A stretch of DNA of 34,897 nucleotides, taken from assembly GCA_001788395.1 (NCBI GenBank), contig MGBT01000143.1, forward strand, positions 3,667 to 38,563, written 5' to 3'. Below the pieces are notes generated by a model. The model searched no databases and was not told where the DNA came from. It worked only from the letters and a program-made list of their open reading frames with translations. Position numbers and translations under genes: made by a program. The DNA is from Candidatus Rokubacteria bacterium GWA2_70_23. Its GTDB lineage: Bacteria; Methylomirabilota; Methylomirabilia; Rokubacteriales; CSP1-6. Of this stretch, positions 1 through 34,897 are shown in pieces (the stretch's first letter is position 1; every line of letters starts with the position of its first letter).

Positions 1-346
1 CGGGCGCGATCGTCGGGAGGCACCCAGACGGTGGCGTGGAGGTCGAAGCCGTCGAGTTGGGCCTGGCGCGGGCCGCGGGAGGCGACGTGACCGAGGTCCG
101 GCTCGTCGCCAAGGCGGCGGACGCGGCCGCCGGCGCGGGGGCCGAGGGCGACGCGGCCCTGGACGGAGGCGCCGACGAGGCTGGCCAGGACCGGCGAGGC
201 TTCGGCGAGCGGGTCGGCCGGCGCCGTGTCGTCGGCGGGCTCGAGCTGGCGGCGGGCGAGGAGCCGGCCCACGCGGGCGCGGACGGTGGCGAGGATCTGC
301 GCCACGTCCTCGTCGCTCGGTGGGGGCGCGGGGTGAAAGGTGAGCG
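1..346 (-). pseudogene. transposase fragment (IS91-like/Y2_Tnp type), truncated
   Basis: Read on the minus strand in the frame antisense to the 36..443 track ORF, this stretch gives LTFHPAP, then VQGRVALGPRAGGRVRRLGDEPD, then QLDGFDLHATVWVPPDDRAR. I recognise this from memory as the middle part of a transposase common in high-GC environmental bacteria (IS91/Y2-transposase type). The reading runs off the left edge, so the C-terminal part would lie outside the window. The N-terminal part is missing: recognisable sequence begins at about base 345, next to an unrelated permease fragment on the other strand, and a stop sits upstream at 408-410. It is therefore a remnant cut at this end, not an intact element. 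The IS family name is the least certain part of the call. Confidence 0.7.
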
Positions 347-352
347 CGCCCG

Positions 353-553
353 GCCGGGCTCGCCTATCTCGGACTCGGCACCCAGCCGCCGCACCCGTTC
401 TGGGGGCTCATGCTGCGCGAGGCCCAGGCCTTCCTCGGCATGAACACGTGGTTTGCCATCTTCCCGGGCGGCGCCATCGCCGTGACCGTCCTCGGGCTCA
501 ACCTGCTGGGAGACGGGCTGCGCGATCTGCTGGACCCCAAGATGGCGCGATGA
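353..553 (+). pseudogene. C-terminal fragment of DppC/OppC-type ABC transporter permease
   Basis: The plus-strand frame reads AGLAYLGLGTQPPHPFWGLM, then LREAQAFL, then AVTVLGLNLLGDGLRDLLDP and KMAR before TGA at 551-553. This matches the very conserved last 60-odd residues of inner-membrane dipeptide/oligopeptide ABC permeases (BPD_transp_1), including the final helix and the GDGLRDxLDP tail. The rest of the gene, about 200 residues, is absent: homology stops where the transposase fragment begins on the opposite strand. The ORF track missed it because there is no start codon. It has no functional link to the glycan genes and looks like chromosomal sequence left after an insertion or deletion. 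Confidence 0.75.
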
Positions 554-625
554 CGGCTTCCGAGGCGGCCGCCGGCGGCGACGCGGGCCCAGGCGCCATG
601 CGGTCCAGGTATTCCGGGAGACTCA

Positions 626-1570
626 TTACCGCTTGCGGGCGACGGCAGGCTCGACGTGGGAGCCATCCGTGGTCACGCGTCCTCGCACGATGTCGAAGTG
701 GTCGAGGACGAACTGCAGCGCGGGCAGGCGGTCGCGCAGCGCGCTCGCGGTGTCGAAGCCCACCCCGTCGGAGCGGACGTAGTCGAAGACGAGGTGCCCG
801 CCCGGCTTGAGCGCGCGGTGGAAGTGCTGGAGCACGGGGATCGGGCGGGGCAGGTGCTCCAGGACCTCCATGCAGAAGATCGTGTCGTAGCTGCCCGGCA
901 GCGGCGCGTCGTCCCCCGGCAGCACCGGCACCATGGTGACGAAGCGATCCCGCCGGAACTTCCAGCGCGCATGGTGGAAGAGCAGGTGCGGGATGTCCGC
1001 GCCCACGAGCTGGAGGTCCCGATGGCGGTAGTGGCGGGCCAGCGAGGTCAGGATGGGCGCGGCACCGCAGCCAAACTCGGCGATCCGCCCTCCGCGCGGG
1101 ACCCAGCGGATGTAGGGGTGGACGCGCAACGGGGCCAGTGCCAGCCGGTAGGTGTGGTTGAAGAGGTAGTGCACCGTCCGAGGATCGCGCCACGCGTCGA
1201 GGTGCTTGTCATCCGAGGCGAGGTCGGCGTTCGACAGGCTCTCGAAGTGGATGGTCTGCAGCCGCTGCCGGTACACGCCCGCCAGATAATAGAACTCGAA
1301 GGGCTGGATGGGCCGGCAGCCGAGCTCCCCGGACCAGTACTCCTGGAACTCACGCAGCCAGCCGAGGCGGAGGTTGGCGTGGACGAGCCGCCGGTGAAGC
1401 CCCGACTTCACCTGCGCCCCGAGCGCGGAGAGCCGCGCGAGGCTCGCGAACGTCCCGAGCGGTCCCAGCCCATCGCCGCTCCGTGCTGCCGGGTCGGGCT
1501 GCGGGAGGCCGGCGTCCTGCTCTTCGAGAAGTGCTCCGATGTCGGGCCGGAAGTCGTCGTAGCGATTCAT
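626..1570 (-). CDS. class I SAM-dependent methyltransferase
   Basis: A 314-aa protein with a Rossmann-fold methyltransferase domain in its second half. Motif I is AEFGCGAAP at about residue 165, followed by an acidic strand end (LVGADIP) and the post-motif SYDTIFCMEVLEHLPRP, typical of Methyltransf_11/23 enzymes. The N-terminal 110 residues are not recognised but contain an aromatic stretch (FEFYYLAGVYRQR). A likely role is O-, N- or C-methylation of a sugar or glycan, inferred from position beside the glycan genes. The start ATG lies about 28 nt downstream of a predicted sigma70-type promoter (1605-1634). It is transcribed divergently from neuC. The stop TAA overlaps an ATG (TAATG), but the ORF that follows is short and unrecognised. 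Confidence 0.85.
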   Translation of the reverse strand: MNRYDDFRPDIGALLEEQDAGLPQPDPAARSGDGLGPLGTFASLARLSALGAQVKSGLHRRLVHANLRLGWLREFQEYWSGELGCRPIQPFEFYYLAGVYRQRLQTIHFESLSNADLASDDKHLDAWRDPRTVHYLFNHTYRLALAPLRVHPYIRWVPRGGRIAEFGCGAAPILTSLARHYRHRDLQLVGADIPHLLFHHARWKFRRDRFVTMVPVLPGDDAPLPGSYDTIFCMEVLEHLPRPIPVLQHFHRALKPGGHLVFDYVRSDGVGFDTASALRDRLPALQFVLDHFDIVRGRVTTDGSHVEPAVARKR

Positions 1571-1604
1571 GGGTCATCGAGGTCCACGGCAGCGTGCTCG
1601 CGCC

Positions 1605-1634
1605 ACCTTAGCCCAGCCGTTTTCCGGGTGTCAA
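1605..1634 (-). promoter_or_regulatory. predicted sigma70 promoter for the methyltransferase
   Basis: On the minus strand TTGACA (1634-1629), an 18-bp spacer and TAAGGT (1610-1605) form a near-consensus -35/-10 pair. The start codon at 1570 follows after about 28 nt of leader. Confidence 0.5.
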
Positions 1635-1651
1635 GGACTGCAGGGCGAGCC

Positions 1652-1699
1652 GCAGCCGAAGGCGAGGCGAGCGAACATGGGGATCCCCCGAGCGGAGCG
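1652..1699 (+). repeat. dispersed intergenic repeat, copy A
   Basis: The 48-bp core begins GCAGCCGAAGGCGAG and ends CCGAGCGGAGCG. It matches copy B at 9391-9437 (minus strand) at roughly 40 positions with one single-base gap. Both copies lie between genes. The core contains ACATGG and the palindrome GGGGATCCCC. Confidence 0.65.
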
Positions 1700-1800
1700 A
1701 GGCGGGCGAGCCGGGGTGCCGCTCCGAACCCCGTGGGGTTCCGTGGGTGAGGAGCGGCCCCCGGCTCGGTCGCCGCGCGCGGAGGCGGCGCAGGGCTGCG

Positions 1801-1809
1801 TGCTAGAAT
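1801..1809 (+). promoter_or_regulatory. extended -10 element for neuC, leaderless start likely
   Basis: TGCTAGAAT is an extended -10 (TGn plus TAGAAT). Its distance to the ATG at 1817 is 7 nt, which would place the transcription start at or next to the start codon. No clear -35 is seen. Confidence 0.5.
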
Positions 1810-1816
1810 GCGGGCG

Positions 1817-2980
1817 ATGCCACGAACTGTCGGCGTCGTCACCGTCGCCCGCTCCGACTACGGCCATCTCGTCCCCGTGCTCCAGGAAATCCAGGCCGTG
1901 CCCGACCTCGAGCTCGGCGTCTACGTGGCGGGCAGCCATCTCGCGACGCGCTTCGGGCGCACCGTCACCGCCGTCGAGACCGATGGCTGGCCCATCGTCG
2001 AGCGGATCGAGATGCTGCTCGACTCGGACACCCCCGGGGCCATCGCCGCCTCCACGGGAATCGGCGTGGCCGGCTTCGCCCGCGCCTTTGCGCGCCGGCG
2101 CCCCGACCTGCTCGTCGTCCTCGGCGACCGCTTCGAGATGCTGAGCGCCGCGGTGGCGGCGCTGCCCTTCGCGCTTCCCGTGGCTCACCTGCACGGCGGC
2201 GAGCTCACCGAGGGGGCCATGGACGAGCAGATCCGCCATGCCATCACCAAGCTCTCGCACCTGCACTTCGCGGCGGCCGAGCCGTACGCCCGGCGCCTCG
2301 TCCAGATGGGCGAGGAGCCGTGGCGCGTCCACTGCTGCGGGGCGCCCGGCCTCGACCGGCTCCTGCGGCTCGCGCGACTGTCCCGGGCAGCACTCGCCGA
2401 GCGGGTCGGGCTCCCGCTGCGCCGCCCCACGCTGCTCGTCACCTTGCACCCGGTCACGCTCGAGTACGCCGACACGGCGATGCACGCCGACGAGCTCGCT
2501 GCAGCGCTCTCCAAGGTGGACGGCGACGTGATCGCCACCTATCCCGGTGCCGACACCGCGGGCCAGACGATCATCGAGCGCCTCGAGGCGCTGGCCGCCT
2601 CGCGTCCGGGCACGCGCCTCGTCAAGAGCCTGGGCGACGAGGCCTACGCCTCGCTCCTCAGGGAAGCCGACGTCATGGTGGGCAATTCCTCCAGCGGGAT
2701 CATCGAGGCTCCGTCCTTCGGCCTGCCGGTGGTCAATATCGGCTCGCGCCAGCGCGGGCGCCTCCGCGGCGCCAACGTCATCGACGCCGGCTACGGGCGG
2801 AATGAGATCCTGGACGGGCTCAGGCGGGCGCTCGAGCCTGGCTTCCGCGCGGGCCTCGCCGGCCTCGTGAACCCCTATGGCGACGGGCAGGCGGCGCCGC
2901 GCATCGTCGAGATCCTGCGGGACGTCGAGCTGGGCCCGCGGCTGATCCAGAAGCGCTTCGCCGACGCACCGCCGGCCTGA
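1817..2980 (+). CDS. neuC: UDP-N-acetylglucosamine 2-epimerase (hydrolysing), NeuC/LegG type
   Basis: A 387-aa protein of the family that converts UDP-GlcNAc, or its diacetamido or GDP analogues, to free ManNAc-type sugars and nucleotide, the step before NeuB. Visible family motifs are VARSDYGHL near the N-terminus, VVLGDRFEM, HLHGGELTEGAMDEQIRHAI with its catalytic acidic residues, and VGNSSSGIIEAPSFGLPVVN near the C-terminus. The length is normal for NeuC. I prefer the ATG at 1817 over 1808 because 1808 lies inside the predicted -10 element. The natural substrate cannot be read from sequence: NeuC (sialic) and LegG (legionaminic) look alike, and the PtmE-like enzyme at the right edge slightly favours a legionaminic-type route. 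The next gene follows after 2 nt. Confidence 0.92.
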   Translation: MPRTVGVVTVARSDYGHLVPVLQEIQAVPDLELGVYVAGSHLATRFGRTVTAVETDGWPIVERIEMLLDSDTPGAIAASTGIGVAGFARAFARRRPDLLVVLGDRFEMLSAAVAALPFALPVAHLHGGELTEGAMDEQIRHAITKLSHLHFAAAEPYARRLVQMGEEPWRVHCCGAPGLDRLLRLARLSRAALAERVGLPLRRPTLLVTLHPVTLEYADTAMHADELAAALSKVDGDVIATYPGADTAGQTIIERLEALAASRPGTRLVKSLGDEAYASLLREADVMVGNSSSGIIEAPSFGLPVVNIGSRQRGRLRGANVIDAGYGRNEILDGLRRALEPGFRAGLAGLVNPYGDGQAAPRIVEILRDVELGPRLIQKRFADAPPA

Positions 2981-2982
2981 CG

Positions 2983-4209
2983 GTGACGATCGGCTTCCTC
3001 GCGTTCAGGAAGGGCTTCCTCCGCGTCCTGGGCTCGCTCATCCAGGCGGCCCTCGACCGCGGCCACCGCGTGGCGCTCCTCTGGGACCCGGCGCAGGCCA
3101 AGCCGGGTGAGGCCGTCAGGGCCGCCGATCTCGCCGTCTGGCCCGGCGCGGAGCCCCACGCCCACCACCTGGGCGCCCCGCTCGCGCCCGTCGTGGAGCG
3201 CCTCGGCCTCCGTGCCCTCGTGGCGCCGTCGCTTCACACCTACCTCCGCGCCGCCGGGATCGAGGGGGAGGTGGACGCCATCCGCCGAGCCGGGGCGCGG
3301 CTCTACTCGGTGGACTACGCCTTCGAGACGGTGACGGCCGATCCGGAAGGGTACCGGCTCATCGACACGACCTTCTACACGAGCGAGTACCAGCGCGAGC
3401 TGCACTGGCGGATCATGGCCGAGGGCTTCGCGCGCCTCGGCCCCGGCACGGACCGCGCGGCCCGGAGCGCGGTGGCGGGCTCCACCATGATGGATCAGCT
3501 CGCCGTCGTGGACCGGGCCGCCGTGCGGAAGCGGTACGGGCTCGCATCCGACCAGCCTGTCGTGCTCCTCATGTCGCTCAAGATGGCGGTGCCGGATCCG
3601 TGGCGCCGGCTGGTCTGGGGGGCGAGCCCCCGGCTCTGGCGGGCCGCCCGCGCCGCGCTGGGCGGGCACGCCGACTGGGTGCCGGACATCGTGCGCGGTC
3701 ACGGCTACCGCGAGCTGGTGCTGGCGCTCCGCGACCTCTGCCGGCGCGAGGGGGCGGCGCTCATCGTCAAGTCGCGGGAGAAGAACGCCGACCCCGGCTT
3801 CCTCCGCCGCCTCGCGGATGTCTTCGTCTATGACGAGGCGCTCTACCCGTACACCTCCATGGAGCTCATGGCCGTGGCGAGTCTCTGCGTCCACTTCCAG
3901 AGTGGCGCCGTGCTCGAGGCCGCCTTCGCGGGCGTGCCGTCGCTCAGCGTGGAGGTCTCCCAGTCGCATCTGCAGGGCTACGCGAGCTTCGACGAGGTCT
4001 ACGGGGGGCGCCCGGAAAGCCTCCAGAACTTCCCCGGCATCGTGTGGCCGGTCGGCCACCGGGAGGCGGTGGGGCTCATCGAGGGCTCCCGGCTCGACGC
4101 CTTCGCGGTGGAGCCGGAGGCGCGGCGCCGCTACGTGGAGAAGTTCCTGGGCTTCGACGACACCCGGAGCAGCGAGAGGATCCTCGAGGCCATCGAGCGG
4201 GCCGCCTGA
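2983..4209 (+). CDS. GT-B-like surface carbohydrate biosynthesis protein, unassigned
   Basis: A 408-aa soluble protein with a GTG start 2 nt after neuC, so co-transcribed and probably coupled. The N-terminus (MTIGFLAFRKGFLRVLGSL) and the C-terminal half, with LIVKSREKNADPGFL and LCVHFQSGAVLEAAFAGVPS, resemble GT-B folds of the CDP-glycerol glycerophosphotransferase or capsule type, where a late segment binds the nucleotide donor. No catalytic residue can be named with confidence. Its position suggests transfer or processing of a nonulosonate-containing glycan. It ends one base before the convergent cytidylyltransferase stop, so the two transcripts meet tail to tail without room for a terminator. 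Confidence 0.7.
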   Translation: MTIGFLAFRKGFLRVLGSLIQAALDRGHRVALLWDPAQAKPGEAVRAADLAVWPGAEPHAHHLGAPLAPVVERLGLRALVAPSLHTYLRAAGIEGEVDAIRRAGARLYSVDYAFETVTADPEGYRLIDTTFYTSEYQRELHWRIMAEGFARLGPGTDRAARSAVAGSTMMDQLAVVDRAAVRKRYGLASDQPVVLLMSLKMAVPDPWRRLVWGASPRLWRAARAALGGHADWVPDIVRGHGYRELVLALRDLCRREGAALIVKSREKNADPGFLRRLADVFVYDEALYPYTSMELMAVASLCVHFQSGAVLEAAFAGVPSLSVEVSQSHLQGYASFDEVYGGRPESLQNFPGIVWPVGHREAVGLIEGSRLDAFAVEPEARRRYVEKFLGFDDTRSSERILEAIERAA

Positions 4210-4210
4210 G

Positions 4211-4915
4211 TCAGCGGCGCGGCGCGCCGAGGAGCAGCTCGGCCAGCCGCAGATCCATCGCGTCGTCGATGTTGATCGAGTCCTCGCGCGCCATGATGTA
4301 GGGCGCCGTCTGCTCAGGATAGAAGGTGCGCTGGGCGCGGAGGACGGGCACGCGGATGGCGTAGATGCTGCCGTTCGGCTGGTAGGCGGGCGGCAGCTCC
4401 TGGCGGTGGTCGGCCCGCGCCCCTTCGGGGAAGAGCCAGGAGAGCCGCCCCTCCGTCACGCGTATCATCCACTGGGGCGGATAATCCGGCCGGGTCACGG
4501 CCACCACGGCCTCGGCGCTGGGGTCCTCCCGCAGCGCCTGGACGGCGCCGTCGATGTGCGCCGCGCGGCGCAGCGGCGCCGTGGCGGGCAGCAGCACGAC
4601 GACATCTGGACGGTGGTCGTCTTTCTCCTCCAGCCAGTCCAGGGCGTGGAGCGCCACGTCCACGGTGCTGCTCCGATCTCCCGCCAGAACCGCGGGGCGC
4701 CGGAACGGGACCTCGCACCCCGCCCTGCGCGCCGCGGCCATGATCTCGTCGTCGTCGCTCGAGAGGATCACCCGCGAGAGCGTCCGCGCGCCCTTCGCCG
4801 CCTCGATGGTGTGGACGATGAGCGGCTTGCCTGCCAGGAGGAGCAGGTTCTTCCCCGGCAGCCCCTTCGAGCCGCCGCGGGCCACGATGATCCCCAGCGC
4901 GAGGGGCGGCGTCAC
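4211..4915 (-). CDS. neuA: acylneuraminate (nonulosonate) cytidylyltransferase, copy 1
   Basis: A 234-aa protein activating a nonulosonic acid with CTP to give the CMP-sugar. The nucleotide-binding signature IIVARGGSKGLPGKN is at residues 9-23, with VILSSDDDEIMAAA, VVVLLPATAPLR and the C-terminal DSINIDDAMDLRLAE following in the order usual for NeuA/PtmB/LegF enzymes. The length fits the single-domain family without a C-terminal esterase. The GTG start at 4915 overlaps the upstream gene's TGA (GTGA). The track ORF extends further upstream, but that part is antisense to or out of frame with the preceding gene. It is the last gene of the minus-strand run. A second paralog lies 1.1 kb upstream. 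Confidence 0.9.
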   Translation of the reverse strand: MTPPLALGIIVARGGSKGLPGKNLLLLAGKPLIVHTIEAAKGARTLSRVILSSDDDEIMAAARRAGCEVPFRRPAVLAGDRSSTVDVALHALDWLEEKDDHRPDVVVLLPATAPLRRAAHIDGAVQALREDPSAEAVVAVTRPDYPPQWMIRVTEGRLSWLFPEGARADHRQELPPAYQPNGSIYAIRVPVLRAQRTFYPEQTAPYIMAREDSINIDDAMDLRLAELLLGAPRR

Positions 4916-6054
4916 GATTGCGCCTCCCCGGCATGGCGGTGGCCGGCCTCCAGCACGGCGTCGACGATGACCTGGATGTCCGCCCCTCGGGGCAGGAGAA
5001 GACTCGCCTCGTGGTACTCGCGCCGGCCTCCGGGGGTCAGCAACGCGTCCATCAGCGGCAGGACCTCGGCGGGATCGCGCGCGACCAGGCCCAGCCCCTG
5101 CTCGACTCCATCCGGCACGGCCAGTCCCGCGTACTCGCTCAGAAAGGCCCGAGACTCGGGGGTGGTCATCAGGAAGAGCACGGCGCCGAGAGGGTCCGGG
5201 CTCAGCGACGAGAGGAAGGCGTAGTCCAGGGAGCAGTGGGAGAAGCAGGTGGTCACGAGATCGCAGGCCACGAGCCATGGCTCCGCGGCCGACATCTCGC
5301 TGGCGTCGAAGACCTCCACGCCGGTGCTCCGGAGCGCCGCGAGATGCGCCTCCCGGCGTCCGAGGGACTTCGGATGCTCCCGCAGCACCAGCAGAGGCTT
5401 GGCCTCGCGCTCGGCCAGCGCCTGGACCAGATGTCCGACGGCGGCCTCGTGGCCGGGGATCTCGACGGGTTGACCGAAGAAGCCCAGCACGGAGCGGCCC
5501 CGCGGGGCGCCGAGCCTCTGCCTGACGGAGGCGCGCAGTGCCGGCACGTCCAGCGCCGCATAGCAGGCGTGGCGGAGCGAGCCCACCGGGGTGGCCTCCA
5601 CGCCCCAGCGCTCCCGGGTCAGCCGGGCCGCGGCCTCGTCCCTCACGAAGTATCGCTCGGCCAGGCCGCCGTCGATGGCGTTGGCATCCCCGGGGAAGTC
5701 CTGGAGCGCGAAGGTCGGCCGGCCGCCGGCCCGGGCCAGGAGCGCTTCGTCGATCCCGACGCCGAGCGAGGAGATCCCCGTCACGACCACATCGGGATCG
5801 AGCGTGGCGAGCATCCGCTGCGCGGCCTCGAGGAGCGGGGCCGGATCCCCGCCGGCCTGCACGTGGGTGGAGCCGTCGGGCAGCGCAAAGCGGACCGGCT
5901 GCTCGCCGGCGGCCGCGAGGAGATCGAAGGCTGGCGGGCTCGCCACGAGCGTCGTCTCGAGCCGCGGGTCGTCGCGTAGCGCTGCGGCCAGGGCGGCCAC
6001 CTGGGCCACCGCGCCCGCATCGCGGGCGGACAGCAGCAACCGCACCCGCCTCAC
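4912..6054 (-). CDS. GT-B-like protein of the nonulosonate cluster, function unknown
   Basis: A 380-aa protein set between the two cytidylyltransferase genes, with GTGA overlaps at both ends, so firmly part of the operon. The N-terminus (RLLLSARDAGAVAQVAAL) is Rossmann-like. Further on are PDVVVTGISSLGVGIDEA, FALQDFPGDANAIDGG and LLVLREHPKSLGR, the last resembling the second half of GT-B enzymes and UDP-GlcNAc 2-epimerase-like folds. I cannot assign a reaction. Being sandwiched between two CMP-sugar synthetases makes a glycosyltransferase or a nucleotide-sugar hydrolase (compare PseG) the main options. The start is GTG 6054; the track's longer ORF upstream is a shadow. Confidence 0.7.
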   Translation of the reverse strand: MRRVRLLLSARDAGAVAQVAALAAALRDDPRLETTLVASPPAFDLLAAAGEQPVRFALPDGSTHVQAGGDPAPLLEAAQRMLATLDPDVVVTGISSLGVGIDEALLARAGGRPTFALQDFPGDANAIDGGLAERYFVRDEAAARLTRERWGVEATPVGSLRHACYAALDVPALRASVRQRLGAPRGRSVLGFFGQPVEIPGHEAAVGHLVQALAEREAKPLLVLREHPKSLGRREAHLAALRSTGVEVFDASEMSAAEPWLVACDLVTTCFSHCSLDYAFLSSLSPDPLGAVLFLMTTPESRAFLSEYAGLAVPDGVEQGLGLVARDPAEVLPLMDALLTPGGRREYHEASLLLPRGADIQVIVDAVLEAGHRHAGEAQS

Positions 6055-6764
6055 GGCCGCGCCAGTCCCGCCGCCACCACGGCCTCGGCCAGCGCCCAGT
6101 CCTCGGGGGTGTCGATGTCGATGCCCTCGATCGTGTCGGTGGGAAGGGCGCGAAGCCGCGGCGGGAAGAGCCGCCGCTGGCGCGCGAGGCTCTCTCGCAT
6201 GATGAGGTAGAGAGTGCCGTTGGGGGTGAGCGTGACGCGCACCTCCTGCCGGCGGATGCCCTCCTCCCACGCGGCGAGCGGGACCAGGAGCCCGTCCTCT
6301 CCCTCGCGGTAGAGGAGCGAGGGGCTCCGCTCGATGCGGGTGGCGCCGATCACGCCCTCGGTGCCGGGCAACGCCAGCAGGTCGAGCGCCTGCCGGAGGC
6401 GCTCCGGCCGCCTGAAGGGGCAGGTGGGCTGGAGCAGCATGACCGCCCCCGGAGCGAAGCCGGCGCGCTCCTCCATGAAGCGCACGGCGTGGTCGACCAC
6501 GTCCACCATCTCGCTGTCGTCCTGCGCCAGCGCGGCGGGGCGAAGGAACGGGGTCTCGAGGCCGAAGGAGCGCCCGGCCTCGGCGATGCCCGGGTCCTCC
6601 GTGGTGAGGACGGCGCGCGCGGCGACGCCGGAGGCGGCGATGGCCCGCGCCGTCCAGCCCAGCAGCGGCAGGCCCCCGAGCGGCTTGAGGTTCTTCCCCG
6701 GCAGCCCCTTGGAGCCCGCGCGGGCGGGGACCAGGATCAGGAGACCTGGTGGCGGAGTGTCCAC
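6051..6764 (-). CDS. acylneuraminate (nonulosonate) cytidylyltransferase, copy 2
   Basis: A 237-aa paralog of the 4211-4915 enzyme. It has the CTP-binding signature LVPARAGSKGLPGKNLKPL at the N-terminus, VMLLQPTCPFRRPERL in the middle and the C-terminal IEGIDIDTPEDWALAEA, which is the metal-binding IDxPxD region of the family. The GTG start at 6764 is preceded by a GGGAGGG stretch, and the start overlaps the end of the amidotransferase gene by 28 bp. The middle and C-terminal sequences differ clearly from copy 1, so it is not a recent duplication. It may activate a different nonulosonate, for example the amidinated form made by the upstream genes. That assignment is inference. Confidence 0.9.
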   Translation of the reverse strand: MDTPPPGLLILVPARAGSKGLPGKNLKPLGGLPLLGWTARAIAASGVAARAVLTTEDPGIAEAGRSFGLETPFLRPAALAQDDSEMVDVVDHAVRFMEERAGFAPGAVMLLQPTCPFRRPERLRQALDLLALPGTEGVIGATRIERSPSLLYREGEDGLLVPLAAWEEGIRRQEVRVTLTPNGTLYLIMRESLARQRRLFPPRLRALPTDTIEGIDIDTPEDWALAEAVVAAGLARP

Positions 6765-7936
6765 TGCCCTCCCTCCCGCGTCCACAGGTGCGGGGAGCGG
6801 AACTGGTCCACGATCTCCCGGAAGCGGGCCTCGGGGATGCCCATGTACTCGAGGTTCTCCTGGAACCACTTCTCCGGGAACTCGCCGTCGAAGCGCCGCA
6901 CCAGCGCCACGCCCTCCTCGCGGGTGAGGTGGCGGTTGCGGATCTCCTGCGCGGCGTCGTAGGAGGCCCGCCCCAGCCCGAACTTGATGTACGTCGTGTA
7001 GTAGTGCAGGCCGTCCATGCGGTCGTCGATGCTGTTGTACTTCGAGTACGTCCCCTCGGTGCGCTCGGTGTTGGCCTCGAACTGCGCGTGCTCGACGGCG
7101 TAGTAGTAGCACTCCTGCGGCACCCACCTGAGGTAGTAGCCGAGGTACTGCACGTCGATCTTCTTGTCGGCCAGGAGCTGGGGATCGCCCGGCAGGTAGG
7201 GATCCAGATCCCTGGTGGTGATGCCGTGGGCGGCCAGCTCGGGCACACGCAACCCGCCCAGGTGGAGGTCCTCGAGCCGGTCGCCCCGCGTGTAGTAGCG
7301 CGGATCGCGCCGGGCCGTGACCGCCTCGTCGTGCGGGTTGCCGTACTCCACCTCGTTCTCGCCGTAGATCACCAGCGGGATATCCCAGAGCGCGGCGAAC
7401 TTCGGCGGCAGGGACTTCTGACCGAAGATGAATGGCTGGAACGGGTGCAGGAGGTTCTCGAAGGCCAGCCGCGTGAGCGTCCGGTGCACCCGGCCGTTCG
7501 GCGTGCAGAGGAAATTGTCGAAGCCCGCGTGGATCCACGACTGGAAGTTGCGCCAGCCCACCTCGGTGTAGATGTGAGGCGCCCAGGTGACCGTGAGCGG
7601 GTTCATGCCGTACGTGTACTTGAGGAGATGCGAGGCGTAGATGCTGTCCTTGCCGCCCGAGCCCGGGACGAGGACATCGTAGCGGCCGTCGGTGCGCCGG
7701 TAGCGCGCCAGCAGGTCCTGGAGCTCGCGCTCGCGCTCGGCCCAGTCCACCTTCTCCTTCAGCTCGGCGAAGCGGCAGGCGGCGCACACGCCGTCGGCGT
7801 CGACGTGGATGGTCTCCTTCTTCGACTCGCGCGTGTGGGTGTACTCGACGGTGGAGGAGGGGCGCTGGTTGGAGATCACGCAGCGGGCGCAGAAGCGCAC
7901 CTCGGCCGGCAGGCCGAACTTCGTCGCGGGCGTCAT
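6737..7936 (-). CDS. N-acetyl sugar amidotransferase (WbpG/PseA-like)
   Basis: A 399-aa ATP-dependent amidotransferase of the family that turns an N-acetyl group on a sugar into an acetamidino group, using ammonia from a HisH-type glutaminase. Visible are paired cysteines C16/C19 and C51/C54 (a probable zinc site), the PP-loop VPGSGGKDSIYA with SGGKDS at residues 93-98 for ATP pyrophosphatase chemistry, and the long aromatic C-terminal region (VQYLGYYLRWVPQE, GTYSKYNSIDDRMDGLHYY) typical of WbpG. The ATG at 7936 overlaps the hisH stop as ATGA. The gene order hisF-hisH-wbpG matches the B-band O-antigen and pseudaminic-type clusters, where the three work together. The exact substrate is unknown; a nonulosonate or its precursor is likely from context. 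Confidence 0.9.
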   Translation of the reverse strand: MTPATKFGLPAEVRFCARCVISNQRPSSTVEYTHTRESKKETIHVDADGVCAACRFAELKEKVDWAERERELQDLLARYRRTDGRYDVLVPGSGGKDSIYASHLLKYTYGMNPLTVTWAPHIYTEVGWRNFQSWIHAGFDNFLCTPNGRVHRTLTRLAFENLLHPFQPFIFGQKSLPPKFAALWDIPLVIYGENEVEYGNPHDEAVTARRDPRYYTRGDRLEDLHLGGLRVPELAAHGITTRDLDPYLPGDPQLLADKKIDVQYLGYYLRWVPQECYYYAVEHAQFEANTERTEGTYSKYNSIDDRMDGLHYYTTYIKFGLGRASYDAAQEIRNRHLTREEGVALVRRFDGEFPEKWFQENLEYMGIPEARFREIVDQFRSPHLWTREGGQWTLRHQVS

Positions 7937-8586
7937 GGGGTGCCGTTGACGAAGGCGTCGAGGATGGCAAGCCCCACCTCGCCGCTCTTCTCCGGGTGGA
8001 ACTGGCAGCCGGCGATGTGCTCGGCGGCGATGGCCGCGGCCACGGGCATGCCCGCGAAGCCGATCTCGGCCAGCCGGTGGCGGGCGTCGGCCGGGTGGAC
8101 GGCGTAGGAGTGGACGAAGTAGGCGAAGTCGCCGGGCTTGACGCGGGCGAAGAGCGAGAGCGACCAGGGCAACCCGCCGGGCGACGGCCAGAGCTGGCAC
8201 CAGCCGACATTGGGGATCTTGTCCCGGCCGCCGGGCGCGGGCGTGGGGAGCCGGTCCACCTGCCCGGGGATGAGGCCGAGACCTCCGTGGCGGCCGAACT
8301 CGGTGGACTCCTCCAGCAGGAGCTGCATGCCGAGGCAGACGCCCAGGAGCGGGCGGCCGGCGCGGGCGAACTCCCGCAACCCGTCGTCGAGGCCGCGCGA
8401 GGCGAGCCCCGCCATGGCGTCGCCGAAGGCGCCGACGCCGGGCAGGATCACGCGCTCGGCCTGCCTCACGGCCGCGGGGTCCGCTGTGAGCGCGGGGGCG
8501 CCCCCCACCCTGGCGACGGCCTGGCAGACGCTGAAGAGGTTGCCGCGGCCGTAGTCCACGACGATCACGGCAGGCGTGGCGCTCAC
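7933..8586 (-). CDS. hisH2: HisH-type glutamine amidotransferase subunit (sugar amidation paralog)
   Basis: A 217-aa class I glutaminase of the imidazole-glycerol-phosphate synthase HisH family. The catalytic triad is visible: Cys84 in GVCLGMQLLLE, and His197 and Glu199 in QFHPEKSG. The oxyanion-side motif LPGVGAFGDAM is also present. It would release ammonia from glutamine and pass it through the HisF partner. No other histidine biosynthesis gene is nearby, and the next gene is WbpG-like, so it most likely serves the amidination of a sugar rather than histidine synthesis. Start and stop overlap its neighbours by 4 bp each. Confidence 0.9.
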   Translation of the reverse strand: MSATPAVIVVDYGRGNLFSVCQAVARVGGAPALTADPAAVRQAERVILPGVGAFGDAMAGLASRGLDDGLREFARAGRPLLGVCLGMQLLLEESTEFGRHGGLGLIPGQVDRLPTPAPGGRDKIPNVGWCQLWPSPGGLPWSLSLFARVKPGDFAYFVHSYAVHPADARHRLAEIGFAGMPVAAAIAAEHIAGCQFHPEKSGEVGLAILDAFVNGTP

Positions 8587-9347
8587 GCCGAGATCCTCAC
8601 GGCCACCTCACCGGCCGCGAGATGCGCCTTGATCTCGCCGATGGAGAACTTGCCGTAGTGGAGGATGGAGGCCACGGCCACCGCGTCCACTGCGGCGTCG
8701 GCGAAGGCCTGCCTCACATGCTCGGGCGATCCAACCCCGCCGCAAGCGATGACCGGCACGGCCACCGCGCGCGTCACCCGCGCGAGGAAGTCGAGCTCCA
8801 TCCCGCGCTGGGTTCCCTCGCGGTCCACGGAGGTGATCAGGAGCTCGCCGGCGCCCAGCGCGACAGCGCGCTCCGCCCACTCGAGGGCGTCGAGCCCCGT
8901 GCGCTCGCGCCCATTGTCGGTGTAGGCCTCCCACTGCCCGGGCCCGGTCCGCTTGGTCTGGATGTCCACGACCATGCACTGGCTGCCGAAGGCCTCGGCG
9001 ACGCGGCGGATCAGCTCGGGATCCCGGACGGCCGCCGTGTTGATCGCCACCTTGTCCGCGCCGCTCCGGAGCGCCTCCCGCACGTCCTCCACGCTCCTGA
9101 TGCCGCCCGCCACCGTCATGGGGACGAAGACGTCCTCCGCCGTCCGCCGCACCAGGTCGAGGAGGCTGTTGCGGCCGTAGAGGCTCGCGACGATGTCCAC
9201 GTAGAGGATCTCGTCGGCGCCCTGGTCGTAGTAGCGCCGGGCGAAGGTCCTGGGATCGCCCATCACGCGCAGCCCCTCCAGCCGGATCCCCTTGACGAGG
9301 TTCGGGGCCTTGACGTCGAGGCGGGCGATGACGCGCGCCGCGGGCAT
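8583..9347 (-). CDS. hisF2: HisF-type cyclase subunit (sugar amidation paralog)
   Basis: A 254-aa (beta/alpha)8-barrel of the HisF family. The N-terminal IARLDVKAPNLVKGIRLEG has PNLVKGI(x)LEGLR in place of the canonical DGRVVKG of histidine HisF, a variant I associate with the WbpI/HisF2 subclass in glycan clusters. The aspartates equivalent to the HisF catalytic pair are present (Asp11 and Asp128 in VVDIQTKR). The phosphate-binding ends TVAGGI and ACGGVGSPEH are also present. With HisH2 it should deliver ammonia to the WbpG-like enzyme. The ATG start follows a 157-bp gap holding a dispersed repeat, so this gene may begin a separate transcript. No clear Shine-Dalgarno sequence is visible. Confidence 0.9.
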   Translation of the reverse strand: MPAARVIARLDVKAPNLVKGIRLEGLRVMGDPRTFARRYYDQGADEILYVDIVASLYGRNSLLDLVRRTAEDVFVPMTVAGGIRSVEDVREALRSGADKVAINTAAVRDPELIRRVAEAFGSQCMVVDIQTKRTGPGQWEAYTDNGRERTGLDALEWAERAVALGAGELLITSVDREGTQRGMELDFLARVTRAVAVPVIACGGVGSPEHVRQAFADAAVDAVAVASILHYGKFSIGEIKAHLAAGEVAVRISA

Positions 9348-9390
9348 GTCAATTGAGCCTGGGCGGGAGCGACCGCATGATCATCGCATC

Positions 9391-9437
9391 CGCTCCGATC
9401 GGGGGTTTCCATGTCCGCTTGGCTCGCCTGCGGCTGC
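9391..9437 (-). repeat. dispersed intergenic repeat, copy B
   Basis: The reverse complement reads GCAGCCGCAGGCGAG, then GGACATGG, then CCGATCGGAGCG. It matches copy A at 1652-1699 at about 40 of 47 positions. It fills the 157-bp space between the oxidoreductase stop and the hisF2 start. The only other thing seen in that gap is a C-rich tract at its left side. Confidence 0.65.
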
Positions 9438-9504
9438 GCCTCGCCAAGCCACCCCCAGACCCCCCCCACCGGATCGAGACCTGCGCGGAGTGGGTCATGG
9501 CCGC

Positions 9505-10497
9505 TCAGTCCACCGTGACCCAGCGGCCCGAGGCGCTGGAGCGGGCGCAGGCGTCGAGGATGCGCTGGACGCGGTAGCCCGCGGCGAGATCCACCTGCGG
9601 CGGCTCGCGCCGGGCCACGCAGCCGAAGAAGTGCTCGAGCTCGTCCACGTACATCCGGTCGTAGGCAGGCTCGAAGGACCATGTCTCCCACGTCCGGGCG
9701 GTGTGGTCGTAGAGGCGCACCGTGTGCCCCTCGAGATCCACGAGGAGCGTGCTCCGGGTCCCGATGATCTCCACCTCGCTCCGCGCCGATCGGTCCACCA
9801 TGTCCAGGTGGATCGAGCCCACGGCGCCGCCCTGAAAACGCACGATGGTCTCGCAGACGTCGTCCGTGGTGACCTCGAGATCGCTGAGCGTTGCCACCAC
9901 GGAGACGAGCCCCTCGATGGGCCCGCACAGCCACTGCATCCAGTCGAAGGCGTGGCACTCGTCGAGGAGCACGCCGCCGCCCTGCTCCTTCTTGGCCATG
10001 TAGAAGGAGCGGTAGTCCTCGTAGGGGTGCCAGTCCGGCAGATAGACCCCCGTGAAACTCCGCGCCGTCACGATCCGTCCCACGGCGCCGGCCTCGAGCA
10101 GCGCCTTGGCCTTCTGGAGCGGCCGGAAGAAGCGCATGCAGAAGCCGGTCATCCCCACCAGGCTCCGGCTCTGAAGGGCCTCCAGCAGCTCCGGGATCCC
10201 GTCGAGGCTGTGCGAGACGGGCTTCTCCATGAAGATGTGCGCGCCTGCCTTCGCCAGCAGGAGCGCCGGCGGCATGTGGGAGGCCGTGGGCACGCAGATG
10301 AAGCCGGTCTCGAAGCGCTCGGCGCCGAGCGCCTCGTCCAGGCTGGCGAAGATCCTGACCGCGGGGAGCCTGGAGGCGATCTCCGCGCGGCGGTCCTCGC
10401 GCGTCTCGACGACGCCCGCCGACCGGCCCGAGGCCAGGAGGTTCTTGAGGTGACGCTTCCCGATGGAGCCGCCGCCGACGACGAGGGTCGTGATCAC
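9505..10497 (-). CDS. Gfo/Idh/MocA family sugar oxidoreductase
   Basis: A 330-aa NAD(P)-dependent oxidoreductase. The N-terminal Rossmann glycine motif VVGGGSIGKRHLKNL is at residues 6-20. The family signature EKPVSHSLDG is at about residue 115, supplying the conserved Lys of the EKP motif. GGGVLLDECHAFDWMQWL corresponds to the catalytic His region of the C-terminal beta-sheet domain. It would oxidise or reduce a hydroxyl or keto group on a sugar or nucleotide sugar. The GTG start overlaps the neuB TGA (GTGA), so it belongs to the nonulosonate operon, and oxidoreductases of this family are recurrent partners of neuB. The particular substrate is not readable. Confidence 0.87.
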   Translation of the reverse strand: MITTLVVGGGSIGKRHLKNLLASGRSAGVVETREDRRAEIASRLPAVRIFASLDEALGAERFETGFICVPTASHMPPALLLAKAGAHIFMEKPVSHSLDGIPELLEALQSRSLVGMTGFCMRFFRPLQKAKALLEAGAVGRIVTARSFTGVYLPDWHPYEDYRSFYMAKKEQGGGVLLDECHAFDWMQWLCGPIEGLVSVVATLSDLEVTTDDVCETIVRFQGGAVGSIHLDMVDRSARSEVEIIGTRSTLLVDLEGHTVRLYDHTARTWETWSFEPAYDRMYVDELEHFFGCVARREPPQVDLAAGYRVQRILDACARSSASGRWVTVD

Positions 10498-11519
10498 GGG
10501 ACGAGCATCTCCTCGGTGATGGGGGTGTCGGCGGCGATGGCCCGCGCGGTCCTGCGACCGAGGACGGATGTGAGCCGCCCGGGAGGGAGCCCCGTGCCCG
10601 GCCTGAGGATGACGAGATGCTCGGGGCCGAGCACCGTCCCCGCCGGCACGTCGCGCGCCGCCACGAGGCTCTTGCGCGCCACCTCGCGCACCGGCAGCTC
10701 GCCGGGTGCCGGGCGCTTGATCCCGTCGCCGAGGGCAGCCTCCACCTCGCGCACCGCGCGCACGAGCGCGGAGAGCTCGGCGGGCAAGAGCGAGGCCTGA
10801 TGATCGGGGCCGGGGAGGCTCCGGTCCAGCGTGAAGTGCTTCTCGACGCAGGAGGCGCCGCGGGCGGCCGCCGCGATCGCGATCGTCAGGCCCAGAGAGT
10901 GGTCAGAGAGCCCCACGGGCGTCCCGAAGACCCGCGCGTAGGTGTCCATGACGCGCAGGTTGGTGAGGCACGGATCCGCGGGGTACATGCTCACGCACTG
11001 GAGCACGGTCAGATCGGTGAGCCCGGCGCGCCGGAGGGCCCCCACGGCCGCTTGCACCTCGTCCATGTCCGCCATGCCGGTGGAGAGGAGGACGGGAAGC
11101 CCGAGCCCGCCCACCACCTCGAGCATCGGCACATTGGTCACGTCCCCCGAGGAGATCTTGAGGCGCCTGACGCCGAGCCGCTTGAGGGCGATCGCGCTCT
11201 CCGGATCGAACGGGGTGGACATGAACTCGATGCCGCGCGCCCGGCAGTGGGCGAAGAGCTCTTCGTGGGCGGCCGGGGAGAGCTCGAGAGCCTTGAGCAT
11301 GGCGTGCTGGCTCGCCTCGCCGCCCGTCGCGCGCTGCTGATACTCGGCCTTGGGGGCCCGGCGCGTCACGAGACGATCCGCCGTGAAGGTCTGGAACTTC
11401 ACCGCGTCGGCCCCGGCCTCGGCGGCCACGTCCACCATGGCGCGGGCCAGCGCCGGATCGCCGTTGTGGTTGACGCCGGCCTCGGCGATGAGGAAGACGC
11501 GCGCTGCCAAGCCGGTCAT
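10494..11519 (-). CDS. neuB: N-acetylneuraminate/legionaminate-type synthase (NeuB family)
   Basis: A 341-aa enzyme that condenses phosphoenolpyruvate with a six-carbon amino sugar to form a nine-carbon nonulosonic acid. The TIM-barrel motifs are in order: FLIAEAGVNHNGD at the N-terminus, AVKFQTFTADRLV, FMSTPFDPESA, LKISSGDVTNVPML, GLSDHSLGLTIAIAA and CVEKHFTLDRSLPGPDH. The last 65 residues (RKSLVAARDVPAGTVLGPEH) form the SAF/antifreeze-like domain. The length is typical. The ATG at 11519 overlaps the neuD TAA by one base (TAATG). NeuB, LegI and PseI share these motifs, so the product cannot be named from sequence alone. Confidence 0.93.
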   Translation of the reverse strand: MTGLAARVFLIAEAGVNHNGDPALARAMVDVAAEAGADAVKFQTFTADRLVTRRAPKAEYQQRATGGEASQHAMLKALELSPAAHEELFAHCRARGIEFMSTPFDPESAIALKRLGVRRLKISSGDVTNVPMLEVVGGLGLPVLLSTGMADMDEVQAAVGALRRAGLTDLTVLQCVSMYPADPCLTNLRVMDTYARVFGTPVGLSDHSLGLTIAIAAAARGASCVEKHFTLDRSLPGPDHQASLLPAELSALVRAVREVEAALGDGIKRPAPGELPVREVARKSLVAARDVPAGTVLGPEHLVILRPGTGLPPGRLTSVLGRRTARAIAADTPITEEMLVP

Positions 11520-12151
11520 TATAGTGGCCGCGCGGGGACACCGGCCACGGTGCGCCCCGGCGGAACCGCCTGGGTAACCACGGCGCCCGCTGCCACCACC
11601 GCGCCCGCGCCCACTTCCACGCCCGGCAGGACCACGGCGCCCGCGCCGAGGAAGGCGCCCTCGCGGATCCTGACGCTCCCCGAGAGGATCACCCCGGGGG
11701 AGCAGTAGGCGTGGTCCTCGATCACCGAGTCGTGCTCGGCAATCACGCCGCTGTAGAGGACGACGTTGCGACCGACGCGGACGCGCGCCCCGATCACCGA
11801 GCCCGCGAAGACCACCGTGCCGGCGCCGAGGCCGGCCGAGGCGGCCATGCTGGCGCGTGGGTGGACCAGCACGGGCGCCGGAACCCCGCGGGCCTCCAGG
11901 AGCGCCCAGAGCTGGCGCCGCACGGCCAGGGCGGTGTTGCCCACGCCCACCAGCCCCGCGTCGAAGCGGCCGCGCTCGAAGCCGTCGAGCGCCGTGGCGT
12001 CGTCGCCCAGGACGGTGAAGCCGAGCACGTGCTTGCCGACGAGCGCGGGATCCGCGTCGGAGAAGCCGACAACCTGCATCCCCGACGTCTCGTCGATCAT
12101 GTCGGCCAGGGCCTGACCGTGGGCGCCGGCGCCCAGGATCAGGACGCGCAT
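11519..12151 (-). CDS. neuD: NeuD-type sugar O/N-acyltransferase
   Basis: A 210-aa protein with an N-terminal Rossmann-like PglD_N domain (RVLILGAGAHGQALADMI) and a C-terminal left-handed parallel beta-helix of hexapeptide repeats. The repeats are visible in AGSVIGARVRVGRNVVLYSG, DHAYCSPGVILSGSVRIREG and GAGAVVLPGVEVGAGAVV. The usual catalytic His of this family is likely the one in IAEHDSVIEDHA. It would acetylate a nonulosonate or its amino-sugar precursor using acetyl-CoA; PglD, LegH and NeuD all share this build. The ATG at 12151 is preceded on the minus strand by a perfect 14-bp palindrome at 12154-12167. The track ORF extending to 13324 upstream is a shadow of the radical SAM gene. Confidence 0.88.
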   Translation of the reverse strand: MRVLILGAGAHGQALADMIDETSGMQVVGFSDADPALVGKHVLGFTVLGDDATALDGFERGRFDAGLVGVGNTALAVRRQLWALLEARGVPAPVLVHPRASMAASAGLGAGTVVFAGSVIGARVRVGRNVVLYSGVIAEHDSVIEDHAYCSPGVILSGSVRIREGAFLGAGAVVLPGVEVGAGAVVAAGAVVTQAVPPGRTVAGVPARPL

Positions 12152-12153
12152 GC

Positions 12154-12167
12154 GCCCCGCGCGGGGC
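12154..12167. other. 14-bp perfect palindrome upstream of neuD
   Basis: GCCCCGCGCGGGGC lies in the 38-bp gap between the radical SAM stop and the neuD start. It could form a hairpin in the transcript but has no T-tract. Its role is unknown. Confidence 0.35.
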
Positions 12168-12189
12168 TCTCGGGGCTCGTTCCCGGGGC

Positions 12190-13650
12190 TCAGCGCACCG
12201 CCCCGACGGCCTCGCCAGGAGCCGGGCGGACGTGGTGCTCGACGATGGGCATGCCCTTCTCGGCGGCGAAGCGGCGCAGCCGGTCGAAGTCCTGCGAGTA
12301 CATGAGCTGCTGGAGCCCCAGAAGCTCCACGTCGTTGAAGTGCTTCGAGATGTTCACGGAGATGTCGGTGGCGTCGTCCAGGGACAGGAGGAAGCGATCG
12401 AGGCTGCCGCCCCACTGGTCGAGGATCTTCCGCTTGTACTGCACGTAGAGCTCGGTGCCGGGGTACGGGGTGATGAGGAACGGCTTGACGATCATTCCGT
12501 TGCGCCGCCAGAAGTTCATGGTCTCGTACATGGTCTGCGGCGTCTCGTCCGGGTAGCCCATCATGAAGGTCATGACCCCGCGGATGCCCGACTGCACCGT
12601 CCACTCCAGCGCCTGCTGCATCTGCTCGACCGTGGTGTTCTTCTTCACGGCCTTGAGGATCATGTTGGAGGCCGACTCGCCGCCGTAGGAGATGTAGGAG
12701 CAGCCCACCTCGCGGAGGCGCTTGAGCATGTCCAGCGTGACGCCGCCCACGTCTCCCAGGCAGCCGAAGCGGACGATGCCCGCGAGCCCCGCCCGCTCCC
12801 AGGCGTCGCAGAGCTCGAAGACGCGCCGGCGGTAGGAGGTCATGTTCTCGTCCAGGATCGAGACGAAGTCCACGCCGTACTTGAAGCGCAGGGAGCGCAC
12901 CATCTCCACCGTGTACTCGGGGGAGTTGAAGCGGTAGATGGGCTCCTCCTTGAAGTCGGTCCCCTCGTAGACCCGCTCCAGGTCGTACTTCGACATCCCG
13001 CCGTGCTCGCAGAAGGTGCACATGCGCGGGCAGCCCCGCTCCATCAGGATGTCGATGCGCCGGGTGGCGGCAGCCGACTCCGGGCTGAACATGAGCGCGC
13101 TGTTCTCGAAGTAGATGTCCAGCGGAATGAGATCGTAGGCCGGGTAGGGGATGTCGTCCATGCTGGCGATGAGCTTCCGGGGTCGGGTCCGGACGGCCTT
13201 GCCGTCGGGCCGCCGGTAGATCACGCCCTCGACGCGGGACCAGTCGCGGTCCTCGAGGTGCTCGAGCACCTCGGGCAGGGTCGCCTCGCCCTCGCCCACC
13301 ACCGCCACGTCGATCTCGGGGCACAGCGCCATCATCTCCTCGGGCATGCTCGTGAGGAACCCGCCCCCCGCCAGCACGAGAGCCTGCGGCTGCTGGGCCT
13401 TGATGAGCCTCAGCAGCGGCTTGATGAACTTGTACTGGCTGGAGAGCCCACCGATCCCCACCACGTCGAAGCGGTCCTCGGCGAGCGCCTCCGTGACCGC
13501 GCTCCCGGTGATGCGCAGCGCGTTCAGGTCGAGGAAGGCGACCTGGTGCCCGAGGTTCTCCGCCACCGCCGCCAGGATGCCGATGCCGTAGGGGATGTGC
13601 TTGGGGACATCGCCGAGCCTGACGGGCGGGTGGATGAACAGGATCTTCAT
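12190..13650 (-). CDS. B12-binding-type radical SAM protein 1
   Basis: A 486-aa protein with an N-terminal cobalamin-binding-type flavodoxin-like domain (residues 1-140: MKILFIHPPVRLGDVPKHIP, LVLAGGGFLTSMPE, VAVVGEGEATLPEVLEHL) and a radical SAM domain. The iron-sulfur cluster cysteines are C207, C211 and C214 (RGCPRMCTFCEHGG). ITPYPGTELYVQYK is the BchE-like substrate-side motif. The canonical DxHxxG B12 motif is not seen, which is common in this subgroup. It likely methylates, rearranges or otherwise modifies a sugar or lipid-linked intermediate by radical chemistry. The ATG start at 13650 overlaps the Maf-like gene's stop as ATGA. Two further members lie in the window. Confidence 0.85.
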   Translation of the reverse strand: MKILFIHPPVRLGDVPKHIPYGIGILAAVAENLGHQVAFLDLNALRITGSAVTEALAEDRFDVVGIGGLSSQYKFIKPLLRLIKAQQPQALVLAGGGFLTSMPEEMMALCPEIDVAVVGEGEATLPEVLEHLEDRDWSRVEGVIYRRPDGKAVRTRPRKLIASMDDIPYPAYDLIPLDIYFENSALMFSPESAAATRRIDILMERGCPRMCTFCEHGGMSKYDLERVYEGTDFKEEPIYRFNSPEYTVEMVRSLRFKYGVDFVSILDENMTSYRRRVFELCDAWERAGLAGIVRFGCLGDVGGVTLDMLKRLREVGCSYISYGGESASNMILKAVKKNTTVEQMQQALEWTVQSGIRGVMTFMMGYPDETPQTMYETMNFWRRNGMIVKPFLITPYPGTELYVQYKRKILDQWGGSLDRFLLSLDDATDISVNISKHFNDVELLGLQQLMYSQDFDRLRRFAAEKGMPIVEHHVRPAPGEAVGAVR

Positions 13651-14750
13651 GCAGACGTCTCCTTGCTCGCCACGTGCTCGAGGAAGCGAGCGAGCGGCAG
13701 CGTCGTGATGCCCGGACCGAAGAGCGATCCGCCCTGGGTGCAGTTGCAGGTGCGCACCCAGGGCGGCACCCGCGCGAGCATCTCGAGGAAGTGGCGCCGG
13801 AACTCGGCGAACATCACGTCGAGCAAGGCCGGCTGGCCCAGGTCGGGATTGTAGATCTCGGTGAAGTAGGCGCGCGCGGCCTCCGGATCGCCCCCCGTCA
13901 GCTCGGAGATCACGGGGTAGCACTGCGTCCGCTCGAGGGGATACCCCAAAGGGTAGCCGAGGTCCAGGCCGATGAGCCCGATGGGGCTCCGCCTGAGGAG
14001 TGCATGCGCCAGCACCCAGCCCGTGGCCCCCGCATGACCCCCGCATGAGACGGCGGGAAGCCCCTGCGGCCAGCGCGCGTTGCGGGTCATGCCGCGCTGG
14101 AGCGCGGTCAGCGACCCCTGGCGCCGGGGATCGTCGAAGAGCGGGTGGAACCAGTAGAGCGTGGCCCCGGCCCGCGCGAATCGCTCGGCCACCGGCGGGG
14201 CGCCCATGCTCGCCATGGCGACGCGGAGCTTGGCGCCGTGCTGGTCCACCATGGGGTCGTCCACGAAGCGGGCGATCACCTCGTGGTCCCCGTCGATGGA
14301 GACGACGAGGTCGGGGATCACGCCGAGCCTGAGGAGCGGGATCAGGATGCGGTCGGTGGCGACGAGCATGAGGCCCGGGGGACACGACTCGGCGAGCAGC
14401 TCCAGGTGGCGATGCTCCCGGAGACTCGGGCCGCCGCCGATCACCAGCGCCGGCCCCGCGGGCGGGGTGGCGGGCACCTGGAGGTCCAGCAGGAGGTCGC
14501 CGAGCGCCCGGGCGTCGGGCCCCATGATGGGCGCCAGGTTCCGGGCGAAGTTGGCGAGCCAGAGGTCGGACAGCTTCTCCCGGGTGGCGCGGTGGAAGCG
14601 GTCGGAGAGCGACTCCTCGAGCGCCACGTCAACCACGAGGTGCCCGAGCCACTCCTTCCAGGAGCAACCGCCGAAGCCGTCGTCTTCCTTCCGCTTCTGG
14701 AGCTTGCGGAAGTCCGAGTCGGAGAGCCCCCTGACGACGAAGTCCTTCAT
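13647..14750 (-). CDS. Maf-type/DUF115 glycosyltransferase (motility accessory factor-like)
   Basis: A 367-aa protein whose centre carries ALVIGGGPSLREH (about residues 101-113) and IPDLVVSIDGDHEV, the hallmarks of the MAF_flag10/DUF115 fold shared with the MptE-like pyrophosphokinases. LIGLDLGYPLG and a C-terminal TCNCTQGGSLFGPGI also fit. Maf proteins transfer pseudaminic or legionaminic acid from the CMP-sugar onto flagellin, so this gene beside neuB and neuA suggests protein-linked nonulosonate. The N-terminal 40 residues (KDFVVRGLSDSDFRKLQKRK) look like a ribbon-helix-helix or small helical add-on. No flagellin or other acceptor gene is in the window, so the acceptor is unknown. Confidence 0.8.
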   Translation of the reverse strand: MKDFVVRGLSDSDFRKLQKRKEDDGFGGCSWKEWLGHLVVDVALEESLSDRFHRATREKLSDLWLANFARNLAPIMGPDARALGDLLLDLQVPATPPAGPALVIGGGPSLREHRHLELLAESCPPGLMLVATDRILIPLLRLGVIPDLVVSIDGDHEVIARFVDDPMVDQHGAKLRVAMASMGAPPVAERFARAGATLYWFHPLFDDPRRQGSLTALQRGMTRNARWPQGLPAVSCGGHAGATGWVLAHALLRRSPIGLIGLDLGYPLGYPLERTQCYPVISELTGGDPEAARAYFTEIYNPDLGQPALLDVMFAEFRRHFLEMLARVPPWVRTCNCTQGGSLFGPGITTLPLARFLEHVASKETSA

Positions 14751-14772
14751 CCCCGGCGCCGGCGAGGGCGCC

Positions 14773-14988
14773 TCAGCCGCCGCTCGGCCGGTCGGTGCCG
14801 TTCGTGAGGCCCACGATGAAATCGTCGGTGACCCGGTAGACGGTGATGCTGCCGGCGATGTTCTTGAGGGCGAGGTTCTCGAAGTCGGGGTCGCGGGTGC
14901 CGAAGGCCGGGCCGGGGTTGAGTTTGGTGGCGGCCGGCTTTGGCCTGGGGGTCTCGTCCTTGCGGTAATTGGTCCTCAGATAGCCCAT
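14773..14988 (-). CDS. small conserved-looking protein, unknown, upstream of Maf-like gene
   Basis: A 71-aa ORF that I believe is real. Its ATG is preceded by GGGAGG at good spacing, it sits 22 bp before the Maf-like start and 30 bp after the flippase stop, and no longer ORF competes on either strand. The N-terminal third is rich in Lys, Arg and Pro (LRTNYRKDETPRPKPAATK). The C-terminal half is hydrophobic and strand-like (SITVYRVTDDFIVGLTNG). No signal peptide, membrane helix or cysteine is seen. I do not recognise the family. It could be a partner or acceptor-like peptide for the adjacent glycosyltransferase, but that is only a guess from position. Confidence 0.6.
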   Translation of the reverse strand: MGYLRTNYRKDETPRPKPAATKLNPGPAFGTRDPDFENLALKNIAGSITVYRVTDDFIVGLTNGTDRPSGG

Positions 14989-15018
14989 GCGGCGCCTCCC
15001 ATTGACCCCGCCACTATA

Positions 15019-16578
15019 TCAGGTTCGCCGGAACCCCGTCACGATGAACTCCCTGAATCGCCGGGGAGATAGGAGAGACAGGGCGTATGTCAGGTTGTCC
15101 CGGGTCCCCCCGTGGGCGGACAGCAGCAGGAGGAGGTACACCCCCAGTGCCGCGGCTGCCGGCAGGGGCCAGGAGAGCAGGGGGCTCACGGGAAGGGCGC
15201 CGAGGCTCGAGAGCGCCCACTCGAGCCCGTGGTGGACGGCCAGGAGGAGCGCGAAGCCTGCCAGGTAGATCCAGGCGCGAGGGGAAAGGGGCATGCCCGC
15301 CAGGTCGCGCGTCCAGCGGAAGTAGACCCAGGCCGGGAAGAGGATCAGGAAGAGCCGCGCCGCCGCCGCCCCCGCCGGTCCCGTCCAGAGCCCGGCCGCA
15401 TGCCCGACCGCCCAGGCTGCGACGGGCGACTCGGGGATGAGCACGCTGAGGGCGGCCAGGTAGGCGACGACCCGGAGCAGGTTCACAGGGACGAAGCGCG
15501 CCCCTTCGTCAAGGGCATAGACCACGTGAGTGTAGGGATTGACGACGGCGGCGGCCACGGCGGCCAGGACCAGGATCCGGAGCGCCGCCACCGCGGGGTG
15601 GAACTGGGCGCCGTAGAGCAGCGTGACGACGGCCTCGGCCCCTGCCCACAAGACGAAGGCCAGCGGGATGACCAGGAAGAGGAGCTTGTCGAGCGCCCCC
15701 CAGAAGAACCGCCGCGCCTCGGCGTCGCCGGCCGCGGAGCGCGTGGCGAAGAGCGCCGAGAGCCGGGTGAAGATGAAGGTGGCGAGCGCGGCGATGACCG
15801 AGGAGAGCGCCTCCCACAGCGCGCGCGCCACGTGGTAGTGGCCGGCGGCGGCGAGCCCCGCCCAGTGGCCGACCAGGAAGCGGTCCACCGAGTCCTGGAC
15901 GAGGGCCAGCGGCGTCGTGACCATGAACGGGCGCGCGTAGGTCCAGTACCCGCGGAGACTCTCGCGCGTGGGGCGCGTCGCGCGCACGCCGTGCTGACGG
16001 GCGAGCAGGGTGGCCGCCGCCGCGCAGGACAGGATCCCCTCGAGCGGGAAGGTCGCCGCCACCGCGGTCACGCTCGGCGCCCAGAGGAGCACCGCGAGCG
16101 TCACCAAGAGGCGCGTGACCCGCGCACCGAGCGTGATGGCCGAGTAGCCCACGATCCACTCGCGCGCGAGGAAGACCTTGAGGAACATGTCGGCGAAGTT
16201 GCCGCTCACCTGGGAGGCGAGCACAAAGACGAAGACGAGGCCGAGCTCCGAGGCGCCTCCCGCGCCCCCGAGGACCCAGCCCGTGGCCACCGCGGCCAGG
16301 AGCGCGCCTGTCAGCGCCAGCTGGATCACGGCCATGGTCCCGAGGCAGCGCCCTGCGTCCTGCCCCTCGGCCAGGCGCTTGAGGTGGGCCTGGGCGAAGC
16401 CGGGGAGCAGCGCCGCCATGCAGAGGCCGGCCGCGCCCAGGCTCCAGCCGATCCCGCCCAGCGCGGTGGGCCCCAGGAGCCGCGCGATCAGCAGCGAGAC
16501 GAGCATGCCCAGGGCGGTTCCGCCCCAGGTGCTGACGAGGACGAGCAGCGACTTGCGCCCCAGGTCTTGAGGTGGCAC
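15019..16578 (-). CDS. polysaccharide/oligosaccharide flippase (Wzx-like, MOP superfamily)
   Basis: A 519-aa polytopic inner-membrane protein with about 12-14 predicted helices. It starts with KSLLVLVSTWGGTALGMLVS and LLIARLLGPTALGGIGW, the usual N-terminal pattern of Wzx/RfbX flippases that carry undecaprenyl-linked glycans to the outer face. GLAAAGHYHVARALWEAL and VTLLYGAQFHPAVAALRILV fit later family segments. The track begins at GTG 16683, but the first 35 residues there are polar, low in conservation and overlap the divergent gene. I prefer GTG 16578 because TAGAAT ends 8 nt upstream of it, as at neuC. It heads the minus-strand nonulosonate run. Confidence 0.87.
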   Translation of the reverse strand: MPPQDLGRKSLLVLVSTWGGTALGMLVSLLIARLLGPTALGGIGWSLGAAGLCMAALLPGFAQAHLKRLAEGQDAGRCLGTMAVIQLALTGALLAAVATGWVLGGAGGASELGLVFVFVLASQVSGNFADMFLKVFLAREWIVGYSAITLGARVTRLLVTLAVLLWAPSVTAVAATFPLEGILSCAAAATLLARQHGVRATRPTRESLRGYWTYARPFMVTTPLALVQDSVDRFLVGHWAGLAAAGHYHVARALWEALSSVIAALATFIFTRLSALFATRSAAGDAEARRFFWGALDKLLFLVIPLAFVLWAGAEAVVTLLYGAQFHPAVAALRILVLAAVAAAVVNPYTHVVYALDEGARFVPVNLLRVVAYLAALSVLIPESPVAAWAVGHAAGLWTGPAGAAAARLFLILFPAWVYFRWTRDLAGMPLSPRAWIYLAGFALLLAVHHGLEWALSSLGALPVSPLLSWPLPAAAALGVYLLLLLSAHGGTRDNLTYALSLLSPRRFREFIVTGFRRT

Positions 16579-16586
16579 TGCGGGAG

Positions 16587-16592
16587 ATTCTA
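16587..16592 (-). promoter_or_regulatory. -10 element (TAGAAT) for the flippase operon
   Basis: The minus strand reads TAGGATAGAAT followed by 8 nt and GTG (16578), suggesting a leaderless start. The 74-bp divergent spacer also holds TTGACT twice on the plus strand (16614-16619 and 16624-16629), which may serve the GT-C gene. Confidence 0.45.
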
Positions 16593-16652
16593 TCCTACCC
16601 GAGGCCGCTCCTTTTGACTCCGCTTGACTCTCCGCGCTCCGTTCCTTAGCCT

Positions 16653-18332
16653 GTGCGTGTGGTTCGCCGCTCACCGTCGGCACCGTCGAGCCGGGCCTTC
16701 CGGCTCGGCTTGACGCTGATCCTCCTCGTCTTTCTCGTCCAGGGGCTCACCCTGGCTCGGCTCCTCGTTCCCTCCCATGACGAGTCGAACTTTCTCTTCG
16801 TGAGCTATCTCGCCGCCAGCGGCCGCGTCGGGCTCTTCGACGACAACATGGTCGGGCACCGGGCGCCCCTCCCCTACTATGTCTTCGGGGCCACCCAGGT
16901 GCTCTTCGAGCGAAGCCTCCTGGCCGCCCGGGCGCTGGGCGTGGGCTTCGGCCTGGCGCTCGTGCTCCTGACGGGGCTCCTCGCCCGCCGGCTGGGCGGC
17001 ACGCTGTGCGGACTCCTGGCAGCGGCCATCCTGACGGCGCAGGGCGCCATCGTCGCCTACTACTCGCTGGGCGACTACCACGCCCTGCTCCCCCTCGTGA
17101 TGATCGCGGGGCTCTCCGTCTGGCTGGGGGGCGAGAGCCCGACCCGGAACGTGACCGGCGCCGCCATCCTCGGCTCGCTGTTCTTCATGCGCAGCCACGT
17201 GTGGCCGCTGCTGCCGCCGGTGCTGGTCTACTCGGTGTGGCGGGCGCGGAGCCCCGGGGAGCGGCTCCTGGCTGGATCGGCCGTCGTCGCGCCGCCACTC
17301 GTCTTCTTCCTCTGGGATCCCCGCCACCTCAAGATCCTGGCCTCGGTGCCGCTGGTGGGCGGGCTGGTTCGGCCGCTCGGCTACGTCCCGTTCGTCCTCC
17401 TGGACGCGAGACCCTACCGCGACCTGGAGTACCAGCTCGACATGCTGATCCGCCTGGGCCGGCGCTACGAGTTCCTCGCGCTTCTCGTGGCGGTGACCGT
17501 CCTGGCCGTCGCGCGGCGCATCCGGCGGACCCGCGGCGGCGGGCCGTTCCTGGCGGACGCGCGCGTGAACCTCGTGGCCGCGATCTTCGTCTACATGCTC
17601 GGCTGGCTCTTCGTCATGTTCCGGATGAACTTCAAGTGGATCGGGATGTACTTCGCCTCGCTGGTGCCGCTGCTGGCCGTGGTGCTCGGCTGGGTCTGGA
17701 GCCGCCTCGCCGCCGATCCGGCGGTCTCGCGACGGGCCCGGGCGCTCTCGGGCGCCTTCCTCGCCGCGGTCTTGCTGCTGCCGATCTACTACAACCGCAA
17801 CCCGCTGATCCCCACGGGGGAGATCCGCGCGGCCGATCCCGTTCGCGCGGTGAGCGCGGCGGGCGCGCACCTGGCGCGGGTGGTGCCCCGCGAGGCGCGG
17901 GTCTTCCTGTTCGGCGCGGTGGACGTCTACTACTTCTCCGGGCTGCCGCCCACGTGGATCCAGCAGATCACCAACTACGATACGCTGGCGGTGAGGGACG
18001 AGGACAACTGGGCCACCATGCGGAGCGGGTACTACGGCATGCCTCAGGTGGAACGGTGGCTCGGTATCGAGGCGGACTATGCCGTGATCTCGCCGGAGGC
18101 CCTGAACGTGTTCGCCGAGGGGTTCCACGGCCACCCCGAGGTCAACCGCCCCAAGGTGGCGCGCATCCGGGCCCTGCTCGCGGAGCGCTTCGAGCAGATC
18201 GACCGCGTCGCCGAGTACCCGTATTACTCCTACGAGGTCTACCGCCGGGTGAGCCGCCCGGCCACGGGGCGGACGAGCGGGCGGCCCGCGGCCGGCGACG
18301 CGGGAGCGGCGACCCCGCGTCAGGTTTCATGA
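16653..18332 (+). CDS. GT-C family glycosyltransferase (PMT/ArnT-like membrane protein)
   Basis: A 559-aa integral membrane protein. After a short basic N-terminus the first helix is [19 protein letters not shown]. It is followed by the short extracytoplasmic loop [20 protein letters not shown], whose Asp-Glu pair corresponds to the catalytic acidic motif of polyprenyl-phosphate-dependent GT-C enzymes. About 9-10 helices follow, then a soluble C-terminal part (from about residue 380) with [20 protein letters not shown]. It would transfer a sugar from a lipid-phosphate donor on the outer side of the membrane. It has a GTG start without a clear Shine-Dalgarno sequence and is divergent from the flippase. 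The last 35 residues are Arg/Ala/Gly-rich and probably disordered. Confidence 0.82.
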
Positions 18333-18354
18333 CCGCAGGTCTTGGCGGATGGAG

Positions 18355-18360
18355 TAAGAT
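18355..18360 (+). promoter_or_regulatory. -10 element (TAAGAT) before the SDR/heptose operon
   Basis: TAAGAT lies 6 nt upstream of the ATG of the 10-codon ORF at 18367. No good -35 is found at 16-18 bp. The spacing repeats the leaderless pattern seen at neuC and the flippase. Confidence 0.4.
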
Positions 18361-18366
18361 TTTCGC

Positions 18367-18399
18367 ATGAGCCGGGTGTCCCACGGAGATCTCGCGTGA
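18367..18399 (+). CDS. 10-codon leader ORF coupled to the SDR gene
   Basis: ATG AGC CGG ... GCG TGA encodes [10 protein letters not shown]. Its TGA overlaps the GTG start of the SDR gene (GTGA), and its ATG sits just after a -10 box. It may therefore be a leaderless mini-ORF that brings ribosomes to the main gene. It shows no runs of a single amino acid that would suggest classical attenuation. Whether it is translated is unknown. Confidence 0.35.
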
Positions 18400-19385
18400 G
18401 GGCCATCGTCACCGGCGGCGCAGGGTTCATCGGCAGCCACCTGGTGGACCGGCTCGCGGCCGACGGGCACTCGGTCCTGGCCCTCGACAACTTCTCCACC
18501 GGACGCCCCGACACCCTGGCGCACCTGGCCGGGCACGCGCGCGTGAGACTCGAGCGGGCGGACGTCGCCGAGGCGGACCGGCTGCTCCCCCTCTTCGACG
18601 GGGCCGACTGGGTCTTCCACCTGGCGGCGCTGGCCGACATCGTGCCGTCCATCGAGCGGCCGCTCGACTACCACCGCGCCAACGTGAATGGCACCGCCGC
18701 GGTGCTGGAAGCTGCGCGGCGGTCCGGCGTGACGCGCTTCCTCTACGCGGCCTCCTCGTCCTGCTACGGCATCCCCGACCAGTACCCGACCCCTGAGGAG
18801 GCGCCCATGCGCCCCCAGTATCCCTATGCGCTCACCAAGCTCCTGGGGGAGCAATGCGTGCTGCACTGGGGCCGCGTGTACGGGCTGCCGGTGGTGAGCC
18901 TCCGGCTGTTCAATGTCTATGGGCGCCGATCACGGACGTCCGGGGCCTACGGCGCCGTGTTCGGTGTGTTTCTGGCGCAGAAGCTCCAGGGCCGCCCCTT
19001 CACGGTGGTGGGAGACGGCACGCAGTCCCGCGACTTCACCTTCGTGAGCGACGTGGCGGATGCCTTCGTGACGGCGGCCGAGTCGGACGTGGCGGGCGAG
19101 GTCTTCAATGTGGGTACGGGGAGTCCCGTCAGCGTGAACCGATTGGTGGCGCTCCTCCGGGGCGACGTCGTGCATGTGCCCAAGCGGCCCGGGGAGCCCG
19201 ACCGCACCCACGCCGACGTCAGGAAGATCGGCGCGCGGCTCGGCTGGCGGCCCAAGGTCTCCATCGAGGAGGGCGTCCGGATCCTGCTGGACCACATCGA
19301 CGACTGGCGCGCGGCCCCGGTGTGGACGCCGGAGAGCATCGAGGTCGCGACCCGCGACTGGTTCCGCTACCTCGGCAAGGGATGA
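18396..19385 (+). CDS. NAD-dependent epimerase/dehydratase (extended SDR, sugar nucleotide)
   Basis: A 329-aa extended short-chain dehydrogenase. The NAD-binding motif [16 protein letters not shown] begins at residue 4. The catalytic Ser region is [13 protein letters not shown] and the YxxxK pair is in [23 protein letters not shown] and [11 protein letters not shown] are typical of UDP-glucose 4-epimerase/GDP-sugar enzymes. The start is GTG 18396, preceded by GGAG, rather than the track's 18342, because homology begins at RAIVTGG. It lies 10 nt before the HldE-like gene and belongs to the same operon as gmhA, so it may act on an NDP-heptose or supply its partner sugar. The substrate is not determined. 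Confidence 0.87.
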
Positions 19386-19395
19386 GGCGGCGACG

Positions 19396-20931
19396 ATGAC
19401 TCCGCTTCCGCTCGAAGGCAAGATCAAGAGCGTCGACGACCTGGCGGCGGACCTCGATGCCCTTCGCGCTCAGGGCAAGCGCGTCGTCCAGTGTCACGGG
19501 GTCTTCGACCTGCTGCACCCGGGGCATATCCGCCACTTCGAGGCCGCCCGGGCCGAGGGCGACGTCCTCGTGGTCACGGTGACGCCGGACCGCTTCGTCA
19601 ACAAGGGGCCGGGCCGTCCGGTGTTCAACCAGCGCCTCCGGGCCGAGTCCATCGCGGCGCTGCAGAGCGTGGACTACGTGGCCATCGACGAGTGGCCCAC
19701 GGCCGTGGAGGCGATCCGCCGGCTCAAGCCGGCCGTCTACGTCAAGGGGAGCGACTACGCCGACGCCGGCGACGACCTCACGGGCAAGATCGTCGAGGAG
19801 CGCCAGGCAGTGGAGGCGCATGGCGGTCGCATCCACTTCACCGCCGAGATCACCTTCAGCAGCTCGGGGCTCCTCAACGTGCACTTCGACGTGTACCCCG
19901 AGGAGGCCCAGTCGTTCCTCCGAGAGTTCCGGCAGCGCCACTCGGCCGAGGAGGTCATCGGGCTGCTCCGGGACCTGAAGGGGCTGCGCGTCCTCGTCAT
20001 CGGGGATGCGATCATCGACGAGTACCACTACGTGCAGTCGCTGGGGAAATCGCCCAAGGAGCTGCTCGTCACCACGCGTTTTCTGAGGGAGGAGCAGTTT
20101 GCCGGCGGTATCCTCGCCTGCGCGAACCACGTGGCCGGGTTCTGCGACCGGGTGGACCTGGTCACCTGCCTCGGGACGCAAGACTCCCGCGAGGAGTTCA
20201 TCCGCTCGCATCTCAAGGGCAACGTCTCGCCGACCTTCTTCTACCGAGAGGACACCGGCACGGTGGTGAAGCGCCGCTACGTGGAGCAGGCCTTCCTCAG
20301 CAAGATGTTCGAGGTCTCGTTCCTCGACGATACGGATCTGCCCGAGCCGGTGGGCCGGGAGGTGGAGCGGCACGTGGCCCGGGTGGCGTCCGGCTACGAC
20401 CTCGTGCTGGTCGCGGACTACGGCCACGGTTTTCTCGGCCGCGACCTGATCCGGCTGCTGGCCTCCGGGGCCCGCTACCTCGCCATCAACGCGCAGACCA
20501 ACAGCGCCAATGCCGGGTACAACCTCGTCACCAAGTACCCGCGCGCGGACTATGTCTGCATCGACGAGCCAGAGGTGCGCCTGGCGGCTCAGGACCGCCG
20601 CACGGACCTCGAGCAGATCATGCGGGTCCTGGCCAAGGACCTGACCTGCCGCCGCATCTCGATCACGCAGGGGCACAAGGGGTGCATCGCCTACGCCGAG
20701 GACGAGGGCTTTCATCACGTGCCCGTCCTCTCGCGCGAGATCGTGGACCGGATCGGGGCCGGCGACGCCTACCTGTCGGTCACGGCCCCGTGCGCCGCCG
20801 CCGGTTACCCGGCCGATGTCATCGGCTTCATCGGCAACGCCGTGGGGGCGCTGGCCGTGCGCATCATCGGCAACCGGACGCCGGTGGAGCCCGTGCCGCT
20901 CTTCAAGTTCATCACCGCGCTGCTCAAGTGA
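19396..20931 (+). CDS. HldE-like bifunctional enzyme in reversed order: nucleotidyltransferase-PfkB kinase
   Basis: A 511-aa fusion. Residues 1 to about 150 are a cytidylyltransferase-fold nucleotidyltransferase (HldE C-domain/RfaE2 type) with HGVFDLLHPGHIRHFEAA carrying the HxGH nucleotide site, and KPAVYVKGSDYAD. From about residue 185 onward there is a PfkB/ribokinase-type sugar kinase: LRVLVIGDAIIDEYHYV at its N-terminus, the gly-rich VADYGHGFL, and DRIGAGDAYLSV containing the catalytic Asp. E. coli HldE has kinase first and nucleotidyltransferase second; here the order is swapped. It would phosphorylate heptose 7-phosphate at C1 and add a nucleotide. The ATG at 19396 follows GAGGCGG. The next gene overlaps it by GTGA and is GmhA-like, which supports the heptose role. 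Confidence 0.85.
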   Translation: MTPLPLEGKIKSVDDLAADLDALRAQGKRVVQCHGVFDLLHPGHIRHFEAARAEGDVLVVTVTPDRFVNKGPGRPVFNQRLRAESIAALQSVDYVAIDEWPTAVEAIRRLKPAVYVKGSDYADAGDDLTGKIVEERQAVEAHGGRIHFTAEITFSSSGLLNVHFDVYPEEAQSFLREFRQRHSAEEVIGLLRDLKGLRVLVIGDAIIDEYHYVQSLGKSPKELLVTTRFLREEQFAGGILACANHVAGFCDRVDLVTCLGTQDSREEFIRSHLKGNVSPTFFYREDTGTVVKRRYVEQAFLSKMFEVSFLDDTDLPEPVGREVERHVARVASGYDLVLVADYGHGFLGRDLIRLLASGARYLAINAQTNSANAGYNLVTKYPRADYVCIDEPEVRLAAQDRRTDLEQIMRVLAKDLTCRRISITQGHKGCIAYAEDEGFHHVPVLSREIVDRIGAGDAYLSVTAPCAAAGYPADVIGFIGNAVGALAVRIIGNRTPVEPVPLFKFITALLK

Positions 20932-21494
20932 CCCCGAAGTATCTCGTCGAGCTGGGGGCGCTGCTGGCCCGGGTCGAGGCGACCGACGGGGCGGGAGCGG
21001 CGCTCGCCCTCGACGACGGGCTGGCACGGGCCATCGACATCGTCAGGACCCAGACCGCGGCGGGACGCAAGGTCATCTTCATCGGCAACGGCGGCAGCGC
21101 GGCCATCGCGAGCCACCAGGCCGTCGATTACTGGAAGAACGGCGGCATGCGGGCCGTGGCCTTCAACGACCCGTCGCTGCTCACCTGCGTCAGCAACGAC
21201 TTCGGCTACCGCCACGTGTTCGCGAAGCCCATCGAGATGTTCGCGGACGCAGGCGACGCGCTGATCGCCATCTCGAGCTCCGGCCAGTCGGAGAATATCC
21301 TTCGGGGTGTGGAGGCCGCCCGCCGGGCCCGCTGCCGCGTCATCACGCTGTCGGGCTTCCGGCCCGACAACCCGCTGCGCCGGCTGGGCGAGCTGAACTT
21401 CTGGGTCCCCACCGACTCCTACGGTCACGTCGAGATCACCCACCTCGCGATCTGCCACTCGGTCGTCGACGCCATCATGGCCGGCCGGCGCTGA
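20928..21494 (+). CDS. gmhA: SIS-domain phosphoheptose isomerase (GmhA-like)
   Basis: A 188-aa SIS-fold protein of normal GmhA length. It has VIFIGNGGSAAIASHQAVD (the phosphosugar-binding loop), LIAISSSGQSENILRGVEAA (the second Ser-rich loop) and a C-terminal HVEITHLAICHSVVDAIM, whose His and Glu are the expected catalytic region. It would convert sedoheptulose 7-phosphate to D-glycero-D-manno-heptose 7-phosphate, the substrate for the kinase domain of the preceding gene. The GTG start is coupled by a 4-bp GTGA overlap. A GmhB phosphatase is not seen in the window. Confidence 0.88.
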   Translation: MTPKYLVELGALLARVEATDGAGAALALDDGLARAIDIVRTQTAAGRKVIFIGNGGSAAIASHQAVDYWKNGGMRAVAFNDPSLLTCVSNDFGYRHVFAKPIEMFADAGDALIAISSSGQSENILRGVEAARRARCRVITLSGFRPDNPLRRLGELNFWVPTDSYGHVEITHLAICHSVVDAIMAGRR

Positions 21495-21506
21495 CGGGGC
21501 GGCCGC

Positions 21507-21527
21507 GGCAGCGGGGCGGTCGCTGCC
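21507..21527 (+). terminator. weak hairpin after gmhA
   Basis: GGCAGCG, a 7-nt loop and CGCTGCC form a perfect 7-bp stem 12 nt after the gmhA stop. It lacks a T-run directly after, so a factor-independent terminator is only possible. Confidence 0.35.
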
Positions 21528-21596
21528 CCCCGCGCCCTCCATCTGGCTGGTTTTCCTGACGAGCCCGCCGGATGAGTCAAACGACCCAGGAAGAGG

Positions 21597-21625
21597 TTGA
21601 CATCCCGCGGGGAGCGTTCTAGCGT
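21597..21625 (+). promoter_or_regulatory. predicted sigma70 promoter for radical SAM gene 2
   Basis: TTGACA (21597-21602), a 17-bp spacer and TAGCGT (21620-21625) lie 20 bp before the ATG at 21645. The leader contains GAGTGAGGAG as a ribosome site very close to the start. Confidence 0.5.
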
Positions 21626-21644
21626 TACCCGCGAGTGAGGAGCG

Positions 21645-23330
21645 ATGCTGTTCATCAATCCGGCCCAGGAGAAGTTCGGCGGGTTCCTGTCGCGGTATGT
21701 CCCCGTGGGCATTCCCGTGGCCATCGGCTGCCTGTCGGCCTACCTGACGAAGCAGGGCATCAAGTGTCGCGTGGTGGACGAGGAGCTGATCGAGCTGACA
21801 CCGTCGGTGCTGCGGGAGCTGGTCGACGGGCTCGAGCGGCCCTACGTGTTCGGGCTGTCGTGCCTGACCGCGCACGTGGTGCGCGCCTACCAGCTCGCCG
21901 CCATGATCAAGGCGGAGTTTCCCGACTCCATCATCGTCGCCGGCGGCCTCCACCCTACCGCCTGCCCCGACGAGCCGCTCCAGACGGGCAACATCGATTA
22001 CGTCGTCCGGGGCGAGGGCGAAGAGGTGATGCTCCAGCTCCACGGTGCCCTGCGCGGCGGCGCCGACCCGACCAAGCTCAAGGGGGTCAGCTTCAAGCGC
22101 GCCGGCCGGATCGTCCACAACCCCGAGGCGCCGCTCATCCCGGATCTGGACGACATCCCCATGTTCCCGTACGAGCTGTTCGACAATCCCAAGTACGACA
22201 TGGCCTTCATCACCTCATCCCGCGGGTGCCCCTACAAGTGCACCTACTGCAGCCAGCGCATGCTGACCGGGACGACCTACCGCTACAAGTCTGCCGGCCG
22301 CATCGTCCAGGAGCTCGACGTGCTCGTCAACCGGTACGGGCAGAAGCAGATCGTCTTCTACGATGACAACTTCTGCTTCAAGGCCAAGCGCGTGAGCGAG
22401 GTGTGCAGCGCGATCATCGACGCGGGGCTCCACAAGAAATGCACGTTCTCCGTCCAAACCCGGGCGGACAACTTCCCGCCCGACATGGTCCCGATCCTCG
22501 CGGCGGCGGGTTTCACGCACGCGGGCTTCGGCATGGAGACCGGCGTGAACCGGCTGGCGCAGCTCATCGGCAAGGGGGAGACCGTGGAGCAGCACCTCGA
22601 GGCCGTGGATCTCGGCAAGAGGCACGGCTTCGACGTCTCGCTCTTCATGATCTTCGGCCTGCCCACCGAGACCGCGGAGGAGCGGGCGACCAGCTTCCGC
22701 GTTGTCCAGGGCGCGAAGGTCCAGGCCTCGAAGTACAACAACCTGATCCCGTACCCCGGCACGCCCATCTTCACCGACCTGCAGAAGAGCGACCGGATCC
22801 ACATCTCGCCGGGCTGGAGCAACTTCAACAGCACCCTGTCCGTCACGCGGAGCATCTTCGACAGGACCCCGCTGCCCTATGTGCCGGAGACGACGAGCGA
22901 GTTCGAGCTCAAGCGGGACATCATCAAGTACAACATGAAGACCTACGTGACCCCGCGGGCCGTCACGGCGATCCTCCTGGGCAAGAAGGGGCCGGGCTGG
23001 TATCAGCTGCCGGAGCGCTGGTTCCTCACGCCGCGCGAGCTCTACCACGTGGCCCGCATCGGCGTGAACGTGGTGGTGAACATGGCCGTGGCGTTCCTGC
23101 CGCTCCGGATCACCGAGCCCATCATGAACTGGCTCAACCCGGCCATGCGGGCGCGGCCGAGGATCGAGGGCTACGACGCCTCGGCCTTCAGCGCGTCCCA
23201 GTGGGACAAGGACTCGGCCAAGCAGAAGACGGTCGTGCTGAAGGCGGCCCAGGAGGAGCGGAAGGCCACGGGGCGCGTCAACATCGCGCTCGACGTGATC
23301 GAAGGCCCCACGGACACAGTCGGCGTGTAG
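21645..23330 (+). CDS. B12-binding-type radical SAM protein 2
   Basis: A 561-aa protein with an N-terminal cobalamin-binding-type domain (VPVGIPVAIGCLSAYLTKQG, IIVAGGLHPTACPDEPLQ, VVRGEGEEVML) and a radical SAM core with C195, C199 and C202 (SSRGCPYKCTYC). YDDNFCFKAKRV, ETGVNRLAQLIGKGETVEQ and LIPYPGTPIFTDLQ follow in the order of BchE-like enzymes. The last 130 residues include a hydrophobic amphipathic stretch (VVVNMAVAFLPLRITEPIM) that could touch the membrane. The reaction is unknown; a membrane-lipid-linked sugar or hydrophobic substrate would fit. It is a single-gene unit with its own promoter, a GC hairpin downstream and a convergent neighbour. Confidence 0.85.
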   Translation: MLFINPAQEKFGGFLSRYVPVGIPVAIGCLSAYLTKQGIKCRVVDEELIELTPSVLRELVDGLERPYVFGLSCLTAHVVRAYQLAAMIKAEFPDSIIVAGGLHPTACPDEPLQTGNIDYVVRGEGEEVMLQLHGALRGGADPTKLKGVSFKRAGRIVHNPEAPLIPDLDDIPMFPYELFDNPKYDMAFITSSRGCPYKCTYCSQRMLTGTTYRYKSAGRIVQELDVLVNRYGQKQIVFYDDNFCFKAKRVSEVCSAIIDAGLHKKCTFSVQTRADNFPPDMVPILAAAGFTHAGFGMETGVNRLAQLIGKGETVEQHLEAVDLGKRHGFDVSLFMIFGLPTETAEERATSFRVVQGAKVQASKYNNLIPYPGTPIFTDLQKSDRIHISPGWSNFNSTLSVTRSIFDRTPLPYVPETTSEFELKRDIIKYNMKTYVTPRAVTAILLGKKGPGWYQLPERWFLTPRELYHVARIGVNVVVNMAVAFLPLRITEPIMNWLNPAMRARPRIEGYDASAFSASQWDKDSAKQKTVVLKAAQEERKATGRVNIALDVIEGPTDTVGV

Positions 23331-23338
23331 CGGGACCT

Positions 23339-23356
23339 CCGCGCGGCCACGCGCGG
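23339..23356. terminator. possible bidirectional terminator hairpin
   Basis: CCGCGCG, loop GCCA and CGCGCGG form a perfect 7-bp stem in the 40-bp gap between two convergent genes. There is no T-tract on either side. Confidence 0.4.
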
Positions 23357-23370
23357 GCACCCGCCGGGGC

Positions 23371-24246
23371 TCAAGACTTCCGGGCGAGGACGATCATCTC
23401 GTTGGTTGGGATCCGCACGGCCAGGCGCTCGAGGCCCGGGCGAGTGAGCGCCCGGGCGACCCGCACGGCCCCCGGGAGCCTCCAGTAGCGCCAGAGCCGA
23501 GCGGTCAGGTCGGACACGGAGTACCACGCCCAGTACCACCGGTGCCATCGCAACTCGAGCCCGGCGGCTCGCACCAGGGGTGCCAGCGTCCGGAACGAGA
23601 AGTAGTACAGGTGCTCCGGAGGCTTCCACTCGTACCAGCGAAGAACCCCCTCGATGTTGAGCGTCGTGATCAGCAGCTGTCCCCCGGGCCTGAGGAGGCG
23701 CGCGGCGGCCCGCAGCGTGACCAGGGGATCCGGCATGTGCTCGATGGTCCCGATGAGGGTGACGGCGTCGAAGGAGCCAGGCTCGAGCCCGGCCTGGTCG
23801 ATGTCTCCCCGGAACACCGCGAGCCCCAGCGTGTCGCGGGCGTAGCGGACGGCGTCGGCCGAGATGTCCACTCCGTATCCGGTCCAGCCCCGATCGCGGG
23901 CCGCCGCCAGGAAGAAACCGTGCGCGCAGCCGATATCGACCAGGCGGCGGCCTGCCCCCGGGGCCTCGCGCTCGAGGATCGCCAGCAGCGAGCGGGAATT
24001 CTTCAGATGAAGGGACCGATGCGCCAGGTAGTCCCCGTACCCGATGGTGGAGGCGCCGTCGGTCCGGAAGTAGGCCGGGCCGTACAGCTCGTCCAGGCCC
24101 CCGAGCGCATGCCAGCCGTCGACGAAGACGAGGCTGCACTGCTGGCACCGGACGATGCGGAAGCCGTCGGTGGTCTCCACGGGCAGGGCGGAGACGGGCC
24201 CGCAGGCAACGCACCTGGTCGAGCCGATCGGGTCTGGCGTGGACAT
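23371..24246 (-). CDS. class I methyltransferase with N-terminal zinc ribbon
   Basis: A 291-aa protein. The N-terminus has two CxxC pairs (RCVACG and RCQQCSLVFVDG), as in sugar C-methyltransferase-like and related Methyltransf_23 proteins. The SAM-binding motif I is RRLVDIGCAHGFFLAAARD at about residue 100, followed by GYGVDIS, and later SFDAVTLIGTIEHMPDP and LLRPGGQLLITTLNIEG. A role in methylating a deoxysugar or glycan end is plausible from context. I choose ATG 24246 rather than the track's GTG 24261. TACCAT lies 6 nt upstream of this ATG, consistent with a leaderless start, and the extra five residues are not homologous. It is convergent with radical SAM gene 2. Confidence 0.85.
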   Translation of the reverse strand: MSTPDPIGSTRCVACGPVSALPVETTDGFRIVRCQQCSLVFVDGWHALGGLDELYGPAYFRTDGASTIGYGDYLAHRSLHLKNSRSLLAILEREAPGAGRRLVDIGCAHGFFLAAARDRGWTGYGVDISADAVRYARDTLGLAVFRGDIDQAGLEPGSFDAVTLIGTIEHMPDPLVTLRAAARLLRPGGQLLITTLNIEGVLRWYEWKPPEHLYYFSFRTLAPLVRAAGLELRWHRWYWAWYSVSDLTARLWRYWRLPGAVRVARALTRPGLERLAVRIPTNEMIVLARKS

Positions 24247-24347
24247 GGGCCGATGGTACACCGTCGGACGCGAGGTCCGCTGCCAGCTTCCGGGAGTCCC
24301 CGCTTCCGGGGGCGGCGCGGCACGGGGAGCGTAGCGCGCAACCCGCG

Positions 24348-24378
24348 TTGACGGATCTCGAAGGCGCCGTGTTAGGAT
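24348..24378 (+). promoter_or_regulatory. predicted promoter for the tandem membrane-protein pair
   Basis: TTGACG (24348-24353), a 19-bp spacer and TAGGAT (24373-24378, in the context TGTTAGGAT, an extended -10) precede a GTG at 24384 by 5 nt. This favours a leaderless GTG start over the TTG start chosen by the ORF track. Confidence 0.45.
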
Positions 24379-24383
24379 TCGGT

Positions 24384-24911
24384 GTGCTCAAGGGGATCCT
24401 GCTCGCGTGCGGCGCGTTCGGCGCCTTTGTTCCCCTGCACCTCGCGATCTTCCACCTCCGCGCGCCCCATCGTCGCTTCGGCTCCATGGTGCGGCTCCAC
24501 GCGTCCCTGGCCCTCGGCCTGGTCGTGGCGTACGCCGTCACGCCGCCGGACGTCTGGGTGATTCCCGCGGGCTGGGCGGGGGCGGGCTGGCTGATCGACG
24601 TGGCCAACGGGCTCCTCGTCCACGGCCTGCTGTTCGTGGGGTACAGCATGTTCTATTTCCTCGTGGACCGCGGCTTCTCCGCGCGGATCCTCATCGAGAT
24701 CGAGCGCGCGCCGGGGCAGGCGCTCACCCCGGACGAAGTCGCCGCGATCTACTCGCTCGACCGGGTCGTGGCGCGTCGACTCGACGAGATGGTGGACATC
24801 GGGTCCGTGATCAAGGAGGGTGACCGGTATCGGATGACGGCCCGGGGGCGCCGGCAGGCGCAGCGCTTCGCGTTCCTGAAATCGTTCTTTCGCCTGGGCC
24901 CGGGCGGGTAG
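24384..24911 (+). CDS. membrane protein with C-terminal winged-helix-like domain, paralog 1
   Basis: A 175-aa protein of unknown function. It has about three to four hydrophobic segments (GILLACGAFGAFVPLHLAIF, LALGLVVAYAV, and GLLVHGLLFVGYSMFYFLVD). These are followed by a soluble 80-residue part with LIEIERAPGQALTPDEVAAI, then ARRLDEMVDIG and IKEGDRYRMTARGRRQAQ, which has the pattern of a winged-helix domain (helix, helix, beta wing DRYRMTxxG). It ends in LGPGG. Using GTG 24384 gives almost the same length as the following paralog (174 aa), which supports that start. It could be a membrane-bound sensor or regulator, or an accessory protein of glycan synthesis; neither is proven. Confidence 0.7.
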   Translation: MLKGILLACGAFGAFVPLHLAIFHLRAPHRRFGSMVRLHASLALGLVVAYAVTPPDVWVIPAGWAGAGWLIDVANGLLVHGLLFVGYSMFYFLVDRGFSARILIEIERAPGQALTPDEVAAIYSLDRVVARRLDEMVDIGSVIKEGDRYRMTARGRRQAQRFAFLKSFFRLGPGG

Positions 24912-24913
24912 GC

Positions 24914-25438
24914 GTGCGAGGGCTCCTCGCGGCGGCGCTGACATTCTTGGCCTTCCTCGGAGTCCAGGTCGTCACCTATCATTTTGTGAGGATCCGGCGG
25001 AGGCTCTCTGTGATGCTCTGGCTCTGGCTTCTCGGCTTCTCCGGCTACGTGGCGCTCGTCCGTCTTCTGCCAGACGACGCGGCGTGGCTGCCACCGCTTC
25101 TGTCCGCTCCGTCTGACGCGGTCGTGTGGATCAACGGCGCCCTGGTCTACTGGTTCCTCTTCGCCGGCTACTATCAGCTGTTCAACATGGCCGACAACTC
25201 GGTCGGCGTGCGGAGCCTGATCGAGCTCTCCCGAGGGCCGCAGGACGGTCTCAGCCTGGAGGAGCTCAAGCGGTACTACTCCTTCGACGTGATGCTGGGG
25301 CGGAGGATGGAGCGCCTGGTGGCGGCCGGCTACCTCGAGCGGGACGGCGACCGGTACCGGTGCACCGGCCGGGGACTCGCCGCCGGACGACTGATGAGGA
25401 CGCTCAAAGGCCTGCTCAACCTCGGCCCCGGCGGGTGA
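24914..25438 (+). CDS. membrane protein with C-terminal winged-helix-like domain, paralog 2
   Basis: A 174-aa protein that starts with GTG 2 nt after its paralog. It has the same plan: hydrophobic segments (LLAAALTFLAFLGVQVVTY, LWLWLLGFSGYVALV, NGALVYWFLFAGYYQLFNM), then a soluble part with LIELSRGPQDGLSLEELKRY, GRRMERLVAAGYLERDGDRY and the same LNLGPGG ending. Shared positions with paralog 1 include LIE(x)xR(x)P, RR(x)(D/E)(x)(x)V, GDRYR(x)T(x)RG and LGPGG, so this is a diverged tandem duplication. The family is not one I can name. The pair probably works as a heteromeric unit. Confidence 0.7.
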   Translation: MRGLLAAALTFLAFLGVQVVTYHFVRIRRRLSVMLWLWLLGFSGYVALVRLLPDDAAWLPPLLSAPSDAVVWINGALVYWFLFAGYYQLFNMADNSVGVRSLIELSRGPQDGLSLEELKRYYSFDVMLGRRMERLVAAGYLERDGDRYRCTGRGLAAGRLMRTLKGLLNLGPGG

Positions 25439-25534
25439 CCGGGCGGCGGCGGCGGCGGGCCCCCCAGCGGTAAGCCGCCTGTCCATAGTTCATTGTTTTT
25501 CGTGAGATGCAGTCTCCGAGCGAGGGTGAATTCC

Positions 25535-25563
25535 TTGCGAAACGGGGGGAGCGCCCATACAAT
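25535..25563 (+). promoter_or_regulatory. predicted sigma70 promoter for the SDR-aminotransferase-E1 operon
   Basis: TTGCGA (25535-25540), a 17-bp spacer and TACAAT (25558-25563) give a transcript start near 25570 and a 65-nt leader before ATG 25635, which is preceded by GAGGGAAG. The 196-bp gap upstream is otherwise a GGC-rich tract and a short T-rich stretch near 25495. Confidence 0.5.
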
Positions 25564-25634
25564 CGTGGCGCGGGCCGCGGTCGGGTCGGCCCCCGCCCGG
25601 GAGAGCACCCCAGATCACGCCGCGAGGGAAGAGC

Positions 25635-26636
25635 ATGGCGACAGCGTTCCGGCATGTCCTGGTGACGGGCGGAGCGGGCTACGTGGGGGCGGTGCTCGTG
25701 CCCAAGCTCCTGGCGCACGGCTACCGGGTCACGGTGGTGGACCTCTACATCTTCGGCGAGGCCGCGCTCGCCTCGGTGTCCGGCCACCCCGAGCTCCGCC
25801 AGGTGAAGGGGGACATCCGCGACCGGGCGCTCCTGGAGCGCGAGCTCACGGGGGTGGACGCGGTGATCCACCTGGCCTGCATCTCCAATGATCCGAGCTT
25901 CGAGCTGAACCCCGCGCTGGGCAAGTCCATCAACTACGACGCCTTCTTGCCGCTGGTGGACATCTCCAAGGACCGCGGCGTCAGGCGCTTCATCTACGCC
26001 TCCTCCTCGAGCGTCTACGGCATCAAGGAGGAGGAGGACGTCACCGAGGACCTCCCGCTCACCCCCTTGACGGACTACTCCAAGTACAAGGCCCTCTGCG
26101 AGGAGGTGCTGCTGCGCGCCCAGGCGCCTGGCTTCACCACGCTGATCCTCCGTCCCGCCACGGTGTGCGGGGACTCCCCGCGGCTCAGGCTGGATCTCAC
26201 GGTGAACATCCTGACCAACCTCGCCGTGAACCGGGGCCGGATCACGGTGTTCGGGGGCGCGCAGAAGCGGCCCAACATCCACATCGAGGACGTCACCGAC
26301 CTCTACGTGCAGGCCCTCGAGTGGGACGACGCGCGCATCGCGGGGGAGACCTTCAACGCGGGCTACGAGAACCACACCGTGGCGGCGCTGGCCGAGATGG
26401 TGCGGGAGGTGGTGGGGCGGGAGCAGGTGAGCATCGAGACGACGCCCACGAACGATCACCGCTCGTACCACATCTCCTCCGAGAAGATCAAGCGCGCCCT
26501 CGGCTTCGAGCCGCGCCGCACGGTGGAGGACGCGGTGAGGGATCTCACGCAGGCCTTCCGCGCGGGACGGATCCCCGACTCGATGGACGACCCGCGCTAC
26601 TACAATATCAAGACCATGCTCGCGGCGAAGCTGTAG
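25635..26636 (+). CDS. NAD-dependent epimerase/dehydratase (extended SDR), sugar nucleotide
   Basis: A 333-aa extended SDR. It has HVLVTGGAGYVGAVLVPKL at residues 7-25, VIHLACISNDPSFELNP, the Ser region YASSSSVYGIKEE and the catalytic YSKYK in TDYSKYKALCEE. LRPATVCGDSPRLRLDL and RPNIHIEDVTDLYVQAL are substrate-side motifs. It would oxidise, dehydrate or epimerise an NDP-sugar to provide the keto sugar for the two aminotransferases that follow at once (the next gene begins 1 nt later). It might act as the LegB-like dehydratase of the locus, but its sequence does not prove a 4,6-dehydratase. Confidence 0.85.
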   Translation: MATAFRHVLVTGGAGYVGAVLVPKLLAHGYRVTVVDLYIFGEAALASVSGHPELRQVKGDIRDRALLERELTGVDAVIHLACISNDPSFELNPALGKSINYDAFLPLVDISKDRGVRRFIYASSSSVYGIKEEEDVTEDLPLTPLTDYSKYKALCEEVLLRAQAPGFTTLILRPATVCGDSPRLRLDLTVNILTNLAVNRGRITVFGGAQKRPNIHIEDVTDLYVQALEWDDARIAGETFNAGYENHTVAALAEMVREVVGREQVSIETTPTNDHRSYHISSEKIKRALGFEPRRTVEDAVRDLTQAFRAGRIPDSMDDPRYYNIKTMLAAKL

Positions 26637-26637
26637 G

Positions 26638-27753
26638 ATGCGGGTCCCGTACTCCTCCCTCAGGGAGCAGTTCGCCGACTCCGAAGCGATCCTGCGCGAC
26701 ATCAAGGGGCTGCTGGAAACCACGCAGTTCACCCTGGGGCCGGCCGTCGCGCGATTCGAGGCCGCCTTCGCCCGGATCTGCGGCGCCCGCTTCGCCGTTG
26801 GCGTGGGGACGGGCACGGACGCCCTCTTCCTCTCGCTCAAGGCGCTCGGCGTCGGTCCCGGCGACGAGGTCATCACCGCGGCCAACACCTTCATCGCCAC
26901 GGCGGGTGCCATCGTGGCGGCGGGCGCGCGGCCGGCCTTCGTGGACGCAACCGACGACTTCAACATCGATCCGGCCGGGATCGAGCGGGCCATCACGCCG
27001 CGGACCAGGGCGATCATGCCCGTGCATTACGCCGGGCAGCCGGCCCGGATGGGCGCGATCCTGCTGATCGCGGCCGCTCACCGGCTGCCCGTGGTGGAGG
27101 ACGCCTGCCAGGCCATCGGCGCCTCCGTCGACGGCCGTCTCGTGTCGAGCTTCGGTGTGGCGGCGGGTTTCAGCCTCCACCCGCTCAAGAATCTCAACGT
27201 GTGGGGCGACGGCGGCGTCATCGTCACGAGCTCGGAGGAGCTGGACGCCACGCTCCGGCTCCTCCGCAATCACGGGCTCAGGAACCGGGACGAGGTGGAG
27301 ATCTTCGGCTACAACAGCCGGCTCGACACGCTCCACGCCATCGTGGGCAACCACCTGATCACGGAGGTGGAGGCCATCACCGCGGCCCGGATCAGGAACG
27401 CCCGCGCGCTGGACGCGGGGCTCCTGCCCCTGGCGCCGCGGGTGCGCATCCCCGCCCGCCACGCCAACGAGCGCCACGTCTTCCACCTCTACATGTTCGA
27501 GGCCGACGACCGCGACCGGCTGCGGGCGTATCTCATCGAGCGCGGGGTCGAGGCGAAGATCCACTACCCCGTGCCGCTGCATCTCCAGCCGGCCGGCCGG
27601 CGCCTCGGCTACAGGGAGGGCGACTTCCCCGAGGCCGAGCGCCAGGCGAAGCGCATCATCACGCTGCCGGTCCATCAGCACCTGAGCCAGGACCAGGTGG
27701 ACTACATGGTCGAGGTGGTGACGGACTTCTACGGCACGGGCTCGCGGCGGTGA
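26638..27753 (+). CDS. DegT/DnrJ/EryC1-type PLP sugar aminotransferase, copy 1
   Basis: A 371-aa PLP-dependent aminotransferase acting on keto sugars linked to nucleotides. It has VGVGTGTDALFLSLKALGVG (PLP phosphate region), EVITAANTFIATAGAIV, VVEDACQAIGASVDG with the Asp that contacts the PLP ring nitrogen, and the Schiff-base lysine in SLHPLKNLNVWGDGG. NHGLRNRDEVEIFGYNSRLD and EAKIHYPVPLHLQPAG complete the family pattern. The ATG is 1 nt after the SDR stop. It is paired with a copy of identical length directly downstream. Confidence 0.92.
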   Translation: MRVPYSSLREQFADSEAILRDIKGLLETTQFTLGPAVARFEAAFARICGARFAVGVGTGTDALFLSLKALGVGPGDEVITAANTFIATAGAIVAAGARPAFVDATDDFNIDPAGIERAITPRTRAIMPVHYAGQPARMGAILLIAAAHRLPVVEDACQAIGASVDGRLVSSFGVAAGFSLHPLKNLNVWGDGGVIVTSSEELDATLRLLRNHGLRNRDEVEIFGYNSRLDTLHAIVGNHLITEVEAITAARIRNARALDAGLLPLAPRVRIPARHANERHVFHLYMFEADDRDRLRAYLIERGVEAKIHYPVPLHLQPAGRRLGYREGDFPEAERQAKRIITLPVHQHLSQDQVDYMVEVVTDFYGTGSRR

Positions 27754-28865
27754 CCGAGCCGGGCCGCCGGGTCACGTACATGGACTTGCCCCGTCAGTTC
27801 GCTGACGGCGAGGTGGTGCGGCGGGTGGCGGAGGAGTTCAGCCGCTGCCGTTTCGTCCTGGGCCCCCAGGTGGCGGAGTTCGAGAGCCGCTTCGCCCGGC
27901 TCTGCGGCGCGGCCCACGCGGTGGGGCTCAACTCCGGCACCGATGCGCTGTTCCTCGCGCTCAAGGCGCTGGGTGCGGGCGCGGGGGACGAGGTCATCAC
28001 CGTGCCCAACAGCTTCGTCGCCACGGCGGGCGCCATCGTCATGGCAGGCGCGACGCCCGTCTTCGTGGACGTCAACGCCGAGTACCTGATGGACCCGGCG
28101 GGGCTCGAGGACGCCATCACGCCGCGGACCCGGGCGATCATCCCCGTCCATCTCACGGGCAACCCCGCCGACATGGACGCCGTCGGCGCCGTGGCGTCCC
28201 GGCACCGGCTCGCCGTCATCGAGGATGCGGCGCAGGCCGTGGGCGCCTCCATCGGTTCACGCCGGGTCGGGTCCATCGGGGAGGCGGGCGCCTTCAGCCT
28301 CTTCCCGCTCAAGAATCTCGGCGTGGCGGGGGACGGCGGGATGCTCACCACCAACTCGGCCGCCGTCGCCGATCGGGTGCGTCTGCTGCGCCACCACGGC
28401 CTCCGCAACCGGGACGAGGTGGAGGTCTTCGGCTACAACAGCCGGCTCGACACGCTCCAGGCCATCGTGGGGGACGCCGTGCTGGCCGGCGTCGAGCAGG
28501 TGGCCGAGACGCGGATCCGCCACGCGCAGCTCTACGATCGGGCCCTGGCGCCGCTGGCGCCCCATGTCATCGTCCCGCCGCGGCGGGCGGGCGTCCGCCA
28601 GGTGTTCCACACCTACGTGGTTCAGGTGGAGGCGCGCGACCGGCTCATGCCCTTCCTGGAATCCCGCGGGGTGGAGACGAAGATCCACTACCCGATCCCG
28701 ATCCACCTGCAGAAGGCGGCGGAGTCGCTCGGTTACAAGCGCGGCTCCTTCCCGGTGTGCGAGGCCCAGACCGGGCGCATCCTGTCGCTGCCCGTCCACG
28801 AGTACTTGACCGACGACGACCTCGAGTACGTGGTGGCCCAGCTCATGGAGTTCTACCCCCGATGA
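27750..28865 (+). CDS. DegT/DnrJ/EryC1-type PLP sugar aminotransferase, copy 2
   Basis: A 371-aa paralog of the preceding enzyme with the same length and motif order: LNSGTDALFLALKALGAG, EVITVPNSFVATAGAIV, VIEDAAQAVGASIGS, the lysine in SLFPLKNLGVAGDGGM, HHGLRNRDEVEVFGYNSRLD and ETKIHYPIPIHLQKAA. The GTG start overlaps the previous TGA (GTGA). An ATG at 27780 would be a shorter option. Residues around the active site differ between copies (HYAGQPARM versus HLTGNPADM, and NLNVW versus NLGVA), so they may use different keto sugars or amino positions. The stop overlaps the ATG of the repeat mini-ORF. Confidence 0.92.
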   Translation: MTEPGRRVTYMDLPRQFADGEVVRRVAEEFSRCRFVLGPQVAEFESRFARLCGAAHAVGLNSGTDALFLALKALGAGAGDEVITVPNSFVATAGAIVMAGATPVFVDVNAEYLMDPAGLEDAITPRTRAIIPVHLTGNPADMDAVGAVASRHRLAVIEDAAQAVGASIGSRRVGSIGEAGAFSLFPLKNLGVAGDGGMLTTNSAAVADRVRLLRHHGLRNRDEVEVFGYNSRLDTLQAIVGDAVLAGVEQVAETRIRHAQLYDRALAPLAPHVIVPPRRAGVRQVFHTYVVQVEARDRLMPFLESRGVETKIHYPIPIHLQKAAESLGYKRGSFPVCEAQTGRILSLPVHEYLTDDDLEYVVAQLMEFYPR

Positions 28866-28993
28866 GCGCTTGCGCGAAGAGGCCACACCGCGACCCGTGG
28901 TCTTCCACGTTCAGGCAAGATGGTCAGAGCGCTTGCGCGAAGAGGCCATACCGCCACCCGTGGTCTTCCACGTTCAGCCGAGCAGACCGATGA
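28862..28993 (+). CDS. 43-aa mini-ORF made of two peptide repeats, coding status uncertain
   Basis: The ATG at 28862 overlaps the aminotransferase stop as ATGA, and the TGA at 28991-28993 overlaps the E1 alpha start as ATGA. The ORF is thus chained to both neighbours. It reads twice SACAKRP(H/Y)R(D/H)PWSSTF with a 5-residue spacer, reflecting the underlying 51-bp DNA repeat. Both base differences between the units change amino acids in this frame, which argues against selection on this peptide. It may simply carry ribosomes across the repeat. Confidence 0.3.
   Translation: MSACAKRPHRDPWSSTFRQDGQSACAKRPYRHPWSSTFSRADR
28864..28977 (+). repeat. 51-bp tandem direct repeat (two units, 63-bp period) with hairpins
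   Basis: Units 28864-28914 and 28927-28977 share 49 of 51 bases, beginning GAGCGCTTGCGCGAAGAGGC and ending TCTTCCACGTTCAG. Each contains CGTGG-TCTT-CCACG, a perfect 5-bp stem with a 4-nt loop (28896-28909 and 28959-28972). The repeat fills the junction between the second aminotransferase and the E1 alpha gene. Confidence 0.9.
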
Positions 28994-30039
28994 GCCCGGC
29001 GGCCCGCAGGAGCAGGCCTCCGGTGTCCCGGCCTCAGAGGGCCGCCGCGCGGGGCGGGGCGGATGAGGTGCTGCGCGGGCTGTCGCCTGCGCTCTTGACC
29101 GACCTCTACGTCAGCATGAGGCGGATCCGGCGGGCCGAGGAGATGATCGTCCAGCTCTATCCCGAGCAGGAGATCCGCTGTCCCACCCATCTCTCCATCG
29201 GCCAGGAGGCCGTGGCGGCCGGGGTCTGCCGGGCGCTCCGCCCTACCGACACGGCGGTGAGCACTCACCGCTGCCACGCGCATTACCTCGCCAAGGGTGG
29301 CGATCTCCGCGCCATGTTCGCTGAGCTCTACGGCAAGGCCACCGGCTGCTGCGGGGGGAAGGGCGGCTCCATGCATCTCACGGCGCCGGAGGTCGGCATG
29401 CTCGGCGCCTCCGCCATCGTCGCGGGCTCCATCCCGCTCGCCCTCGGGTGCGCGCTGGCGGCGAGCCTCACCGGCAGCGACGAGGTCTCCGTGGCCTTCT
29501 TCGGGGATGCGGCGGCCGAGCAGGGCGTGACCCACGAGAGCCTGGGCGTGGCCGCCCTCCGGAAGCTCCCGGTGCTCTTCGTGTGCGAGAACAACCTCTA
29601 CGCGACCAACTCGCCGCTCAAGGTCAGGCAGGTGACCCCGGATATCGCGCCGCGGGCCGCGGCCGACCTGATGCCCGGCGTCATCGTGGACGGCACCGAC
29701 GCCGTGGCGGTGTACCGCGCGGCGCGCACCGCCGTGGCGCGGGCGCGGGAGGGCGGGGGCCCGACGCTCATCGAGGCCAAGACCTATCGCTGGCGCGAGC
29801 ACGTGGGGCCCAACTTCGACATCGACCTCGGGTACCGCACCCAGGCTGAGCTGGACCGCTGGATGGCGAAGGATCCGGTGACGCGGCTGGCCCGCCGGCT
29901 CCTGCGCGCCGGTGTGCTGCCTGCTGCGCGGCGCCAAGCACTCGAGGCGGCCGTGGAGGCGGAGGTGGCCGACGCCGTGGCCTTCGCCAGGTCGAGCCCG
30001 TTTCCGGAGCCAGAGTCCCTCTATGCGGATGTCGACTGA
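28990..30039 (+). CDS. thiamine-diphosphate-dependent dehydrogenase E1 component, alpha subunit
   Basis: A 349-aa protein of the PDH/acetoin dehydrogenase E1 alpha family. It has LYVSMRRIRRAEEMIVQLY, LSIGQEAVAAGVCRALRP, the THRCHAHYLAKGGD segment, GGKGGSMHL, and the ThDP/Mg-binding motif starting GDAAAEQGV and ending FVCENNLYA (GDG-type ... ENN). It would form the ThDP adduct of a 2-oxo acid together with the beta subunit. I choose ATG 28990, coupled to the mini-ORF, because the track's longer start at 28870 reads through the DNA repeat. No E2 or E3 gene is near, and it follows sugar aminotransferases, so a role in making a branched or acyl-modified sugar is more likely than central metabolism. 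Confidence 0.87.
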   Translation: MSPAARRSRPPVSRPQRAAARGGADEVLRGLSPALLTDLYVSMRRIRRAEEMIVQLYPEQEIRCPTHLSIGQEAVAAGVCRALRPTDTAVSTHRCHAHYLAKGGDLRAMFAELYGKATGCCGGKGGSMHLTAPEVGMLGASAIVAGSIPLALGCALAASLTGSDEVSVAFFGDAAAEQGVTHESLGVAALRKLPVLFVCENNLYATNSPLKVRQVTPDIAPRAAADLMPGVIVDGTDAVAVYRAARTAVARAREGGGPTLIEAKTYRWREHVGPNFDIDLGYRTQAELDRWMAKDPVTRLARRLLRAGVLPAARRQALEAAVEAEVADAVAFARSSPFPEPESLYADVD

Positions 30040-30067
30040 TGCCCGGCACGCCGGAGGCCACGTAGCC

Positions 30068-31111
30068 ATGCGGCAGATCAAGTACCGGGAGGCCATCGAC
30101 GAGGCCACGCGCCAGGCCATGGCCAAGGACGAGCGCATCATCGTCCTGGGCGTGGGCGTGGACGACGCCAAGGGGATCTTCGGCACCACGCGCGGGGCCT
30201 TCGAGCAGTTCGGGAGCGCGCGCGTCTTCGACACGCCGCTCTCCGAGGCCGCGCTCACGGGGATGTGCGTCGGGGCGGGGCTGCGGGGGCTCCATCCGCT
30301 GCTGGTCCACGCGCGCAACGATTTCCTGCTCCTCACCATGGACCAGATCGTCAACAACGCCGCCAAGTGGCGCTACATGTGCGGCGGCAAGCTGCGCGTG
30401 CCCCTGACGATCCGCGCCATCGTCGGGCGAGGCTGGGGCCAGGCGGCGCAGCACTCGCAGAGCCTTCAGGCGCTCTTCGCTCACGTGCCAGGACTGGCCG
30501 TGATCATGCCCGCGACCCCCGCCGACGCCAAGGGCCTGCTCATGACCGCGCTGTCCATGGACAGCCCGGTGATCTGCCTCGAGCACCGCTGGCTCTACGA
30601 GAAATCGGGACCCGTCCCCGAGGACCCCTACTACATCCCGCTCGGGCAGGCCGGCGTGGTCCGCGAGGGGAGCGACGTGACGATCGTGGCCGTCTCCCAC
30701 ATGGTGCTGGAAGCCGTCCAGGCCGCCGAGGCGCTGGCGGCGGACGGCATCCAGGCCGAGATCCTGGACGTGCGGAGCCTCAGGCCGCTGGACTCGGATT
30801 CGATCGCGCGGTCCGTTGCCAAGACCGGTCGCCTGGTGATCGCCGACACCGGCTGGAAGAGCTTCGGGGTCTCCGCCGAGATCGCCGCCCGGATCGGGGA
30901 GGCGCTGTTCGGCCGGCTCAAGGCGCCGATCCGCCGCGTGGCCCTCCCGGACGTGCCGACGCCGGCATCGTCGGCGCTCGAGCAGGTCTACTATCCAGGC
31001 CCTCGGGAGATCGCCGCGGCCGCGCGGCGCTGCCTGGAGGTTGCCCTCCCCGAGGAATCGGCTGAGCGCCCAGCCCCCGCCCGGCCCAGGGACTTCCATG
31101 GACCCTTCTAG
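30068..31111 (+). CDS. thiamine-diphosphate-dependent dehydrogenase E1 component, beta subunit
   Basis: A 347-aa protein of the E1 beta/transketolase family. The N-terminal YREAIDEATRQAMAKDERI, FDTPLSEAALTGMCVGAGL (containing the Glu that contacts ThDP) and AKWRYMCGGKLRVPL are in the pyrimidine-binding domain. The C-terminal domain has VTIVAVSHMVLEAVQAAE and LRPLDSDSIARSVAKTGRLV. It pairs with the alpha subunit 28 bp upstream. ATG 30068 is preceded by GGAGG at 10 nt; the in-frame 30023 start is possible but lacks homology. The last 25 residues are Pro/Arg-rich and not part of the family. Confidence 0.88.
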   Translation: MRQIKYREAIDEATRQAMAKDERIIVLGVGVDDAKGIFGTTRGAFEQFGSARVFDTPLSEAALTGMCVGAGLRGLHPLLVHARNDFLLLTMDQIVNNAAKWRYMCGGKLRVPLTIRAIVGRGWGQAAQHSQSLQALFAHVPGLAVIMPATPADAKGLLMTALSMDSPVICLEHRWLYEKSGPVPEDPYYIPLGQAGVVREGSDVTIVAVSHMVLEAVQAAEALAADGIQAEILDVRSLRPLDSDSIARSVAKTGRLVIADTGWKSFGVSAEIAARIGEALFGRLKAPIRRVALPDVPTPASSALEQVYYPGPREIAAAARRCLEVALPEESAERPAPARPRDFHGPF

Positions 31112-31183
31112 TCCGGGGTTTCTCCGCGTCCCGCTGGGGTCACGTCCCGGGACAGGACACCGGGTCGAGCGGGAGAGCCTGAC

Positions 31184-32848
31184 GTGAAGGTCCTCTTCGT
31201 CGAGCGGGACGTCGAGTACATCGACCCGATGAACATCCAGCTCCTGTCGGCGCTGGCCAAGCAGCGGGGGCACTCGACCTTCCTCACCATCCTGAGCGCG
31301 GACGACCTCGACGCCGACCTGCGGCGGATCAAGCCGGACCTGGTCGCCTTCAGCGCCAAGACCGGGGAGCACACGACCTACTTCCGCGCCAACGAGCGGG
31401 TGAAACAGTACTCGCCGAAGATCTTCACGATCATGGGCGGGCCGCACCCGACCTTCTTCCCCGGTCTCATCGAGACCCACGACTTCGACGCCGTCGGGGT
31501 GGGGGAGTGCGACGAGGGCTGGCAGGAGCTGCTGGACGCGCTCGAGGCCGGCCGGAGCATCGACGCCATCCCGAACATCGTCACGCGGGCCAACGCCTCC
31601 AAGGTGCTGCGCGCCACCACGCGGGCCTCCGAGCTCGTCCAGCTCGCGGGGGCGGCCGCCTCCGTCCGGCCCGAGTACGACCTCGAGGTGGACCCGACGT
31701 TCCTCCGGCCGCGCCGCACGGTGCTCGACACCCTGCCCTTCTACGACCGGGAGCTGGTCTACCGGAAGACGCACTTGGCGCGCTTCCCCCTCCGCTCGTT
31801 CATGTCCTCCCGCGGCTGTCCGTATCAGTGCACCTACTGCTTCGAGCCCAAGTTCAACGTGATGTACGCGGGCAAGGGGCCCATCTACAACCGCTACAGC
31901 GTGAAGCGGCTGTGCGCGGAGCTGGCGGAGCTCAAGGAGCGCTGGCCCACGCAGTTCATCAAGTTCTACGACGACATGTTCATCCTCGACCGGAAGGTGG
32001 ACGCCTGGCTCGAGGAGTTCGCCGAGGTGTACCCGCGGGAGGTGGGGCTGCCGTTCTTCTGCCTGACGCGCGCCAACGTGCTCACGCGGGAGAACCTGGC
32101 GGCGCTCACGCGGGCCGGCCTCCACTCGCTGACCATGTCCATCGAGGCGGGCAACGAGTACGTCCGGAACACCATCGTGAAGCGGCACATGCGGCAGCAG
32201 CAGATCGAGGACGCCTACACCCTGTGCTGGGAGAACGGGATCGTGACCTTCGCCAACACGATCCTCGGCATCCCGGTCCGCAAGGAGATCATGGCCCAGC
32301 AGGGCAAGACGGCCATCGACTACGACATCGAGTCGCTGGACATCAACATCCGCTGCCGCGTCACCTATGCCGACTTCCCGGTGCTCCACCCCTACCCGGG
32401 CTGCGAGCTCACCGAGTACGCGGTGAAGCACGGCTTCTTCGACGGCGACTTCGACAAGCTGTTCTTCAGCTACCAGGCCGAGAGCCCGTTCACCTGCTTC
32501 ACGCCCAAAGAGGCCCTGATGCAGAAGAACCTCTCGCTGCTCGGGCCCCTCTGCGTGATGTTCCCCAGCGCGCGGTGGCTGCGGAATCTGACGGTCAACG
32601 TGCTGATGAAGCTGCCGCTGACGAAGCTGTACTTCTTCCCCTGGTACCTGGCCAAGGGCTACCTCAACATCTTCCGCGTGTACCCGTTGAAGCTGTCGCT
32701 CTGGAGCCTGGCCCGGAACCTCGCCTACAGCATCCAGCGGGAGTGGCGGAAGCGCTCGCCGCACAAGCTCCTGTACCGCAAGACGCTGCGCCTCGACCGG
32801 CCCACGGGCCAGACCCTCGGCGGGCCGCCGCCGGACCCGGGCTCGTGA
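31184..32848 (+). CDS. B12-binding-type radical SAM protein 3
   Basis: A 554-aa protein with an N-terminal cobalamin-binding-type domain (KVLFVERDVEYIDPMNI, FTIMGGPHPTFFPGLIE, AVGVGECDEGWQELLDAL), a linker of about 80 residues, and a radical SAM core with C212, C216 and C219 (SSRGCPYQCTYC). KFYDDMFILDRKVDAWLEEF, SIEAGNEYVRNTIVKRHM and VLHPYPGCELTEYA match the BchE-like group. The C-terminal 100 residues are basic and aromatic (LYFFPWYLAKGYLNIFRVYP), suggesting membrane contact, as in protein 2. It has a GTG start with GGGAGAG before it. The end overlaps the next gene by GTGA. The reaction is unknown. Confidence 0.85.
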   Translation: MKVLFVERDVEYIDPMNIQLLSALAKQRGHSTFLTILSADDLDADLRRIKPDLVAFSAKTGEHTTYFRANERVKQYSPKIFTIMGGPHPTFFPGLIETHDFDAVGVGECDEGWQELLDALEAGRSIDAIPNIVTRANASKVLRATTRASELVQLAGAAASVRPEYDLEVDPTFLRPRRTVLDTLPFYDRELVYRKTHLARFPLRSFMSSRGCPYQCTYCFEPKFNVMYAGKGPIYNRYSVKRLCAELAELKERWPTQFIKFYDDMFILDRKVDAWLEEFAEVYPREVGLPFFCLTRANVLTRENLAALTRAGLHSLTMSIEAGNEYVRNTIVKRHMRQQQIEDAYTLCWENGIVTFANTILGIPVRKEIMAQQGKTAIDYDIESLDINIRCRVTYADFPVLHPYPGCELTEYAVKHGFFDGDFDKLFFSYQAESPFTCFTPKEALMQKNLSLLGPLCVMFPSARWLRNLTVNVLMKLPLTKLYFFPWYLAKGYLNIFRVYPLKLSLWSLARNLAYSIQREWRKRSPHKLLYRKTLRLDRPTGQTLGGPPPDPGS

Positions 32849-33474
32849 CGCTCCCCGAGCACATCGTCCTCGGGGGCGGGGCGGCGCTCGCCGTCTCTCC
32901 CGTCCTCGGCGCGTCGGGCAGCCTCGCCTTCTGGGCCGCGTCCGTCCTGATCGACGTGGACCACCACCTCGACTACGTCTACCGGAACGGGTTCCGGGAC
33001 TTCGGCGCCCGCGGCATGTTCGCCTATCACGACCACCTCTATGCGCGAATCCGCGGAGGGGCCTTCGTGGGGCTGAGCCTGTTCCACACGATCGAATGCT
33101 TCCTGCTCGTTGCGGCGGGCGCCTTCTGGTGGCACTCGGGGCTCCTCCTCGCGGCGCTCTGGGGGATGGTCTTTCACCTGAGCCTGGACCTCGTGCGCCT
33201 GGCCGGCAAGCGGGCCCCGTTTTCGCGGGCACTGTCGGTGGTGGAGTACTGGATCCGTCGCCGGCGGCTCATCCGGCAAGGGATCGATCCCGACGAGCCC
33301 TACGCCCAGGCCCTCGCCGCCGTCCCGGCGCTCGCGCGAAAAGGCCGCGCGCCCGCCCGCCCCCGCGCCGCTCACGCCCCCCCCCCGCTTCCTCCACCGG
33401 GCGACCTCGCCCCGGTGCCCGTGCTGAGCGCCGAGGTCGGGGGCCGCCCGCGTCCGATCTCCCCCATCGCGTGA
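32845..33474 (+). CDS. YdjM-like (DUF457-type) membrane protein, putative metal-dependent hydrolase
   Basis: A 209-aa membrane protein with about four hydrophobic segments and metal-ligand-like histidines: VLIDVDHHLDYVYRNG at about residue 33, FHTIECFLLVAAGAF, and VFHLSLDLVRL. The DxDHH and HxxxD pattern resembles the inner-membrane YdjM/DUF457 group. The last 55 residues are Pro/Ala/Arg-rich (APPPLPPPGDLAPVPVLS) and probably disordered. The GTG start overlaps the radical SAM stop (GTGA), so the two are translationally coupled and may act on the same lipid-linked or membrane substrate. The activity is not proven. Confidence 0.65.
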   Translation: MTLPEHIVLGGGAALAVSPVLGASGSLAFWAASVLIDVDHHLDYVYRNGFRDFGARGMFAYHDHLYARIRGGAFVGLSLFHTIECFLLVAAGAFWWHSGLLLAALWGMVFHLSLDLVRLAGKRAPFSRALSVVEYWIRRRRLIRQGIDPDEPYAQALAAVPALARKGRAPARPRAAHAPPPLPPPGDLAPVPVLSAEVGGRPRPISPIA

Positions 33475-33490
33475 GTCGCGGCTGCTCCAG

Positions 33491-34231
33491 GTGACCCCGA
33501 GCTTCTCCGTCGTCGTTCCTGCGCTCAACGAGGAAGCCAACCTCGCCCCGACGGTCGAGGCCATCCTGGGCGAGTTCGGCCGCGGGGGCGGCTTCCTCGA
33601 GGTGCTGGTCTTCGACGACGCTTCGACCGACGCCACGGGGCGAGTGGCCGAGGACCTCGCGCGCCGCGACGGGCGGGTGCGGGCCTTCCACAATCCCCGG
33701 CGCCTGAACATCGGCGGGATCTACAAGGCCGGCCTCAAGGAGGCGCGCGGGGAGCACTACCTCCTCATCCCCGGCGACAACGAGACGCGGGTGGACGAGA
33801 TCGTCCGCGGGGCGCAGCACGCCGCTCGTGCTGACCTCGTGGTCTTCTTCGTCACCAACGCGGTGGTGCGCGGCACCGCGCGGCGGCTGCTCTCGCGGTT
33901 GTACGTCTGGACGGTGAACGCGCTCTTCGACACGCGATTCCGCTACACGAACGGGACCAACATCTTCCGCACGGAGGTCCTCCGGCGGATCCCCATCACG
34001 ACCGACGGCTTCTCCTACCAGACCGAGGCGGTGGTCAAGGCCGCCCGCAGCGGGGTGGACTGGGTCCAGGTGGGCATCGAGATCCAGGCGCGCGAGCACG
34101 GCGTCTCCAAGGCGCTCTCCTGGAAGAACTTCACGTCGGTGGTGTCCGCCCTCTTCGGGCTCTGGCGGGAGGTGATGGTGCGCGAGCGGGGCCGGTACAG
34201 GCGCCGCGGGCGCCGGCTGGGGACGTTCTGA
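33491..34231 (+). CDS. GT2 family glycosyltransferase
   Basis: A 246-aa GT-A fold enzyme. It has FSVVVPALNEEANLAPTVEA at the N-terminus, VLVFDDASTDATGRVAED, NIGGIYKAGLKEARGEHYLL, and PGDNETRVDE in the place of the usual DxD/DAD metal motif. It resembles dolichol-phosphate-mannose synthase-type enzymes that load a lipid carrier, and the GT-C gene in this window would need such a donor. No C-terminal membrane helices are visible. The GTG start has CCAGG just upstream. Confidence 0.85.
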   Translation: MTPSFSVVVPALNEEANLAPTVEAILGEFGRGGGFLEVLVFDDASTDATGRVAEDLARRDGRVRAFHNPRRLNIGGIYKAGLKEARGEHYLLIPGDNETRVDEIVRGAQHAARADLVVFFVTNAVVRGTARRLLSRLYVWTVNALFDTRFRYTNGTNIFRTEVLRRIPITTDGFSYQTEAVVKAARSGVDWVQVGIEIQAREHGVSKALSWKNFTSVVSALFGLWREVMVRERGRYRRRGRRLGTF

Positions 34232-34246
34232 TGGTGCGCGGATGGT

Positions 34247-34275
34247 TTGAGGATGAGGCGCGCATTGTCTATCAT
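34247..34275 (+). promoter_or_regulatory. predicted sigma70 promoter for the CBS-nucleotidyltransferase gene
   Basis: TTGAGG (34247-34252), a 17-bp spacer and TATCAT (34270-34275) lie just upstream of ATG 34296, with GCGGGAGAG as ribosome site. Confidence 0.5.
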
Positions 34276-34295
34276 GCGGGAGAGCCCATCGCGCC

Positions 34296-34897
34296 ATGAT
34301 CAATCTCCCCGAGAACCTCTGCGTGGCCCCGACCACGACGATCCGCCAGACCATCGAGGCCATCACCAAGAACAGCTGCCAGGTGGCCCTGGTGACGGAT
34401 CCCGACGGCCGCCTGCTCGGCATCGTGACCGACGGCGACATTCGCAAGGCGCTGCTGCGCGGCGCGGCGCTGGACAGCCCGGTGAGCGACAGCATGAACG
34501 CCTCGCCCATCGTGGGCCGTCCCGGCATGGGGTACGAGGAGGCGGTGGCGCTCATGCGCGCCCGGACCATCCGGCACCTGCCCATCATGGACGGCGGCGG
34601 CCGCCTCGTGGACGTGGTCTTCCTGGACGCCGCGCCCGCGCCCCGCCCGCTGCCCGCCTCGGCGGTCATCATGGCGGGGGGGCTCGGGACGCGGCTCCGG
34701 CCGCTCACCGAGGAGACGCCCAAGCCGCTCCTGCGCGTGGGCGGGCGCCCCCTCGTCGAGATCCTCATCGAGCGGCTGGAGCGCTCCGGCGTCCGTGAGG
34801 TGCTCATCGCCGTCCACCACAAGTCCGAGATGATCCGCGCCCAGCTCGGCGACGGCCGGCGCCTCGGGGTGCGGCTCGGTTACGTCGAGGAGCCCGA
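34296..34897 (+). CDS. CBS-domain sugar-1-phosphate nucleotidyltransferase (PtmE-like), cut by window end
   Basis: The first 200 residues are visible. Residues 1-112 form a CBS pair (TTTIRQTIEAITKNSCQVAL, LLGIVTDGDIRKALLRG and TIRHLPIMDGGGRLVDVVF). These are followed by the nucleotidyltransferase signature VIMAGGLGTRLRPLTEETPK at about 124-143. This domain order is that of PtmE of Campylobacter, which makes the GDP-sugar precursor for legionaminic acid. The rest of the gene, with the end of the NTP-transferase domain, lies beyond the window. It has its own promoter, separate from the GT2 gene. Confidence 0.85.
   Translation, partial: MINLPENLCVAPTTTIRQTIEAITKNSCQVALVTDPDGRLLGIVTDGDIRKALLRGAALDSPVSDSMNASPIVGRPGMGYEEAVALMRARTIRHLPIMDGGGRLVDVVFLDAAPAPRPLPASAVIMAGGLGTRLRPLTEETPKPLLRVGGRPLVEILIERLERSGVREVLIAVHHKSEMIRAQLGDGRRLGVRLGYVEEP

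Follow-up and report, generated by a model that had tools for sequence, protein, structure and literature searches.

A reversed-order nucleotidyltransferase-PfkB kinase fusion, a candidate sugar-activating enzyme in glycan-type gene clusters of many phyla

Introduction

Heptoses are activated along two routes, the ADP-beta route through HldE and the GDP-alpha route through HddA and HddC. In the capsular GDP-heptose pathway of Campylobacter, GmhA, HddA, GmhB and HddC are followed by Cj1427, a GDP-heptose C4-dehydrogenase (PMC10680097). The zinc ligands of GmhA are H61, E65, H180/183 and Q172/175 (PMC5387315), and docking on BpHldC predicted that its TNG and NSD motifs contact heptose-1-phosphate (PMC7993394). 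The HENases, as presented in commentaries (PMC11461863, PMC11573728), comprise mono-domain, kinase/nucleotidyltransferase and isomerase/kinase/nucleotidyltransferase types, some of which accept CTP or UTP. According to the same commentaries, the arginine in the (F/L)xxGRSTT motif of STTR5 is tied to the use of CTP and UTP besides ATP, and Salmonella HldE is promiscuous without that arginine (PMC11461863, PMC11573728).

A different chemistry is known from antibiotic biosynthesis, in which E1-alpha/beta complexes are the proposed catalysts of C2 branching of keto sugars, with pyruvate as donor. In vitro support for C2 branching exists for KbDH, and split transketolases, known from Streptomycetes only, have been proposed to add hydroxyacetyl (PMC12247030, PMC4753412).

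Here we analyze a gene that joins the same two catalytic domains as HldE in the opposite order. It is located in a 34,897-nucleotide stretch of DNA from Candidatus Rokubacteria bacterium GWA2_70_23 (contig MGBT01000143.1), referred to below as the window.

Results

Domain structure of the fusion

The gene and its two domains have the following coordinates:

19396..20931, + strand, NT-PfkB fusion (reversed-order kinase/nucleotidyltransferase), 511 aa
19480..19878, + strand, nucleotidyltransferase (NT) domain, residues ~29-161, motifs CHGVFDLLHPGH, KGPGRP, KGSDY and SSSGLLN
19987..20883, + strand, PfkB kinase domain, residues 198-496, motifs GDAIID, GKSPKE, GG, DYGHG, DEPE and DRIGAGDA

The open reading frame runs uninterrupted from the ATG at 19396 to a TGA ending at 20931. 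The original prediction had placed the NT domain first and the PfkB kinase second, opposite to E. coli HldE, and the Pfam matches bore this out: CTP_transf_like covers residues 34-124 (E 4e-14), and PfkB lies C-terminal to it at residues 198-496 (E 2e-17). The NCBIfam models for HldE, rfaE domain II and rfaE domain I also aligned to the two parts in reversed order, with scores of 146 bits for the HldE equivalog (cut-off 521), 104.7 bits for domain II (cut-off 181.5) and 95.2 bits for domain I (cut-off 345). An AlphaFold2 model built on 52 homologues reached a mean pLDDT of 89.7, and B. cenocepacia HldA was the top PDB match (Foldseek) for its kinase part. In the NT profile comparison, ethanolamine-phosphate cytidylyltransferase and HldC scored 88 vs 84 bits.

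Distribution of the family

Among 95 genomes of the phylum, about ten carry a fusion of 55-90% identity and four a distant one (28-32%); separate HldC- and HldA-like genes are present in nearly all. A search of 84,980 species genomes, in which 180 relatives were confirmed among the candidates and at least 80 were listed, placed full-length or near-full-length homologues of the same domain order in at least 80 other species, with 38-63% identity among the matches listed. Among these listed homologues, 75 fall in 16 named phyla and five have no phylum name. Because the NT-then-PfkB order recurs in the ten or so related genomes and in at least 80 distant species, as the domain-architecture check showed, chance or assembly error is excluded as the source of the fusion.

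Cultured carriers include Vogesella aquatica, Azospirillum oryzae, Solidesulfovibrio carbinolicus and Polynucleobacter. The two annotated RefSeq records seen, WP_149200362.1 (A. oryzae) and WP_129356083.1 (S. carbinolicus), bear the name 'PfkB family carbohydrate kinase'. In the literature searched, mainly openly accessible papers, no description of the reversed order, the gene neighbourhood or the function of the family was found. A broad, long-known family with this order had been named beforehand as a finding that would speak against the original prediction; breadth was indeed found (at least 16 phyla), but the family is apparently undescribed in function.

Several individual loci deserve mention. 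A 55% identical copy (L012, genome G064) contains an in-frame TAG and is either a pseudogene or an assembly error. One fusion (L057) lies on a contig of a Nanoarchaeota MAG, for which a binning error is possible. L013, L014, L015 and L044 carry another reversed fusion, which is divergent (28-32% identity); it sits behind EPI2 and EPI1 (described below) in three of these four loci, and the fourth contig begins inside EPI2. Matches in phage records are confined almost entirely to the NT part, and a phage origin of the fusion was rejected.

Phylogeny of the two domains

The kinase tree contained 52 rows of the main family (G1), four of the divergent group (G2) and 18 canonical HldA/HldE sequences, and was unrooted. 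Each of the three sets occupied one side of a branch with an SH-aLRT support of 99. In the NT tree, likewise unrooted, G1 and G2 grouped together (SH-aLRT 90) against canonical HldC/HldE (85). Both domain trees thus placed the fusion outside HldA, HldC and HldE, separated by long branches with good support, and canonical fused HldE and split HldA sequences were intermingled. Other PfkB proteins from the same genome did not serve to root the kinase tree, their branches being very long; the remote NT references (3elb, 2b7l, 3glv) were also long-branched, and rooting is weak for both domains.

Catalytic and substrate positions

The HxGH residues H41, G43 and H44 are invariant in the family alignment, as are G237, G238, E393 and the GAGD motif (G454, A455, G456, D457) of the kinase. 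Residues held in common with the canonical enzymes are G35, F37, D38, H41, G43, H44, D65, K70, G71, R74, P75, R82, K117 and G118 in the NT domain, and G203, D208, G237, G238, G260, K292, R294, D341, E393, G429, D451 and GAGD in the kinase. Equivalents of the E. coli HldE catalytic residues are kept in 52/52 members or nearly so, both in the NT domain (HxGH, K70/G71, R82) and in the kinase (D457, D208, G237/G238, K292, D341, E393). In the NxxE-type kinase motif the asparagine is replaced by aspartate in the window protein. Loss of kinase active-site residues, which would have spoken against the original prediction, did not occur on alignment, and loss of kinase function was rejected.

The predicted substrate positions gave a different picture. 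The asparagine of TNG, present in 24/24 canonical sequences, is histidine (H34) in 52/52 family members, which changes the motif to CHG; that of NSD, again present in 24/24, is threonine (T63) in 98% of the family, giving TPD. In the kinase, GKSxKE stands in place of the RISPEAP loop, the family having G217 for R and K221 for E as fixed residues; further fixed differences are A241 and H245 (each for N), E306 (for R) and N369 (for D). The divergent group G2 also has H34, T63, G217, K221 and H245. All of these motifs were read from alignments. The earlier label of a heptose enzyme is premature: the scores fall far short of the heptose equivalog cut-offs, and different residues have become fixed at the predicted substrate positions. 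The STTR5 arginine was not found in the fusion, where Ser155 or Phe/Tyr154 stands at that place, depending on the alignment register.

The isomerase partner and other heptose genes of the genome

Directly downstream of the fusion lies a further gene:

20928..21494, + strand, SIS-domain GmhA-like isomerase, 188 aa, GTG start overlapping the TGA stop of the fusion

Within the sequence GTGA at 20928-20931, the SIS gene starts with the GTG at 20928 and the fusion ends with the TGA at 20929-20931. Owing to this overlap the two genes are translationally coupled, so the downstream coupling claimed for gmhA holds for a GmhA-like gene. The SIS protein scored 92.8 bits against TIGR00441 (gmhA; cut-off 209.45), a cut-off passed by no gene in G000 and 56 family genomes, and its top PDB matches were phosphoheptose isomerases. 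At each of the four zinc positions of GmhA it still has a metal-binding residue: the two histidines are kept, and the other two positions are substituted, E65 by D in 48/48 aligned sequences and Q by E in 47/47. The SIS gene of the window is the only match to the gmhA model in its own genome.

Elsewhere in the same genome, a split HldA/HldC pair that keeps the canonical substrate motifs lies beside a GT9 heptosyltransferase-like gene. Almost every genome of the set (G000 and the 56 family genomes) has split HldA/HldC. No GmhB adjoins the fusion in the window, TIGR00213 had no match in the genome, and a looser model gave only weak matches there. In other genomes, a GmhB motif (LDRDGT) adjoins the fusion in L058 and lies near it in L122.

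Conserved gene neighbourhood

The fusion is surrounded in the window by putative sugar-modifying genes:

18396..19385, + strand, EPI1, SDR epimerase/dehydratase, directly upstream of the fusion (50/89 loci)
25635..26636, + strand, EPI2, SDR, best PDB match 6vo6/6vo8 (41/89 loci)
26638..27753, + strand, DegT/DnrJ aminotransferase 1
27750..28865, + strand, DegT/DnrJ aminotransferase 2, assigned by clustering with aminotransferase 1
28990..30039, + strand, ThDP enzyme, E1-alpha-like subunit
30068..31111, + strand, ThDP enzyme, E1-beta-like/transketolase C-type subunit

EPI1 ends 10 bases before the ATG of the fusion. Two B12-binding radical SAM proteins (21645-23330 and 31184-32848) flank the sugar genes.

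The census of neighbours covered 89 loci with a recognised fusion, a sample biased by its selection for similarity to the window protein, and genes were clustered by similarity grouping. The SIS gene was present in 49/89 loci and at least one subunit of a two-subunit ThDP enzyme in 62/89; SIS is absent from about half of the loci in the stretch seen, and many of these stretches end at contig ends. Two pairs of genes proved to be mutually exclusive, by p-values that treat related genomes as independent. Only one locus had EPI2 together with rS8, a SPASM radical SAM family, compared to 13.4 expected (p=3e-9), and none combined the transketolase C-subunit with E1-beta, compared to 8.2 expected (p=8e-6). 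The other ThDP subunits (transketolase vs E1) were found together in two loci (p=7e-6). A HAD-like protein accompanied 20/27 transketolase-type loci (p=4e-12) and never the E1 type. This family of ~205 aa with the motif D[FL]DNT (L078:11366-12052 and 21 other loci) is tied to transketolase-type clusters, and the one member scanned had no Pfam match at 1e-5.

EPI2 scored 157 bits against 6vo6/6vo8, which we take to be Campylobacter Cj1427, and 104 bits against the next PDB match. An independent, phyletic comparison of 57 family genomes showed homologues of EPI2 (57% identity or more) in 8/13 fusion carriers vs 0/44 others (Fisher p=8e-7). E1-beta was useless as a phyletic marker, nearly all genomes having PDH-like homologues. 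The A. oryzae locus, with two SDRs, the fusion, SIS, an SDR, E1-alpha, a transketolase-C-type subunit and two DegT genes, is arranged like the window. Two-subunit ThDP enzymes, either E1-alpha/beta or split transketolase, were seen in glycan-type clusters of many phyla (L047-L126).

Discussion

The independent fusion proposed in the original prediction gains support from the phylogeny of each domain, both trees separating the reversed protein from HldA, HldC and HldE. As canonical HldE and HldA mix with one another, a separate event is the simplest explanation, and an origin of the reversed fusion apart from HldE appears well supported. The same domain order could in principle have arisen by permutation of an HldE gene, and the trees are unrooted, the kinase rooting with other PfkB proteins having failed on long branches. 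We consider such a permutation improbable, since HldA and HldE sequences mix together while the fusion stays outside them (SH-aLRT 99 for the kinase, 85-90 for the NT domain).

As to function, the fusion is probably bifunctional and prepares an activated sugar for a surface glycan, the substrate possibly being altered but heptose-like. Substrate or metal positions are changed in three successive enzymes, their catalytic cores are kept, and canonical HldA/HldC are encoded elsewhere in the genome; we therefore read the fusion and its SIS partner as acting on a related but different substrate from that of the canonical heptose enzymes. That the fusion is simply an equivalent of HldE is unlikely. 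HldA is the closest structure to its kinase, the NT domain is about as near to HldC as to any solved enzyme, and the SIS protein, as the only gmhA-model match of the genome, might also work in the LPS core pathway; nevertheless, scores fall far under the HldE, rfaE and gmhA equivalog cut-offs, each of the three enzymes has other residues fixed at canonical positions, and the genome already has split HldA/HldC. Heptose is still a plausible leading guess for the substrate, although the substrate-site changes (N replaced by H or T, R by G and E by K) could reflect a non-heptose sugar. A phosphate of a hexose, of a pentose or of a longer, octulose-derived sugar, for which the transketolase-type enzyme of the cluster would first supply the ketose phosphate to SIS, would fit the altered substrate loops in kinase, NT domain and SIS protein and the proximity of the NT domain to ethanolamine-phosphate cytidylyltransferase, which is as close as HldC; split transketolases and the HAD-like protein (20/27 loci) could then form a route from ketose phosphate to NDP-sugar. 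This seems quite unlikely, given that E1-type clusters, including that of the window, are without a transketolase proper, that transfer of acetyl to an aldose phosphate would yield a 1-deoxyketose, which SIS could not make into an aldose, and that EPI2 resembles a heptose dehydrogenase.

Under the preferred reading, activation of a heptose-like sugar, the SIS protein would isomerise a ketose phosphate to an aldose phosphate, which the PfkB domain would phosphorylate at C1, and a phosphatase encoded away from the fusion would remove the distal phosphate. The N-terminal NT domain would then transfer a nucleotide onto the sugar-1-phosphate to give an NDP-sugar, which EPI2 (or the radical SAM enzyme in other loci) may oxidise to a keto sugar for elaboration by both aminotransferases and by the ThDP enzyme with its two subunits, possibly with addition of a C2 branch. 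All of these reactions, C2 branching included, are our inference, as are the identities of the substrate and of the nucleotide. Since both kinds of ThDP enzyme, mutually exclusive, attend the fusion, the E1 and transketolase partners suggest, by analogy, that the C2-branching logic of antibiotics is also used in surface glycans. More tentatively, the fusion may activate the sugar in a widespread, undescribed pathway to nucleotide-activated C2-branched higher sugars, with interchangeable oxidases (Cj1427-like SDR or SPASM radical SAM) and ThDP enzymes (E1 for acetyl, split transketolase for hydroxyacetyl).

If the heptose-like reading is true, the fusion would represent a third route to activating such a sugar, present in at least 16 phyla and labelled no more specifically than carbohydrate kinase in the records seen. 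Its ThDP and oxidase partners, each kind able to replace the other, would suggest that antibiotic C2-branching chemistry may also occur in cell-surface glycans, and the cultured carriers make the pathway testable. NDP-heptoses are ligands of the innate immune receptor ALPK1, and a divergent NDP-heptose would, if confirmed, bear on that field.

Comparison with known systems

The fusion shares with HldE two domain superfamilies and the catalytic motifs GAGD and HxGH, but differs from it in the opposite domain order, in having CHG, TPD and GKSxKE in place of TNG, NSD and RISPEAP, and in occupying its own side of both trees. The domains of split HldA (RfaE1) and HldC (RfaE2) are homologous to those of the fusion, but unfused. 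Like the fused HENases, it joins a kinase to a nucleotidyltransferase; however, the NT-first order is not among the types of Tang et al. 2024 as given in commentaries (PMC11461863, PMC11573728). With the Campylobacter pathway the locus has in common a GmhA-like isomerase and a Cj1427-like SDR in one surface-glycan cluster, whereas its kinase is of the PfkB type, its NT domain is of the HldC type, and the fusion had no match among HddA and HddC models. Finally, as in the case of alphaKADH2 (E1-alpha/beta) and the split transketolases (PMC12247030), two-subunit ThDP enzymes stand beside sugar dehydrogenases and aminotransferases; those systems belong to antibiotic clusters, whereas here the candidate branching enzymes, of both kinds, are found in glycan-type clusters of many phyla.

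Follow-up and report, generated by a model that had tools for sequence, protein, structure and literature searches.

Surface-glycan loci of uncultured bacteria hold accessory genes that have no family name, and the window analysed here (the whole 34,897-nucleotide stretch of DNA, from the MAG of a soil bacterium, a Candidatus Rokubacteria) raises the question of what a tandem pair of small membrane proteins with winged-helix tails does in such a locus. The two genes, here called A and B, and their C-terminal ends are placed as follows.

24384..24911, + strand: gene A, 175 aa, three transmembrane (TM) helices and a C-terminal winged helix (open reading frame, translation, AlphaFold, dN/dS)
24914..25438, + strand: gene B, 174 aa, built like its paralogue A (open reading frame, BLASTP, AlphaFold)
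24894..24908, + strand: C-terminal LGPGG of A (translation)
25421..25435, + strand: C-terminal LGPGG of B (translation)

The biased G+C content at codon positions 1, 2 and 3 (0.72, 0.46 and 0.93 in A; 0.68, 0.45 and 0.87 in B) and a dN/dS of 0.24–0.29 against two congeners (0.26–0.29 for A) point to two genuine genes maintained by purifying selection. A gap of 2 nt separates the stop codon of A from the start of B, and the two products are 31% identical over 158 aa (BLASTP, E 5e-24); comparison of the A profile with the B profile aligned 173 columns (E 2e-29). The initial annotation, which had described two closely spaced paralogous genes of this size ending in LGPGG, is borne out in these respects. 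A may instead start at an in-frame GTG at position 24369, giving a product of 180 aa, since the sequence upstream is conserved and the relative G002 has an ATG at the corresponding alignment position. The LGPGG end is common to close relatives (GSGG in one) and to one gene of G065; other family members end in MEKGG, LSSW or a longer tail, and the motif is not family-wide. We rejected the idea that the terminal GG is a ubiquitin-like tail, because some family members lack the GG and the domain does not have a beta-grasp fold.

AlphaFold models were built on a shallow family alignment of 20 sequences and reached a mean pLDDT of 83.2 for A and 90.6 for B. Modelled singly, each protein has three long N-terminal helices and, at the C terminus, a winged helix, which agrees with the earlier description of a hydrophobic N-terminal half and a winged-helix tail.

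24387..24539, + strand: A, TM1 (aa 2–25) and TM2 (aa 28–52) (model, hydropathy peaks, K/R counts)
24588..24707, + strand: A, TM3 and winged-helix helix 1 as one unbroken helix (aa 69–108) (model, conservation)
24708..24890, + strand: A, remaining winged helix (AlphaFold; fold matches MarR, HxlR, IclR), with H2 at aa 116–122, the recognition-helix position (H3) at 126–139, wing strands at 142–151 and H4 at 153–169 (AlphaFold)
24917..25066, + strand: B, TM1 (aa 2–24) and TM2 (aa 30–51) (model, hydropathy)
25115..25234, + strand: B, TM3 and helix 1 (aa 68–107) (model, conservation)
25235..25414, + strand: B, remaining winged helix (AlphaFold, fold matches), with H2 at aa 115–119, H3 at 128–137, wing strands at 141–150 and H4 at 152–167 (AlphaFold)

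Hydropathy gives three transmembrane peaks that agree with the modelled helices. The loop between TM1 and TM2 is rich in arginine, and so cytosolic by the positive-inside rule, and the second loop is uncharged or acidic, which argues for a cytosolic winged helix; the predicted topology would thus place the N terminus outside, three helices in the inner membrane and the winged helix in the cytosol. Comparison of five sequences per gene from a close clade showed that the junction of TM3 and helix 1 is the most conserved part of both proteins (mean identity 0.93 in A and 0.96 in B, with 0.83 for the recognition helix). Within this junction DRGFSARILIEI is the most conserved segment of A (24588..24707), and NMADNSVGVRSLIEL is invariant among the five closest B proteins. 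The last helix of a divergent relative, 2_G005 (residues 156–174), has a mean hydropathy of 1.87, a hydrophobicity that would let it rest along the membrane.

A and B look like members of no named family, as had been claimed at the outset. No Pfam or NCBIfam model matched either protein above its cut-off, and Foldseek found no PDB match to either model at E 0.001 or better and no solved structure that covers the whole fold. The best PDB matches are confined to the winged helix, where they include MarR, IclR, HxlR/YodB, Sso10a, MotA and the winged-helix domains of O-methyltransferases; for MarR, HxlR and IclR the Foldseek probability is near 1.00 (TM-score to YodB 0.69–0.72, by target length). 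A viral structure library gave nothing better. A profile search of PDB sequences returned weak matches alone, several of them winged helices, and the sub-threshold Pfam matches were likewise of winged-helix type (PF25213, HTH_45, EutK_C and HemN_C). The most frequent of these for A, B and their relatives was PF25213 (HVO_A0261_N; E 3e-4 to 4e-2), a haloarchaeal winged helix to which the resemblance is partial and whose gathering score of 35 bits no sequence reached (maximum 20.9). Searches of viral contigs, plasmids and Rfam gave no useful match, and a literature search found no publications on the family.

Known systems resemble the pair in part. The C-terminal domain has the winged-helix fold of MarR, HxlR and IclR regulators, but these are soluble homodimers without transmembrane helices, whereas A and B have three each and fall below every profile cut-off; TIGR04176 (MarR_EPS), a soluble winged helix from exopolysaccharide loci, gave no match to either. 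CadC and ToxR are regulators tethered to the inner membrane, with an N-terminal winged helix, one transmembrane helix and a periplasmic sensor. They share with A and B a winged helix fixed to the membrane, from which A and B differ in its C-terminal position, in their three transmembrane helices, in the absence of a large periplasmic domain and in being a tandem pair.

A profile search found family members in 10 of 95 genomes of the phylum, all from one taxonomic family, and in every one of the ten they form a single adjacent pair on the same strand, with no single copies. The genes of a pair overlap by 4 nt or lie 2–4 nt apart across the relatives, in which genes were called by a simple codon-position script rather than taken from curated annotation. 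The first profile picked up both members of eight pairs directly; for G067 and G069 one member was picked up and the partner was recognized as a neighbour with the same plan, after which both were added to the profile. Among the close relatives, G001 is GWC2_70_16, and two more are also named Rokubacteria. A pattern scan of 84,980 species genomes, based on the five closest B proteins and able to detect close relatives only, returned Rokubacteria alone. Weak single matches in G015 (an ABC permease), G029 (a methyltransferase) and G066 (an HxlR-like regulator) were rejected after in-frame reading as chance or shared-fold similarity. In a tree, the first genes are for the most part separated from the second genes (2 changes, where shuffles gave 6.9), as expected for an old duplication that has been kept as a pair; first genes as one clade are not rejected (p-AU 0.29), and one clade per gene position is compatible with the data.

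The pair was said to lie between glycan-modifying genes, and this is so: a methyltransferase lies on one side, and an epimerase and DegT aminotransferases on the other.

23371..24246, − strand: SAM methyltransferase (Methyltransf_23), neighbour of the pair
25635..28865, + strand: NDP-sugar epimerase and two DegT aminotransferases, neighbours of the pair
15019–16578, same locus: Wzx-type flippase
16710..18332, + strand: GT-C/PMT-like multi-pass protein of 540 aa, co-occurring with the pair

The locus in the window also holds TPP-dependent E1 alpha and beta genes, B12-radical SAM proteins, an HldE-like kinase/adenylyltransferase, a GmhA-like SIS protein, a GT2 glycosyltransferase and a NeuB-type set with WbuX and HisF-like amidotransferase genes. 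Around the pair in G001, G002, G071, G005, G064 and G065 lie genes of the same families, and a Methyltransf_23 gene stands beside or near it in G001, G002, G071 and G064. In all, 8 of the 10 pairs have a glycan or NDP-sugar locus as their setting, and these loci share gene families; the distant pairs of G067 and G069 have different neighbours. In G065 a MarR_EPS-like regulator gene directly follows the pair (locus L033, 10849–11478; TIGR04176 65.6 bits against a cut-off of 88).

The gene that tracks the pair is the GT-C-like one, which is named from its look, as its product matches no Pfam or NCBIfam profile. It is present in 8 of the 57 genomes of the bacterial family, and the pair occurs in seven of these eight carriers as against 3 of the 49 non-carriers (Fisher p 3e-6, a value overstated by the relatedness of the genomes and the linkage of the locus). 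The eighth carrier, G031, has no pair; the NeuB half of its locus adjoins a contig end, and the assembly may lack the remainder. Rates of divergence point the same way. Between G000 and G005 or G064, the pair is 26–33% identical and the GT-C-like protein 36–42%, and the methyltransferase is 36% identical between G000 and G064, whereas HldE, SIS, E1 and the 554-aa radical SAM protein retain 61–88% identity. The pair therefore changes like the glycan-specific parts of the assembly machinery, at a divergence near that of the GT-C-like protein and far above that of the sugar-synthesis enzymes. The 554-aa B12-radical SAM gene (31184–32848) is 85–88% identical in loci that are otherwise far more diverged.

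On the strength of the conservation pattern, the rapid divergence and the association with the GT-C-like gene, we favour the view that A and B form an obligate membrane-bound heteromer that acts as an accessory of glycan assembly, to which we give a probability of roughly 0.45. The constant pairing, the absence of a conserved operator-like element around the genes and the hydrophobic last helix of 2_G005 count in its favour as well. Heteromerization, topology, the identity of the partner and a role other than DNA binding are what we infer here. A and B would be two translationally coupled subunits, each with three inner-membrane helices, the third of which is continuous with winged-helix helix 1, and together they would serve as an accessory or assembly factor for the membrane glycan machinery of the locus, that is, the GT-C-like transferase and lipid-linked assembly. 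The two winged helices would act mainly as protein–protein modules at the cytosolic face, docking or gating partner enzymes; winged helices can indeed serve as protein–protein or dimerization modules. A stronger version, which we consider possible, is that the pair founds a new obligate heteromeric family whose winged helices dock proteins and not DNA, organize or gate GT-C and lipid-linked assembly, and diversify with the glycan. A constant membrane winged-helix pair that diverges with the glycosyltransferases would represent a novel kind of subunit or regulator in glycan assembly, and a winged helix built straight onto a membrane helix would be a testable design.

Several observations argue against an accessory role. 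Pair and GT-C-like gene may co-occur because they were inherited together in a single linked locus, G067 and G069 have the pair and no GT-C-like gene at the threshold used, and fast evolution is frequent in small membrane proteins whatever their role. Moreover, DNA-binding regulators, with MarR foremost, make up most of the top structural matches to the winged helix, conserved arginine residues, including an arginine pair, stand in H3, and the cytosolic part is mildly basic (15 K/R against 11 D/E in A). These last points lead to the closest competitor, which we hold possible but prefer less: an A–B heterodimer acting as a membrane-tethered one-component transcription regulator, whose winged helices bind DNA of the glycan locus while the membrane part senses lipid-linked glycan or the state of the envelope. 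The MarR, HxlR and IclR folds, the sub-threshold winged helix-turn-helix profiles PF25213 and HTH_45, and the arginines of H3 and of the Arg-rich wing all suit such a regulator, and the passage of TM3 into H1 offers a plausible signal path. A promoter-like site (25535–25563) followed by an inverted repeat (25567–25597) also lies between B and the epimerase gene, but it is not conserved in congeners, and an alignment of G000, G001 and G002 revealed no conserved operator-like element upstream or downstream of the pair. The residues that might bind DNA give a divided answer: the H3 arginines are conserved, yet the exposed positions presumed to face DNA vary within the genus (A127 is R/Q/Q/G/A and A130 is A/E/E/R/T). 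In addition, the G065 locus has a regulator of its own, and a winged helix held tight at the membrane would probably have little reach to DNA. The initial annotation had left open a one-component regulator or a new accessory family; we prefer the second, and the first is a possibility weakened by the lack of a conserved operator in congeners, the variable H3 and the capacity of winged helices to bind protein.

Much less probable than either is that A and B are the two subunits of a small membrane transporter or of a flippase component, in which the winged helix would serve for assembly. The comparison is with ArnE and ArnF, a small membrane pair of a glycan-lipid locus with the SMR-type four-helix fold, which resembles A and B in being obligate tandem paralogues in a glycan setting. 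However, A and B are modelled with three transmembrane helices plus a winged helix rather than four helices, no SMR, EamA or GtrA profile of Pfam matches either, and the locus already encodes a Wzx-type flippase. A pair that merely rides in variable loci with no functional tie to the glycan, for example as a defence or toxin–antitoxin-like system, is similarly improbable, for although it would account for fast divergence, patchy presence and the other neighbours in G067 and G069, the remaining pairs have glycan or NDP-sugar genes around them, PADLOC (best E 0.03, over a short stretch) and PHROGs gave no convincing match, and no viral or plasmid relatives were found.

The accessory role in glycan assembly that we prefer for A and B would belong to a locus with further features of its own. 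Positions 6737–14750 carry the NeuB-type nonulosonate pathway with WbuX and amidotransferase genes of HisF and HisH-like type; a gene for an MptE-like protein (PF01973) lies there too, and a B12-radical SAM gene adjoins them. Two 56-nt direct repeats, 93% identical and 63 nt apart from start to start, occupy 28864–28982, just before or at the start of the E1 alpha gene. In G001 the epimerase gene found after the pair in G000 and G002 is apparently a remnant (locus L013, 322–552), its start running into its end.
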